This document shows, in pieces, positions 1 through 46,586 of a stretch of DNA of 46,586 nucleotides; positions within the stretch are counted from its first letter, which is position 1, and the number at the start of each line of letters is the position of its first letter. Position numbers and translations under genes: made by a program. The stretch comes from a virus: the IMG/VR virus record IMGVR_UViG_3300042868_007148, positions 1 through 46,586 of that record; one strand, written 5' to 3'. Below the pieces are notes generated by a model. The model saw nothing but the letters and a program-made list of their open reading frames with translations, was not told where the DNA came from and searched no databases.

Positions 1-2
1 AT

Positions 3-815
3 CCAGAACTTATTAAACGCGGTGTACGCAAAGATGTCAGTGTTATGTTCAGCGACCTTCGTGGCTTTACTCCTATCGGTGAACACTATGGCGATGATGT
101 AGCGGGACTTACAAAATACATGAACGGTTACATGGACAGCATCAGTCGTCCTATTATCGACAACAAGGGCATGGTTATCAAATATGTAGGTGATGCTTCA
201 ATGCACATACACGGTGCACCAATTGACGATGCTAATCACGCACATACTATCGTTAAAGTTGGACTTGAAATGTTAGATGCTGTTGATGAGTACACTAAAC
301 TAATGGAAGCACAAGGCTTACCTCCTGCCGCAATGGGTTGGGGTTGTAACACAGGTGTTGGCTTTATTGGCGAGATGGGATCAACAGACCGTCACGGTTA
401 TGATATTCTGGGCGATATGGTTTCAACTGCCGCACGACTAGAAGCACGTTGTAAAGCATATGGTGTGCTATGTATTATTGGTGCCGAAACATATAACCGT
501 ACCAAAGACGACTTCTTCTACTTGTTGTTAGATAATTTACAGCCTAAGGGCAAGACTGTAGCAGATTTGATCTATACAGTATTACGTACACGCGGCGAAG
601 ATTATTCTAAAGACAGAGAGCAACACGATAAGATGCATGCCTTGTACAAGGCTAAGAAATTTGATGAAGCAGCAGCCATGTGTAAAAAGCTAAAGGGTAA
701 CTTTGGTGGACAGCTGGACAAGTACTACAAAATATGGATTGAACGTTGTGAGTTTATGAAACAACAGGATCTAGGCGACAATTGGAACGGTGAATTTGTA
801 GCTCACGAAAAATAA
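3..815 (+). CDS. Class III adenylate/guanylate cyclase catalytic domain (5' end outside window)
   Basis: The reading frame is open from the window edge, so the N-terminus (probably a sensor or membrane part) is missing. The catalytic domain makes a cyclic nucleotide from a nucleoside triphosphate. The first metal-binding Asp lies in MFSDLRGFT and the second in YVGDAS. The Lys of IKYVGD and the Asp of YDILGD are the pair typical of ATP-specific enzymes, so cAMP is the likely product. One oddity: the segment usually reading VN.AARLE reads VSTAARLE, so the conserved transition-state Asn is Ser while the following Arg is kept. The last 80 residues are a charged, helical tail. Cyclases are unusual in phages; whether this copy is active cannot be told. 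Confidence 0.85.
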   Translation, partial: PELIKRGVRKDVSVMFSDLRGFTPIGEHYGDDVAGLTKYMNGYMDSISRPIIDNKGMVIKYVGDASMHIHGAPIDDANHAHTIVKVGLEMLDAVDEYTKLMEAQGLPPAAMGWGCNTGVGFIGEMGSTDRHGYDILGDMVSTAARLEARCKAYGVLCIIGAETYNRTKDDFFYLLLDNLQPKGKTVADLIYTVLRTRGEDYSKDREQHDKMHALYKAKKFDEAAAMCKKLKGNFGGQLDKYYKIWIERCEFMKQQDLGDNWNGEFVAHEK

Positions 816-818
816 ATA
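811..818 (+). promoter_or_regulatory. Possible T4-type late promoter box (AATAAATA)
   Basis: AATAAATA overlaps the end of the cyclase gene, 20 bases before the ATG at 839, with a GGAGG ribosome-binding site in between. T4-like phages use TATAAATA (NATAAATA in marine relatives) as the late -10 element. The short AT-rich motif could occur by chance, so this is tentative. Confidence 0.3.
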
Positions 819-838
819 CTTGTCAGGAGGGGCTAGCT

Positions 839-997
839 ATGAAACAGAAGAAGCTATTAAAGAAACTGTATCAGGCTTGTCTTTTACACGATAGTAAAGC
901 AATTTCCGAACTTCGTAAAACAGAGTTCGCCAAAATACTAAAACACCGCGCTGAAGGCAAACCATTTACAGGCAAATGGTCGATCGTAAGGATTTAG
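839..997 (+). CDS. Small basic protein of unknown function (52 aa)
   Basis: An ATG at 839 follows a strong AGGAGGGG ribosome-binding site and opens a 52-codon frame starting MKQKKLLKKLYQACLLHDS and ending KWSIVRI. The protein is Lys/Arg rich and looks helical, with no membrane segment or known motif. It fills most of the gap between the cyclase and the phosphoesterase. The good ribosome-binding site and ordinary protein-like composition support a real gene. I do not recognise the family. Confidence 0.65.
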   Translation: MKQKKLLKKLYQACLLHDSKAISELRKTEFAKILKHRAEGKPFTGKWSIVRI

Positions 998-1048
998 TTT
1001 GTAACAAAACTGCAATCTTAGTATCAACAAGCTGCGATAAATATTGCT

Positions 1049-1894
1049 ATGCAAAAGACTTATCGCAGCATTTTTATAAGTGATGTGCATCTAGGCACAC
1101 GTGACTGCAAAGCAGAGCAGCTCAATAACTTTCTCAAACATAATTCCTGTGACACCTTATATCTTGTAGGCGATATCATTGATGCCTGGAAGATACAACA
1201 GAACAAGTGGCGTTGGAAACAATCGCATACCAATGTGGTTAGACGTATAATGGGACATGCCAAGCGTGGTACCCGAGTTATCTATGTTGCCGGCAATCAT
1301 GATGAATTCCTACGTCCACTGATACCTCTAGGTATAGGTTTCGGGATGATAGAAGTGGTAAATCAAACCGAACACATAGGTGCCGATGGCAAGCACTATC
1401 TAGTCACACATGGCGATATATTCGATGGCATTACTAGACTAGCACCTTGGTTAAGTTTTTTAGGTGACAAGTCCTATGATTTTGTGCTGTATCTAAACAG
1501 TAAATTTAATTGGATACGTCATCGACTGGGATTTGGATATTGGAGTTTATCCAAATACCTCAAACACAAAGTAAAGAAAGCGGTGGACTTTATGTTTCAA
1601 TTTGAAAAGAACCTTGCCGACTACTGCGCGAAACGTGGATATGATGGAGTAATCTGCGGACACATACATCATGCAGAAATTAAAGATGTAAATGGAATAA
1701 TTTATATGAATGACGGTGACTGGGTGGAATCAATGACCGCTCTAGTAGAACATCATTCAGGCAAGTGGGAAATCATCACATGGACCAAGGAGCGAGATGA
1801 TGTGGATATTGATACTACTGGCAGTTCACGTAAACAACCCTCAAGACGTACCAGGAAGGATAATGATACAGTTTCAGACAGAGAAGGAATGTGA
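1049..1894 (+). CDS. LpxH-like calcineurin-type phosphoesterase (UDP-2,3-diacylglucosamine diphosphatase family)
   Basis: The 281-aa protein has the metal-site motifs of the calcineurin fold in order: FISDVHLG (residues 9-16), LVGDIIDAW (about 39-47), VAGNHDEF (about 80-87), THGD and a late CGHIHH. The spacing and the DIIDAWK segment match the LpxH-like family (COG2908), which cleaves UDP-2,3-diacylglucosamine in lipid A synthesis. Related bacterial genes often sit beside a GT4 glycosyltransferase, as here (1955-2959), which points to envelope lipid or glycan work in a Gram-negative host. The last 30 residues are a polar tail overlapped by the next gene. The true substrate is uncertain, since the family also includes general phosphoesterases. 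No clear ribosome-binding site precedes the ATG. Confidence 0.82.
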   Translation: MQKTYRSIFISDVHLGTRDCKAEQLNNFLKHNSCDTLYLVGDIIDAWKIQQNKWRWKQSHTNVVRRIMGHAKRGTRVIYVAGNHDEFLRPLIPLGIGFGMIEVVNQTEHIGADGKHYLVTHGDIFDGITRLAPWLSFLGDKSYDFVLYLNSKFNWIRHRLGFGYWSLSKYLKHKVKKAVDFMFQFEKNLADYCAKRGYDGVICGHIHHAEIKDVNGIIYMNDGDWVESMTALVEHHSGKWEIITWTKERDDVDIDTTGSSRKQPSRRTRKDNDTVSDREGM

Positions 1895-2003
1895 AGCAGC
1901 ACAATCCACAGTCACAAGTTGGTTGAAATTTGATTCATTTAAGGTAACTACAGAATGCGTAAGAAAATCCTCGTTATCACAGACAACACCAGAGATCAAA
2001 TAA
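1800..2003 (+). CDS. Small overlapping gene, probable signal or membrane N-terminus (67 aa)
   Basis: AAGGAG at 1787-1792 lies seven bases before this ATG (another ATG is at 1797). The product starts MWILILLAVHVN, a short hydrophobic segment, followed by DVPGRIMIQFQTEKECEAA and two further Cys-containing stretches. The pattern of hydrophobic start, then F.t..eCeaA and spaced Cys, recurs in the protein at 8246-8473 and is common in small phage proteins. The gene overlaps the 3' end of the phosphoesterase by 95 bases in another frame, and the glycosyltransferase start by 49. The strong ribosome-binding site and family-like composition argue for a real gene. Function unknown; possibly exported or periplasmic. 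Confidence 0.6.
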   Translation: MWILILLAVHVNNPQDVPGRIMIQFQTEKECEAAQSTVTSWLKFDSFKVTTECVRKSSLSQTTPEIK

Positions 2004-2959
2004 ATGGAGTGGTCACGACTTTCAAAAACATCCAAGGTCTGGCTTTTGATGACGGGTATAATATTGTTTATATTGATCCCGGGCAGTTCCCTCATTGTCC
2101 TGCTCCTGGTTATCCTGAAGTTAAACTTTCCTGGCCTTGGGGCATTGGTAAAAAGATCAAGGCGCTGGATCCGGATTATATTCATATCGCGACAGAAGGC
2201 CCGATCGGACTAGCTGCTCGTATTTGGTTAGATCTAAAAGGGTGGCGATACAACACTTCGTATCATACTAAATTTCCAGAATTTTTAAAGAAGATATATG
2301 GTATACCAGAACGATTAACCTATGGCTATGTACGTTGGTTTCATAAACATTCAGGCAGAGTTCTAACCACCACACAAACAATGGTCAATGATCTACGTGA
2401 TCACGGATTCGTTGGAGAAATTAAAAGCTGGACACGTGGTGTAGATCGTAAGAAATTTAGAAGTTCTATCAAAGGTAATATTGAATGCGATCGTCCCTTG
2501 TTGCTGTATGTAGGACGAATAAGCAAAGAAAAAAACATAGATGCATTCTGTGAATTAGATTTTCCAGGAGCCACTAAAATCGCAGTAGGTGATGGACCAT
2601 ATCTTGAAGAATTGAAACTCAAATATCCTGATGTAGATTTTCCGGGATCAAGACAGCCCGAAACACTGGCACATTATTATGCCAATGCTGATGTGTTTGT
2701 GTTCCCTAGTTGCACAGATACCTTTGGCATTGTGATCATAGAAAGTCTAGCCTGCGGTACTCCAGTGGCAGCGTATCCTGTGCCGGGTCCTATTGACATC
2801 TTAGAACAGGGTATCACTGGGCATATGAGTTGGAATCTAAGAGAAAGTGTTGATCGTTGTTTAGAATATTCAAGAACTCGAGTTGAACACGCCAGTCAGA
2901 AATGGACCTGGGATAACTGCTGGGAAATATTTAGAGATAATTTAGTTACTAAAAATTAA
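1955..2959 (+). CDS. GT4-family glycosyltransferase
   Basis: The 334-aa protein has the GT-B layout. The N-terminal half starts KKILVITDNTRDQINGVVTT (a glycine-rich acceptor-side loop). The C-terminal half carries LLYVGRISKEKNID and the donor-binding stretch TDTFGIVIIESLACGTPVAA, the equivalent of the EX7E motif with Asp in place of the first Glu. The length is usual for single-domain GT4 enzymes, which transfer mannose or related sugars from NDP-sugars to lipids or glycans. It follows the LpxH-like gene, so a role in changing host envelope glycolipid or a phage glycan is likely, but donor and acceptor are unknown. Its stop overlaps the stop of the convergent gene at 2956. Confidence 0.88.
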   Translation: MRKKILVITDNTRDQINGVVTTFKNIQGLAFDDGYNIVYIDPGQFPHCPAPGYPEVKLSWPWGIGKKIKALDPDYIHIATEGPIGLAARIWLDLKGWRYNTSYHTKFPEFLKKIYGIPERLTYGYVRWFHKHSGRVLTTTQTMVNDLRDHGFVGEIKSWTRGVDRKKFRSSIKGNIECDRPLLLYVGRISKEKNIDAFCELDFPGATKIAVGDGPYLEELKLKYPDVDFPGSRQPETLAHYYANADVFVFPSCTDTFGIVIIESLACGTPVAAYPVPGPIDILEQGITGHMSWNLRESVDRCLEYSRTRVEHASQKWTWDNCWEIFRDNLVTKN

Positions 2960-3255
2960 TCTTTCTTTTCTTTAGGTTGATTAATTATTTCATCTTGCTC
3001 TATGCGTTCTTTTTCAATGCTGGTACCACGTAGGTGCAGTGTGACATTGATCTTTTGATTCAATCTAATCAGATCATTATCTAACATACGAATACGATCA
3101 ATCAATGCGATTAATGTGGTGTTGGCATCTGACAATACTGGTTTGATTTCAGTTGTGGCCCATTTCCATACATAGTAAATGAGATATCCCATGCCGCCAG
3201 CAGCAACAATTGGAAAACCATATTTGTTAACTAAATCTACAACTTCTCCACCCAT
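2956..3255 (-). CDS. Small membrane-anchored coiled-coil protein (paralogue of the next gene)
   Basis: I chose the ATG at 3255 because AAGGAG stands just upstream. The 99-aa product starts MGGEVVDLVNKYGFPIVAAG, continues into a membrane segment (GMGYLIYYVWKWA), and then has a heptad-like region (TTLIALIDRIRMLDNDLIRL). This plan of a short amphipathic start, a GFPI motif, one membrane helix and a coiled coil resembles small phage YvrJ/holin-like proteins. The neighbour at 3266-3544 has the same plan. The two form a leftward operon diverging from the 3584 promoter. A lysis or membrane role is possible but unproven. Confidence 0.72.
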   Translation of the reverse strand: MGGEVVDLVNKYGFPIVAAGGMGYLIYYVWKWATTEIKPVLSDANTTLIALIDRIRMLDNDLIRLNQKINVTLHLRGTSIEKERIEQDEIINQPKEKKD

Positions 3256-3265
3256 TTTCTTCTCC

Positions 3266-3544
3266 TTAGTCGCGTCTTGCGTCTGACTGTTCTGCTCGAG
3301 CAATTCTATCCAAATCGGGTTCCAGTCCTAGTGCGTGGCTTACTTTAACATCTATGCGCATAACATCGTGATTCATGGTAGCCACACGTTTGTCTAGTGC
3401 GCCGATGATTCCAGCCATGCCTTTAACGCCCGACGTAACTCCTGCTAGAATGAATTTCAGTGTTAGGAAAACAAAGTAGCCTGCAGACATAGCTGCTGCG
3501 ATTGGAAACCCCAATTCTGCTACCAATTTGAAGAATTCGCCCAT
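3266..3544 (-). CDS. Small membrane-anchored protein (paralogue of 2956-3255)
   Basis: The ATG at 3544 is preceded by AGGAG, which fixes the start although the frame stays open further upstream. The 92-aa product starts MGEFFKLVAELGFPIAAAMS, has a membrane helix (SAGYFVFLTLKFILAGV), then a helix with MAGIIGALDKRVATMNHDV, where Leu/Ile/Val spacing suggests a coiled coil. The GFPI motif, order of parts and size match the next gene downstream (10 bases away), so the two look like a tandem duplication. Function unknown; YvrJ-like, holin-like or membrane-scaffold roles fit equally well. Confidence 0.72.
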   Translation of the reverse strand: MGEFFKLVAELGFPIAAAMSAGYFVFLTLKFILAGVTSGVKGMAGIIGALDKRVATMNHDVMRIDVKVSHALGLEPDLDRIARAEQSDARRD

Positions 3545-3583
3545 TTTTTTCGCTCCTGGTACAATATATGAGTATTTAACCAT

Positions 3584-3612
3584 TTGACAAGAATTTAATA
3601 TGATGCTATAAT
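3584..3612 (+). promoter_or_regulatory. Sigma70 promoter (TTGACA-17-TATAAT)
   Basis: TTGACA at 3584-3589 and TATAAT at 3607-3612 are both perfect consensus with a 17-base spacer. The bases before the -10 are TGATGC, shared with the promoter at 8186 and nearly with that at 14355. Transcription would start near 3619, just before the phosphoesterase gene at 3642, and probably serves the co-directional run to about 8180. Confidence 0.9.
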
Positions 3613-3641
3613 ATATACATATTATCCTCTTAGAAAGACCT

Positions 3642-4484
3642 ATGAAAATCCAACTTGTATCTGATCTACATCTTGAATTTGAAGATGTATGTATCAAAAA
3701 CGAATCAAACGCAGACGTGCTGATTCTGTCTGGCGATATACTTGTGGCAGATGATCTGCGTAATCAGCCTGCAGATCTTGCATGGAGTGATTTTCCGGAT
3801 GAAGGTCACGGTCGTGCCAAACGTGCTATGCGATACAGGGATTTTTTTCAACGTGTGAGTTTTCAATTTCCACATGTGATCTATGTCATGGGTAACCACG
3901 AACACTATCATGGTAAATTTGATCAAAGTGCAGATATCATTCGTGAAACATTGGGCTATCTCAATATTCATAATGTCTATCTGTTAGATCTCGAAACCAA
4001 AGAGATCGACGGAGTTCATTTTATTGGTGGAACCATGTGGACTGACTGTAACGACAGCGACCCTATGACTCTGTATCATCTTGAACATTGTATGAGTGAT
4101 TTTCGTGTGATTCGTATTGCTAAAGAAAACTTTAAAAAGTTTTTGCCAAAGCGCACGGTCATGGAGTTTACCAAAACACGAGATTATTTCAGAATTGTGA
4201 TTGACAATCTGCCCAAAGATGCTAAAGTAGTAGTATGCTCGCATCATGCACCTAGTCATTTGAGCATACATGAAATCTATAAAAATGACACACTAATGAA
4301 CGGTGGATACAGCACTGATATGAGTGAGTTTATTTTAGATAGGCCAGTGATCCAGGCATGGACACATGGTCATATGCACAACAACTTTGATTATCTAGTT
4401 GGTGACACTCGTGTGATGTGTAATCCCAAAGGATATCCTGGGGAAAATGATCAATTTGATTCTAACTTTACTTTTGAAATTTAA
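3642..4484 (+). CDS. Calcineurin-like metallophosphoesterase
   Basis: The 280-aa protein shows all metal-site motifs: LVSDLHLEF (residues 5-13), ILSGDI, VMGNHEHYHG, CSHHAPS and WTHGHMHN. Proteins of this size and motif set are frequent in large phages and bacteria and act as Mn/Fe-dependent phosphodiesterases or phosphatases. The substrate cannot be read from sequence. Candidates are cyclic nucleotides (a cyclase gene lies at the window start), nucleic acid ends or nucleotides. It is the first gene after the consensus promoter at 3584, so probably early and well expressed. The GroES gene follows nine bases downstream. Confidence 0.88.
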   Translation: MKIQLVSDLHLEFEDVCIKNESNADVLILSGDILVADDLRNQPADLAWSDFPDEGHGRAKRAMRYRDFFQRVSFQFPHVIYVMGNHEHYHGKFDQSADIIRETLGYLNIHNVYLLDLETKEIDGVHFIGGTMWTDCNDSDPMTLYHLEHCMSDFRVIRIAKENFKKFLPKRTVMEFTKTRDYFRIVIDNLPKDAKVVVCSHHAPSHLSIHEIYKNDTLMNGGYSTDMSEFILDRPVIQAWTHGHMHNNFDYLVGDTRVMCNPKGYPGENDQFDSNFTFEI

Positions 4485-4493
4485 AGGATTATT

Positions 4494-4781
4494 ATGGATG
4501 TAACAATTTTAAATGATCGAGTTCTGGTTCGAAAACACGAAACAGAAACGAAAACATCTGGTGGCATTGTGCTGACGGGAAGTGCCGCAGAACCAACCTA
4601 TGAAGCCACTGTGCTGAAAGTAGGAGAAGGTCGACGCACTAAAAATGGAACATTGATTCCGTTGGCTGTTAAGCCCGATGATGTTGTGATCTATCATCCA
4701 AGTGCTGGAATTACAGTGACTCTGGACAGTGAACAACTGTTGGTATTACGTGAAGATGAAATTTTTGCAATCAAGGACTAA
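4494..4781 (+). CDS. groES: GroES-type co-chaperonin
   Basis: The 95-aa protein aligns along its length with the Hsp10 family: LNDRVLVRK at the start, mobile loop TSGGIVLTGSA (21-31) carrying the IVL motif that docks on GroEL, then VLKVGEGRRTKNG, VKPDDVVIY and a final LREDEIFAI. GroES forms a heptameric lid over GroEL. Phages such as T4 (gp31) bring their own lid to fold the large capsid protein. No GroEL gene is in the window, so it presumably works with host GroEL. An AAAGGA ribosome-binding site lies before the ATG. Confidence 0.93.
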   Translation: MDVTILNDRVLVRKHETETKTSGGIVLTGSAAEPTYEATVLKVGEGRRTKNGTLIPLAVKPDDVVIYHPSAGITVTLDSEQLLVLREDEIFAIKD

Positions 4782-4782
4782 T

Positions 4783-5364
4783 ATGATTAACTTAAAAGAA
4801 TATTTAGAAATCGTTGACTATCGTATCACAGAAGGCAGTGAATACACATGGACTTGCTATGGTTCAGATACTCACGCACTGTCAGCATGGAATGGCATCT
4901 ACGATGAAGGTGGTTGGTCTACCAATATTGTATTTGATACCAAAGATCAAACCATCTACGAAATAGAAGTCTGTGACTATACCAACAATCGTGCATATCG
5001 AATCATTAATCCCAACTTTGTCAAAGCACATAGAGAAGAATCTAAATCTCGCGGTATCGATGAAAATGAAGCATGGGATGATGTGTCATACACTGATCTA
5101 GAAACTGATGAAGATTGGTTGGAAAAAGCACAAGCTATTATCTCAGGAAATGAATATGATACTCGTGTACAAGTTCCGCTGACGTTAGATGATGATCAAT
5201 TGTTTGATCTAATGAAATTAGCACACAACAGTGATCTTACTCTTAATGAGTTAGTTGAAGATATACTGCGTGATGTAATTCACAAACACGAAATAGGTAC
5301 TGATGATTCTGTTGATTTTTCTGCACCTAAGAAAAAGAAGAAAGACAAGAGTGGAAAAAAATAA
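4783..5364 (+). CDS. Hypothetical acidic protein with Lys-rich tail (193 aa)
   Basis: The ATG at 4783, one base after the GroES stop, gives MINLKEYLEIVDYRI. A longer in-frame start at 4729 would run back into GroES and is rejected. The N-terminal half is rich in aromatic and acidic residues (YTWTCYGSDTHALSAWN). The C-terminal third contains TLDDDQLFDLMKLAHNSDLT and TLNELVEDILRDVI, which looks like a ribbon-helix-helix or small helical domain, then a PKKKKKDKSGKK tail. The helical part and basic tail suggest nucleic-acid or protein binding. I do not recognise the family. Confidence 0.75.
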   Translation: MINLKEYLEIVDYRITEGSEYTWTCYGSDTHALSAWNGIYDEGGWSTNIVFDTKDQTIYEIEVCDYTNNRAYRIINPNFVKAHREESKSRGIDENEAWDDVSYTDLETDEDWLEKAQAIISGNEYDTRVQVPLTLDDDQLFDLMKLAHNSDLTLNELVEDILRDVIHKHEIGTDDSVDFSAPKKKKKDKSGKK

Positions 5365-5671
5365 ACTGTTTGAAGAAATACGAGGCATACGCAGAATCGC
5401 TATCTGCAGAACACATGGTGGGTTTGGTCTCAGTGATCTAGCCCAGGATAGATATAAAGAACTGGCTGGGATAACAGACCCTAATTGGTATGACCGCGAT
5501 GTATCTCGTGACGATCCATATCTTATCAAAGTCATCAACGAACTCGGCGAAAAAGCCAACAATCGTTTCTGTACTCTTAAAATTGTAGAAATACCTGCAG
5601 ACGTAGACTGGTACATCGAAGAATATGATGGACTAGAATGGGTAGCTGAAAAACACAGGACCTGGGAATGA
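5351..5671 (+). CDS. Conserved phage-type hypothetical protein (106 aa)
   Basis: I place the start at the GTG at 5351 (VEKNKLFEEIRGIRR), overlapping the previous stop by 14 bases. The longer frame from 5303 would translate the Lys-rich tail region of the neighbour in another frame. Features are AICRTHGGFGLSDLA, SRDDPYLIKVINELGEKAN and the C-terminal LKIVEIPADVDWYIEEYDG followed by EWVAEKHRTW. This combination, a CHGGFGLS-like start with an EIP.DV.W.IEEYDG.EWV end, is one I associate with a small protein family widespread in large phages. Function is unknown. Confidence 0.75.
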   Translation: MEKNKLFEEIRGIRRIAICRTHGGFGLSDLAQDRYKELAGITDPNWYDRDVSRDDPYLIKVINELGEKANNRFCTLKIVEIPADVDWYIEEYDGLEWVAEKHRTWE

Positions 5672-5907
5672 GCGGAACTGAGATTTTAACTCTAGGAGAA
5701 CTGTTGGCCACTAGATGGACTCGTGTGACACTTAGTAGATTTATCGACAATCATCATGCTGTGGATATCTCATATTGGCTTGATGAACATGTAAAAAATC
5801 CCGTTGAACGAGAAGGTGCGAATTTTATCTTTGAAAATTCTCAGGATGCACTGATGTTTATCCTAAGGTGGAAAGAAGCTACGCCGTCCCAATTAAAATG
5901 GCTATAG
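5668..5907 (+). CDS. Hypothetical protein, copy 1 of a duplicated small family (79 aa)
   Basis: It starts with an ATGA overlap on the previous gene. Its C-terminus, NFIFENSQDALMFILRWKEA, matches that of the protein at 7702-7962 (WYFQNEQDATMFAMKWA), so the two are diverged paralogues. The middle (FIDNHHAVDISYWLDEHV) has no known motif. The next frame (5898-5981) is a cut-short copy of the gene at 7455, so a two-gene unit exists twice around the radical SAM gene at 5978. Function unknown. Confidence 0.7.
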   Translation: MSGTEILTLGELLATRWTRVTLSRFIDNHHAVDISYWLDEHVKNPVEREGANFIFENSQDALMFILRWKEATPSQLKWL

Positions 5908-5981
5908 ATAGCAAAGAAATTGTAGTACACTCATTTACTATGGGAGCAGTATCAGATAATGTTAGGTTTATGCAAAAATGA
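5898..5981 (+). pseudogene. Truncated paralogue of the 7455 gene (27 codons left)
   Basis: The frame MAIDSKEIVVHSFTMGAVSD ends after 27 codons. Its first 20 residues match the start of the protein at 7455 (ETRTIVVHEFSMGDVEDPD) at IVVH.F.MG.V.D. The remaining 60-odd residues are absent, and its TGA overlaps the ATG of the radical SAM gene at 5978. The simplest reading is that insertion of that gene removed the rest. The remnant may now serve as a short leader for translational coupling. Confidence 0.6.
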
Positions 5982-7324
5982 AAAATAATGAAACCCATTT
6001 AGAATATAAAAAAAGAGTCTTGGATATTCTATCACCTAGTTTTTGTGCGGCCAAGTGGTATAATGCTACTATATGGTTAGGGTCTGGTATGACTACATCT
6101 TGCCATCATCCTACTCCCCATTTCGTTTCCGTTCCATCAATCAAGGAAAACTACAAGTCTCTACACAACACTGTAGAAAAGAAAAGAGATCGAATGTTAA
6201 TGCAGATAGGAAAACGACCAGAAGGCTGCTCTTATTGTTGGAAAATAGAAGATCTTGGAGAAACTTTTGTAAGTGATCGTCCAGCTCAGAGTAAAAATTA
6301 CTCCGATCGGGATGTATTTGATGCATTCGAAACTGATAAAGAAAAAGATATTAATCTAAAAAAATTAGAAATTTCTTTTGATAAGACCTGCCAATTTGCC
6401 TGTGCATATTGCAGCCCAATATTTTCTAGCACATGGGTAAAAGATATAAAGAAAAACGGTCCTTACTTATCATTGGATTCTGATAAAAATGGACATTATG
6501 TTAGTTCGCATGAGACCAGTCAATTATATGATATTAATGAAGAAAATCCTTATATTGAAGCATTTTTCAAATGGTGGGAGAATGGACTGAGAGAATCATT
6601 ACAGGAGTTACGTATTACAGGAGGTGAACCATTAATGAGCGGTTATACCTGGAGATTATTAGATCGTATAAAAAATAGCAATGGAAAAAATCCATCTATT
6701 GCAATTAATACTAATCTTGGTGTAGATAAAAAAAATTTAGAACAATTATTATCTTATACTGACAAAGTAGATATTTCTATATATACCAGCAATGAAAGCT
6801 GTCAACAAGTTTCAGAATATATTAGAGATGGATTTAAATGGGAAAACTGGTACGATAATGTAGAATTTTTATTACAATCTAAAAGAATAAATCATTTAAA
6901 CATCATGTCAACTGTGAATGCTACCTGTCTTTTTTCTTTACCAGATTTCATAGAAGTTCTTGTAAATTTAAAAAGAATTTATGGAAAAAATCAATTATTT
7001 TTCGCATTAAATATACTTAGAACTCCGGAATTCCATTCTATTAACTCTTTGCCTCAAGATATCAAATCTTTTTATTCTAATCATATTTTTTCTAAATTAA
7101 AAAAATACCAAACAGAAGATTTATTAACCGGATCAGAAAAAAATCATATTTTAAGGTTGATAGAATTATTAAAAACTCCAGAGTCACCAAATCAAAAAAA
7201 ATTAGAAAAAGATTTTAAAAAATTCTATCAACAATATGATTTAAGAAGGAATAAATCATTTGAAAATACCTTTGATAGCACATTAATAAACTGGTATAAA
7301 AATATTAATATTGATGAGAACTGA
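5978..7324 (+). CDS. Radical SAM protein with N-terminal twitch-like Cys region (448 aa), inserted
   Basis: Radical SAM enzymes use a [4Fe-4S] cluster to split S-adenosylmethionine and start radical chemistry. The cluster motif is CQFACAYC (C138, C142, C145), followed by ITGGEPL at 213-219. An N-terminal Cys set (C23, C42, C84, C87) matches the N-terminal auxiliary-cluster (twitch) type seen four more times in this window. It lies 10 kb from the main island, alone among small genes. Its A-rich codons (many AAA, AAT, ATT) contrast with its neighbours, and the gene before it is truncated: signs of recent acquisition. The C-terminal 150 residues are Lys-rich and unlike the other copies. Substrate unknown, probably a peptide or small metabolite. 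Confidence 0.88.
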   Translation: MKNNETHLEYKKRVLDILSPSFCAAKWYNATIWLGSGMTTSCHHPTPHFVSVPSIKENYKSLHNTVEKKRDRMLMQIGKRPEGCSYCWKIEDLGETFVSDRPAQSKNYSDRDVFDAFETDKEKDINLKKLEISFDKTCQFACAYCSPIFSSTWVKDIKKNGPYLSLDSDKNGHYVSSHETSQLYDINEENPYIEAFFKWWENGLRESLQELRITGGEPLMSGYTWRLLDRIKNSNGKNPSIAINTNLGVDKKNLEQLLSYTDKVDISIYTSNESCQQVSEYIRDGFKWENWYDNVEFLLQSKRINHLNIMSTVNATCLFSLPDFIEVLVNLKRIYGKNQLFFALNILRTPEFHSINSLPQDIKSFYSNHIFSKLKKYQTEDLLTGSEKNHILRLIELLKTPESPNQKKLEKDFKKFYQQYDLRRNKSFENTFDSTLINWYKNINIDEN

Positions 7325-7331
7325 TTGTGAC

Positions 7332-7442
7332 ATGGGCAAAGACCGAGATCGTAGTAGTGATTTCAATCAATGGCTTGTGGATAGATACTATGCCGATTAT
7401 ATAGATCTGATCTATCAGCGGCTTATAGATATGTATACCTAA
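7332..7442 (+). CDS. Very small hypothetical protein (36 aa)
   Basis: An ATG seven bases after the radical SAM stop opens MGKDRDRSSDFNQWLVDRYY, ending LIYQRLIDMYT. The composition (amphipathic, aromatic and acidic) is protein-like, and the GTG-start gene at 7455 follows with its own AGGAGA site. No strong ribosome-binding site is seen for this frame, and it may be a remnant of the interrupted region. Function unknown. Confidence 0.4.
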   Translation: MGKDRDRSSDFNQWLVDRYYADYIDLIYQRLIDMYT

Positions 7443-7454
7443 GTAGGAGACAGA

Positions 7455-7712
7455 GTGGAAGAAACTAGGACCATAGTCGTGCATGAATTCTCTATGGGAG
7501 ATGTTGAGGATCCCGATCTTTATGCTGCTGAACCATTATTAAAATGGGAAAACAGTGAAATAGGTCAATGGGTCATGGACAATGCCGTGGAGACTCCCAG
7601 CTGGTATAGAGTTCCTGATATGATGCAATGGGGTTACCGATACGAGATACGTGCTAAACTTTCGGGTGCTAGACTCACAGAATGGATGCTAAGGAACAAA
7701 CATGATGTTTGA
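7455..7712 (+). CDS. Hypothetical protein, intact copy of the family truncated at 5898 (85 aa)
   Basis: The GTG at 7455 has AGGAGA just upstream. The product starts with a segment reading EETRTIVVHEFSMGDVEDPD and has WENSEIGQWVMDNAVETPSW in the middle and YRYEIRAKLSGARLTEW near the end. The beta-strand-rich IVVHEFSMGD start followed by an acidic stretch is typical of small phage proteins I cannot name. It shares its N-terminus with the 27-codon remnant at 5898-5981. It overlaps the next gene by 11 bases. Confidence 0.72.
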   Translation: MEETRTIVVHEFSMGDVEDPDLYAAEPLLKWENSEIGQWVMDNAVETPSWYRVPDMMQWGYRYEIRAKLSGARLTEWMLRNKHDV

Positions 7713-7962
7713 TACAGATCCTACAGGAACGATCATAAGAGCTCAGAAGGCAGAGGAACATCTCAAGGTAGACGAACGACTGATGACGTTGTTAGATACC
7801 TATCATGCCATAGTGTTAAAAGATGAAGATTTCGCAGAAAAACTCACATGGTGTTTGGAAAACTGTCAACACAAATTTCGCGACCTCAGCGACCCAAATG
7901 GTCGTGCTTGGTATTTTCAAAATGAACAGGATGCGACCATGTTCGCTATGAAATGGGCATGA
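7702..7962 (+). CDS. Hypothetical protein, copy 2 of the 5668 family (86 aa)
   Basis: The start at 7702 (ATGATG) lies inside the end of the 7455 gene, a common coupling arrangement here. The C-terminal WYFQNEQDATMFAMKWA pairs with the C-terminus of the protein at 5668. The middle, LMTLLDTYHAIVLKDEDFAE, looks helical. The order here (7455 family then 5668 family) is reversed relative to 5668-5981, so the duplication is not a simple tandem. Function unknown. Confidence 0.72.
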   Translation: MMFDTDPTGTIIRAQKAEEHLKVDERLMTLLDTYHAIVLKDEDFAEKLTWCLENCQHKFRDLSDPNGRAWYFQNEQDATMFAMKWA

Positions 7963-8180
7963 TATCCAAAAAAGAATACGAAGAATTTTTAAAGGATTAC
8001 ACTGTGGAAGTTCTGCGTAATCCCGATTATCGTTTTGGGCAGGCATTCCTAAATTATTTTCCTGCTGTAGATCGAAACATGAACAATGATGGGGACCTAG
8101 GTGCTGCTGCCGCAGTGAAGTTGTACTATACTACCGATAACGCAGAAGCTCGAGAAATTATTAATTTTTATATCAAATAG
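7959..8180 (+). CDS. Hypothetical protein (73 aa)
   Basis: I choose the ATG at 7959, which forms an ATGA overlap with the previous stop; an ATG at 7953 would add two residues. The product MISKKEYEEFLKDYTVEVLR has an acidic helical start and ends DNAEAREIINFYIK, with DGDLGAAAAVKLYYTTDN in the middle. No family recognised. It ends the unit that began at the 3584 promoter; a new consensus promoter starts six bases after its stop. Confidence 0.65.
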   Translation: MISKKEYEEFLKDYTVEVLRNPDYRFGQAFLNYFPAVDRNMNNDGDLGAAAAVKLYYTTDNAEAREIINFYIK

Positions 8181-8185
8181 AAATC

Positions 8186-8214
8186 TTGACAAAACGCATG
8201 ATTGATGCTATAAT
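8186..8214 (+). promoter_or_regulatory. Sigma70 promoter (TTGACA-17-TATAAT)
   Basis: TTGACA at 8186-8191 and TATAAT at 8209-8214 are consensus hexamers with a 17-base spacer ending TGATGC, as in the 3584 promoter. Transcription would start near 8221, 25 bases before the ATG at 8246, which has an AGAAAGG ribosome-binding site. Confidence 0.9.
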
Positions 8215-8245
8215 GTATTATACAGTTAGATAAGAAAGGTTCAAA

Positions 8246-8473
8246 ATGCTTTATCAATTGGTTCTAATTACTAATTTAGGTATGGTCACACATCTAGCAA
8301 CATTCCCAGATCGAAATGCTTGTATAATGGAACAGGCCACAATTACCAAAACTGCTCAATATTCTGCGGCATGCCTACCAACGGAATCTCCAGCACAGAT
8401 CGCAGAAAGAATGAATGCTGGATTACAAGTTTTAGTTGATAATATTAATCGTCTACAAGAGAAAACAAAATGA
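8246..8473 (+). CDS. Small Cys-containing hypothetical protein, possible signal start (75 aa)
   Basis: First gene after the consensus promoter at 8186. The product starts MLYQLVLITNLGMVTHLATF, mildly hydrophobic, then has DRNACIMEQATITKTAQYSA and CLPTESP. The layout of a hydrophobic start followed by F....aC..eqatI and a later Cys resembles the overlapping small protein at 1800-2003. The two Cys could form a disulphide if exported. The ending INRLQEKTK is helical. It overlaps the next gene by four bases. Function unknown. Confidence 0.72.
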   Translation: MLYQLVLITNLGMVTHLATFPDRNACIMEQATITKTAQYSAACLPTESPAQIAERMNAGLQVLVDNINRLQEKTK

Positions 8474-8877
8474 AAATAGGATTTAGCCTTGGACGATGCG
8501 TCCGTGATATTGTTAAAGAGAATGTAAGTATTAACGATGTGGCATTCATTGTTGCCGCAACTAATATTTATTCAGAACAACAGCTCAAACATGTAATAGA
8601 AGATTATATGTATCGTGATGACGATTATCTGTATGGTCTTGATCAAGATACGTGTCAAGCAGTGGCATTAGATCTATGGGCAACCAATAAAATTTTGCAA
8701 CCACGTAGACAAGGTATGCACAGACACAGACAGCCAGAAAATGCAGTTTGGGTTGACATGTTTCCTACAGCAATTTCAGAGAATGACTCAGTCAAGAAAG
8801 CCTGGGACGCATATCGATTCATGATACATATGGTAGAAAATGTTGATACAGAAGCATTAGAAACATTCAAAGGATAA
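8470..8877 (+). CDS. Conserved phage-type hypothetical protein (135 aa)
   Basis: It starts MKIGFSLGRCVRDIVKENVS in an ATGA overlap with the previous gene. The beginning (GFSLGRCVRDIV, then DVAFIVAATNI) is one I associate with a family in large marine phages with no assigned role. The middle is rich in Asp/Tyr (DYMYRDDDYLYGLDQDTCQ), and later comes RQGMHRHRQPENAVWVDMFP. No catalytic motif is visible. It belongs to the unit read from the 8186 promoter. Confidence 0.7.
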   Translation: MKIGFSLGRCVRDIVKENVSINDVAFIVAATNIYSEQQLKHVIEDYMYRDDDYLYGLDQDTCQAVALDLWATNKILQPRRQGMHRHRQPENAVWVDMFPTAISENDSVKKAWDAYRFMIHMVENVDTEALETFKG

Positions 8878-8880
8878 GTT

Positions 8881-9072
8881 ATGGTCAAAGAAGGAACAGT
8901 ATGGACAGATGCACACGGAAACTGGTTTCGTGTACTGCATGTTGTAGAATTAGACGGTAATACCTGGGTACACTATCGCACCGAATCCAAAGGTTTGGTA
9001 AAAATACCTGTACGAGAACACAGTTGTTTTGTAGAAGCATTCGAAGCTAGATTTGTTGAAAGAGCAAAATGA
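8881..9072 (+). CDS. Small hypothetical beta-rich protein (63 aa)
   Basis: Starts three bases after the previous stop with MVKEGTVWTDAHGNWFRVLH and continues VVELDGNTWVHYRTESKG. Alternating hydrophobic residues and turns (DAHGNW, DGNTW) suggest a small SH3-like beta barrel. Similar short proteins starting KEGTVW.D..GN.F.V are common in phages without known role. It overlaps the next gene by four bases. Confidence 0.68.
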   Translation: MVKEGTVWTDAHGNWFRVLHVVELDGNTWVHYRTESKGLVKIPVREHSCFVEAFEARFVERAK

Positions 9073-9440
9073 ACGAAATTACAATAATTGTTGTATTATT
9101 AGCACTGTTTGGTATCAAGCATTTTATCTGTGACTTTGTATTGCAGTTTTCATACATGTTGGCCCAGAAAGGAACCTACGGTGCTCAAGGTGGGTTAGAT
9201 CATGCGTATATTCATGGAATATTCACTTGGTTCGTCCTACTGCCATTTTTAGGATCTATGGCAGCATTTGCCGCATTATTTGATCTTGCGGCCCATTATC
9301 ATATCGATTGGGCTAAACAACAGTTGAATAAAGGGCTAACTCCTGCAGATCGTATGTTTTGGGTTTGGTTTGGAGCCGATCAAGGGCTACATTATCTTAC
9401 CTATATTGCTATTATTGGTTGGACTGTAACAATACTGTAA
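9069..9440 (+). CDS. DUF3307-like integral membrane protein (123 aa)
   Basis: The protein begins with a hydrophobic segment (IIVVLLALFGIKHFICDF), has a second helix (IFTWFVLLPFLGSMAAFAA) and a third near the C-terminus (YLTYIAIIGWTVTIL). Between them are LDHAYIHG, HYHIDWAKQ and DQGLHYLTY. The K.F.cDF start with spaced His/Asp in HA.iHG, HYhiDW.K and DQ.lH is the DUF3307 pattern, a membrane family of unknown function found in bacteria and phages. The conserved His/Asp set within membrane helices suggests metal or proton handling. Four-base overlap with the previous gene. Confidence 0.75.
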   Translation: MNEITIIVVLLALFGIKHFICDFVLQFSYMLAQKGTYGAQGGLDHAYIHGIFTWFVLLPFLGSMAAFAALFDLAAHYHIDWAKQQLNKGLTPADRMFWVWFGADQGLHYLTYIAIIGWTVTIL

Positions 9441-9491
9441 ATTAACTGATATTATAATTAGATAAGTACATGTATAATATCCGGAGCAAAA

Positions 9492-10064
9492 ATGGTCGCT
9501 AGAAAAATTGAAGAATTCAATGCCGAAGATCGCATTGATATTACATTACTGAAAAACTCGGTATTTTTCCTAACGGGCGAAATCAGCGAAGAAAACATTG
9601 GGAAATGTATCAAGTGGCTTACCTACGAAAATCTTGAAACTACTAAAGATAGAATCTTAACTTTATATGTGAATAGTTCAGGAGGAGATTTATATCAAGC
9701 ATTGGCGTTAATCGACGTAATGAATACCAGTGCGTATCCAATTCGTACTATAGGAATAGGTACTGTAATGAGTGCAGCATTTTTAATAGTCGCTAGCGGA
9801 ACTAAAAAAGAAAGATATATTTCTACAAATGCTAGCTGTATGTGTCATCAGTTTGCAGGTGGAGGTAGTGATGCTAAGTTTCACGATCTCAAGGCTGAAA
9901 TGAAAGAAAATGAAATGTTGAACATTAGTATGACAAATGTTTTGGTTGCAGCCACAGGCAAAGTACCCAGCTACGTCAAGAAAAGACTTTTACCACCAAC
10001 CGATGTATATATGACAGCACAAGAAATGGTCGAACACGGTGCTGCTGATTACATTCTAGAATAG
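9492..10064 (+). CDS. clpP: ClpP-type serine protease
   Basis: The 190-aa protein keeps the ClpP core: LYVNSSGGDLYQALALIDVM, the nucleophile Ser94 in GTVMSAAFLIVASG, His119 in CMCHQF and Asp171 in PPTDVYMTAQE. ClpP forms a barrel protease fed by Clp ATPases; phage copies are thought to take part in capsid maturation (prohead protease role) or host protein turnover. The window has no Clp ATPase. The ATG follows an unusual CCGGAGC ribosome-binding site. Two TATAAT-like boxes (9453 and 9473) lie upstream, but neither has a good -35. Confidence 0.9.
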   Translation: MVARKIEEFNAEDRIDITLLKNSVFFLTGEISEENIGKCIKWLTYENLETTKDRILTLYVNSSGGDLYQALALIDVMNTSAYPIRTIGIGTVMSAAFLIVASGTKKERYISTNASCMCHQFAGGGSDAKFHDLKAEMKENEMLNISMTNVLVAATGKVPSYVKKRLLPPTDVYMTAQEMVEHGAADYILE

Positions 10065-10072
10065 AGGACGAT

Positions 10073-10303
10073 ATGCAAGTCATCAGCATCAATGAGAAGC
10101 AAGAAGATAAACGCAAAGAGGACATGTTGGAAGTTCTAGCAGAAATTAAATCTCAGATCGAAGCTGGAGCAATCACAGAATTTGTAGCAGCCAGCCTAGA
10201 CTCCGACGGACTAGGACAGATCCATGTCAGCACATTAGATGTTCCTGGTGCCGTGGGCCTGTTTGAAATCGGTAAACATCTGTTAATTTCACAAGAAGCC
10301 TAA
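10073..10303 (+). CDS. Small acidic hypothetical protein (76 aa)
   Basis: It starts nine bases after clpP, with GAGGACG before the ATG, giving MQVISINEKQEDKRKEDMLE. It has a helical first half (VLAEIKSQIEAGAITEFVAA) and ends DVPGAVGLFEIGKHLLISQ. The helical part followed by VAASLDSDGLGQIHV resembles a small phage family of unknown role. It is probably co-transcribed with clpP. Confidence 0.65.
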   Translation: MQVISINEKQEDKRKEDMLEVLAEIKSQIEAGAITEFVAASLDSDGLGQIHVSTLDVPGAVGLFEIGKHLLISQEA

Positions 10304-10320
10304 CCTAGCAAAAATACTAT

Positions 10321-10379
10321 ACGGATACGGCTGTTCAAGAGATAGTTTTATTACGGGTTCAACTCCGTTCACTCCGCCA
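10321..10379 (+). other. tRNA 3'-end-like remnant (T-arm-like plus CCA)
   Basis: The last 27 bases (CGGGTTCAACTCCG, then TTCACTCCGCCA) look like a T arm, acceptor 3' strand and encoded CCA. No matching 5' acceptor strand (expected near GGAGTGA) exists in the 120 bases upstream, and the T stem pairs only ACGG with CCGT. It is best read as the leftover 3' half of a tRNA gene or a tRNA-derived attachment sequence, just before the tRNA promoter at 10389. Confidence 0.4.
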
Positions 10380-10388
10380 ATAAATCTG

Positions 10389-10417
10389 TTGACTGTTTGT
10401 AAAATAGCATATATAAT
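10389..10417 (+). promoter_or_regulatory. Sigma70 promoter for the tRNA-Leu/tRNA-Ser pair
   Basis: TTGACT at 10389-10394 (5 of 6 consensus) and TATAAT at 10412-10417 are 17 bases apart. The start would be near 10424, 15 bases before mature tRNA-Leu. The transcript probably continues through tRNA-Ser and the small genes after it. Confidence 0.82.
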
Positions 10418-10438
10418 ATACTTTGTGAAATAGAATTT

Positions 10439-10523
10439 GCCCCGGTGGCGGAATTGGTAGACGCACTGGATTTAGGTTCCAGCGCCGTAAGGCGTGAGAG
10501 TTCGAGTCTCTCCTGGGGCACCA
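10439..10523 (+). tRNA. tRNA-Leu (anticodon UAG)
   Basis: Acceptor GCCCCGG pairs with CTGGGGC. The anticodon stem CTGGA/TCCAG encloses TTTAGGT, giving TAG. A long variable arm (CGCCGTAAGGCG) marks a class II tRNA. T arm GAGAG-TTCGAGT-CTCTC, and CCA is encoded. It reads CUA (and by wobble CUG) codons. Confidence 0.97.
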
Positions 10524-10529
10524 GCAATT

Positions 10530-10619
10530 GGAGAGTTGGCCGAGTGGTCGAAGGCAGCGGCTTGCTAAGCCGTCCTCCCAGCGATGGGAGCATAGGTTCG
10601 AATCCTATACTCTCCGCCA
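10530..10619 (+). tRNA. tRNA-Ser (anticodon GCU)
   Basis: Acceptor GGAGAGT pairs with ACTCTCC. The anticodon stem GCGGC/GCCGT encloses TTGCTAA, giving GCT for AGC/AGU codons. A long variable arm (CCTCCCAGCGATGGGAG) and an encoded CCA are present. It begins seven bases after tRNA-Leu, so they share a transcript. Confidence 0.97.
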
Positions 10620-10637
10620 ATTTAAAAGGAAAAATAT

Positions 10638-10817
10638 ATGGCAAGAACTAACAGTAACTTTAAATTAAGTAAGTCAACAAAACGTGGGTTAGCCTCAAGT
10701 AATTTTAAAACAGACGAAGAACGCAATCATTACAAAAAAATGATGATTCAAGCAGAACACGCAGCATCTATTCCGTTTCGCGCTCCTAAATCTCGGAACG
10801 AAGCTCCTAAGGAGTAA
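10638..10817 (+). CDS. Small basic hypothetical protein (59 aa)
   Basis: An AAAAGGA site precedes the ATG. The frame MARTNSNFKLSKSTKRGLAS continues NFKTDEERNHYKKMMIQAEH and ends APKSRNEAPKE. It is Lys/Arg/Asn rich with no aromatic core, so probably disordered or nucleic-acid or virion associated. The gene lies 18 bases after tRNA-Ser and three bases before the next gene, whose GGAG ribosome-binding site overlaps its last codons. Function unknown. Confidence 0.68.
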   Translation: MARTNSNFKLSKSTKRGLASSNFKTDEERNHYKKMMIQAEHAASIPFRAPKSRNEAPKE

Positions 10818-10820
10818 CCC

Positions 10821-11084
10821 ATGGCACACGAAGCAGGAAAAGGCAGTCGCCCTCGTCCTTTTAGTGTCAGCAAAGATGAGTTCGATAATAATTTTGAAAC
10901 TATATTCGGTAAAAAGAAAAAAGACATATTACCGGAATATGAGTTGAATAAGTCTACAGGCGAAGTCGAGAAGGTGTATCCTGAAAACATCCCTTTTCTC
11001 GAAGGTGAAGAAATGTGGGCACAGGAAGCCATAGACGAAGAACTGCGTAGACAAGAAATGAAAAAGGACGGGCTAGAAGAATGA
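10821..11084 (+). CDS. Conserved small phage protein (MAHEAGKG family, 87 aa)
   Basis: The start MAHEAGKGSRPRPFSVSKDE followed by FDNNFETIFGKKKKD is a pattern I know from many large phages: a basic start, then F..N...IFGKK. The role is unknown. The C-terminal half is strongly acidic (FLEGEEMWAQEAIDEELRRQ). A GGAG site at 10811-10814 precedes the ATG, and the gene overlaps the next by four bases. The protein may bind nucleic acid or act in early host takeover, but nothing in the sequence shows this. Confidence 0.75.
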   Translation: MAHEAGKGSRPRPFSVSKDEFDNNFETIFGKKKKDILPEYELNKSTGEVEKVYPENIPFLEGEEMWAQEAIDEELRRQEMKKDGLEE

Positions 11085-11275
11085 CACCTAGTGTTAAAAA
11101 TATGACAAAAGGAACCTGCGGATGCGGCCGTTCGCCCACAGGTGATTGCGTTGGTTGGCACGGATTGTCCGAAGAACAATATCAAGCAAAACAAGCAGAA
11201 TGGGACTTCGAACAATATAAAAAACAAGCTAGTGAATTGTGGAGTGATAGTTGCACATCGGGTCGTTCAGAATAA
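11081..11275 (+). CDS. Small Cys-rich protein, CGCGRSPTGDC motif (64 aa)
   Basis: The product has GTCGCGRSPTGDCVGWHGLS followed by EEQYQAKQAEWDFEQYKKQA. Three Cys and a His in a CxCxxxxxxxCxxWH arrangement suggest a small zinc or iron-sulphur site, loosely like CDGSH domains (CxCx..Cx..H). The family occurs in bacteria and phages with no assigned function. Translation may start at Met1 (overlap with the previous gene) or Met8 (MTKGTCGCG). A further Cys lies near the C-terminus (DSCTSGRS). Confidence 0.68.
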   Translation: MTPSVKNMTKGTCGCGRSPTGDCVGWHGLSEEQYQAKQAEWDFEQYKKQASELWSDSCTSGRSE

Positions 11276-11296
11276 TAATTTTAAAAGGATATTAAC

Positions 11297-11488
11297 ATGG
11301 CAAAAGGTTCTGGTGGTAAAAAGATTAGAGTAGCAAGTCCAATGCTAACAAAAAATGGCAAGGCAAGATTGGGGCCATTAAATTTAGAACAATTAAAAAC
11401 TATGCTTGAGAAATCGAGTAGGCCAAAAGACAAATCAAAAATTGTTAATCGAATTAAAGAATTAGAAAGTCGTAAAATAGTAGCGTAA
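11297..11488 (+). CDS. Small basic hypothetical protein (63 aa)
   Basis: AAAAGGA precedes the ATG. MAKGSGGKKIRVASPMLTKN continues RLGPLNLEQLKTMLEKSSRP and KDKSKIVNRIKELESRKIVA. A flexible basic start leads into a helical region with LNLEQLKTMLEKS..KDK..I.NRI, resembling short basic proteins seen in large phages. Nucleic-acid binding is plausible from charge alone. It lies eight bases before tRNA-Thr. Confidence 0.7.
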   Translation: MAKGSGGKKIRVASPMLTKNGKARLGPLNLEQLKTMLEKSSRPKDKSKIVNRIKELESRKIVA

Positions 11489-11495
11489 CGTTTAT

Positions 11496-11571
11496 GCCCT
11501 CTTAGCTCATTTGATAGAGCAACGCACTTGTAATGCGTAGGTGGTCAGTTCGAACCCGACAGAGGGCACCA
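11496..11571 (+). tRNA. tRNA-Thr (anticodon UGU)
   Basis: Acceptor GCCCTCT pairs with AGAGGGC. D arm GCTC/GAGC. The anticodon stem ACGCA/TGCGT encloses CTTGTAA, giving TGT. The T stem GTCAG/CCGAC has one A-C mismatch around TTCGAAC. CCA is encoded. Confidence 0.95.
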
Positions 11572-11588
11572 AAATATCCAAAAAAGGC

Positions 11589-11617
11589 TTGACACAGCGC
11601 AGGTTAGATAGTATAAT
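11589..11617 (+). promoter_or_regulatory. Sigma70 promoter upstream of the structured RNA and rpoZ
   Basis: TTGACA at 11589-11594 and TATAAT at 11612-11617, both perfect, 17 bases apart. The predicted start at about 11624 coincides with the first base of a perfect 8-bp GCAA hairpin (11625-11644), an arrangement that fits a stable RNA. Confidence 0.9.
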
Positions 11618-11624
11618 AAGTTTT

Positions 11625-11895
11625 GTTGTGTAGCAATACACAACCGGTGAAGTGAAGGGTAGATGAGGATAGACACAAGGTTTAGGACTTTTTATCCTAA
11701 TCCATACTTACAATCCAATTGAACATTGGACCGTGTTTATGTGATCCGACCCCCAACTGAATGTCATTTGTTAATCGGAAATATATAGACCTCTGTGTAT
11801 TGTAGTTTGCACATTGTCAAAGGAAGATTACAACCCTTCCGTTGTCTATTGTCCGGTCTATCGCTTGACCTTTCGCCGATCCGTTATTATAATAA
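11625..11895 (+). ncRNA. Structured RNA: long leader of rpoZ or independent ncRNA (unidentified)
   Basis: No gene is visible in the 333 bases between tRNA-Thr and rpoZ, but the stretch is rich in pairing. A perfect hairpin GTTGTGTA-GCAA-TACACAAC lies at 11625-11644. Nested stems pair GGGT 11657-11660 with ACCC 11749-11752, GGAT 11667-11670 with ATCC 11744-11747, and ACAC 11673-11676 with GTGT 11733-11736. These enclose two further hairpins, 11679-11687/11695-11703 (one mismatch) and 11714-11719/11725-11730 (perfect). A later hairpin pairs 11818-11826 with 11836-11844 (one mismatch). I see no tmRNA, RNase P, SRP or 6S signature. With no terminator before rpoZ, a regulatory leader is the first guess. 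Confidence 0.6.
11865..11893 (+). promoter_or_regulatory. Second promoter-like element immediately before rpoZ
   Basis: TTGACC at 11865-11870 and TATAAT at 11888-11893 are 17 bases apart. Transcription would start near 11900, leaving only about five bases before the ATG and cutting into the AAAGGAAG ribosome-binding site. It would therefore give a nearly leaderless rpoZ message that bypasses the structured RNA, or it is not used. Confidence 0.45.
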
Positions 11896-11904
11896 AGGAA
11901 GCAT

Positions 11905-12132
11905 ATGAAAGAAGCCAAGCAGACATCAGTAGAAGGTGCAGTTGAAAAGATTGGCAGCAGATTTGATTTGGTATTGGTAGCCTCTGAAAGAGCTAGAGAA
12001 ATCAAGCATGGTTCTACACCAAAGGTGCAGGGTGACAACGGTGCTGTGGTAACAGCACTAGAAGAAATCGAACAGGGGTTTTATACTAAAGAAGATTACT
12101 TAAAGAAAATTAGAAACAGGGAAATGAGATGA
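11905..12132 (+). CDS. rpoZ: RNA polymerase omega-subunit homologue
   Basis: The 75-aa protein matches bacterial RpoZ over its whole core: [20 protein letters not shown] (residues 9-28) followed by [13 protein letters not shown], then [15 protein letters not shown]. E. coli omega has the same V..[21 protein letters not shown] start and a TVIALREIEEG counterpart. Omega supports assembly of the beta' subunit and affects sigma choice. A phage copy could replace or compete with the host subunit to redirect transcription. The gene has AAAGGAAG before the ATG and overlaps the next gene by four bases. The acidic C-terminal extension of long omegas is absent. Upstream lies an unusual structured RNA. 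Confidence 0.88.
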   Translation: [75 protein letters not shown]

Positions 12133-12701
12133 ATATAACACTTCGCAGAGCCAACGCCGTGCAAAATGCAATCAATGATGCCATCCGTGGTATCAAGATT
12201 GAAACCAGCATCGAGATCAATGAGTTTCAGGATGTCACTGCCGAGCTTCAAGCAGCTAATGATCTGCTGTTGAACAATGATGCTCGCAGACAGAAACTGC
12301 TGTTGGCTTTGTACAACATTCGTGGTTTAGTAGGTACTGCTAATGCCAACAGCGGTATCGATCTAGCATTGGCCAAGGCAGCGTTCATTGACAAGCGTAT
12401 TGGTCAATTAAACGAATTAGCCGAAGCAAAATCAGTGACTAATATCGCTGTGTTGAACGGTAAGCTAGATAAGATCCGCAACCGCAAGGATGAAAGTCGT
12501 GCTAGCCTGTACGGTCGTGATGACACAGTTAGCACTGGTGTTATTGGTGCTGAGCAGATTACACAGGCTAAGATAGAGATTAGCAATCTCAAGAAGCAAA
12601 AGCAGAAACTAAATGACGAAGTGCTTGAGCTCAACATCAAAACTGAGATTCCACTTTCAGATGATGTTGTGACTACACTACAGACAGAGGGACTGCTTTA
12701 A
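12129..12701 (+). CDS. Coiled-coil hypothetical protein (190 aa)
   Basis: It starts MNITLRRANAVQNAINDAIR in an ATGA overlap with rpoZ. It is largely helical: an N-terminal region (EFQDVTAELQAANDLLLNND), a middle with LLALYNIRGLVGTANANSGI, and a coiled coil near the C-terminus (AKIEISNLKKQKQKLNDEVL). Only two Pro and two Trp-free ends are visible, fitting a rod-like protein. The start MN.TLRRA...Q is one I have seen in marine phage proteins without function. Coupling to rpoZ hints at a linked role in transcription, but that is a guess. Confidence 0.72.
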   Translation: MNITLRRANAVQNAINDAIRGIKIETSIEINEFQDVTAELQAANDLLLNNDARRQKLLLALYNIRGLVGTANANSGIDLALAKAAFIDKRIGQLNELAEAKSVTNIAVLNGKLDKIRNRKDESRASLYGRDDTVSTGVIGAEQITQAKIEISNLKKQKQKLNDEVLELNIKTEIPLSDDVVTTLQTEGLL

Positions 12702-12703
12702 AT

Positions 12704-12777
12704 GCGGGGTTAGTTTAATGGCAAAACCTCAGTTTTCCAAACTGAATTCGCGGGTTCGATTCCCGCACCCCGCTCCA
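12704..12777 (+). tRNA. tRNA-Gly (anticodon UCC)
   Basis: Acceptor GCGGGGT pairs with ACCCCGC. The anticodon stem TCAGT/ACTGA encloses TTTCCAA, giving TCC for GGA/GGG. T arm GCGGG-TTCGATT-CCCGC. Discriminator T, CCA encoded. It starts two bases after the preceding stop. Confidence 0.96.
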
Positions 12778-12797
12778 TGTATAAGTGAGGACATAGA

Positions 12798-13037
12798 TTG
12801 AATCTAACATTTTTTTTAAATTGGCGCGGTACTCGTTGGGAAATTCTTAAAGGATTTTCTAGAAAAATATCTACTAACTGGGCATGTGAATTCAATCTAT
12901 ATTCCACACACAGCTTTGTGATGATTGATGCTAGACTTCTGCCTCAAGGAGACCATCGTGGCATATTTGTCATGTTAGGTCTTTTAGGTTATGCATTAGA
13001 TTTTAACGTTTATGATACACGCCATGCTGGTAATTGA
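12798..13037 (+). CDS. Small phage-type hypothetical protein, TTG start (79 aa)
   Basis: The TTG at 12798 has AGTGAGG upstream and is the only sensible start. The product begins NLTFFLNWRGTRWEILKGF and has HSFVMIDARLLPQGDHRGIF and MLGLLGYALDFNVYDTRHAG at the end. The ending GL.GY.l.F.vYDtRH, with an aspartate-rich D..GDH in front, is typical of a phage family I cannot assign a function. It overlaps the following oxygenase gene by 14 bases. Confidence 0.7.
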   Translation: MNLTFFLNWRGTRWEILKGFSRKISTNWACEFNLYSTHSFVMIDARLLPQGDHRGIFVMLGLLGYALDFNVYDTRHAGN

Positions 13038-13596
13038 TCAAAACGAAACCTTTCGTAAGTTTGATTTCAGTTCAGTAATAACAGCACAGGATAATCAACA
13101 GGCCTGTGCCATAATACGGAAAATTATTGCAGATGGTGATTATTTTACTAATTCGCCAAAGTTTCAAACCAAAGAAAATATATTCAAACGCACCGAACCT
13201 ATATGGGTCAAGTACCGTATGAGTTTTCTGTTTAGTGTGTTCATGTATCTAGGTCGAGAAGTCAAGGTATCCGAAATGATGGCATGGAGTTTTATGACCA
13301 ATCTCGAGAGCGTCGAAAATCGTGAAAAATATTGGCATCATCACTGGCATCCAAAAAATCCCAATAACAGCATGCTCAGCGGAGTGCTGTATCTACATAT
13401 CCCTGAGGATGTCAAAGATCGAGATTATTGTGGAACAGAGATGGCTCCAAACGGCCCCGACGGTGACGGAAAATTCTTTGTGAGACCCAGCGATTACACA
13501 TGGTTGATATATCCTTCCAAACAATGGCATAGACCTGGCATCGTACAGAGTAACAAATATAGGTTCGTGCTGGCAGCAGATGTAGAATATCAATAA
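13024..13596 (+). CDS. 2OG-Fe(II) oxygenase-like protein (190 aa)
   Basis: The middle reads YWHHHWHPKNPNNSMLSGVL, then YLHIPEDV, F.VRPSDYTWLIYPSKQWH and NKYRFVLAADVEY. A His cluster, an SGV.YL strand, a late P..qWH and a final R.vLa...eY fit the putative 2OG-Fe(II) oxygenase family (TIGR02466 type) common in marine phages; metal ligands would be among H105-H109 plus H169, with R180 for 2OG. Start: the ATG at 13024; 13012 is also possible. Its stop overlaps the SGNH gene start by one base (TAATG), so the two may act in one pathway. Substrate unknown. Confidence 0.75.
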   Translation: MLVIDQNETFRKFDFSSVITAQDNQQACAIIRKIIADGDYFTNSPKFQTKENIFKRTEPIWVKYRMSFLFSVFMYLGREVKVSEMMAWSFMTNLESVENREKYWHHHWHPKNPNNSMLSGVLYLHIPEDVKDRDYCGTEMAPNGPDGDGKFFVRPSDYTWLIYPSKQWHRPGIVQSNKYRFVLAADVEYQ

Positions 13597-14270
13597 TGCC
13601 TAGAATAGTTATTATCGGTGACAGTTGGGGTGTACCAAATTATCCTCCGGCTAAATCGTTGACTCATATCGGGGATCCTCCAGAAACTCATACAGAGTTT
13701 CTACTACGCAACTTAGGGTATGATGTTGTAAATTTTTCAAAGAACGGGCGAGGAAATATTAACTCTATATCTGAGGCGTTGATCTATTCTAGAGAAAATA
13801 CAGTAGACTGGATATTTTGGTTTCATACAGAGATGCTTCGAGATTCGTATCTAGTAAACTTAGAATCTTACACTATTAACGAGCTTACTGAAACCCTCGC
13901 AGAGATTATATATAAAAAATTTGAAGAATTGAGAATATTGTCCGGAGCGAAGACTATAGTAGTTGGAGCACAAGCTCCTATCTTAGAATCATTTCACAAA
14001 TATACATTTGCCGATAATATTAAAAAAGACTGGCGCGGTGAATTGCTAGGTATCGACTTTCCAACAATTCACTCACTATGCACTCCACACCTGATAGAAA
14101 GTGATAGATGTGTAAATTCAATGTCGGAAAAGATGAGGTTACTAGATCATCACGAGATGATTTTAAACTCTATGAAAATTTCCGATCTTTTCCCGGACAA
14201 TGCCCATCCTGGAAAACAATGCCATGCTGATCTCACAACATGGATAGACGGCATAATAAGACATAATTAA
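13596..14270 (+). CDS. SGNH/GDSL-type hydrolase-like protein (224 aa)
   Basis: The start PRIVIIGDSWGVPN carries the GDS(W) block I nucleophile, VNFSKNGRGN matches the glycine/asparagine oxyanion blocks, and PDNAHPGKQCH near the C-terminus supplies the D..H pair of block V. SGNH enzymes are esterases or acetylesterases; phage copies often act on surface polysaccharides. The length is usual for a single domain. It is translationally coupled to the 2OG-like gene before it and followed by tRNA-Arg. The extra His/Cys residues near the C-terminus are atypical, so the exact reaction is uncertain. Confidence 0.75.
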   Translation: MPRIVIIGDSWGVPNYPPAKSLTHIGDPPETHTEFLLRNLGYDVVNFSKNGRGNINSISEALIYSRENTVDWIFWFHTEMLRDSYLVNLESYTINELTETLAEIIYKKFEELRILSGAKTIVVGAQAPILESFHKYTFADNIKKDWRGELLGIDFPTIHSLCTPHLIESDRCVNSMSEKMRLLDHHEMILNSMKISDLFPDNAHPGKQCHADLTTWIDGIIRHN

Positions 14271-14273
14271 TTT

Positions 14274-14348
14274 CCGGCGTTCGTTCAACGGATAGGACAA
14301 GGCTCTTCTAAAGCCTTAATGGGGGTTCGATTCTCTCACGCCGGGCCA
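14274..14348 (+). tRNA. tRNA-Arg (anticodon UCU)
   Basis: Acceptor CCGGCGT pairs perfectly with ACGCCGG; the first base is C, which is uncommon. D arm GTTC/GGAC. The anticodon stem AGGCT/AGCCT encloses CTTCTAA, giving TCT for AGA/AGG. The T stem GGGGG/CTCTC uses two G-U pairs. CCA is encoded. It starts three bases after the SGNH stop. Confidence 0.95.
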
Positions 14349-14354
14349 CCCAAC

Positions 14355-14383
14355 TTGACAATTCCCTAAATTGATGTTATAAT
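14355..14383 (+). promoter_or_regulatory. Sigma70 promoter (TTGACA-17-TATAAT)
   Basis: TTGACA at 14355-14360 and TATAAT at 14378-14383 with a 17-base spacer ending TGATGT. The TTG-start gene at 14416 has an AGGAGAG site about 10 bases upstream, inside the short leader this promoter would give. Confidence 0.9.
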
Positions 14384-14415
14384 AGTATTATAATAACAAT
14401 AATAGGAGAGTTAGA

Positions 14416-14715
14416 TTGAGTAACACCCAAACAAAATGGATTGCCTTGGCAATTAGTATAATTGTAAGTTTATGTTTTTTGGCAGCATTAGTAGAGTTTC
14501 GCAGTGAAATGGAATTGATGCGTAGAAGCCAAACAGATCTACAAAAACAAATTGAAAAATTACAACTAGCAGATATTGAATTGAATGAGCAATTAAGAAA
14601 AGCTCATTCTGTATCAGAACTTAATATTAAAGAAATATCAGAAGTACAGGCATTGCAACGAAAACAAGGCTTGGATTTAGAATCTCTAAAGACCAAGAAA
14701 ATCAAGAAGCATTAA
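14416..14715 (+). CDS. Single-pass membrane protein with coiled coil (99 aa, TTG start)
   Basis: AGGAGAG precedes the TTG at 14416. Residues 8-26 (WIALAISIIVSLCFLAALV) form one membrane helix. The rest is a long heptad helix (MRRSQTDLQKQIEKLQLADI, then ELNEQLRKAHSVSELN) ending in a basic KKIKKH. A membrane anchor with a cytoplasmic or periplasmic coiled coil recalls Rz-type spanins or small scaffolds, but the order and length are not diagnostic. It is the first gene of the 14355 promoter. Confidence 0.75.
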   Translation: MSNTQTKWIALAISIIVSLCFLAALVEFRSEMELMRRSQTDLQKQIEKLQLADIELNEQLRKAHSVSELNIKEISEVQALQRKQGLDLESLKTKKIKKH

Positions 14716-14741
14716 TACGCAGTACTAAACAAAGGGATATT

Positions 14742-14912
14742 ATGGCTGGCAAGGCGAAATCAGTTTACTTAACAGTAACCACAATGGAGCACAAATCAGT
14801 TTTCCATCGCATGTTTTTTAATGCAAAAGAATATAACGATTTTGTAAATACAGATAGTTTTAAAACAAAATACCCGTTAACTGTATTTAAAATTGTAAAA
14901 GAAACTTATTAA
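14742..14912 (+). CDS. Small hypothetical protein (56 aa)
   Basis: AAAGGGA precedes the ATG. MAGKAKSVYLTVTTMEHKSV continues FHRMFFNAKEYNDFVNTDSF and ends TVFKIVKETY. It has a strand-helix-strand look with several aromatics and no known motif. It occupies the gap between the membrane protein and the phosphoesterase, 15 bases before the latter. The good ribosome-binding site and protein-like sequence support it. Confidence 0.65.
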   Translation: MAGKAKSVYLTVTTMEHKSVFHRMFFNAKEYNDFVNTDSFKTKYPLTVFKIVKETY

Positions 14913-14927
14913 AGAAAGGAGACAGAT

Positions 14928-15533
14928 ATGCCAAGTGTATTCTTAGTAAGCGACACTCACTTTGGACACACGGGTGTATGTCGCTTCACACGTAACGATG
15001 GTGTTACAAAACTTCGTCCTTGGGACTCTGCTGAGGAAATGGATGAAGCCATGATAACGGCTTGGAATGATAGAGTCAAGCCCACGGACAAGGTTTACCA
15101 CCTTGGCGATGTGGTTATAAACCGCAAGGCGCTAAAAACCCTGTCCCGCTTAAATGGAGACAAGGTGCTTATCCGTGGCAATCACGATATTTTCCGTGAT
15201 GATGAATATCGCGAATATTTCCGTGAGTTGCGAGCCTATCACGTGATGAATGGTATGATCCTAAGTCATATTCCTGTACACCCAGATAGCTTGGGACGTT
15301 TTGGGGTTAACATTCACGGACACACTCACGCTAATCGTGTGCGTAAAGCCCGTGGGGTTGATGCTAATACAGGGGAAATCTTGTACAGCGATGAAATTGA
15401 CCCTAGATATCACTGCGTTTGCGTGGAGCAAACTCCAGATTTTGCGCCTATATTATTTGAAGACGTTATTGCACGTATTGAAGCAGAGGGCGGATCGGTG
15501 GGATTTAGGGACGGTAACGGACCTACTATGTAG
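14928..15533 (+). CDS. Calcineurin-like phosphoesterase, phage type (201 aa)
   Basis: Motifs in order are FLVSDTHFGH (residues 5-14), HLGDVVINR, LIRGNHDIF, LSHIPVHP and NIHGHTHANR, the complete two-metal site. The short form with DTHFGH and SH.PVHP is typical of phage and YfcE/YvnB-like single-domain phosphoesterases. Substrates of phage copies are unknown; RNA or DNA 3' phosphates, cyclic nucleotides or capped ends have been proposed for relatives. GAAAGGAG sits before the ATG, and a clear terminator follows 12 bases after the stop, so this gene ends the 14355 unit. Confidence 0.9.
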   Translation: MPSVFLVSDTHFGHTGVCRFTRNDGVTKLRPWDSAEEMDEAMITAWNDRVKPTDKVYHLGDVVINRKALKTLSRLNGDKVLIRGNHDIFRDDEYREYFRELRAYHVMNGMILSHIPVHPDSLGRFGVNIHGHTHANRVRKARGVDANTGEILYSDEIDPRYHCVCVEQTPDFAPILFEDVIARIEAEGGSVGFRDGNGPTM

Positions 15534-15545
15534 TTACAGTAGTTT

Positions 15546-15574
15546 AAAATAGGGTCTTAGGGCCCTATTTTTTT
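15546..15574 (+). terminator. Intrinsic terminator
   Basis: AATAGGG pairs with CCCTATT around a short loop and is followed by an unbroken T run. It closes the phosphoesterase unit and insulates the tail-fibre-like gene. It is the clearest terminator in the window. Confidence 0.85.
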
Positions 15575-15608
15575 GACTGTTTTTTCTGTTCTGGAAAATT
15601 TAATCTGA

Positions 15609-15616
15609 CATAAATA
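15609..15616 (+). promoter_or_regulatory. Possible T4-type late promoter (CATAAATA)
   Basis: CATAAATA lies 34 bases before the ATG of the tail-fibre-like gene, and a CAGGAG ribosome-binding site sits where a late transcript would place it. No sigma70 promoter is visible here. A late box before a structural gene is what a T4-like phage should have, but the motif is only eight bases. Confidence 0.5.
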
Positions 15617-15650
15617 TATGATAACGGAATTGATACCCAGGAGTTAAAAC

Positions 15651-16793
15651 ATGCCCTTACAGATTCGCAGAGGCACCGAAGCACAACGCATAGCAATGGT
15701 TCCAAAACTTGCACAAGGCGAGCTATTATGGATTACAGATGCTGCAAAATTATACGTAGGTGATGGAACTACCGCATCAGAGTTTCTAGTACCAGTTACA
15801 GGATTTACTGCAGAAGATGCTCAAGATGCAGCAGCTTCGCTGTTCACTACTTCACCAACACATGCAGGTATTTCATTTGCCTATGACGATATAACAGGTA
15901 AATTAACGGCGACCGTAAATTTGTCAGACTATGACGGTGTAATCACAGCATCAGCATTTAAAGGCACGGTTGTGGCTGATGATTCGTCTATTTTAGTTGA
16001 TGGTGTGGCGGGTGTTCTCAAAGGAACTCTTGTAGGATCTCTAACTGGTAATGTAACAGGTAATGTAACAGGTAATGTAATAGGTAATGTAACAGGTGAC
16101 ATAACCGGTAATACAACCGGATATCACACTGGTGACGTAAAAGGTTCTGTGTTTGCAGATGATTCTACAATACTAGTCGATGCTGTTGATGGAGTGTTAA
16201 GAGGAAATTTAATAGGAAATTTAACAGGGTCAGTGAACGGCGATATAGCTACAGGTGCTATTTTATTAAATACCACATTAGCAGAAGGTGGACCCGCGGC
16301 AGCAAATCGAGGAATGCTAATCATCACAGAAGGCTCTTTATCGGATGATTATGATTTATTTTCAATTGAATCATTTCATACAGATGCAGCCTCTCCAGCA
16401 GGTGCATCATTTACTAGAGGAAGAGGTACATCAACAAGCCCTGCAGTTGCAGCAACTAATGATCCGTTATTTGGATTTATTTTCTCGGCGGTTGGTGCAG
16501 GGTTGACTGGAAAGCTATCATCTAGTATCATAGCAAGTTTAGATGGTGCATTACTCAGTGGAAATACTATAGCTCCTGGTAAAATTGAAATTTCCACTAC
16601 AGATGCGGCAGGCGCTTTAGTTGTAGGATTATCGATTGATAAAGAACAACTTGTTGGATTTTCTAGTAGCAATGTAGTGACTGCTAATAGCGGATCTGGT
16701 ACCGCTGATGTCACAGCAGGTGTTGCTACCTATCTAAAAATTAAAGTTGGCAGTACAGAATACGCAATACCATTGTACGGACTTGTTCCCTAA
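15651..16793 (+). CDS. Tail-fibre / tropism-determinant-like structural protein (380 aa)
   Basis: The start MPLQIRRGTEAQRIAMVPKL and then AQGELLWITDAAKLYVGDGT match the N-terminal module (Mtd_N-like) that begins many phage tail-fibre and baseplate-associated receptor proteins. A repeat section with GNVTG units follows at about residues 133-156, as in beta-helical fibre shafts. The C-terminal part is low in charge and rich in Ala, Gly, Ser and Thr, with no Cys, as expected for a trimeric fibre. It is preceded by a possible late promoter. The enzyme island starts six bases after its stop on the other strand, so host range and island may be linked. Confidence 0.82.
   Translation: MPLQIRRGTEAQRIAMVPKLAQGELLWITDAAKLYVGDGTTASEFLVPVTGFTAEDAQDAAASLFTTSPTHAGISFAYDDITGKLTATVNLSDYDGVITASAFKGTVVADDSSILVDGVAGVLKGTLVGSLTGNVTGNVTGNVIGNVTGDITGNTTGYHTGDVKGSVFADDSTILVDAVDGVLRGNLIGNLTGSVNGDIATGAILLNTTLAEGGPAAANRGMLIITEGSLSDDYDLFSIESFHTDAASPAGASFTRGRGTSTSPAVAATNDPLFGFIFSAVGAGLTGKLSSSIIASLDGALLSGNTIAPGKIEISTTDAAGALVVGLSIDKEQLVGFSSSNVVTANSGSGTADVTAGVATYLKIKVGSTEYAIPLYGLVP
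16047..16118 (+). repeat. In-frame tandem repeat, six 12-base units
   Basis: Six consecutive units of GGTAATGTAACA, with the last two diverged, encode GNVT/GNVI/GDIT/GNTT. Each unit is four codons, so copy-number change keeps the frame and lengthens or shortens the fibre shaft. Confidence 0.9.
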
Positions 16794-16798
16794 TATTA

Positions 16799-18649
16799 CT
16801 ATCTTGGGCTGATGCGGCGTTTGCTGAAACCCATTTTATGTTTGTAATGTAACTTTTCATCAAAATCTCTACGATCTGTCCAATCTATGATATTAGACAG
16901 ATTGTAGTATTGTCTGTCTTTAGTTAACGGCGCGATTCCATCAATTGCTTCAGGTATGTTATGCATAAGAGAAATCACAGTGTCACTTGTAGTATCAAAG
17001 TCTACCGTATATAAATCTTGAAGTAGTATAATGTCATCAACTACAGTTGTGGGTAATTCTTTTAATAATTCCCTAGCCCATATGTTTATTTCACTCTGTA
17101 TCTTTTTCTTGTTAGCATGAAACAATTTGTGCTGGCTATTAACTACAATATCGTCATTGCGCTGAAATCCGGTTAGCATGGTAGGATCAACATATAAGAA
17201 TTTTTCAAAATTGTCTTTATGATTTAGATAATAAGGTAATAACACATTATTAGTTTTTATGTAATTCCATAATGTGTCGTACACTTCTCTATAAGATTTA
17301 TTACATAATTTATCAGCAGCTTTTGCTATGATCTGCGTCCATCCGTACGAATGATAATTTACTATTAACCAACCATACATCCAACTTAAAATTAAATCTG
17401 ACTTAGGCATGTATTTTGTACCAACTACATAATTGTGTTTTTCGGGTATCGCCGAATGCTGATCCTGTTCAACGATTTCAAAATGAAATAGTGTAAACTG
17501 GTGTTCAGTTGCTTGTTTGGCAAGTTCGCTGTTTCTTAGTAGTTCAAGGACAAAAATCTCAATATTACCATGGCATCCATATGATACTGCCTTACACAGT
17601 CCCTCGGCCCAGGAATCAAAGGTTTCTTCTGGCAGTCCAAGAATAAACTCGGTATAATAACTCAAATTATTTGTATTACACAACTCGTATATTTCACCCA
17701 GCTTTGATATTTCCATATTCTTTCGGTTTATAGACGACAGTGTTTTGTCATTAAGACTTTGCACACTTAATGTTAGACCTCGATTTAATCCAACTTCATC
17801 GAGTATATTAATTAACTCAATAACTTGATCAGTTTGATTCTTGTACCAAGTTATATTTACGGTATGTGGGAATCCGGTACGTTTTTTATTTTCTACAAGT
17901 CTTTCAAGGATAATCTTATCACGTTCGTAAAATACTCCAAAGTTAGCATCAGCAAAGTATAGATACTCGATGCCGTTATCACTGATCCAATCAAGTTCTA
18001 AAAATACTTTTTCAAGATTAAACTTTTTAATTTTGTTCTGAGTTAAACTGCCCCAATCACAAAAAGTACAACCAAACGGGCATCCACGATTAGTCTCAAT
18101 TGTTGACGCCCATCGTGTGTTGGGATTATCTTTAATTATTTTATTAAATACCGGATTATCATACGGGCTTGGTAACTGTAGTTCTTCAATTCGTTTTGAT
18201 GAATAAATCTTTTTAATTTTACCGCTAGTGGCATAATCAGTTAACAATTGATAAAAACTTAATTCGCCTTCGTTAACTACTACACTATTAACACACTTGT
18301 TCCTAGCTAAAAAATCGATGCCGTTTTCATCTACTTGCGGCCCACCGAATACTATTAAACAATTAGGATATTTTTCTTTAACAGCCTTAGCTACTTCAAG
18401 ATTATAATTCTCATTCCATATATACGTGCTGAATACACACATAATAGGATTATCTAAACTAGCAATAACATCTTCAACTGCATCTCGGCGAAATATGCAA
18501 TCTTTAATCTCGTATTGTTGATTAATATGATCAAACTGTGCAGAATACGCCCATACACTTGCTATACTATACGGTAACCATTGGCTAACAAATTGGCCCT
18601 TACCGCCTTGATAATTAGGCTGAAATAAGTATAAATTAAATTTTGACAT
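16799..18649 (-). CDS. B12-binding-type radical SAM protein (616 aa)
   Basis: The N-terminal 150 residues form a Rossmann-like cobalamin-binding module (LYLFQPNYQGG, then MCVFSTYIWNENYNLEVAKA and LIVFGGPQVDENG). The radical SAM motif is NRGCPFGCTFCDWGS with C190, C194 and C197. Then come IEYLYFADANFG and TEFILGLPEETFDSW, as in class B methylthio/methyltransferase-like enzymes. Such proteins often methylate unreactive carbons or rearrange skeletons using cobalamin. The C-terminal 220 residues are unfamiliar. It is the last gene of block A and overlaps the 2OG-like gene before it by 14 bases. Its substrate may be the product of the sugar/guanidino enzymes upstream. Confidence 0.87.
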   Translation of the reverse strand: MSKFNLYLFQPNYQGGKGQFVSQWLPYSIASVWAYSAQFDHINQQYEIKDCIFRRDAVEDVIASLDNPIMCVFSTYIWNENYNLEVAKAVKEKYPNCLIVFGGPQVDENGIDFLARNKCVNSVVVNEGELSFYQLLTDYATSGKIKKIYSSKRIEELQLPSPYDNPVFNKIIKDNPNTRWASTIETNRGCPFGCTFCDWGSLTQNKIKKFNLEKVFLELDWISDNGIEYLYFADANFGVFYERDKIILERLVENKKRTGFPHTVNITWYKNQTDQVIELINILDEVGLNRGLTLSVQSLNDKTLSSINRKNMEISKLGEIYELCNTNNLSYYTEFILGLPEETFDSWAEGLCKAVSYGCHGNIEIFVLELLRNSELAKQATEHQFTLFHFEIVEQDQHSAIPEKHNYVVGTKYMPKSDLILSWMYGWLIVNYHSYGWTQIIAKAADKLCNKSYREVYDTLWNYIKTNNVLLPYYLNHKDNFEKFLYVDPTMLTGFQRNDDIVVNSQHKLFHANKKKIQSEINIWARELLKELPTTVVDDIILLQDLYTVDFDTTSDTVISLMHNIPEAIDGIAPLTKDRQYYNLSNIIDWTDRRDFDEKLHYKHKMGFSKRRISPR

Positions 18650-19193
18650 ATTGTTTATTAATACAAAGTATTAGTTGTATCCACCAATCTTGTGTATTAT
18701 TAAATCCAGAATGAAGCTGCCTTGCATCATGCAAAAACATATCAATATCAGGAACCGACGTGTTATCTGTAGTGATTGATACAAGATTTGGGTCGTAACT
18801 TGGGACAAATATGCCCATGACAATTCTATAAAAATGTATATTACCATGATCGTCGGCATCTTCAACATCGTCGTGTTCTGGTATTATAGTATTTGGCCCA
18901 TTAAAGATTAAAACTACACGTTCAACTCCTAGCATACTTGTTGCATAAGTTATAATAGGCTGTATCTTAGCTTCTACTACTGGATGCATATTCGATTCAT
19001 GCGGCGGATATATGTTAACATAATGCCAGTCGATCCGGTCAATTCCGTCTAGTTCCGGGTCATCTCGAAGATTAGGTATAAGATCCTTAATACTTAACCA
19101 GTCATTTTTATCATTATTAAAACAGTTTTTTGCTGTAGTAACTAAGTCGGACAACTTAGAATAGTCAACATAGCAGTTGGTATTATAAATCAT
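18636..19193 (-). CDS. Aspartyl/asparaginyl-hydroxylase-like 2OG oxygenase (185 aa)
   Basis: The core NTIIPEHDDVEDADD (HxD at H107/D109), a strand FYRIVMGIFVPS, then FLHDARQLHSGFNNTQDWW with H161 and a hydrophobic end is the jelly-roll plan of the Asp/Asn beta-hydroxylase-like group. These enzymes use Fe(II), O2 and 2-oxoglutarate to hydroxylate a substrate. The next gene, 19190-19786, has the same plan (PEHSD, then HLHSANNN...W...ILCI), so they are tandem paralogues. Overlaps of 14 bases with the B12 radical SAM gene and four bases with its paralogue place it in block A. The expected Arg for 2OG is not obvious, so activity is inferred. Confidence 0.72.
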   Translation of the reverse strand: MIYNTNCYVDYSKLSDLVTTAKNCFNNDKNDWLSIKDLIPNLRDDPELDGIDRIDWHYVNIYPPHESNMHPVVEAKIQPIITYATSMLGVERVVLIFNGPNTIIPEHDDVEDADDHGNIHFYRIVMGIFVPSYDPNLVSITTDNTSVPDIDMFLHDARQLHSGFNNTQDWWIQLILCINKQYVKI

Positions 19194-19786
19194 ATAGCAT
19201 CTCGTCTAATACACAATATTAACGCCATCCAGTGACTATTGCTATTGTTGTTTGCGCTGTGTAAATGCTCGTGAGCATTTAAACAAATTGCGTGTTTTTC
19301 TGTAAGAGGACCAAATACCTCACTGTCGACTGTAATAGTTACACCGTCAGTTACATGGGTAGTTAATGCACAATTGTATACAGGGGTACTATTAATCTCT
19401 CTACCAATGTCGTTATCGCTGTGTTCAGGCACGTAGCTTCCGGGGCCAACAGTATAAAATGATGCACGGTCGATCCCATCCATAGTCTCTAATATATTAA
19501 TAGTCTTTGGGAATGTAGTAATACTAAATGGATCTACTCTAGACATAGTCTGACGATCGTAGATCTTTACAGCAAACCAATCTGAATCATCATATACATA
19601 CTTGGTAAAGTCGATATCATAGGTTTTTTCGATATTGTTTTCTATATAAGTCTTTACAACATTATTTTCATAGTGATTCGAAAAATTGCTTATGTCAATG
19701 GTAGTATCTGCAATTTCTTTTTTGAATACATCAACAAGATAATCAAACTTGTCTCTATGTTTAAAATTTGTTATATCAATAATCAT
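19190..19786 (-). CDS. Aspartyl/asparaginyl-hydroxylase-like 2OG oxygenase (198 aa)
   Basis: Motifs are GPGSYVPEHSDNDIG (H122, D124), a TTHVTDGVTITVD strand pair, and NAHEHLHSANNNSNSHWMAL with H176. The order and spacing match the neighbour 18636-19193, so the two arose by duplication and have diverged widely elsewhere. In this family the first His-Asp pair and a distal His hold Fe(II). Co-expression of two paralogues suggests two hydroxylation steps or a heteromer. Start: the ATG at 19786, overlapping the glycosyltransferase-like gene by four bases. Confidence 0.72.
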   Translation of the reverse strand: MIIDITNFKHRDKFDYLVDVFKKEIADTTIDISNFSNHYENNVVKTYIENNIEKTYDIDFTKYVYDDSDWFAVKIYDRQTMSRVDPFSITTFPKTINILETMDGIDRASFYTVGPGSYVPEHSDNDIGREINSTPVYNCALTTHVTDGVTITVDSEVFGPLTEKHAICLNAHEHLHSANNNSNSHWMALILCIRRDAI

Positions 19787-20961
19787 TTCACTATCCGTAA
19801 GTATGTTTCAAACTCTATAGATGAAGTAGTAGAAAACCATCTATCTATTACCGATTGATTGAGAGAATATTCTGCTTTTAATTTTTCAATGAGTTGATTA
19901 TTAGTGTTAACTATGTTGAAAAATAAATTATAATTGTGTTCTATATCTTGGGTTATTTGTGACTGATAAGTAGCTGCGTTATCTATGAAATATTTAGTAT
20001 TAGTTACTATAGCATCGAGATCATCACAATAATTTTTAATAGGAAGATATTCTTCAAAAGTATGCAATCCTTTAGATTTCATAAAGTTAATACGGTCGGA
20101 ATGATCTGCTAGAATAAAAGGATGCCTCTGTATCACAGCACGCCATGTTTTTTCTGTTAAGAATTTATAATCGTTTGCCGGAGGATATACGCTTCCTTCT
20201 GATATTATGCTAAGTAATGTATTTTTAAAAATCTCTGGGTCAATCCAGCAATGATCTTTACACCATGCAGTATTGAAAATTTTTAGATCAGATAATTCTT
20301 TTCCTTGCAATCTTGAATAATCTTTTGATTGATCATATATGTCGTCAACTTTACGCTCACAATCTAATAAAAATTCATTGTATTGGTCATCGGTATAATT
20401 AGACAGGTAAGTTCTACACCACTTTTTGTCATAATCAGTCCACGGAGGAAAGAAGCTCCATTCTGCACGGTCTAACATATTTGCATCATAAAATTTGCTT
20501 AACAATCCAATTCTTGCAGGACGAGATGGCACCCCCGTTAAAAATAAAAACTTGTTGGCTCGCGGATTCCATTGATTTAATTTATTAAGTCGAGATTTAT
20601 ATGATTGATAAACAGAATTAACACTAAAATCCCAATCAATAATCTCATATTCGAGACCTCTAACATCAAGTTCGTGTTGATATTCTGCACAAATCCCAAC
20701 CACTAGACTCAGCTTTTTTATTCCTAAAGATTTTGAATATGTTTGGACATCTTTTAATAAACTATAAAATTCTTCGTTATTCTTATATAGAAACCCATCA
20801 ACACATAATAATCCTATAACAGCATTTATATTTTGATCTTGCAATGCCTGTTGTATTTCATCTATAATTAGTTCATAGGTAGATTGATATATATCAGCTT
20901 GTGTGTAAGATTCTCTGTATAGGAACAAGAGTTCAAAATTTATTACTACTCCCTGATACAT
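19783..20961 (-). CDS. Putative glycosyltransferase-like protein (392 aa)
   Basis: The C-terminal half carries NDYKFLTEKTWRAVIQRHPF and ILADHSDRINFMKSKGLHTF, followed by an EEYLPI turn. This F.TEKTW......PFi....g...LKS.GF.TF pattern is what I know from a family of phage and marine bacterial proteins annotated as glycosyltransferase- or exostosin-like. The middle has KFLFLTGVPSRPARIGLLSK, similar to the first Rossmann strand of GT-B folds, and an acidic WTDYDKKW. The donor sugar is unknown. It sits among sugar-nucleotide genes of block A and overlaps both neighbours, so transfer of the sugar made there is a reasonable guess. Family assignment is moderate. Confidence 0.55.
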   Translation of the reverse strand: MYQGVVINFELLFLYRESYTQADIYQSTYELIIDEIQQALQDQNINAVIGLLCVDGFLYKNNEEFYSLLKDVQTYSKSLGIKKLSLVVGICAEYQHELDVRGLEYEIIDWDFSVNSVYQSYKSRLNKLNQWNPRANKFLFLTGVPSRPARIGLLSKFYDANMLDRAEWSFFPPWTDYDKKWCRTYLSNYTDDQYNEFLLDCERKVDDIYDQSKDYSRLQGKELSDLKIFNTAWCKDHCWIDPEIFKNTLLSIISEGSVYPPANDYKFLTEKTWRAVIQRHPFILADHSDRINFMKSKGLHTFEEYLPIKNYCDDLDAIVTNTKYFIDNAATYQSQITQDIEHNYNLFFNIVNTNNQLIEKLKAEYSLNQSVIDRWFSTTSSIEFETYLRIVK

Positions 20962-21467
20962 TATTTTAATAGTCCTGTTATCTGTATAGCATACCTATCA
21001 TACAAACTGAAATTATATACAGCATGTTCGGTTGATCCGACCCACCCAAACCAGTCGCCAGCTTGCCATTCATCGACAGTATTAGCATCAATTTGTAAAA
21101 TCTGCCCTTTGCGATTATTCTCTAACATAACAATGGCTCTAAAAATTTGATTAATATCTTTAACGTTATGTAATGTTTTCCATTTGATATATAGATCTTG
21201 ATGTAAGGGTAAATATTGGCCAGAACGTATAAGATTTACTGCGGCATTCGTATTATTTAAAAACCCAAATTTTGATTTAATATAATTAACAGAATTTGGC
21301 AGTGGGCTTGATTCAAAACAGTTGTATATCATCATTTGATTTATACTATGCCCGGCATCTATAAACTTATTAAGATATTCTGTCGCAACGGTATCTTGTT
21401 TATAGTTTAGATTAAAATATTCAGATATGTCCCAGTTAACAGAGATGCGACCCTTTGCAAAATTCAT
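20961..21467 (-). CDS. Short 2OG-Fe(II) oxygenase (168 aa)
   Basis: It has the compact phage form: AAVNLIRSGQYLPLHQDLYI with H89 and D91, a strand RAIVMLENNRKGQILQID, then WQAGDWFGWVGSTEHAVYNF with H148, and R158 in DRYAIQIT as the likely 2OG-binding residue. All ligands of the HxD...H facial triad are present. It overlaps the amidinotransferase and the glycosyltransferase-like gene by one base each. In this setting it may hydroxylate the guanidino product, as related oxygenases do for arginine derivatives, but that is inference. Confidence 0.82.
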   Translation of the reverse strand: MNFAKGRISVNWDISEYFNLNYKQDTVATEYLNKFIDAGHSINQMMIYNCFESSPLPNSVNYIKSKFGFLNNTNAAVNLIRSGQYLPLHQDLYIKWKTLHNVKDINQIFRAIVMLENNRKGQILQIDANTVDEWQAGDWFGWVGSTEHAVYNFSLYDRYAIQITGLLK

Positions 21468-22519
21468 TAGAAGTAATCCTGCAATTTTCCTTTACGCTTA
21501 ACATCTAATGTAGCACAATGAAATCCTCCACTCATGGTGCGTGCTTGACGGCATGGTAGACCAATAGTTTCAATACCTTGCTTATTTAAAATACGGCGTA
21601 GTTCAGTCTGTTCAATATCACAGATAACTAGATTTTCGTTTACACTTAAAAAGTTCAGACCAATATAAGGACTGCATGGAGCAACTCCTGTGTTAGCTGC
21701 TGGCACGTGTAGTTGATCGCCAGTGACCCAAATTTTATCCCAGTCTTTGAAAATTGGAGGGTACCAGTTTTCGTTTAGTCTGTCGCCATTGAACAACACA
21801 AGACCCGGACGTAATGGTAATACTGTTGAATCAAAGTGTGCAAAACTGTAATAGCGTTCAGCGATATGCAGTCTATATCCACGAGGTTCAAGAATAGTCT
21901 TCAACCATTGAAAGCCAAGCTGATTTCCACTGTTAGACACTTGGCACAATAAGTCACGGCCAAGACGTACAATATTTGGAGCATCAAAGATAATTTCTTT
22001 GTTTACCAGGGTAGCATCATCGCGATTTTCTAACTGGTAGTTATCGTCTGTAAGAATAGGTTTTGGTGCACAGATCCACTCTGTACCTTCTTTCATCTGC
22101 TCGTAAAGATAGTCGTAATATGCTCGAGTTTCAAAATATCGAGCACGCATAGGACTAGGGCATTCTACAATAAGATTGTCTAGTGGCAATAACAAATCGC
22201 GTGGGCAGAACGTATACCATCCGGTAGTTTCCCACTCTGGTGTGCTGAATGTTTTTGTGTGATCGATACTAGTAGGACGATGTACCTTCACTCCCAATCC
22301 TTTAAGCACTGTGCTTAATCCTTCTAAGTCTTCGTTGGCTTCATCTCTGATCCACTTTTCATGTTCGATAGCATCGAACTGTTTGATATCTTCGTATTGT
22401 TCTCCACCGTAGATAAAGCTATGTGTGCTCTTATTCATAGTAGGGTGCATACTGAAATCAGCAGTTCCTACAATAATCTCCTCTAAGGGATCCCAATCAT
22501 TATGCGACTCAACGGCCAT
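21467..22519 (-). CDS. Amidinotransferase (glycine/inosamine-phosphate amidinotransferase family)
   Basis: The 350-aa length and the catalytic residues fit the family. Cys335 is in SGGFHCATLDVKR, the His/Asp pair H228 and D230 in FAHFDSTVLPLRPG, and the acidic residue in FDAPNIVRLGRDLL (D179). These enzymes move the amidino group of arginine onto an amine, making a guanidino compound (creatine precursor, or the guanidinylated cyclitol of streptomycin with StrB1). The upstream gene is a PLP aminotransferase, which could supply the amine acceptor. Its codons look slightly more GC-rich than its neighbours', hinting at separate arrival. Seven bases separate it from the aminotransferase gene. Confidence 0.9.
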   Translation of the reverse strand: MAVESHNDWDPLEEIIVGTADFSMHPTMNKSTHSFIYGGEQYEDIKQFDAIEHEKWIRDEANEDLEGLSTVLKGLGVKVHRPTSIDHTKTFSTPEWETTGWYTFCPRDLLLPLDNLIVECPSPMRARYFETRAYYDYLYEQMKEGTEWICAPKPILTDDNYQLENRDDATLVNKEIIFDAPNIVRLGRDLLCQVSNSGNQLGFQWLKTILEPRGYRLHIAERYYSFAHFDSTVLPLRPGLVLFNGDRLNENWYPPIFKDWDKIWVTGDQLHVPAANTGVAPCSPYIGLNFLSVNENLVICDIEQTELRRILNKQGIETIGLPCRQARTMSGGFHCATLDVKRKGKLQDYF

Positions 22520-22526
22520 TTATTTT

Positions 22527-23441
22527 TTACCCTTCTATTAAATTTTTAAGTGATCCTGTTTGATGAAAGAATTTATGAAAGCTAAGTCTGCTAACTTCTC
22601 CACCTCTGCGATATTCATCCCATCCGTCCTCAGCAATTCCAAATAATACAGTTTGGCTAGGAATCAGTTCTAATTCTTTACAAAACACAATCTGTTTTGC
22701 ACTGTACTTATCTGTTATATAATCAGGAGTAAATTTTTGCAATAATTCAATACCTAATGCAGCACCTATTTTGTTATTATAATCAATCTTATGATATACA
22801 AACATTAAATCGTCATCATCTTCTCTAGTTAACCGTATGCCAATTCTACCATATGCTACTGAAAATGATTTGCTAAGACTGAATACTACATCAGTGATAC
22901 ACGGGTGGTTGAAATTAAGCTCGATGCCTTTACATATCCCAAAATATGCACAGTCGATTAAAACCGGGATACCAAGCGCATCACATTGTGATAAAATATT
23001 ATCTGTGAACGGATGTTTATTTCCTGTGTTAGCAAACGGTACACTAATTACTACTGCGTCACCGGGTTTCAGTTCTTCGTCTTCAATAAATTTCCAATCT
23101 GGAAAATATCGTTTCCACGCAAGTTGGTGATACATGTACTCACCCTTTATACATCGAAATCGTTTAGTGTTATTCTTGATGTAAAAATTATCAAATCCTT
23201 GTGTTGTACCATTAGAATATACAGCATGTTTAAACTGCTCAATATTTGTAAGGTTATTATTTGTGGATGATTGTATCCAATTTTTAAACTCATTACAGTA
23301 TGTCTTTATAATATCAGTATCATCAAATACCTCAACGGTTGCAGGGTGGAATGAATTTATGACAGCCAATACTTCTGGATCACGAATTGCAAATGCGCTA
23401 CCAAATGGTAAGTCTCTTTTGTCGTTTGGTATTTTACTCAT
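22527..23441 (-). CDS. PLP-dependent aminotransferase-like enzyme (fold type I, 304 aa)
   Basis: The PLP lysine is K191 in VFSLSKSFSVAYGRIG, and the cofactor-binding Asp is D163 in VLIDCAYFGICKG. YSNGTTQGFDNFY forms the phosphate-binding turn. It is short for the fold (usually about 380 residues), with a reduced C-terminal domain, as in compact class I/II aminotransferases of biosynthetic clusters. It probably aminates a keto-sugar or keto-acid with Glu or Gln as donor. Its start overlaps the epimerase gene by four bases, and it immediately precedes the amidinotransferase: the order keto former, aminotransferase, amidinotransferase is a logical chain. Confidence 0.85.
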   Translation of the reverse strand: MSKIPNDKRDLPFGSAFAIRDPEVLAVINSFHPATVEVFDDTDIIKTYCNEFKNWIQSSTNNNLTNIEQFKHAVYSNGTTQGFDNFYIKNNTKRFRCIKGEYMYHQLAWKRYFPDWKFIEDEELKPGDAVVISVPFANTGNKHPFTDNILSQCDALGIPVLIDCAYFGICKGIELNFNHPCITDVVFSLSKSFSVAYGRIGIRLTREDDDDLMFVYHKIDYNNKIGAALGIELLQKFTPDYITDKYSAKQIVFCKELELIPSQTVLFGIAEDGWDEYRRGGEVSRLSFHKFFHQTGSLKNLIEG

Positions 23442-24340
23442 AGTTTACTTTTTATTAAATTGATAAGTTGAAAAAATGGTTTTGCACGAAATGTAGGATA
23501 ATATTCTTTCAATTTATCAATATTGGGTTTTCTTCGTAGCACACTTCCTAACTTACTAGGTAATAAATTCCAGTTAACATTATTATGTCCTAGTGCTTGC
23601 GCCAGTAAATTTGCAGCGTCAAGAATACATACTTCCTCGTCAGAACCGATATTAATTATTTTTTCAGTAACAGTTTCTGCAATAACAATAGTAGCATCGA
23701 TAGCATCGCTGACATAGCAAAAACTTCTAGTTTCCTCAGGACTCTGTAATTCAAAATTTCCAACTTTAATCTTTTTGATAAGGTCACCTATCATATGGCC
23801 GGGTCCGCTTGTTTCACTAATTACATTAAAATATCTAATAATTACAAAATTTAATTTACTATTCATTAGATAATTTTCTGCGAGAATTTTTGGAATTCTG
23901 TAACTCCATCGAGGATTATGTATATCTTCTATTGTAACATTGGTTTCTTCTGCGGTAGGAAAACTATCAGTACCTGCAACGACTTCGCTACTGCTAGCAT
24001 ATATGATTTTACTATTAGGATTGTGTTTTGCCCATTCAAACAATTGCAAATCACCTAAAGTATTGTTGACTAAAACAACATTAGGTCTTTCGTAAAAATT
24101 AGTAGTTCCGTTAATTGCGGCCATATGATATATGTAATCAAAATTATTATCATTTGCTATTAAGAAATTGCTGAGATCCTGTTGAATGTAGGTAAATCCA
24201 GTAGGCACATACTCTGGAAAACGTCCGTTATTATCTACGCCCGTAACATTATATCCTTTCTCAACTAATTGTCGAGCAAGTTCTCGGCCTAGTAACCCGC
24301 AGCATCCTGTGACTAAGATTTTCTTATCGTGATTGGCCAT
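23438..24340 (-). CDS. NAD-dependent sugar epimerase/dehydratase (extended SDR, 300 aa)
   Basis: Nucleotide-binding GCCGLLG at residues 12-18, YHMAAINGTTN, YASSSEVVAG and the catalytic Y146...K150 (YRIPK) define an extended SDR of the UDP-sugar epimerase/dehydratase class. TKDL-type specificity loops are not visible, so epimerase, 4,6-dehydratase and UDP-glucuronate decarboxylase remain possible. It overlaps the dehydrogenase-like gene by 28 bases and the aminotransferase by four, and a dehydrogenase-epimerase-aminotransferase order is typical of amino-sugar synthesis. It probably forms the keto-sugar used by the next enzyme. Confidence 0.9.
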   Translation of the reverse strand: MANHDKKILVTGCCGLLGRELARQLVEKGYNVTGVDNNGRFPEYVPTGFTYIQQDLSNFLIANDNNFDYIYHMAAINGTTNFYERPNVVLVNNTLGDLQLFEWAKHNPNSKIIYASSSEVVAGTDSFPTAEETNVTIEDIHNPRWSYRIPKILAENYLMNSKLNFVIIRYFNVISETSGPGHMIGDLIKKIKVGNFELQSPEETRSFCYVSDAIDATIVIAETVTEKIINIGSDEEVCILDAANLLAQALGHNNVNWNLLPSKLGSVLRRKPNIDKLKEYYPTFRAKPFFQLINLIKSKL

Positions 24341-25056
24341 TGTTGATTGTCTGCCTTAATAGCATCAAAATATGTTTGATTAATACCAAGCTGTTTAAAT
24401 GTATCGATTATAAAGTCTAAATCTTTAGTTAGACATTTGCCCCCAAATCCTCGAAGATTTTCATTAGCTTCTAAATATGATTGATCGTGCTCTACCTCAT
24501 AGAACATGTCTAAAATCGATGTGTAGTCTACGTTAAATGTTTTACTTAATTCATAAAAATGATTAGCAAATACTATACGACTTGCAGCGTAATTATTGCT
24601 GAACATTTTTAGTATTTCTGCTTCTATTAAGCTGCAAGTAGTAGGATTCTTAGATTGTAACCATTCTGGAATATCTGCACCGTCGTGCCCTACTATAATT
24701 TTACCTCGTTTTGAATCTTCTTCCCACACGCGATCTCTTAAGAACTCAGGTATATAAAGGATTTTATCTTGGATAATATCTTGTATCACTGATCCGGTTC
24801 CGACAGGTAATGTATTTCTAATAATAATTACTGCTAAATTGTTAAGTGATTTAACTTCTACAATTAACTTAATTAATTTTTTAATATCATCTTGAGTTAC
24901 TGTGGGGATTGAAAAGAATACATATTCACAATCTTTTAAGTTTTCAATAGGTGCATCTATTGCAGGATCGCAAATCTTTATGTCAGCACTGTCTAACAAA
25001 GATAAGTGTGTAGCTTTGCCAACAATACCATAGCCTACTATTCCAAATCTATTCAT
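24313..25056 (-). CDS. UDP-glucose/GDP-mannose dehydrogenase-like protein lacking its C-terminal domain (247 aa)
   Basis: Start at 25056 (MNRFGIVGYGIVG), where the NAD loop GYGIVG begins; an upstream start would add eight odd residues. The middle has PTVTQDDIKK and NTLPVGTGSV, the lobe with SLIEAEILKMFSNNYAASRI, and the catalytic Cys208 in GFGGKCLTKDLD. Full UDP-glucose dehydrogenases are about 430 residues. Here the protein ends shortly after the central domain, so the UDP-binding C-terminal domain is missing. Either the substrate is not a normal UDP-sugar or this copy works with another protein. It oxidises a primary alcohol to an acid in the family. Confidence 0.83.
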   Translation of the reverse strand: MNRFGIVGYGIVGKATHLSLLDSADIKICDPAIDAPIENLKDCEYVFFSIPTVTQDDIKKLIKLIVEVKSLNNLAVIIIRNTLPVGTGSVIQDIIQDKILYIPEFLRDRVWEEDSKRGKIIVGHDGADIPEWLQSKNPTTCSLIEAEILKMFSNNYAASRIVFANHFYELSKTFNVDYTSILDMFYEVEHDQSYLEANENLRGFGGKCLTKDLDFIIDTFKQLGINQTYFDAIKADNQQWPITIRKS

Positions 25057-25639
25057 CGAGATATGATATCTGCATAACAATCATGTCAGTTGGTCCAAAG
25101 TTAGCAGTTCCGTGCCAAGCGAAACTTTCCCAAGTAAGCACTGAACCTGCTTTCCAATGTGCGACAATGTTGTTACCAACTTCTATGACTTGTCCACGAT
25201 CCCAATCATTCATTAATATTGCTGACCTCTTAATTTTATCTGCATCTGCAAACGTAATATCATTTCTATGTACGAAACTAGCATAGGTATCATAGTGCCA
25301 TACTAGCATATGACCGGGAGTTATTTTAATAAAATTATAACTAAGATTCTTATAAGAGAAATGATTGAGGATAGGTTTTAAATTATCATTCAGTTCTGGT
25401 TTATGTGCCATTAAATGCCAAGTACTAGCGTCCGGAACTTTCCACCCAGCATGCAATTCCGTTAATTCATATTTCATATCTGTAGTAAAACTATCCCAGG
25501 GATCGTCAACTGGAACTTCGTTGGTTTGCACCGTTTCTAACCACTCAAAATTTAAATCATCAGCTGTCCAGGTTACTGGAATAGTGGATCGTGTTGCGCC
25601 ATATTGAGAGATATTATTGAATTTTTCTAAACCATCCAT
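25049..25639 (-). CDS. 2OG-Fe(II) oxygenase (196 aa)
   Basis: Motifs are KITPGHMLVWHYDTYASF (H115, D117), a strand IKRSAILMNDWDRGQVIEVG, and WKAGSVLTWESFAWHGTANF with H176. The D.WD.GQ.....i..W..G......f.WHG.AN.G pattern is the form I associate with oxygenases common in marine cyanophages and pelagiphages, whose substrates are unknown. It overlaps the radical SAM gene upstream by 13 bases and the dehydrogenase-like gene downstream by eight, so it is tightly coupled within block A. Confidence 0.83.
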   Translation of the reverse strand: MDGLEKFNNISQYGATRSTIPVTWTADDLNFEWLETVQTNEVPVDDPWDSFTTDMKYELTELHAGWKVPDASTWHLMAHKPELNDNLKPILNHFSYKNLSYNFIKITPGHMLVWHYDTYASFVHRNDITFADADKIKRSAILMNDWDRGQVIEVGNNIVAHWKAGSVLTWESFAWHGTANFGPTDMIVMQISYLDE

Positions 25640-26583
25640 ACTTGCCTCTGTTCTAAATGCTTTAATACGTATTCCTTATTTGGAATATCTATACTATCTA
25701 ATAGTTTTAAAAATTGTGTCTTTTTATCGCTGGTTAAGTTTATTATATCTAATTTTGCAGGATATGTCAATATATTCGTAGTCCATTCTACATCAATTTC
25801 TTTAATGAAATCAGCAAGATCAGTTACCCCGTGCCAATTGTTTAAATGTATTACGCTATGTACAACAAATTTAAATTTTGTAGTTTTGATTTGATTTATA
25901 AATGCTAGGATGTCTGTCCAAATACTACCTGATCGAACTTGTTCGTTTAATTCTTTGTATCCATCAATACTTAAAATAATTTCTACTTGCTTAAATTTAT
26001 TTAATACAGCGATCTCGTCTAGGTTTAGTAAGAATGATCCATTTGTGTAATATGTAATCTCTACTAATTCAGGGTGTTCCACCATAGACAACAATTTCAT
26101 GTGCCTGTTGGTCATTAGAGGCTCTCCACCTAAGAACACTATTTTTTTTAAGGTATTGGGTAATTTGGTAATTTCTTCAATAGCAGTTATGTTTGATTTT
26201 TTGCCTAGCGGGTTTTCTTTATCAGCCCATGCCGAACTAAATTCCGCCCAACATCCGTCACATGTTAGATTGCAGATATTATCGAAACCTATTTCAAGAT
26301 ATTTTAATTCTACAGTATCAATACTATATGTTTCGTTAAATGTTTGTCTAAGACTCTTTTTGCCTAAAGATTCTTCATAATAACATTTTTGACACCCTTC
26401 TATAGGGCCTTCGATACTGCGTTGTCGTAATGTTGAATAAACTGGTAGATTTAGTATACCATCAACGTCTCCGTTGAATGTAGCTACCGGAGTTTTATAC
26501 CGGCAGCAAGGAAATATTCTGTTATCTCCTCTTATATTAGTGTGATTCCAAAACGCAGCACAATAACTTTTTTTTTCTAACAT
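25627..26583 (-). CDS. Twitch-type radical SAM protein, first gene of block A (318 aa)
   Basis: The N-terminal auxiliary Cys set is C8, C26-C27, C64 and C67 (FPCCRYK; GCQKCYYE). The SAM cluster motif is CNLTCDGC (C104, C108, C111) and IVFLGGEPLM lies at 149-158. STNG-like TYYTNGSF and IILSIDGYKELNE follow, as in SPASM-type enzymes. The N-terminal placement of the extra cluster is the reverse of the normal C-terminal SPASM and matches the NCBI twitch-domain radical SAM group. Such clusters help shuttle electrons during peptide or sugar oxidation. It begins block A, opposite the plus-strand gene at 26637, so the 50-base gap should hold divergent promoters. The C-terminus is short. Confidence 0.88.
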   Translation of the reverse strand: MLEKKSYCAAFWNHTNIRGDNRIFPCCRYKTPVATFNGDVDGILNLPVYSTLRQRSIEGPIEGCQKCYYEESLGKKSLRQTFNETYSIDTVELKYLEIGFDNICNLTCDGCWAEFSSAWADKENPLGKKSNITAIEEITKLPNTLKKIVFLGGEPLMTNRHMKLLSMVEHPELVEITYYTNGSFLLNLDEIAVLNKFKQVEIILSIDGYKELNEQVRSGSIWTDILAFINQIKTTKFKFVVHSVIHLNNWHGVTDLADFIKEIDVEWTTNILTYPAKLDIINLTSDKKTQFLKLLDSIDIPNKEYVLKHLEQRQVWMV

Positions 26584-26636
26584 TTGATACTTATCAATAA
26601 TAGTAAAACCAAACTTCTCTTTTGATAACTATTTGT

Positions 26637-27377
26637 ATGATAGATCCCAATACCTTATCCTTTTATCAAAAAAATAAAGACTGTACCTGGAATGTTCAAC
26701 CTATTCCTCAAGAATTAGTTTCTTCTGTTGATATTGCAAATTGGATATTAAATGAATCTAATTTTGGTTGGATTGAATTAGATATCAACATATCGGTATC
26801 CGATTGGCAATTAGAATCAACTAATGCTTCTTATGTAGGGCACAGAACTTCTAACAATCAAGGGTGGAATAGTTGTTGCATACACGGTATTGATATTGAA
26901 AAAACAGGTGCATGGACCAACTATGGATATATTAACGAAGCAGATGTCCCTTATAAGTGGACCGAGCTATCTAACAAAACTCCAATAATTAAGAACTTCT
27001 GGAAAGATCAGTTTCCAAGTGATGCATATCGTAGAATACGATTTATGCAGCTTGAACCAGATAGTGCTATAACTCCACACAGCGATATGCCTGGTAAGTT
27101 ACCGGGAGAAGATAATTTTAATGCGTTAGAATTTGGAATACCAGTAAACATTGCTGTCATCCATCCGGCCGATTGTCACATGGTTTTAGAAGGATACGGA
27201 ATAGTACCATTTAAAGAGGGGAAGGCATTTATTATTAATATACGAAATTATCATTCAGTGGTTAATTTTTCAAATCAACCAAGAATACATATGATTGGAC
27301 ACAGCTTTGGATATGGATCACAAAAAGAAAAGTTTTCTGAATTAGTAGTAAAGAGTTACAGGAACATGCTTAAATGA
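26637..27377 (+). CDS. Aspartyl-hydroxylase-like 2OG oxygenase (246 aa)
   Basis: I place the start at the ATG at 26637; a TTG at 26622 is in frame. The core is RFMQLEPDSAITPHSDMPGK (H148, D150), then GIPVNIAVIHPADCHMVLEG, and IINIRNYHSVVNFSNQPRIH with H206 and R216. This D..I.PH.D ... P....I..P....m...g..v...g..f.in...yH.v.N....RiH pattern is the Asp/Asn beta-hydroxylase-like fold with all three ligands and the 2OG Arg. First gene of block B, overlapping the 27374 gene by four bases. Substrate unknown. Confidence 0.8.
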   Translation: MIDPNTLSFYQKNKDCTWNVQPIPQELVSSVDIANWILNESNFGWIELDINISVSDWQLESTNASYVGHRTSNNQGWNSCCIHGIDIEKTGAWTNYGYINEADVPYKWTELSNKTPIIKNFWKDQFPSDAYRRIRFMQLEPDSAITPHSDMPGKLPGEDNFNALEFGIPVNIAVIHPADCHMVLEGYGIVPFKEGKAFIINIRNYHSVVNFSNQPRIHMIGHSFGYGSQKEKFSELVVKSYRNMLK

Positions 27378-28603
27378 ATATTATTAATTATCCAGCAAAC
27401 AAAAAATTAGATATAGTGTTTTGTTTGGTTGATAACATTGATTCATCATCAACTAATTTTACTAAAGAATTAATCAAAAATCAAAGTGATTACACTATTT
27501 CAAATATCCATATAAAAGGGTACGATGTCTATCAAGGGTTTGATGAAGATGCATTGTTATCTCATGTTTCTACCTACAATTATCGATATGCCGTTGTTTT
27601 TAGTACTGGCACTGAATTCATCAATGGAATGAAATTTTTTAATGAAATTGAAAAACTCATTTCCTCAGATTTTTTTCTAGCGGGACATGTATTAGATAGA
27701 GGCAATGCCTATTACGAATTACATCATCAATGCTACATTGTTAATTTGAAAAAATATAAAGAATTTAATTATCCTATCATAGGACAACAAGAACTTGGAA
27801 GTAAACATATACAAACAGTACCTTATCGAGATATGAATAACATACATGACGATTACACACCTCGTTGGATTACCCGCGGTGGCAACGTCAGAGACGAATA
27901 TCTACACAAATGCCACGGGTGGAATATTATATCAATAGGATTAGATAATAATTTACCAATTATAATATTTGACGATACAATACGATCGGCCAAACGCCAC
28001 TTCTATCCAGAATCTTCAAACGACTTTCAACAAAATTTAGAATGGATTTATTTTAGAGAACGACATTGTTCTACTGAATTTGTACACACAAAAAACAATG
28101 AATGGGCTAATCCCGCAATAGAAAATATTACTCATTTAGTCACTCCCGCTAGCGGAACAGTTTATTTTGAACTATTAGATCTCACCAAAGACTGTCTTGT
28201 TTCATTTTATGATTACAACTTAAAAGCGTTAGACTATTGGAAAGAACATGCTCCCAAGATAGACAATGTCAAATATAAATTTTTACATTTAGACTTGTTA
28301 GGGAATGATTCTTCTATACTAGCAGATAGTACATTGGATAATAAAACTTTAATTAACCTATCTAATATTTTCTGCTACGAAGGAACAATGATGACCAGTC
28401 CATTATCTTATCGAGTATATAAAGAAAATCAAATATTGTCAATGATACAACAGCAATCTCCCAATTCTCATATAAATTTTACAATGCGTGCTGCTAGCGG
28501 GTTTATTGATCTAAAACTGACTGGAACTGCTAAAGATTTTATATTAACTGATATAAGACAATTACAAAAACCAACCTGGCATTTTAATCAAGATTGGTCA
28601 TAA
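27374..28603 (+). CDS. Hypothetical two-part protein, phage-associated (409 aa)
   Basis: The N-terminal half has DIVFCLVDNIDSSS and AVVFSTGTEFINGMKFFNEI, then FFLAGHVLDRGNAYYELHHQ followed by CYIVNLKKY. The second half starts at HLVTPASGTVYFELLDLT and has CLVSFYDYNLKALDYWKEHA, which looks like a Rossmann strand-turn with an acidic end, as in methyltransferase-like folds. GHxLDRGNAYYELHHQCY is a motif I connect with marine phage proteins without function; a glycosyltransferase-like first half is possible. It ends inside the 3' end of the convergent radical SAM gene. I cannot name the activity. Confidence 0.6.
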   Translation: MNIINYPANKKLDIVFCLVDNIDSSSTNFTKELIKNQSDYTISNIHIKGYDVYQGFDEDALLSHVSTYNYRYAVVFSTGTEFINGMKFFNEIEKLISSDFFLAGHVLDRGNAYYELHHQCYIVNLKKYKEFNYPIIGQQELGSKHIQTVPYRDMNNIHDDYTPRWITRGGNVRDEYLHKCHGWNIISIGLDNNLPIIIFDDTIRSAKRHFYPESSNDFQQNLEWIYFRERHCSTEFVHTKNNEWANPAIENITHLVTPASGTVYFELLDLTKDCLVSFYDYNLKALDYWKEHAPKIDNVKYKFLHLDLLGNDSSILADSTLDNKTLINLSNIFCYEGTMMTSPLSYRVYKENQILSMIQQQSPNSHINFTMRAASGFIDLKLTGTAKDFILTDIRQLQKPTWHFNQDWS

Positions 28604-29745
28604 TTGGTAATTGATGATATTTGTTCTAAAAAGAATGTTTTGCTGTCAACAACATTTTTGTAGTTGGCAATAAAATTATGAAGTAACGGATTTGCTTCTT
28701 TTAATGACTCATTCCTAATTTTATCTAGTCCTTGATGAAAATTTATAAAATGAGGGAAAAAGTCAGTAGTACCATCATACATATATTTCTTAGTGGATTC
28801 ATCAACAAATGTCTCAATAATACTCTTATATTCTTTAGGAGTATTTTGTACATTTAGAAATACAGGATACTGTATCATTTGTTTCATTTTAGAGAATCTA
28901 GGAAAATTATTAGATACAAATGAATCTAATTTAGAAATCTCGTTAATGTTATATATTCCAACTGCACTGTGTACCGAGATGAAAGTCTCTAACTCTCGTT
29001 TATCGATCAAACTATCAAAAAACTTCATATTTTCTACAATTGCATTCCAGTTGCTACCGCTTCGAATATATTCATTTAGAATGCCGTAGGCATCTATACT
29101 GATATTAAGTTTTAGACTCCGACATTTAAGAAACGCTTCGAGAACATTAGGCATTGGCAAAACTGTTCCATTTGTGCTTATTTCAATCGACAGATTTTGT
29201 ATTTTCCCCTGATCGATAACACGTTTAAAGAATAGGTCCGCCTCGTTGGTATGTAAAGGCTCTCCGCCATAAATTTTTATTACTTCTAATTCTGATATCG
29301 AAAATGTTGAATATAAAGTATTTTTAATATATTTGGTTGGGCTAATTGTTTTCCCGTATAGCTCTAGTTCTTCGTCAAACCATAAGTGACTCTGACCACT
29401 CGAACACATACGACATTTTAAATTGCAAACATTATCGAAAAAGATTTCAACAACCTTAAGAGGACCAAACGGCTGATACCCAAATTGATTGATGGCAGAT
29501 TGTCTCATGCTCAGTATTCCAGCTTTTTCTTCTGCGGGGCATTGACATCCACTATCTGTTTGATTGTTCATCATCTGCCTTCTCATTTCTTGCATATGAA
29601 GACTGTTACGAACCTCTTCTACAGGCTGATTTTTTTTGAACGGAGCAATATTCATGTATTGCCCACAAGGAAAGACTATACCGTCATTTTGCAGACTTGC
29701 CCCTATAAAAGGATATGGACAATACGTTGAACTTTTACAAGACAT
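28588..29745 (-). CDS. Twitch-type radical SAM protein (385 aa)
   Basis: N-terminal Cys set C9, C27, C67, C69 (YCPYPFIG; FPCGQYM; GCQCPAEE), SAM motif CNLKCRMC (C107, C111, C114), then IKIYGGEPLHTN, ISTNGTVLP and LNISIDAYG. Last gene of block C, after three oxygenase genes. The CxC (rather than CxxC) ending of the N-terminal set differs from its paralogues. In the family the N-terminal cluster would be auxiliary. The gene end overlaps the plus-strand gene by 16 bases, so there is no room for a terminator between them. Substrate unknown. Confidence 0.88.
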   Translation of the reverse strand: MSCKSSTYCPYPFIGASLQNDGIVFPCGQYMNIAPFKKNQPVEEVRNSLHMQEMRRQMMNNQTDSGCQCPAEEKAGILSMRQSAINQFGYQPFGPLKVVEIFFDNVCNLKCRMCSSGQSHLWFDEELELYGKTISPTKYIKNTLYSTFSISELEVIKIYGGEPLHTNEADLFFKRVIDQGKIQNLSIEISTNGTVLPMPNVLEAFLKCRSLKLNISIDAYGILNEYIRSGSNWNAIVENMKFFDSLIDKRELETFISVHSAVGIYNINEISKLDSFVSNNFPRFSKMKQMIQYPVFLNVQNTPKEYKSIIETFVDESTKKYMYDGTTDFFPHFINFHQGLDKIRNESLKEANPLLHNFIANYKNVVDSKTFFLEQISSITNYDQS

Positions 29746-30232
29746 ATTCAGTGACCATCAGCATAACTCTAGGGATATGGCCAATATTTGCGGCACCGTG
29801 ATATGCTTTAGAATCGGAAAACAAAAAGAGATCTCCTAATTTGTAATCTACAGCCAATTGTTTATCGTAGACAAAAATGTGTCCTGGATGATAATCTTGT
29901 AATGGCATCCAGTACCTAAGACACTCTCTATGATTTGTGTGAGGATCGATGTGTATCGGCATAAATTGTCCTGGATACATTTTAGTAATCCACCAATGAT
30001 ATTCACCTTTAGTCCAAGGAGGATTAATAGTAATTCCTAAGTCTTTCTCTTCAAATACCCACCAATTTGTCGCTGTTAAATCATAACCAGCAGCGTGTGC
30101 TTTTGTATATTCTGCTGTTTCTGTGATATATGCTGGAGGCCAATCTTTAGGTCGAGCTTGTCCATTAAGTTCTAAAGCTAATTCTCTCCAAAGAGGATTA
30201 ATCCATTCTTTATAATTATCAAGATATTCCAT
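29735..30232 (-). CDS. 2OG-Fe(II) oxygenase (165 aa)
   Basis: KMYPGQFMPIHIDPHTNHRE gives H94 and D96, YWMPLQDYHPGHIFVYDKQL is the central strand pair, and LGDLFLFSDSKAYHGAANIG with H145 and R155 completes the site. The whole domain looks minimal but intact. The type is frequent in T4-like cyanophages and other marine phages. Overlaps the radical SAM gene by 11 bases and follows the 30233 oxygenase without a gap, so block C carries three consecutive oxygenases. Confidence 0.85.
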   Translation of the reverse strand: MEYLDNYKEWINPLWRELALELNGQARPKDWPPAYITETAEYTKAHAAGYDLTATNWWVFEEKDLGITINPPWTKGEYHWWITKMYPGQFMPIHIDPHTNHRECLRYWMPLQDYHPGHIFVYDKQLAVDYKLGDLFLFSDSKAYHGAANIGHIPRVMLMVTEYVL

Positions 30233-30832
30233 TTATTCAAACCAATTAGCAAGATGTGCGTCTTCTGCAAATCGATAACACATTGCTATTCTATTATTGG
30301 TCGTAGGATTATGTACACTATGTGGAATTTTTATATCTAAAATAGTAGGCTGTGTTAACGAATAGCTATCAACTTCTCGACATTGATTAGGATCATATCC
30401 CCACTCTCCTCCCCATGGGTCGTTATAGAATACCCGAGCTGCACTTAAATCATCTACTTCGTAAAATCTTGTGATACTTTGATCGCAATTACTAAGAGGA
30501 ATATTGATAGAAAAAGTTGGAGTAACCCCATTTAGATCTGGGTCAGGATGCTCAACTTTTTGATCAGTGTGAATATGTGGACATCCAAATGCAGTATAAT
30601 CTACATGCATAATTGAGGGAGAAACTCGTAACACAAACATTTCGTGAGGGGATAATCCCCATGACTGCCACCAGACAAAATGATTCTGCATCTCTGGAAG
30701 ATGCTTAACTTCTTTATAATGCCATCGAACATGAGGTAAATCAATATCACTATTTTTATTAGTCCACTCTAATAAAAATTTTGATTGCTCTTGCCATCCT
30801 GGTAGATCTAAATATTTCCAATATTTGCTCAT
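30233..30832 (-). CDS. 2OG-Fe(II) oxygenase-like protein (199 aa)
   Basis: GCPHIHTDQKVEHPDPDLNG supplies the HxD (H88, D90), TFSINIPLSNCDQSITRFYE is the strand pair, and KIPHSVHNPTTNNRIAMCYR supplies H171 (or H174) and R181. The N-terminal half, rich in Trp and His (WHYKEVKHLPEMQNHFVWWQ), is unlike the other oxygenases here and may bind the substrate. The order of the three genes in block C (270, 199 and 165 aa) suggests three successive hydroxylations or three alternative substrates. Confidence 0.75.
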   Translation of the reverse strand: MSKYWKYLDLPGWQEQSKFLLEWTNKNSDIDLPHVRWHYKEVKHLPEMQNHFVWWQSWGLSPHEMFVLRVSPSIMHVDYTAFGCPHIHTDQKVEHPDPDLNGVTPTFSINIPLSNCDQSITRFYEVDDLSAARVFYNDPWGGEWGYDPNQCREVDSYSLTQPTILDIKIPHSVHNPTTNNRIAMCYRFAEDAHLANWFE

Positions 30833-31644
30833 TAATAGGTCTCCAGGTGATCAATCCCTAATTTCTTACGGAAATCTTCTGTAAACCTTCCGTCGATGCG
30901 TAGAGAATAACTCTGTTCCATTATCTGTTCGCCGCCGTGCCAATCTTGATCGTTCCACCAAGCGGCACGGGTATTTAAATATATTTTATTTTTCTTTTCT
31001 GGATCCCATAAGTACATGGCTTTTTTAGTATTAGGACGAATATGTATAAATTCATTTCGATGAGGAGTATACCCGTTGTCGGAAAATACCCCATTTTTTG
31101 CATCTAAATCTCGATGTTCAAAAGGCATCCCGTTATGGTCGCAATGGAAAAATATAACACGCCCAATATGTTCAAATAGTGTTCCTTGCAATGATTCTAC
31201 CCAGTTTACTACATTAGGAAAATGTGCTGCTTCCTCAGTGAGTTTACGAGGTTCTGTTCTATTATCCCACGATCCTTCTTCCCATAAAAAGTAATAAATG
31301 TAAGGATCATATGCACCCATTGCCATTTTAAGATATCGTGTAAACAAGTTTCGTTCTGCATATCCGTTAGAAGAGTTAGTCCACAGTTCCCAGCCACCTT
31401 GTTTAATAGGATCGTTGTCTGGAAGTTCTAAAAATTCTTCAATAGCTTTATAAATTGGTTTCCAATTCCAAATGTAACTTCCATTACTTTGATCAAATCC
31501 CGGTTTCATCCAGGTTCCTTCTTTCGCATAGATACGGGCTGTGGCAAATCCTCGTATTATTTCGGGCTGAATTTCATCAAAGTAATCCATATTAAGGTAT
31601 GCCGCCATGTCTAAATACGGTTGATCGTTAATACCTTTTATCAT
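30832..31644 (-). CDS. 2OG-Fe(II) oxygenase-like protein, long form (270 aa)
   Basis: FFHCDHNGMPFEHRDLDAKN contains the HxD (H177, D179), FIHIRPNTKKAMYLWDPEKK is the next strand pair, and RAAWWNDQDWHGGEQIMEQS with H236 and R249 in SLRIDGRF completes the jelly roll. The N-terminal 160 residues carry many Trp and Tyr (WNWKPIYKAIEEF; AYDPYIYYFLWEEG) and probably shape a larger substrate pocket. First gene of block C, diverging from the kinase-like gene at 31699. The FR..LG end is seen in other marine phage oxygenases. Confidence 0.78.
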   Translation of the reverse strand: MIKGINDQPYLDMAAYLNMDYFDEIQPEIIRGFATARIYAKEGTWMKPGFDQSNGSYIWNWKPIYKAIEEFLELPDNDPIKQGGWELWTNSSNGYAERNLFTRYLKMAMGAYDPYIYYFLWEEGSWDNRTEPRKLTEEAAHFPNVVNWVESLQGTLFEHIGRVIFFHCDHNGMPFEHRDLDAKNGVFSDNGYTPHRNEFIHIRPNTKKAMYLWDPEKKNKIYLNTRAAWWNDQDWHGGEQIMEQSYSLRIDGRFTEDFRKKLGIDHLETY

Positions 31645-31698
31645 ATTATTGTATCTCCAATCGTATTTACACTAACTAATAATGTGAACTTATTAGAT

Positions 31699-32391
31699 AT
31701 GAAACTTAAATATTATTACAATCAAATACCGGGTGGCGACCAATGGCGAAATAATTTGATTTACACTAGTCTAATTAATGAAGACCAAACAGTCTTTGTT
31801 CAACACTACGTCAATGATTCAGAGTATCATAAGGGTATGAATGAAGTAATTGACCCCGCTCTAATGAACGACAAATGGACTAGAGAACTTTGCTGGTTGA
31901 ATCATATGGCAGTACATCACCCCGAATTAATTCCAAAAATATTAGACATTGATCTTGTAGAAAAGAAGATTTATTTTGAAATAGACGGTCCCGATTTATG
32001 GCAACGTAGTTTAGAAAATAATAATTGTAGTTTTGATGATATTTTGCCCGACTGGCAAGACCAGATGTTAACTATAATTAACACACATCATAACTTAGGA
32101 TTATACAAATATAGTATGCACCCTAGTAGTTATTTTATTGTCAATGGTAAACTTAAAAGTATTAACTATTTTTTTGCACATCACGAAACTGAAAAAACAA
32201 TAACTATTGAAAGTTTCTTAAGTCATATTAGCCAAAACAGGCGTAAGGAACTTGTAAAGTATTCTGGGTCACTGGGCATAGATTGGCAAACACCCACTGA
32301 TCTTAAAGTTATACAAAAACTATGTTGGGACAGTTTTCGAACAAATTATCCAGCAGATTTTATTGAAAAGGCAATTGCATGTATAAAGTAG
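31699..32391 (+). CDS. Kinase-like protein (230 aa), paralogue of 42183-42872
   Basis: I place the start at 31699 (MKLKYYYNQIPGGDQWRNNL); the longer TTG start at 31621 would add a hydrophobic run that overlaps the neighbour's start. The protein shares a layout with the one at 42183: ELCWLNHMAVHHPELIPKIL, then IYFEIDGPDLW, WQDQMLTIINTHHNLGLYKY and SMHPSSYFIVNGKLKSINYF. The pattern P.IL.ID...I.fe..gp....., ..W..Q...I......G.YK...P...f...g....I is what an aminoglycoside-kinase- or RIO-like fold with a shortened catalytic loop would look like. The usual HxD...D catalytic residues are not clear, so activity is doubtful. Confidence 0.5.
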   Translation: MKLKYYYNQIPGGDQWRNNLIYTSLINEDQTVFVQHYVNDSEYHKGMNEVIDPALMNDKWTRELCWLNHMAVHHPELIPKILDIDLVEKKIYFEIDGPDLWQRSLENNNCSFDDILPDWQDQMLTIINTHHNLGLYKYSMHPSSYFIVNGKLKSINYFFAHHETEKTITIESFLSHISQNRRKELVKYSGSLGIDWQTPTDLKVIQKLCWDSFRTNYPADFIEKAIACIK

Positions 32392-32936
32392 TTCCGTGGT
32401 CGGTGGACTTAGACTTAACAGAATTCTATGCTGAAGCAGCATTGCGAGGATTTTCAAATAATAACAGTCAACAGGCAATGGTTGATTGTTTTAACAATGA
32501 AAGAGAAAAGCAAGTCTGGATCTTGTATAAAAATGATAAAGCTGTGGGGAGTGTTGCTGCACACAGCTTTGATGAAGTAATGGGGCCAGGCAGTTATCGA
32601 GTACTTACTAGGGTTTGCACGTTTGCCGAAGCAAGACCTTCTAAAGGATTAATAACTTCTAAACGACTAGTTGCCGAGCATCAAAATCTCACTGACCAAT
32701 TCTTATTGCCAGCTTGTATTGCTTGGACAAAAACTAAGAACTTATATTCGACATCTACCGCCGATTCTGTTGCAAGTCAGGAATTAGTACATAAGTTTTA
32801 TTTTCCTACTTTAGAAAAAATAGGTGTAGTAGAACGTGTTGGCCAAATTCATTATAGAAATACCAATCAAACACTTTGGCGAATCAATGTTGATGCATTT
32901 GAAGCTAATTTAAAACGTTATCCTAGATGGATCTAG
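32379..32936 (+). CDS. GNAT-like acyltransferase-type protein (185 aa)
   Basis: The region VWILYKNDKAVGSVAAHSFD is the strand-turn-strand seen before the acetyl-CoA loop of GNAT proteins, and YRVLTRVCTFAEARPSKGLI follows where the CoA-binding helix should lie. A canonical Q/R-x-x-G-x-G/A loop is absent (SKGLITSKRL instead). The stretch NLTDQFLLPACIAWTKTKN looks helical. The protein overlaps the kinase-like gene by 13 bases and the convergent SDR gene by 27. I judge GNAT-like from topology only. Confidence 0.5.
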   Translation: MYKVVPWSVDLDLTEFYAEAALRGFSNNNSQQAMVDCFNNEREKQVWILYKNDKAVGSVAAHSFDEVMGPGSYRVLTRVCTFAEARPSKGLITSKRLVAEHQNLTDQFLLPACIAWTKTKNLYSTSTADSVASQELVHKFYFPTLEKIGVVERVGQIHYRNTNQTLWRINVDAFEANLKRYPRWI

Positions 32937-33509
32937 GTTAGGATTAATACGCTTCAATTCAGTAAGAACATGAGGAGTCAATTTCCATCTAAACTCAACT
33001 TGTCTTATAGATGGTTTTTGACTCCAAAATATTATTGTGTCCACAATGTCATCTTTGGGTGTGGTAAAGTCGCTGGTAAAAGCAGTCAGATCATTATCTA
33101 ACACTGTTGTTCCTTCAATAAAACTTAAATCTAAATGTAATATAGAAATCCCATTAGGATTGATACTTTCTAATCGGCAGGCTTCTGCCAATTCTTGTTT
33201 ATCGTGTATATATTGTGTAGGAATTAGTTCAGGATAAAATCTACTAACACTTCCCATAACTACCATCATATCTACTTTATTTTTTAATGCATTAAACAAT
33301 TTTAATTGTTGTCTGTCTCTATAAGCATTATTGATAAACAACTCTGCTCCTGTTGCTTCTTCTACAATCTTATCAAAGTCTTGGTCAATATCGTAACCGT
33401 TACTACGGCTCATTCCGATAATTTCTCTACAACTTATTTCTTTAAACTTGTTGTAAATTGCCTGACCTATGCCACTAGTATGGCCTGTTATAACAATTTT
33501 CTTATCCAT
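32910..33509 (-). CDS. Short-chain dehydrogenase/reductase (SDR, 199 aa)
   Basis: Start at 33509 (MDKKIVITGHTSGIGQAIYN), inside an eight-base overlap with the previous gene. The NAD(P) loop GHTSGIG lies at residues 8-14, LFINNAYRDRQQ holds the NN.A motif, VVMGSVSRF the catalytic-Ser strand, and QYIHDKQEL the YxxxK pair. The protein is slightly short, with a compact C-terminus. Its neighbour at 33502 is a second SDR with the same motif order, so the two are tandem paralogues and may form a heterodimer. Likely reduces or oxidises a sugar-like alcohol. Confidence 0.82.
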   Translation of the reverse strand: MDKKIVITGHTSGIGQAIYNKFKEISCREIIGMSRSNGYDIDQDFDKIVEEATGAELFINNAYRDRQQLKLFNALKNKVDMMVVMGSVSRFYPELIPTQYIHDKQELAEACRLESINPNGISILHLDLSFIEGTTVLDNDLTAFTSDFTTPKDDIVDTIIFWSQKPSIRQVEFRWKLTPHVLTELKRINPNLDPSRITF

Positions 33510-33966
33510 TGGGATTTCCGTGAACAAATGAAATACATGTGACCTTAGGAGTATCTAACCAAAAGTCTATAGTGCGTGTTATTAAACTAGAATCATTATA
33601 ACTTTCACCTGTTAACTGTAGCAACAATATATCTGCTTTCTTAACAGAACTATTAGCGACTTCTAGTACCCGCTCTTTTAATTCTTTTTTATGTTGACTA
33701 TAAGTTAGCATTTCTGGATCTGGATAATTGGAAGCTATGCTGCCCATTACAACCATCTTAGCAACTCTAGCGTACAGTTGGTTAAAGATATCAATCTGCA
33801 TGCCATCACCGTAGGTGTTATTAATAAACAAGTCGGATCCTACAGCAGATTCAATCATCTCATCTCCGCGATTGAGCTCTATAACCTCCCACCCTAATTC
33901 TTTAAAGTGGTCAGCTAGAGTTTTACCAATGCCGCGTGTTGTTCCGGTAATACAAACTTTAAGCAT
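33502..33966 (-). CDS. Short SDR-family protein (154 aa)
   Basis: The start MLKVCITGTTRGIGKTLADH has the NAD(P) loop GTTRGIG, FINNTYGDGMQ the NN motif, VVMGSIASN the Ser strand, and YSQHKKELKERV the YxxxK pair. It is 50-90 residues shorter than normal SDRs; the part after the YxxxK helix is small, so the substrate lobe is reduced. It lies between the 2OG gene at 33959 and the second SDR, overlapping both by eight bases. It could be a regulatory or dimer partner rather than an active enzyme. Confidence 0.8.
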   Translation of the reverse strand: MLKVCITGTTRGIGKTLADHFKELGWEVIELNRGDEMIESAVGSDLFINNTYGDGMQIDIFNQLYARVAKMVVMGSIASNYPDPEMLTYSQHKKELKERVLEVANSSVKKADILLLQLTGESYNDSSLITRTIDFWLDTPKVTCISFVHGNPNG

Positions 33967-34630
33967 ACATTACCTTAAATTCTGGCGTTATCAGTTTGTT
34001 AAATTTTTCAAGCAGTTCACGTTCTAATTGAAATGTTGTACTAACTGTTGTGTGTGCAAAGTCTGCTAATTTATATTGTTGATTTGCTTTATTTAAAAAC
34101 GGACTAAAAATTTTATCAAATTTATATCTAAAGTCGTGTTGTTCATAAGCCGCTTCTATGCTAATGCTGACTAAATCTTTTGGCTCACGGCTTTTAAATA
34201 ACGGTTCACGTACTACTAATTGTAAGCGTGGGATAGATCCATAGTTTGTAGCCGCATGTATTTGACTAGCATCCATGTATGCCCACTGGTTATCTCTCAC
34301 ACATTCGTACATGACTTTTTCTTTCAAGTTAATTAAGTATGACTGCTCGCCGGTCAAGTTTAAATGCCAGCGATTGTCTATGTCAGCATGGGCCATATAG
34401 CTTTCACCTGGCTCTAATTTAATAATACGTGCCTGTCCAATTGTCATAGGTATGGTGGTTAGTACTTGTTCCCAAAGTGTTCCTTTATACAAGTCTTTAA
34501 TCTTCCAAGTATCATAAAAGAAATCACCGGTTGGTTCGTTAAGTACTGTGCCTTCTCCTATAACTGGACACTCTTTGAGTGCTCGTTCAATAAGGCCTTC
34601 AGGGCATACCCATATTTGTTTCATAATCAT
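33959..34630 (-). CDS. 2OG-Fe(II) oxygenase with extra C-terminal domain (223 aa)
   Basis: IIKLEPGESYMAHADIDNRW gives H81 and D83, SYLINLKEKVMYECVRDNQW the strand pair, and MDASQIHAATNYGSIPRLQL H125 and R135. About 80 further residues follow the jelly roll (EAAYEQHDFRYKFDKIFSPF and on), a helical tail the other oxygenases lack. Start: ATG at 34630 (a second ATG two codons later). It is the first gene of block E, facing the QueC-like gene. The two share a 13-bp inverted repeat whose arms end at their start codons. Confidence 0.83.
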   Translation of the reverse strand: MIMKQIWVCPEGLIERALKECPVIGEGTVLNEPTGDFFYDTWKIKDLYKGTLWEQVLTTIPMTIGQARIIKLEPGESYMAHADIDNRWHLNLTGEQSYLINLKEKVMYECVRDNQWAYMDASQIHAATNYGSIPRLQLVVREPLFKSREPKDLVSISIEAAYEQHDFRYKFDKIFSPFLNKANQQYKLADFAHTTVSTTFQLERELLEKFNKLITPEFKVMYA

Positions 34631-34671
34631 GAAATATTTATGTGCTAATATTACTAGGTAAATATTTCATG
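34628..34671. repeat. Perfect 13-bp inverted repeat spanning two divergent start codons
   Basis: CATGAAATATTTA at 34628-34640 and TAAATATTTCATG at 34659-34671 are exact reverse complements, 18 bases apart. The inner part includes the palindrome TAATATTA. Each arm ends in the ATG of one of the two outward-facing genes (33959-34630 and 34669-35385), so both genes have the same last 13 bases up to the start codon. The minus-strand arm also forms CATAAATA. A symmetric operator or shared promoter element is likely. Confidence 0.7.
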
Positions 34672-35385
34672 CTCAACATTTCCTTTGATACTAAATGGCG
34701 CAACGTTGCTATCGCCTTAAGTGGTGGAGCAGATAGTGCATTACTTGCCTATATGATTTGTCAAAAAGCCACAGAAGAAAATTACGATATAATTGTTCAT
34801 GTTATTAACCATGTGCGTTGCTGGAAGACAAAGCCGTGGCAACAGCATAATGCTGACGTGGTATATAACTGGTTATTTCAAAAGTTCTATCAAATTACAT
34901 TTAAACGTCATACTAACTTTATCGCGCCTGAGTTAGAATATGGTAACATAGGTCCAAACTTAACGGATGAATACGGCAAACAAGTTAGCGGAGATAATAT
35001 TCAATCAAGAGCTTACGCAGAATATATTTGTAAAAAACATAATATAGATGCCTTTTACAATGGTGTTACACGTAATCCTCGATTAGCACTACTTAATAGT
35101 ATGGATGAAAGAGATATTGAACCTACAGAAGATAACAAGCATTTATTAGAAATGAAACATATGGGCTTTATGGCATATCATCCATTTCGCTTTATAGACA
35201 AGTCAGAAATTATTAAAATGTATAATGAACTTGGCATCATGGATCTATTTGAAATAACACGCAGTTGCGAAGGTGAAATCACAGGTATCAATTACACAAA
35301 CTATATACCAGGACAATACGTTCCAGTTTGCGGCGAATGTTTTTGGTGTAAAGAACGAGAATGGGCAATTGAACAATCAAAGTAA
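34669..35385 (+). CDS. QueC-like ATP-pyrophosphatase-type enzyme (238 aa)
   Basis: ALSGGADSALLAYMI (residues 16-30) is the SGGxDS ATP-pyrophosphate loop of the HUP-fold ligases. The C-terminus has SCEGEI and later CGECFWCKEREW, four Cys in the C-x..-C-x2-C-x2-C arrangement that binds zinc in QueC, which makes 7-cyano-7-deazaguanine. The middle (QSRAYAEYICKKHNIDAFYN) contains a helix facing the loop. No other queuosine gene is in the window, so it may activate a different carboxylate. Start at 34669, in the right arm of the inverted repeat. Block F continues into two radical SAM genes, the first overlapping this gene by 17 bases. Confidence 0.8.
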   Translation: MLNISFDTKWRNVAIALSGGADSALLAYMICQKATEENYDIIVHVINHVRCWKTKPWQQHNADVVYNWLFQKFYQITFKRHTNFIAPELEYGNIGPNLTDEYGKQVSGDNIQSRAYAEYICKKHNIDAFYNGVTRNPRLALLNSMDERDIEPTEDNKHLLEMKHMGFMAYHPFRFIDKSEIIKMYNELGIMDLFEITRSCEGEITGINYTNYIPGQYVPVCGECFWCKEREWAIEQSK

Positions 35386-36637
35386 AACATTTTGTATGCA
35401 TCCTTTTACAGGATTAGCAACACGCGAAGACGGAGCAGTTAAAGTTTGTTGCCGAAGTCAACCTATTGGCTGGATTCAAGATGATAGCTTAGAAAACATT
35501 TGGAACGGTTTTCAAATGCGAGAGGTTCGAAGACAGGTTCTTTGCGGTGAACGCCCAGAAGTATGTAAGCCATGTTTTGACCTAGAAGATCAAGGTGTGG
35601 AAAGTTTACGTCAACGACACATTGCAGGAATTATTCCCGAAGCACGTATTACATTATATCCTAACGCATTAGATACCCTACGTGAGGATTATTCGATGCC
35701 ATTTGAATTTCCTACTATGGAAATTAAACTTAATAATCTGTGTAATTTAAAATGTCGTATGTGTAATCCGTTAGACAGTACTAGTTGGAAGGATTGGGAT
35801 GAGGTCGCGCCGTTTTATAAAAAAGAAAACAATTATCTAGTGCCAAGTGTAGCTCGGTTAGTTAAAACTCCAGGTCAATATATCGGACCGTTTGATGACA
35901 CTGATAAATGGTGGGAAAGTTTTGAGAAATTATTGCCGCATTTCAGACGTGTGGAGTTTGCTGGCGGTGAGCCCTTAATGGATCCACAGCATTACAAAAT
36001 TTTAGATATGCTCAAACCCTACGGTAAGAACATCGAAATTAAGTATGCCACTAATGGCACAACTCTTGGTATTAGCCAGGGAAGGACTATACATGACTAT
36101 TGGCCACATTTTAGAAGTGTTGCCGTTAATGTCAGTATTGATGGCATTCACGATGTTTACAATTACATACGCAGTAACGGTGATTTTAATCAAGTTGAGG
36201 CTAACATTAAAGAAATAAAAAAGATACCAAACGTCAGCAGAGTAGTAGGAGCATTTACTGCACAGGCTGGTAACATTCTACAGATAGCCGACTGTATAGA
36301 TTATTTTATCAACAAGATGGATATAGTATTTTATAGCCATCGTGTAAGTTATCCTAATTGTTTATCAGCACAAGTACTTCCACAACCATTAAAAGAACTA
36401 GCGATATCGAGATTAGAAATAGTAAGTCTAAGAGTTAAAGATTTTGAAAATGTTAAAAAATATCCTATACTTGAAGAAATAACACAACAGCAAATTAAAG
36501 ACAACATTAATTATCTTCGAGCCAAAGACCAAAGTCACTTGTGGCCGGATTTTGTAGAATTTAATCATAGATTAGATCACAGCAGAAATACCAAAAATAT
36601 CAGTGGACTCTTCCCAGAGTTTGGAGATTATGTTTAA
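35369..36637 (+). CDS. Twitch-type radical SAM protein (422 aa, TTG start)
   Basis: I place the start at the TTG at 35369 (NNQSKTFCMHPFTGLATRED), because the paralogues begin shortly before the first Cys; the open frame upstream runs through the QueC-like gene. N-terminal Cys set C9, C27, C28, C66 and C69 (VKVCCRSQ; EVCKPCFD), SAM motif CNLKCRMC (C125, C129, C132), then FAGGEPLMDP, ATNGTTLG and VSIDGIHDVY. Compared with the 38487 protein it has the same overall plan and length. It overlaps the next radical SAM gene by eight bases. Substrate unknown. Confidence 0.88.
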   Translation: MNNQSKTFCMHPFTGLATREDGAVKVCCRSQPIGWIQDDSLENIWNGFQMREVRRQVLCGERPEVCKPCFDLEDQGVESLRQRHIAGIIPEARITLYPNALDTLREDYSMPFEFPTMEIKLNNLCNLKCRMCNPLDSTSWKDWDEVAPFYKKENNYLVPSVARLVKTPGQYIGPFDDTDKWWESFEKLLPHFRRVEFAGGEPLMDPQHYKILDMLKPYGKNIEIKYATNGTTLGISQGRTIHDYWPHFRSVAVNVSIDGIHDVYNYIRSNGDFNQVEANIKEIKKIPNVSRVVGAFTAQAGNILQIADCIDYFINKMDIVFYSHRVSYPNCLSAQVLPQPLKELAISRLEIVSLRVKDFENVKKYPILEEITQQQIKDNINYLRAKDQSHLWPDFVEFNHRLDHSRNTKNISGLFPEFGDYV

Positions 36638-37526
36638 AATAACCAGTAGTTGGCCTCACCAAGATCAACTCAAAGTTGAATGGAATCTAGGCAAGCGTTG
36701 TAACTACGACTGTAGTTATTGCCCTAGTAGTGTACATGACAGTTATAGTCCTCATACGGATATTAACATCCTAGAAGCAACTATCGATAAATTATGTGAA
36801 ATTAATAAACCGTTACGTATTAGTTTAACAGGCGGTGAACCTTGTGTTCATCCTGACATAGAAGATCTGTTTGATTATCTCAAACGTAAAGATGTATATT
36901 GGGTTAGTCTGACAACTAACGGGACTCGATCGGCACGATGGTATTTACAAAACGAAATATATTTCAATCATCTAGTGTTTAGTTTGCATTTTGAATACGA
37001 TTGGCAACGTGTTGTGAAAACAATTAACGAGTTCTATGACAATACACAAACAGACTTCTTTGTGAATATAATGGCTCATCACGATCATATGAATAATGTT
37101 CGTAAAGTAGTTAAAGAATTCAGTGAAAAGGGCATAAGATTTGCCTTACGCAGAATACGTTGGACTGAAGGTGATCACAATGTTTTTGATGATATGCGAT
37201 ATAACGGTAAAGACTTAGAATGGATCATTTCTCAAGATGCTACTGCAAAGCCTAACTGTAGAATAGACGATGGAAAAATAATACACGCTAATGATGTTAT
37301 TAAATTGCATAAAAATAATTTTAAAGGTTGGTCGTGCAACGCAGGCATAGAAAGCCTTATGATCAATTGGGATGGGGAAGTGCATCGTGCTACTTGTAGA
37401 GTAGGTGGTAGCTTGGGTAACATATATCAAGATACATTTATTGCACCTATAGACTCGATAGTCTGTACTAGAGATTGGTGTACTTGTGCAGCGGATATTC
37501 CACTATCAAAGTGGCGTCCTGCTTAA
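36630..37526 (+). CDS. Radical SAM protein with C-terminal SPASM-like Cys region (298 aa)
   Basis: Start at 36630, with TTGGAG upstream and an eight-base overlap with the previous gene. SAM motif CNYDCSYC (C24, C28, C31), then ISLTGGEPCVHPDIEDLF and LTTNGTRSARWY. The C-terminus has NNFKGWSCNAGIESLMINWD followed by EVHRATCRVGG and later CTRDWCTC, a SPASM-like auxiliary-cluster region. The F.GW.C..G signature is shared with 37468-38490 and 45311-46291, so these three form a subfamily. It ends in a 59-base overlap with the convergent radical SAM gene 37468-38490, a relative of the same subfamily. Confidence 0.88.
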   Translation: MFKITSSWPHQDQLKVEWNLGKRCNYDCSYCPSSVHDSYSPHTDINILEATIDKLCEINKPLRISLTGGEPCVHPDIEDLFDYLKRKDVYWVSLTTNGTRSARWYLQNEIYFNHLVFSLHFEYDWQRVVKTINEFYDNTQTDFFVNIMAHHDHMNNVRKVVKEFSEKGIRFALRRIRWTEGDHNVFDDMRYNGKDLEWIISQDATAKPNCRIDDGKIIHANDVIKLHKNNFKGWSCNAGIESLMINWDGEVHRATCRVGGSLGNIYQDTFIAPIDSIVCTRDWCTCAADIPLSKWRPA

Positions 37527-38490
37527 CAAACTTTGTTGCGTTTATCTCTGGTTGGCAGAAACATCCGTCCTGTTTACAGGTCGTTTCTTTAATTTCTGGA
37601 GAAAATGTTTCTTTGAACTTCTCATCAAATACATTATATTTGAAATCAAGATCATAAAGAGTTTCTCCGCAGGCGCCTTGTAGATTCCCGTCTTTGTTAA
37701 CATAGAGTGTTTCAATACCTACACTACAGGCCCATCCTTTGAACTGATTTTTGTTGTTCAATGATATCCAATTTGTATCAACCTTTTTATTAGTAAGGTC
37801 TGAGAATGTTAGTTTAGGATTTCTACTGATTTTTTTGTTATTTTTCAACCACCAAAATATATTAGGTATTCTTTTTATAGAATTACTGATAAATTTTTTC
37901 TGATCTGCTGTATATGAGATAGTAGCATGGTAAACTTCTAACGCTATAATTGGCCACCTATGTTTACTATTTTTTAAACCTTCTATAATCGATAAGCATT
38001 GATCCCAATAATTAGGATCCATTAATACCATTGCTGTTAGATCCACATTTTGTTTGTACAGACAGTCGGCCACTTCAATAATATGTTCAGTGTTTATAAA
38101 TTGATGATGACAACTGATCATCACGTGATCAAAATTCTTACCATATTCTTTCCACCAACGTAGCGTACGAGATCCGTTAGTAGAAATACTAATAATACAC
38201 TCATAATTATCTTTGAAGAATCTAGTAAACCGTTCTATCTCTGGCCAGACAGTTGGCTCTCCGCCGATGATGTGTATATGGAATCGTGTCTTGCCTAGTT
38301 TTTCTTTGTAATAATCAAATAAAAAACAAAGATTAGATGTTAGAGGTTCTAGATTAGGCCAGCGATGTGTACCTTCATTGCTACCAGGAAAACAATACCA
38401 ACATTTGTAATTGCAGACATTGCTAAGAAATAATTCTATTCTCAGCAGATCCTGAGGTGCGTTTGAATCTATCCGTATTAGGTCTTTCAT
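37468..38490 (-). CDS. Radical SAM protein with C-terminal SPASM-like Cys region (340 aa)
   Basis: SAM motif CNYKCWYC (C26, C30, C33), IHIIGGEPTVWPEIERF, ISTNGSRTLRWW, and a C-terminal NQFKGWACSVGIETLYVNKD with ACGETLYDLDF and CKQDGCFCQPE: the same F.GW.C..G plan as 36630-37526 and 45311-46291. The Cys pattern at the end (C...C.C) suggests one auxiliary cluster. Last gene of block G. Its 3' end overlaps the plus-strand relative by 59 bases, unusual for two long enzymes. Codon use is AT-rich, as in the rest of the island. Confidence 0.88.
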   Translation of the reverse strand: MKDLIRIDSNAPQDLLRIELFLSNVCNYKCWYCFPGSNEGTHRWPNLEPLTSNLCFLFDYYKEKLGKTRFHIHIIGGEPTVWPEIERFTRFFKDNYECIISISTNGSRTLRWWKEYGKNFDHVMISCHHQFINTEHIIEVADCLYKQNVDLTAMVLMDPNYWDQCLSIIEGLKNSKHRWPIIALEVYHATISYTADQKKFISNSIKRIPNIFWWLKNNKKISRNPKLTFSDLTNKKVDTNWISLNNKNQFKGWACSVGIETLYVNKDGNLQGACGETLYDLDFKYNVFDEKFKETFSPEIKETTCKQDGCFCQPEINATKFVKQDATLIVEYPLHKYTNL

Positions 38491-39872
38491 ATTAGATTTG
38501 CTAATTCTGGAAATATCTCTTTAAAATCTGTTAATCTTAATAAATCTATCTTTTCAATATATTCAACAAACGCAGGTAACTGTGATGTGTGATCTTCAGC
38601 ACCCATAAAGTCTAATACTGCTTGCCAACGTTTCCACCCGTAAGGGTTGTGTTTCCAAAAGTCTTCATCTTGTCTATAGTTAGCATATAACCAATTAGCA
38701 AGTTCCGCAAAAGCCTTGCGAACTTCTTCCTTGTCATACTCTGGCAAACATCTAATGCTTAAGAATGTTGGAATGTATAACAAGTGCATGTTAACAATTC
38801 CACCGCCTGCTTCAATTCCGTCAGTTACATTTTCAAAGTTTACTTTCTTAAAATTCTGCTGTATCTTCCACTTGGCCAGTTCAGGCAAGTGTTTGATGTT
38901 TAGTATCTGTATAGCAGTAGCAATACTAACTTGTATGTTGTCAGGTGTGTTATCTAACTTGTGAAGATTACGTTCGATGGTGGCCCAATCACTAGGATAG
39001 CGTATATAGTAATTACGGTCGCCAACAGCATCAATGCTAAAACCTACTTTAACTTTTTTAAATTTTTTCCACAGCTCAATAATGTTGTCATCTACTAGTA
39101 ATCCATTTGTGTTGTAACGTACAAGGATCTTGTCTGCATATCCTTGTCTAATAATTTCTTCAAGGAATAGTTTATGTTCTTTAATAAGCAAAGGCTCGCC
39201 GCCAGCAAAGTAAACTTGTTTTAGATTAGGAATTTGAGCATACATTTCTTTCCAGAAGTCTGGATTTTCGTGCCATTTATTATTAAACTCTTTTCGATCC
39301 CACTGCATTTGATCTTTAAGTTCTTTAGCCTGAAATATTGGATATAGCTTTTTGTGATCCGCTACCCACATTGAGCTATCGTGTGGGCTACACATGATAC
39401 ATTTTAAATTACAGGTATGTCCTAATCGTAAATCTAGATAAACTAGCGATTCAGGAACTGTACCATCTTCTTCAGTTTGTTTTATCAGCTCAGGTAAATC
39501 TATACCATCTTCAACCCATGTGCCAGTTTCCCAAATACGCTTACTAGCAACACCATTAAATTCTTCTTTATGACATTTAGTACAACTGGCAGGAATTTTG
39601 CCTTCCAACATAGTTAACCGTACATCTCGCATGTATTCGTTGTTCCAGGCACTCATAGGAGTTTCACGACCAAAGTTTGCGGGACGGCCTGTTTCATTCT
39701 TAACTAATCCAACTGTATGATCGTTGCCTGCACCGCTTGCATTAGCACTACAACATAATCGCATATCTCCGTTAGGACGAGTAGCAAAATGTATCCATGG
39801 CAATACACAGAACGTTTTACTTCCTGTTAATGTTTCAATTTTGATTTGAATTTCTTTTAATTTATCTGTCAT
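38487..39872 (-). CDS. Twitch-type radical SAM protein (461 aa)
   Basis: N-terminal Cys set C22, C40, C41, C97 and C100 (KTFCVLPWIHF; RLCCSANA; CTKCHKEE), SAM motif CNLKCIMC (C154, C158, C161), VYFAGGEPLLIK, RYNTNGLLV and VGFSIDAVGD. The longest of the twitch-type copies, with long insertions between the N-terminal Cys set and the SAM motif. The KTFC.lPWIHF start is the signature by which I recognise this family in marine phages and bacteria. It overlaps both neighbouring radical SAM genes by four bases, so three radical SAM enzymes are made together at the end of block G. Confidence 0.9.
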   Translation of the reverse strand: MTDKLKEIQIKIETLTGSKTFCVLPWIHFATRPNGDMRLCCSANASGAGNDHTVGLVKNETGRPANFGRETPMSAWNNEYMRDVRLTMLEGKIPASCTKCHKEEFNGVASKRIWETGTWVEDGIDLPELIKQTEEDGTVPESLVYLDLRLGHTCNLKCIMCSPHDSSMWVADHKKLYPIFQAKELKDQMQWDRKEFNNKWHENPDFWKEMYAQIPNLKQVYFAGGEPLLIKEHKLFLEEIIRQGYADKILVRYNTNGLLVDDNIIELWKKFKKVKVGFSIDAVGDRNYYIRYPSDWATIERNLHKLDNTPDNIQVSIATAIQILNIKHLPELAKWKIQQNFKKVNFENVTDGIEAGGGIVNMHLLYIPTFLSIRCLPEYDKEEVRKAFAELANWLYANYRQDEDFWKHNPYGWKRWQAVLDFMGAEDHTSQLPAFVEYIEKIDLLRLTDFKEIFPELANLI

Positions 39873-40885
39873 AGTTTACAGTTTTTAACACATGTCCACG
39901 GAGTGTTTATAGTAAATTGATTCCATGCATCACTTAAAAATATTTCATCGATCGATTTCTTATTCAAATTTAATTCATTAAAATTTTTAAAATGATGTTT
40001 AGTATTTTCTACCATTTTGTTTCGTAAATCGTGTATAGGCATAGCAACTTTAAGAGGTTCTTCAATCATATCAGACCCTACCCAACAGCAAGGATATACT
40101 ATCCCTCTAGCGTCTATATATATTTCATTTTTTTGAACACACTTAGGGGCGATATGTGAAGATAGGACGGTCTCCTCCCAAATCTTAATATCTTTGCTTA
40201 TATCTTTTAATTTTAGAAAATTTATCTTTTTGTATTCTGCATGTTCTGTTGGTTCTAAATGGTATTCTACTTCTCCAGTTTTTGACAATACTGGAAATTT
40301 TTCCATGTCATAGAATCTGCCTGTTGATTTTACATTAACAGATTTAAATCCAATACGTAACATCTCACTAACAAACTCTTCTAGTTCCTGCTCATTGTGT
40401 TTAAACACTAAAGAATCAACAATAGCAATTCCGCCAGCATCAATAAATGCTCTAGCATTTTCTATTATTTTATTCCAGTCAGTTCCTCGACGATAGAGTA
40501 CATGACTTTTAGCGAATCCGTCAATACCAAAAACTACTTCATGATGTCCGGTTACTGCCTTGGCTAATTTTTTCCACCAATTAGTAGTTCTTGCACTGCC
40601 GTTAGTGTGTACAGATAATCTACCATCGGTGTGTTCTCTAACATATTGAAATATTTCTAAACAGTCTTTGGCAATAATAGGATCGCCGTAGTTACCGCAG
40701 GCATAGAAGTTTTTAATATTTTTTAAAAAGTTGGGAGAGAACCACGATTTAAAGGTATTCAATGATATATCGTGATTACCCACAAACGGACGCTCAACTC
40801 CTCCGTTATAGTTCCTAGCACACATAGGACAACTAGCCTGGCATTTATCAGTTAGTTCGATGTGGAGTTGAGATACTTCATACAT
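39869..40885 (-). CDS. Radical SAM/SPASM protein (338 aa)
   Basis: SAM motif CQASCPMC (C15, C19, C22), FYACGNYGDPIIAKDCLEIF where GGEP usually is, VHTNGSARTTNW and FGIDGFAKSHV. The C-terminus has CVQKNEIYIDARGIVYPCCW and later TCVKNC, a normal SPASM-like auxiliary Cys set. Unlike the others the GGEP motif is replaced by GNYGDP, as in some peptide-modifying SPASM enzymes. A 60-aa gene (40885-41067) lies immediately upstream with its stop overlapping this ATG (TAATG). That invites a substrate-peptide or partner hypothesis. Confidence 0.87.
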   Translation of the reverse strand: MYEVSQLHIELTDKCQASCPMCARNYNGGVERPFVGNHDISLNTFKSWFSPNFLKNIKNFYACGNYGDPIIAKDCLEIFQYVREHTDGRLSVHTNGSARTTNWWKKLAKAVTGHHEVVFGIDGFAKSHVLYRRGTDWNKIIENARAFIDAGGIAIVDSLVFKHNEQELEEFVSEMLRIGFKSVNVKSTGRFYDMEKFPVLSKTGEVEYHLEPTEHAEYKKINFLKLKDISKDIKIWEETVLSSHIAPKCVQKNEIYIDARGIVYPCCWVGSDMIEEPLKVAMPIHDLRNKMVENTKHHFKNFNELNLNKKSIDEIFLSDAWNQFTINTPWTCVKNCKL

Positions 40886-41067
40886 TACGCAGGTGTGTCC
40901 TTTAGAATTTCAAACACATCTCCAAATTTGTTTTCCACTATCTCTCTAAGATTTGTGTCTGCTGCAATCTCTCGTAAGATATTAGACAACACAACATTTT
41001 GTCGTTGTATTTCCATAAACTTATCAATATAAAACGGATCGGTTAAAACTGGTCGGCTTGATGTCAT
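40885..41067 (-). CDS. Small protein coupled to the radical SAM/SPASM gene (60 aa)
   Basis: I choose the ATG at 41067, in an ATGA overlap with the 2OG gene before it; an ATG four codons earlier is possible. The product MTSSRPVLTDPFYIDKFMEI continues QRQNVVLSNILREIAADTNL and REIVENKFGDVFEILKDTPA. It is helical, with no Cys and no repeat, and its TAA overlaps the ATG of the radical SAM/SPASM gene. It could be a precursor peptide, a substrate-recognition partner or an unrelated small protein. The lack of a Gly/Cys/Ser-rich core argues against a classical modified-peptide precursor. Confidence 0.6.
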   Translation of the reverse strand: MTSSRPVLTDPFYIDKFMEIQRQNVVLSNILREIAADTNLREIVENKFGDVFEILKDTPA

Positions 41068-41618
41068 ATAGTTCCCCATATATTAAAAAGATATTTTGGT
41101 ACGAGACCACAGTTAGTACCAGCATGCCATGATTTTCGTGAGCTCCATTTATACACCGACCCTTGAGGTTGATTATACAAACATTGGTCATCAACCATAA
41201 ACAAATGACCAAATTCTGGTGGACTCATGTGACAATGAAATCTGTCTTTATCTGGCTGAGTGGATAATAAAACTTCTTCATCATTAACGTCCCAATGATA
41301 CGGAGAAAAGTTTCCGGGCCATATTCTGCTAATCCAACATGATTCAACTTTTGACATTCCAATGAAATTTGCAAATTTTTCTACGATATCGAGATCAAAT
41401 TGATCTCCAGACAGAAACATGTCCCACGCAACTGTTCCCCCTTCTGATAGTGTTTTATAACCTGCTTGATTCCATATATCAATTACCTCGTCTAATCCTG
41501 GAAGTTGATCTCCAATTTTATGTTTTGGTCCTACATATCCTGGCTCAGTATTTGATAACTTTAAAATTAAGCTGTCCCAATCGATAATGTCAATACAGTT
41601 TCCAACATATTTGATCAT
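41064..41618 (-). CDS. 2OG-Fe(II) oxygenase-like protein (184 aa), paralogue a
   Basis: Start at 41618 (MIKYVGNCIDIIDWDSLILK), in an ATGA overlap with paralogue b. RIWPGNFSPYHWDVNDEEVL gives H108 and D110, and VYKWSSRKSWHAGTNCGLVP gives the distal H165. The same layout, P..PYHWDV ... GH.f...D.C.YN ... W.S..S.HAGTNCG.....F....G, is found at 41615-42190 and, more loosely, at 44754-45314. A clear 2OG-binding Arg is not seen near the C-terminus. The three paralogues may act on different positions of one substrate. Confidence 0.75.
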   Translation of the reverse strand: MIKYVGNCIDIIDWDSLILKLSNTEPGYVGPKHKIGDQLPGLDEVIDIWNQAGYKTLSEGGTVAWDMFLSGDQFDLDIVEKFANFIGMSKVESCWISRIWPGNFSPYHWDVNDEEVLLSTQPDKDRFHCHMSPPEFGHLFMVDDQCLYNQPQGSVYKWSSRKSWHAGTNCGLVPKYLFNIWGTI

Positions 41619-42190
41619 CGGGCCGCACCTAAAAAATGAAATAGATAATATGGAGTAGATCCGCAATTTGTGCCTGCATGATGTGATCGGTATGACGACC
41701 ACTCGTAGATACTGTGCTGATCGATATTATAAAAACATTCGTCTTCTAAAATAAGAACGTGTCCAAATTTTGGCTTATCTATGAAACAAACATACCTAAC
41801 TAATCGATCGCCTGCTGCTAACCATTCTTGCTCTTTGTCTTCCACATCCCAATGATACGGTACGTTATGCCCCGGAAATAATTCACTAACAAAAACTCTT
41901 CTTGGATCCGCATTTACTAGATCAGCAAATTTTTCTTGAATACTAATGTCAAAATGGGTACCGGGATAGTAATCCCACCACTCAATATTTTTCAAATTAT
42001 AGTTTGCTTGTTTCCAGGTATCAATAATTCCACAATACGAATTCAATAATTGTTGATTATCAGCAGCATCTTTGTCTGATCGATCAACTACTGATGTCAC
42101 ATTATTATGATCACCGGTCTTTGGAACGATTGATTTTATAATAGGATTCCAATCAATAATTCCTGATGTTGTTCCAAAAAGATTAGCCAT
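41615..42190 (-). CDS. 2OG-Fe(II) oxygenase-like protein (191 aa), paralogue b
   Basis: Start at 42190 (MANLFGTTSGIIDWNPIIKS). ELFPGHNVPYHWDVEDKEQE gives H113 and D115, RYVCFIDKPKFGHVLILEDE the strand pair, and IYEWSSYRSHHAGTNCGSTP the distal H171. Close in plan to 41064-41618, with which it overlaps by four bases. The N-terminal 100 residues differ among the three copies (here many Asn/Asp), so each probably recognises a different face of the substrate. It follows the kinase-like gene with an eight-base overlap. Confidence 0.75.
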   Translation of the reverse strand: MANLFGTTSGIIDWNPIIKSIVPKTGDHNNVTSVVDRSDKDAADNQQLLNSYCGIIDTWKQANYNLKNIEWWDYYPGTHFDISIQEKFADLVNADPRRVFVSELFPGHNVPYHWDVEDKEQEWLAAGDRLVRYVCFIDKPKFGHVLILEDECFYNIDQHSIYEWSSYRSHHAGTNCGSTPYYLFHFLGAAR

Positions 42191-42872
42191 TAGCAAATAT
42201 CTCTGTATATATGTATTGCATTTTTTCTGTGCCCCAGTTAACGTGTTTGCCCAACGATCCTTTAAACATCAATTCCATATTGTATTTGTTATTTGCAGTT
42301 TTGCCCGTTTCATCTAATCTAAACTGGGCTGTTGAATGAATAATCCCATCCATATATTTTGTTTCGATAAACGGATCATTTACTTCTACACAGCCATACA
42401 TATCAATAGTATGCATTACTCCTTCTTTGTCAAAAAAATGACAATGAGGATACATTGTTAGTTTATAAACTCCGCTGGTATACGCATCTAACATTATATT
42501 ACGTAGTTGGTTGCGCCAATTGCTAGGTAACTCGCCTCCTGAGTAAATTATCTCGTTACAGGTTGGTCCATTCCATTCATAAAATACACGTTTGTTAACA
42601 TTATCAATTTCTAATATAACAGGCGCCCACTTGTGTTTAGAAAATCTAGTAGCATACTCAACTTCTTTGTCAAAGAAATAGTTAACTATCTCTTGAGTAT
42701 ATCCTGTGCGATCAGGTTGGCTGATACGCTGATATTCATTTTGCCAATCATAGTTTGCACAGAATGTTTTACCGTCTGGACTTATAAGTGGTTCGTAAGT
42801 TTGTTGCGACATACAGTTAGGAGAGCCGTCGTCAGCATACTTATAAAACGGAATCCAATCACTTATCTGCAT
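42183..42872 (-). CDS. Kinase-like protein (229 aa), paralogue of 31699-32391
   Basis: Layout: APVILEIDNVNKRVFYEWNG, SNWRNQLRNIMLDAYTSGVY followed by KLTMYPHCHFFDKEGVMHT and IDMYGCVEVNDPF. This resembles the 31699 protein and, at a distance, small phosphotransferase folds in which an HxD catalytic loop is replaced by YPHCHFF and IDMYG takes the DFG-like place. The Asp of IDMY is the best metal-ligand candidate. Two members in one island suggest a shared scaffold or sequential phosphorylation. Activity is uncertain. It overlaps the prolyl-hydroxylase-like gene by 14 bases. Confidence 0.5.
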   Translation of the reverse strand: MQISDWIPFYKYADDGSPNCMSQQTYEPLISPDGKTFCANYDWQNEYQRISQPDRTGYTQEIVNYFFDKEVEYATRFSKHKWAPVILEIDNVNKRVFYEWNGPTCNEIIYSGGELPSNWRNQLRNIMLDAYTSGVYKLTMYPHCHFFDKEGVMHTIDMYGCVEVNDPFIETKYMDGIIHSTAQFRLDETGKTANNKYNMELMFKGSLGKHVNWGTEKMQYIYTEIFANG

Positions 42873-43488
42873 ACAAGTGATCTCTTGAAGAATATCCTAC
42901 CCTAGGACGGTCACTAAAAAAACAACTAGCAATCCATTTAGTACCCGATATAATTTTTTTACTCTCGTGGATTGTTGACCAATTAGTCGCTTCGTCATAA
43001 CATTGTTCAAAATATAAAAATGAACCAGTCTTAGGAGTAATCAATACATTGTGTTTGGGGAAATATGTTTCTCCACCCATAAAATCGTCGTTGAGATAAA
43101 AGATTCCTGTACCTACTCTGTCACCCCCATGTTTATAATAATTAATCTGTGGAGGATCATAACAGTAATCATGGTGGTATGCAAGGTATTGGCCAGTTTC
43201 ATAATTGTAAATGTCAATAGCTTCGATATGTGTGAAGGGAATTCTAGCAGTGTTAACTATTGCTGTTGCTAATTTATCGTAATCGTAAGGATCCACTCCA
43301 AGACTGATTCCTCGATTTTCAACTTCTTCAGTCACTTGAGCAAATGATTCAACTCGACTCTGGTATCCACTATTTGGATTCATTCCCGCAATATTGTGTT
43401 TTATAATAAGTTCAGCACAAAATTCGGGAGTTAATACATTTTCAAAAACCGATATTCGAGGAATAGAATTTAATTTATGTTCTTTCAT
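42859..43488 (-). CDS. Prolyl-4-hydroxylase-type 2OG oxygenase (209 aa)
   Basis: YNYETGQYLAYHHDYCYDPP gives H105 and D107, GIFYLNDDFMGGETYFPKHN the strands with the GGET.F motif, and WSTIHESKKIISGTKWIASC gives H174 and the 2OG-binding K184. The GT.i.YLND...GGeT.F.......P..G....f........H...i..G.Kw pattern is the clearest P4H-like oxygenase in the window. Family members hydroxylate Pro in proteins or modify small molecules. It overlaps the CSD-peroxidase gene by 14 bases and the kinase-like gene by 14. Confidence 0.9.
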   Translation of the reverse strand: MKEHKLNSIPRISVFENVLTPEFCAELIIKHNIAGMNPNSGYQSRVESFAQVTEEVENRGISLGVDPYDYDKLATAIVNTARIPFTHIEAIDIYNYETGQYLAYHHDYCYDPPQINYYKHGGDRVGTGIFYLNDDFMGGETYFPKHNVLITPKTGSFLYFEQCYDEATNWSTIHESKKIISGTKWIASCFFSDRPRVGYSSRDHLYADK

Positions 43489-44161
43489 TTAGCATCTCTT
43501 CAATACGATTTGTTATTATATCGCTTAACGGGTCTGTAAAATGATCATAACTTTCAACCGTAGACCCAACTTTGCTAACCAAATATTTGTGAAAGTTCCA
43601 TTGCGGTTCTTGACCAGTTATGTTTTCTAATTTTTGATAAAATTTGTTTTTGTTGGGTCCTATTACTGAACTTTTTTCCATTACCGGGAAAGAAATTCCA
43701 AATTCTATTTGGCAAAACTCTGCAAGTTCTTCATTTGATTTTGTTTCTTGATTACCAAAATCATTTGACGGATATGCTAAAATAATGAATCCTCGATCTT
43801 TATATTTTTGATATAATTTCTCAAGGCCTGCATATTGATTAGTTAGTCCACACCCGCTAGCGGTATTAACTACTAATATCACTTGTCCTATAAAAGTTGA
43901 AAGATGCAACTTCTGTTTGTTTAAACTAGTACAATCGTAATCGTATAAATTAAAATCTTGTGTCATGGTGATATTTATATTAGCGGCTCTTAGACCGCGT
44001 TCACTGCTGACTTTCTCAAAGGTTACTCTCTGAAATTCAAATAATATTTTTGGATCTAGAGTTATGTCTTCTTTAAATGCAATCAGATTTGTATCATCGT
44101 CTGATAAAATAAACCCATATCCTTTGGCATCATTATACCACTTAACTGTTCCTGTCTCCAT
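43475..44161 (-). CDS. Cold-shock domain fused to a Cys-type glutathione peroxidase (228 aa)
   Basis: Start at 44161 (METGTVKWYNDAKGYGFILS), a TAATG overlap with the methyltransferase gene. Residues 1-60 are a cold-shock domain: RNP1 KWYNDAKGYGFI is near perfect, but RNP2 (LIAFKEDI) lacks the usual aromatic/His pair, so nucleic-acid binding may be altered. Residues 67-228 are a glutathione peroxidase with Cys104 (NTASGCGLTNQY), Gln138 (YPSNDFGNQE) and Trp188-Asn189 (PQWNFHKYLV). The resolving-Cys block usually FPCNQF reads YPSNDF. The Cys is encoded by TGC, not selenocysteine. I know of no such fusion. It could link oxidative stress defence to RNA binding, or protect oxygen-sensitive radical SAM clusters. 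Confidence 0.88.
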   Translation of the reverse strand: METGTVKWYNDAKGYGFILSDDDTNLIAFKEDITLDPKILFEFQRVTFEKVSSERGLRAANINITMTQDFNLYDYDCTSLNKQKLHLSTFIGQVILVVNTASGCGLTNQYAGLEKLYQKYKDRGFIILAYPSNDFGNQETKSNEELAEFCQIEFGISFPVMEKSSVIGPNKNKFYQKLENITGQEPQWNFHKYLVSKVGSTVESYDHFTDPLSDIITNRIEEMLNERT

Positions 44162-44757
44162 TATTTCTTTCCTATGATCATCCAACGTGTGTACAACTGT
44201 GTTTCAAGATGTCCTGACCAAATGACATCAAGGCCGCTTTGTTGTTTAAACTCTTCTAGATCTTTAGCAGTTCTAACATGTTCGGGTATGTCGTAGTTGT
44301 TGCTTTGCAGAACAAACAGCGAGTTAGGTTGTAATGCCAACCAAGTATTGTATTGTTCTTGTGTGATATGTTCACAACTGGTGTTAATGATAATGTCAGC
44401 ATTACTTTTGAAACTGCACATATCAGCTGTAATAGCCTTAAACTTGCTGCCTTCGTATTCTATTTGATTCATTGTGTTAGCAACAGCTTCACATTCTGGA
44501 TCGATATCAATACTATTAATATGATCAATATACATACCGCTCTGAAACAGCATACTTGCCAAGGTTCCAACCCAACCACCATGAATATCTATAGTGGGCC
44601 ATGATTTGACATTGCTACACTGGCGTTTGAGTTCGTTCACCAGCCATGCTTTGCTCTTCATTTGCCCCGCCCAGAATGCATCCATGGTACGCATAGGATC
44701 AGAACTTTGCCTTACAGCACGCATCCAATGGTGAAAATGATTTAGATCTATTTTCAT
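44161..44757 (-). CDS. Class I SAM-dependent methyltransferase-like protein (198 aa)
   Basis: PTIDIHGGWVGTLASMLFQS takes the place of motif I (D..GG..G), NSIDIDPECEAVAN is motif II, ITADMCSF follows, and DIIINTSCEHITQEQYNTWL is the D....N..E/H motif IV-like strand. The IDIHGGWVGTLA start is characteristic of a phage-specific methyltransferase group. The substrate could be a small molecule or protein. It lies between an oxygenase gene (four-base overlap) and the CSD-peroxidase (TAATG overlap), so methylation is probably one step of the same pathway. Confidence 0.78.
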   Translation of the reverse strand: MKIDLNHFHHWMRAVRQSSDPMRTMDAFWAGQMKSKAWLVNELKRQCSNVKSWPTIDIHGGWVGTLASMLFQSGMYIDHINSIDIDPECEAVANTMNQIEYEGSKFKAITADMCSFKSNADIIINTSCEHITQEQYNTWLALQPNSLFVLQSNNYDIPEHVRTAKDLEEFKQQSGLDVIWSGHLETQLYTRWMIIGKK

Positions 44758-45314
44758 TTTTCTTTATATCCCAAGAAATGAAATATGTAATGGGGAGTTA
44801 AACTAGCATTATACGTTGCATGAAAATCTGTGTAATGATGCCATTCAAATACATCCCCATATTTTGCATTGTGAAAACAATGATCACCCACTATTAAAGT
44901 CTGACCAATTTCTGATGGTTTAATAAAGCAGATGTATCTGTACATATTATCTTTAGTTTGAGGATTGTGATACCTAACATCGCCCTCGTCCCAATGCATA
45001 GCAACACATTTTCCGGGATCAACCTTACTAATAAAACAACGTAATGATTTTGCACCTACCAATTTTGAAAAAATTATTACTAGTTCTGGGTCAATTATGT
45101 CAACTTCAAAATCTGTCCAAGTTACCTCGCTCCAATTGTATCCTGCGGTTATTAATGTATCCCAATAACTTCCCTGTGGGTGGTCGTCATCTTTGGTGTC
45201 TTCTTCCGGACCTACCAAGCAGTTAGGATAACCTCCACTGGCATTAATCCTGTCTATAACTAACGGCCAATTAATTAAATTTTCCGTATTACAAATAAAT
45301 TTAGGTATCTTCAT
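44754..45314 (-). CDS. 2OG-Fe(II) oxygenase-like protein (186 aa), paralogue c
   Basis: KVDPGKCVAMHWDEGDVRYH gives H107 and D109, YRYICFIKPSEIGQTLIVGD the strand pair, and FEWHHYTDFHATYNASLTPH the distal H165 (H159-H160 nearby). It shares the MHWD/YHWD ... FH.AxxN....P.Y.FHFLG plan with paralogues a and b, but the N-terminal 100 residues are different. The DDHPQGSYWDT segment is unlike theirs. It overlaps the methyltransferase and the first radical SAM gene of block G by four bases each. Confidence 0.75.
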   Translation of the reverse strand: MKIPKFICNTENLINWPLVIDRINASGGYPNCLVGPEEDTKDDDHPQGSYWDTLITAGYNWSEVTWTDFEVDIIDPELVIIFSKLVGAKSLRCFISKVDPGKCVAMHWDEGDVRYHNPQTKDNMYRYICFIKPSEIGQTLIVGDHCFHNAKYGDVFEWHHYTDFHATYNASLTPHYIFHFLGYKEK

Positions 45315-46291
45315 TTGTGTTTTGGTATCTTAGAATCCGCTGAACTCACACAGCTGGGTGTCACACATAATTTTGGTTCTGCAAACAAATCAAATCCTTC
45401 TGTGAGTGTGCCCAAAGGTACATCATGACAACTGTATGATCTTTTAACTTCATTGCTTCTTATTATAACACTTTGATAGCCACTATTGCAACTCCAACCT
45501 TGAAATTTATTAAATCCAAAAGCATTAAATCTTTCTGCTTGATCAAATAGATATTCCGTATTATCTGCATCATATAGCGCAATTTGATAGATGTCGTCTC
45601 CGTTGACAAGTTGTGGAAATCCAGTTTGCATTAAATCGATCATTTTCTCAGTATAGCCATCTACAATGTTACTAGCTGTTGGGTCGCTCTGCGGCTTGAG
45701 AGTTACATTAATTCCGCGGTGGTGAAAACGTTCCATGCGAGCATATAATTCGTCAAACTTTTCTGGCACCATTACTTGATTGATAGTAACATGTACTAGT
45801 TCGTACTGCAACTGTAAACACTTGTCGCCAAATTCTTGTTCCTTGGCAAACTCGTCATGAAAGCTGGCTGTGATACTTCTACGTTGTAACATCTCGGTGT
45901 TCTTACACCATGTGTTCCACCATTTGCTACCTGGCGATAAATTAGTAGTCATATGAATACTTTGATACGTACTTTCAGTTTCATCTAGATGCTTGACCAG
46001 ATCTAGAAGTTGTCGATAAGCTGTTGGTTCGCCACCACTGAAACTCCAATGGAATTCTGTGAATCCATTTTCACGAGCCTGTCGTTTGATTTCATCCACT
46101 GTATTTTTATAAACATCCAAACTTTGATAATCCTGGATGTCACTGCGAGCATACGGCCAGCAGTATGAACAGTTATAATTACAGAAGCGGCCCAAAATCC
46201 AACTGGTAGAAAACAGTGGACGGCTTAACATTGTGCGTTGTCCAAAACGTACAATGTCCTGGAATGGTATTTTTTGAAAATCGATTGTCAT
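45311..46291 (-). CDS. Radical SAM protein with C-terminal SPASM-like Cys region, first gene of block G (326 aa)
   Basis: SAM motif CNYNCSYC (C37, C41, C44), HWSFSGGEPTAYRQLLDL, MTTNLSPGSKWW. The C-terminus has FNKFQGWSCNSGYQSVIIRS, then SYSCHDVPLG and CVTPSCVSS. It shares the F.GW.C..G plan with 36630-37526 and 37468-38490. The N-terminal 35 residues (QDIVRFGQRTMLSRPLFSTS) extend beyond the others. It is the head of the longest block (12 genes), so its promoter must lie in the 65 bases before the tRNA-like gene on the other strand; no consensus is visible there. Confidence 0.88.
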   Translation of the reverse strand: MTIDFQKIPFQDIVRFGQRTMLSRPLFSTSWILGRFCNYNCSYCWPYARSDIQDYQSLDVYKNTVDEIKRQARENGFTEFHWSFSGGEPTAYRQLLDLVKHLDETESTYQSIHMTTNLSPGSKWWNTWCKNTEMLQRRSITASFHDEFAKEQEFGDKCLQLQYELVHVTINQVMVPEKFDELYARMERFHHRGINVTLKPQSDPTASNIVDGYTEKMIDLMQTGFPQLVNGDDIYQIALYDADNTEYLFDQAERFNAFGFNKFQGWSCNSGYQSVIIRSNEVKRSYSCHDVPLGTLTEGFDLFAEPKLCVTPSCVSSADSKIPKHK

Positions 46292-46320
46292 AAACTAGTC
46301 ATATTTAACCGTAAATAAGG

Positions 46321-46349
46321 TTGTGTTCGTAGAAACGAGAGTATATAAT
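46321..46349 (+). promoter_or_regulatory. Probable sigma70 promoter of the tRNA-like RNA
   Basis: TATAAT at 46344-46349 is consensus; TTGTGT at 46321-46326, 17 bases upstream, is a weak -35. Transcription would start near 46356, the first base of the tRNA-like acceptor stem. Confidence 0.5.
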
Positions 46350-46355
46350 GTACAT

Positions 46356-46464
46356 GTGGTTGTGAGTGGAATGGCATACCTCCAGTCCGTTGTGAAACGC
46401 ACTAGGGAACGGGGCAACGTCTTAGACACAGCCTTTGTAGGTTCGAATCCTACCGACCACACCA
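46356..46464 (+). ncRNA. tRNA-like RNA with an oversized core (109 nt with CCA)
   Basis: The ends are those of a tRNA: GTGGTTG pairs with CGACCAC (one G-U), T arm GTAGG-TTCGAAT-CCTAC is perfect, then A and an encoded CCA. Between acceptor and T arm lie 74 bases, against about 41 for a class I and up to 60 for a class II tRNA. They do not fold into a normal D and anticodon arm. The visible stems are TGGA/TCCA, CCGTT/AACGG with an inner GTG/CAC, and GGC/GCC. A TTGTGAA sequence inside recalls a His (GUG) anticodon loop, and GTGGTTG is a typical His acceptor, so an interrupted tRNA-His is one option; a tRNA mimic is another. Confidence 0.6.
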
Positions 46465-46506
46465 ATTACTATTATAAGTAGTAAAACATAACTTAAGGAA
46501 AACATT

Positions 46507-46586
46507 ATGTCAAACACAGTAGAACAATTAAAATCAGCATTTGAAAACTTTCTAGCGGAAGATGCAAAATTTGCCGCTGGTAACAA
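46507..46586 (+). CDS. Start of a small protein gene (3' end outside window)
   Basis: AAGGAAAAC precedes the ATG, and MSNTVEQLKSAFENFLAEDA continues KFAAGN to the window edge. The helical, acidic-then-KFAAGN start resembles small histone-H1-like phage and bacterial proteins that go on GNKAAGTRARKA; that continuation is outside the window, so the assignment is tentative. It probably shares the transcript of the tRNA-like RNA 42 bases upstream. Confidence 0.6.
   Translation, partial: MSNTVEQLKSAFENFLAEDAKFAAGN

Follow-up and report, generated by a model that had tools for sequence, protein, structure and literature searches.

A structured RNA of about 265 nt lies between a tRNA gene and rpoZ in the 46.6 kb IMG/VR virus record analysed here (the whole stretch is called the window; its tRNAs are found at 10439-14348), and it belongs to an RNA family that was previously uncatalogued, is absent from Rfam 15, and has been kept by selection in more than 100 large freshwater-phage sequences. 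It is a conserved RNA that either has its own promoter or stands directly behind a tRNA. From 5' to 3' it runs through P1, the outer stem, P2a, an AGA bulge, P2b, P4, P5, P6 with its apical loop, a single strand, and P7, and then back into P2, in the following setting:

11496 to 11571, + strand: tRNA-Thr(TGT), found by ARAGORN, the usual upstream neighbour of the ncRNA
11589 to 11617, + strand: promoter 1, TTGACA-17-TATAAT (TTGACA at 11589-11594, TATAAT at 11612-11617), 12/12 match
11620 to 11884 (~265 nt), + strand: ncRNA, 5' end placed from promoter spacing and 3' end from conservation
11625 to 11644, + strand: P1, 5' hairpin with GCAA loop, covaries
11645-11647 with 11881-11883, + strand: outer stem, 96.6% paired
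11652-11660 with 11868-11876, + strand: P2a, closing helix, 99.6% paired, both-sided changes in 5 pairs
11661 to 11663, + strand: AGA bulge between P2a and P2b, conserved, AGA also in CcrColossus and CcrPW
11664-11674 with 11856-11867, + strand: P2b, closing helix, 11863 bulged, 99.2% paired
11679 to 11703, + strand: P4 hairpin, covarying pairs 11684/11699 and 11686/11697
11714 to 11730, + strand: P5 hairpin, holds the five strongest covarying column pairs in the alignment
11735-11742 with 11783-11790 and 11746-11749 with 11775-11778, + strand: P6, helices 7 and 8 of the consensus structure
11761 to 11770, + strand: heptads A1-A2 in the P6 apical loop, AUG-UCAU-UUG
11793 to 11816, + strand: heptads B1-B4, CUG-UGUA-UUG-UAGU-UUG-CACA-UUG
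11822 to 11840, + strand: P7, variable hairpin within the heptad 4-5 spacer, missing from some members
11842 to 11854, + strand: heptads C1-C2 and conserved UCC, UUG-UCUA-UUG-UCC
11865 to 11893, + strand: promoter 2, TTGACC-17-TATAAT, 11/12 match, -35 within the 3' strand of P2
11905 to 12132, + strand: rpoZ (RNA polymerase omega), PF01192 E 3e-13, optional neighbour
12129 to 12701, + strand: MNITLR gene, 190 aa, conserved companion of the ncRNA

The initial annotation of this region had described a strong promoter followed by a highly paired RNA with no gene ahead of rpoZ, and our results agree with it: the promoter matches the TTGACA-17-TATAAT consensus at 12/12 positions, the plus strand of the RNA region contains no ORF of at least 50 aa (the sole minus-strand ORF of that size touching the region, 11817-12038, lies mostly inside rpoZ), and 11620-11904 folds at -85.3 kcal/mol versus -62.7 +/- 5.4 for shuffles (z -4.2; 0/200 shuffles as good). 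The perfect 8-bp GCAA hairpin that it listed is present at 11625-11632/11637-11644. The nested stems are also real, showing compensatory changes, but they enclose four hairpins (P4, P5, P6, and P7) rather than the two originally described. The closing helix, made up of P2a, the conserved AGA bulge, and P2b (11664-11674/11856-11867), differs slightly from the single-sequence MFE.

Relatives lacking compensatory base changes had been named as the outcome that would speak against an RNA; instead, such changes are present. For an alignment of 59 sequences with a mean pairwise identity of 66% (alignment A1), RNAalifold predicted 42 pairs, 25 of them kept through changes on both sides. In the final 45-pair structure, 96.7% of cells across these sequences are canonical, compared to 26-44% pairing in slid controls, and both-sided changes affect 27 pairs and 327 cells versus 16 and 112 in shuffles (0/500). 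An unguided mutual-information scan placed predicted structural pairs at ranks 1-6 of 34,202 column pairs. We would like to note that the shuffles leave relatedness in, whereas the slid controls and the unguided ranking are free of that weakness. Even in the most conserved helix, the pair 11670/11860 is found as U-A in 73 sequences, A-U in 11, and C-G in 2, with a single U-U mismatch; the motif CUUGACC is invariant (59/59 sequences). The kept pairs, the both-sided changes, and the fact that the top covarying column pairs were all predicted thus establish a genuine RNA family, and together with the absence of Rfam matches they strongly support the initial suggestion of a new ncRNA family. That the region is instead a chance fold of AT-rich intergenic DNA has next to no probability, as the only point in its favour is the general warning that single-sequence folds mislead, and it is contradicted by covariation, by conservation in the large records searched, and by conservation of the promoter.

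G-U cells outnumber A-C cells by 393 to 21 (140 to 20 without the mostly-G-U pairs), so the plus strand is the functional RNA; the same counts ruled out a minus-strand RNA. A peptide reading of the region was also rejected, since indel lengths are not divisible by three and no frame is conserved. The covariance model scores the window at 271 bits, with the window belonging to the model's own training set, and seven sequences outside the model (L206, L207, L208, L209, L214, L216, and L220) matched with E values of 3e-28 to 2e-61.

No Rfam family matched the RNA region, either at gathering score or at E up to 10, and the only matches in the window were tRNAs; tmRNA, RNase P RNA, riboswitches, and other Rfam families were rejected as candidates on this basis. 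DNA similarity to INPHARED genomes yielded no credible relative of the window's RNA. A protein search with rpoZ retrieved L001, a close relative that carries the RNA, and three records in which rpoZ lies directly behind a tRNA without it (L002-L004). Exact-pattern scans of IMG/VR with conserved words retrieved 22, 18, 50, 97, 99, and 114 stretches in successive scans, and a profile search of the collected stretches gave 101 distinct core sequences. The relatives lie on large phage contigs, the longest measuring 364 kb, and a single locus may hold as many as 32 tRNA genes; a covariance-model search of nine large records found the RNA once in each with a high score. One 6.9-kb contig (L082) has two copies, at 3564-3772 and 6093-6301 on the minus strand; this is the sole such case and could be an assembly effect. 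A pattern match in GTDB (L057) was attributed to chance, as the profile did not confirm it. Our search of the open-access literature found no description of this RNA and no ncRNAs of PA5oct or CcrColossus.

Among the 74 distinct loci with enough upstream sequence, promoter 1 matches the consensus at 9/12 positions or better in 66 and at 12/12 in 48. The second promoter-like pair noted near rpoZ, thought to bypass the RNA, is also found (TTGACC-17-TATAAT, 11865-11893), and across the family it is not a chance occurrence: a perfect TATAAT follows the conserved TTGACC by 16-18 nt in 17/84 distinct loci versus 0.5 expected from shuffled flanks. Part of the family therefore has a second promoter whose -35 is supplied by the 3' strand of P2, and in those 17 loci transcripts from it would bypass the RNA. 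Judging from the spacing in the window, transcripts from promoter 2 would start so near rpoZ that the Shine-Dalgarno sequence would be partly lost. Seven relatives (L019, L065, L090, L104, L107, L108, and L116) have no promoter 1, and their RNA begins directly at the 3' end of a tRNA; in some relatives the CCA end of the tRNA is immediately 5' of the RNA. In four of the seven (L019, L090, L108, and L116), TTGACC is followed after 29-39 nt by a new TTGACA-17-TATA(A/C)T promoter. This start against a tRNA, combined with a new promoter behind the RNA, suggests that the tRNA-fused RNA is released by tRNA processing and would be independent of the next mRNA.

An anatomical feature absent from the initial annotation is the heptad array. 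Between P6 and the closing helix lies a single strand with six [Y]UG-N4 heptads, with two more in the P6 loop, and the array consensus is CUG-N4-YUG-N4-UUG-N4-UUG, then P7, then YUG-N4-UUG-UCC. Information content averages 1.96 bits at the UG positions versus 0.92 in the spacers, and 12/12 UG positions are at least 97% conserved versus 1/16 spacer positions. The spacers take 10 to 20 different sequences, yet they are 4 nt long in nearly every member, with one spacer departing from this length in each of L067 and L093. In the members without P7 (L059, L065, L096, L208, L209, and L216), exactly 4 nt separate heptads 4 and 5, and all six heptads stand in unbroken register. Pairing between heptad spacers and a B1/B2 hairpin, considered by eye, was rejected for lack of conservation across groups.

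Cultured phages of Caulobacter and Brevundimonas appear to carry the same RNA, without annotation in their genomes. In CcrColossus, a 284-nt gap annotated as empty (201299-201582) lies behind gp272, an MNITLR profile match (E 1.5e-16), and folds at z -5.0. A 5' hairpin, a UUG-UUGU-UUG loop, and a closing helix GUGGAAGCGG/CCGCUUCCAC with AGA after it are present in the gap, along with the array UUG-UGGG-UUG-CGCG-UUG-UCCG-UUG-UAGC-UUG-CCCU-UUG-UCC. Kikimora and Gurke have the array CUG-CACU-GUG-CACU-GUG-CCGU-GUG-AACU-GUG-CUCU-GUG, and in Domovoi, Kabachok, and Bambus five heptads keep the register and a sixth follows after a 5-nt spacer. The whole genomes of CcrColossus, CcrPW, and Kikimora each have a single six-unit NUG array, which lies beside MNITLR; runs this long were seen in 0, 2, and 2 of 1000 shuffles for CcrColossus, Kikimora, and Domovoi, respectively. 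P2a varies by paired changes among the CcrColossus, Domovoi, and Kikimora groups. These phages share the 5' hairpin, the closing helix, the NUG array, and the MNITLR neighbour with the freshwater group. The freshwater-group covariance model was not significant here: CcrColossus matched at the right place with E 0.54, the best CcrPW match (E 0.089) was misregistered, and a whole-genome search of CcrColossus, Domovoi, and Kikimora gave no match. The case for homology accordingly rests on architecture and synteny, which make it very probable that these RNAs and the freshwater-group RNA are homologous, the alternative being convergence, with the same array arising beside the same gene. The RNA in these phages sits downstream of MNITLR and ahead of another gene; a conserved gene of ~82 aa (gp273 in CcrColossus) was seen 3' of the RNA in those examined (L225 3411-3659, L228 2584-2829, and L229 2363-2608).

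The initial annotation offered, as an alternative to a new family, a leader controlling rpoZ. This is not supported for the family, as rpoZ is the next gene in 37 of 80 classifiable distinct loci and MNITLR in the other 43, the RNA lies downstream of both rpoZ and MNITLR in L108, and L002-L004 have rpoZ without the RNA. The order in L108 is rpoZ, MNITLR, tRNA-Met, RNA, promoter, so that gene order changes and the RNA and MNITLR stay together. The RNA is present at 78/78 MNITLR loci with enough upstream sequence, among the best 80 of 120 protein matches, and MNITLR was not seen in the fragmentary records of L002-L004. Several further observations were made at these loci. L108 has ~30 tRNA genes within 4 kb (51-4143), with the RNA between tRNA-Met and further tRNAs. 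Among 20 large records of the RNA-bearing group, 10 encode bS21, and L019, L056, L027, and L087 encode bS21 and/or cold-shock domain proteins along with large tRNA sets, several also having an RNA polymerase omega subunit. The number of radical SAM proteins encoded in the window itself is unusually high; several of them contain SPASM or B12-binding domains, and a sugar epimerase is encoded as well (5978-7321, 16799-18649, 25627-26583, 28588-29745, 35273-40885, and 45311-46291). At 15651-16793, the window also encodes a protein whose N-terminal domain is of the Major tropism determinant type (Mtd_N).

The AlphaFold model of MNITLR is a confident helical fold (pLDDT 89) with no PDB match at E 0.001. 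Its structural homologues are viral, CcrColossus among them, and Foldseek matches were also retrieved in Vibrio Vp_R1, Erwinia SNUABM_47, and giant viruses. When the L108 protein was used as a tblastn query, matches came from PA5oct, Paride, and Brevundimonas jumbo phages; for the PA5oct homologue, detection by ESI-MS/MS is recorded. Three results count against a role of MNITLR as protein partner of the RNA: the fold search gave no match suggesting RNA binding, the pI of 5.7-8.8 is not clearly basic, and PA5oct and Paride have an MNITLR homologue in genomes where no heptad RNA was found. The lone heptad-pattern match in PA5oct was rejected as a simple repeat whose control also rings.

We lean towards a stand-alone, trans-acting structured RNA, a scaffold or sponge binding about six protein copies, for which MNITLR is the leading candidate. 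The closing helix holds the multi-branch core. The folded RNA around the array would fix the ends of the strand, and the heptads would be identical docking sites, at a 7-nt pitch, where an RNA-binding protein would sit in about six copies or as a hexamer; the RNA would then work as the scaffold or sponge of an RNP, for which translation or RNAP takeover, tRNA handling, and assembly are possible roles. Identical protein subunits lined up along one strand would favour just such a pattern, in which the pitch is constant and the spacers are free to vary. Linkage across lineages makes the adjacent phage MNITLR protein the best partner candidate, the alternative being a host single-strand binder, and the RNA appears separable from the next gene, since it is found upstream of rpoZ or MNITLR as well as downstream of both or of MNITLR. 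A more specific and more tentative proposal is that the RNA may scaffold an undescribed RNP in which the six UG-heptads and the two in the loop seat a ring or row of MNITLR, as a module common to jumbo phages of freshwater bacteria, Caulobacter, and Brevundimonas. By this proposal, joint action of the RNA and the protein would explain why the module survived changes in gene order.

The arrangement of the main group invites a different reading, in which the RNA is a cis leader, i.e., the 5' UTR of an rpoZ/MNITLR operon that controls translation, with the heptads binding a repressor as in TRAP-regulated leaders, or that acts as a put/EAR-like terminator read-through element. The RNA is directly ahead of rpoZ or MNITLR in 80/80 classifiable main-group loci, usually only 15-25 nt from the start codon, and the strong promoter stands 5' of it in 66/74 loci. 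Nevertheless, we consider this reading doubtful for the family: it possibly fits the main group, but not L108 and L122, where the RNA is downstream of rpoZ and MNITLR and behind tRNA-Met, nor the tandem tRNA-RNA forms with a new promoter after the RNA (L019, L090, L108, and L116), nor the Caulobacter and Brevundimonas arrangement, and promoter 2 bypasses the RNA in 17/84 loci. The L108 order, the Caulobacter and Brevundimonas order, and the promoters behind the RNA mean that the same gene is not always downstream, as it would be for a cis leader or a put or EAR element. A sponge for a host single-strand RNA-binding protein, e.g., a cold-shock protein, is improbable. The 7-nt pitch with U-rich ends is consistent with it, CspB has been reported to bind heptamer direct repeats with one protein per heptamer (PMC4679880), and a cold-shock domain is encoded in 4/20 large records of the group, but the weak specificity of such proteins would not demand invariant UG and exact 4-nt spacers. 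No cold-shock domain was found in the complete Caulobacter and Brevundimonas phages that were searched, which led us to reject a phage-encoded cold-shock protein as universal partner, although a host protein could serve. The rpoZ neighbour, adjacent in 37/80 loci, and the invariant, -35-like CUUGACC (59/59) could suggest a 6S-like RNA binding RNA polymerase; this we regard as highly improbable, given that no Rfam 6S match was found at E up to 10, that the RNA has a multi-branch core and a single-stranded array rather than a rod with a central bubble, and that rpoZ is optional and occurs without the RNA in L002-L004.

A large amount of jumbo-phage sequence is unexplained, and the structured RNAs of these phages have scarcely been mapped. 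The RNA described here is widespread and deeply conserved, and its array obeys a simple rule, in which NUG recurs six times at 7-nt intervals and the spacers are free. Caulobacter is a model organism, and the apparent presence of the unannotated RNA in its cultured phages makes a partner search, a deletion, and a structure directly feasible. If MNITLR is the partner, one experiment would open both the RNA and a protein family found in jumbo phages of several genera.

Among known systems, GOLLD and ROOL are phage ncRNAs found near tRNA islands, sometimes directly behind a tRNA (PMC12286853). The new RNA resembles them as a structured phage ncRNA beside tRNA arrays and sometimes right behind a tRNA; in contrast, they are several hundred nt long with another fold, whereas the new RNA is ~265 nt with a heptad array and a link to MNITLR, and is found in a few jumbo-phage lineages. 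It shares the phage tRNA-island location of the GOLLD/ROOL/OLE group but matches no Rfam model. It resembles 6S RNA in that some loci place it close to an RNA polymerase gene, and differs from that rod with a large central bubble in its architecture and in having no Rfam match. In TRAP leader RNAs, NAG triplets recur with short spacers, an arrangement that suits a multimeric protein. Like them, the new RNA has many identical single-stranded triplets at constant pitch, but these are NUG with 4-nt spacers and a 7-nt pitch, as six plus two units inside a folded RNA. The sponge RNAs CsrB and RsmZ have GGA motifs in hairpin loops with free spacing; the new RNA likewise repeats candidate protein-binding sites within one molecule, but as UG triplets in one strand with fixed spacing. 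A 7-nt period is also seen in the TAACTGA heptamer direct repeats of Beggiatoaceae, proposed as S1, Csp, or Csr binding sites (PMC4679880), but those repeats are perfect and lie upstream of many genes, whereas the new RNA has variable spacers within one folded RNA and occurs once per large record searched.
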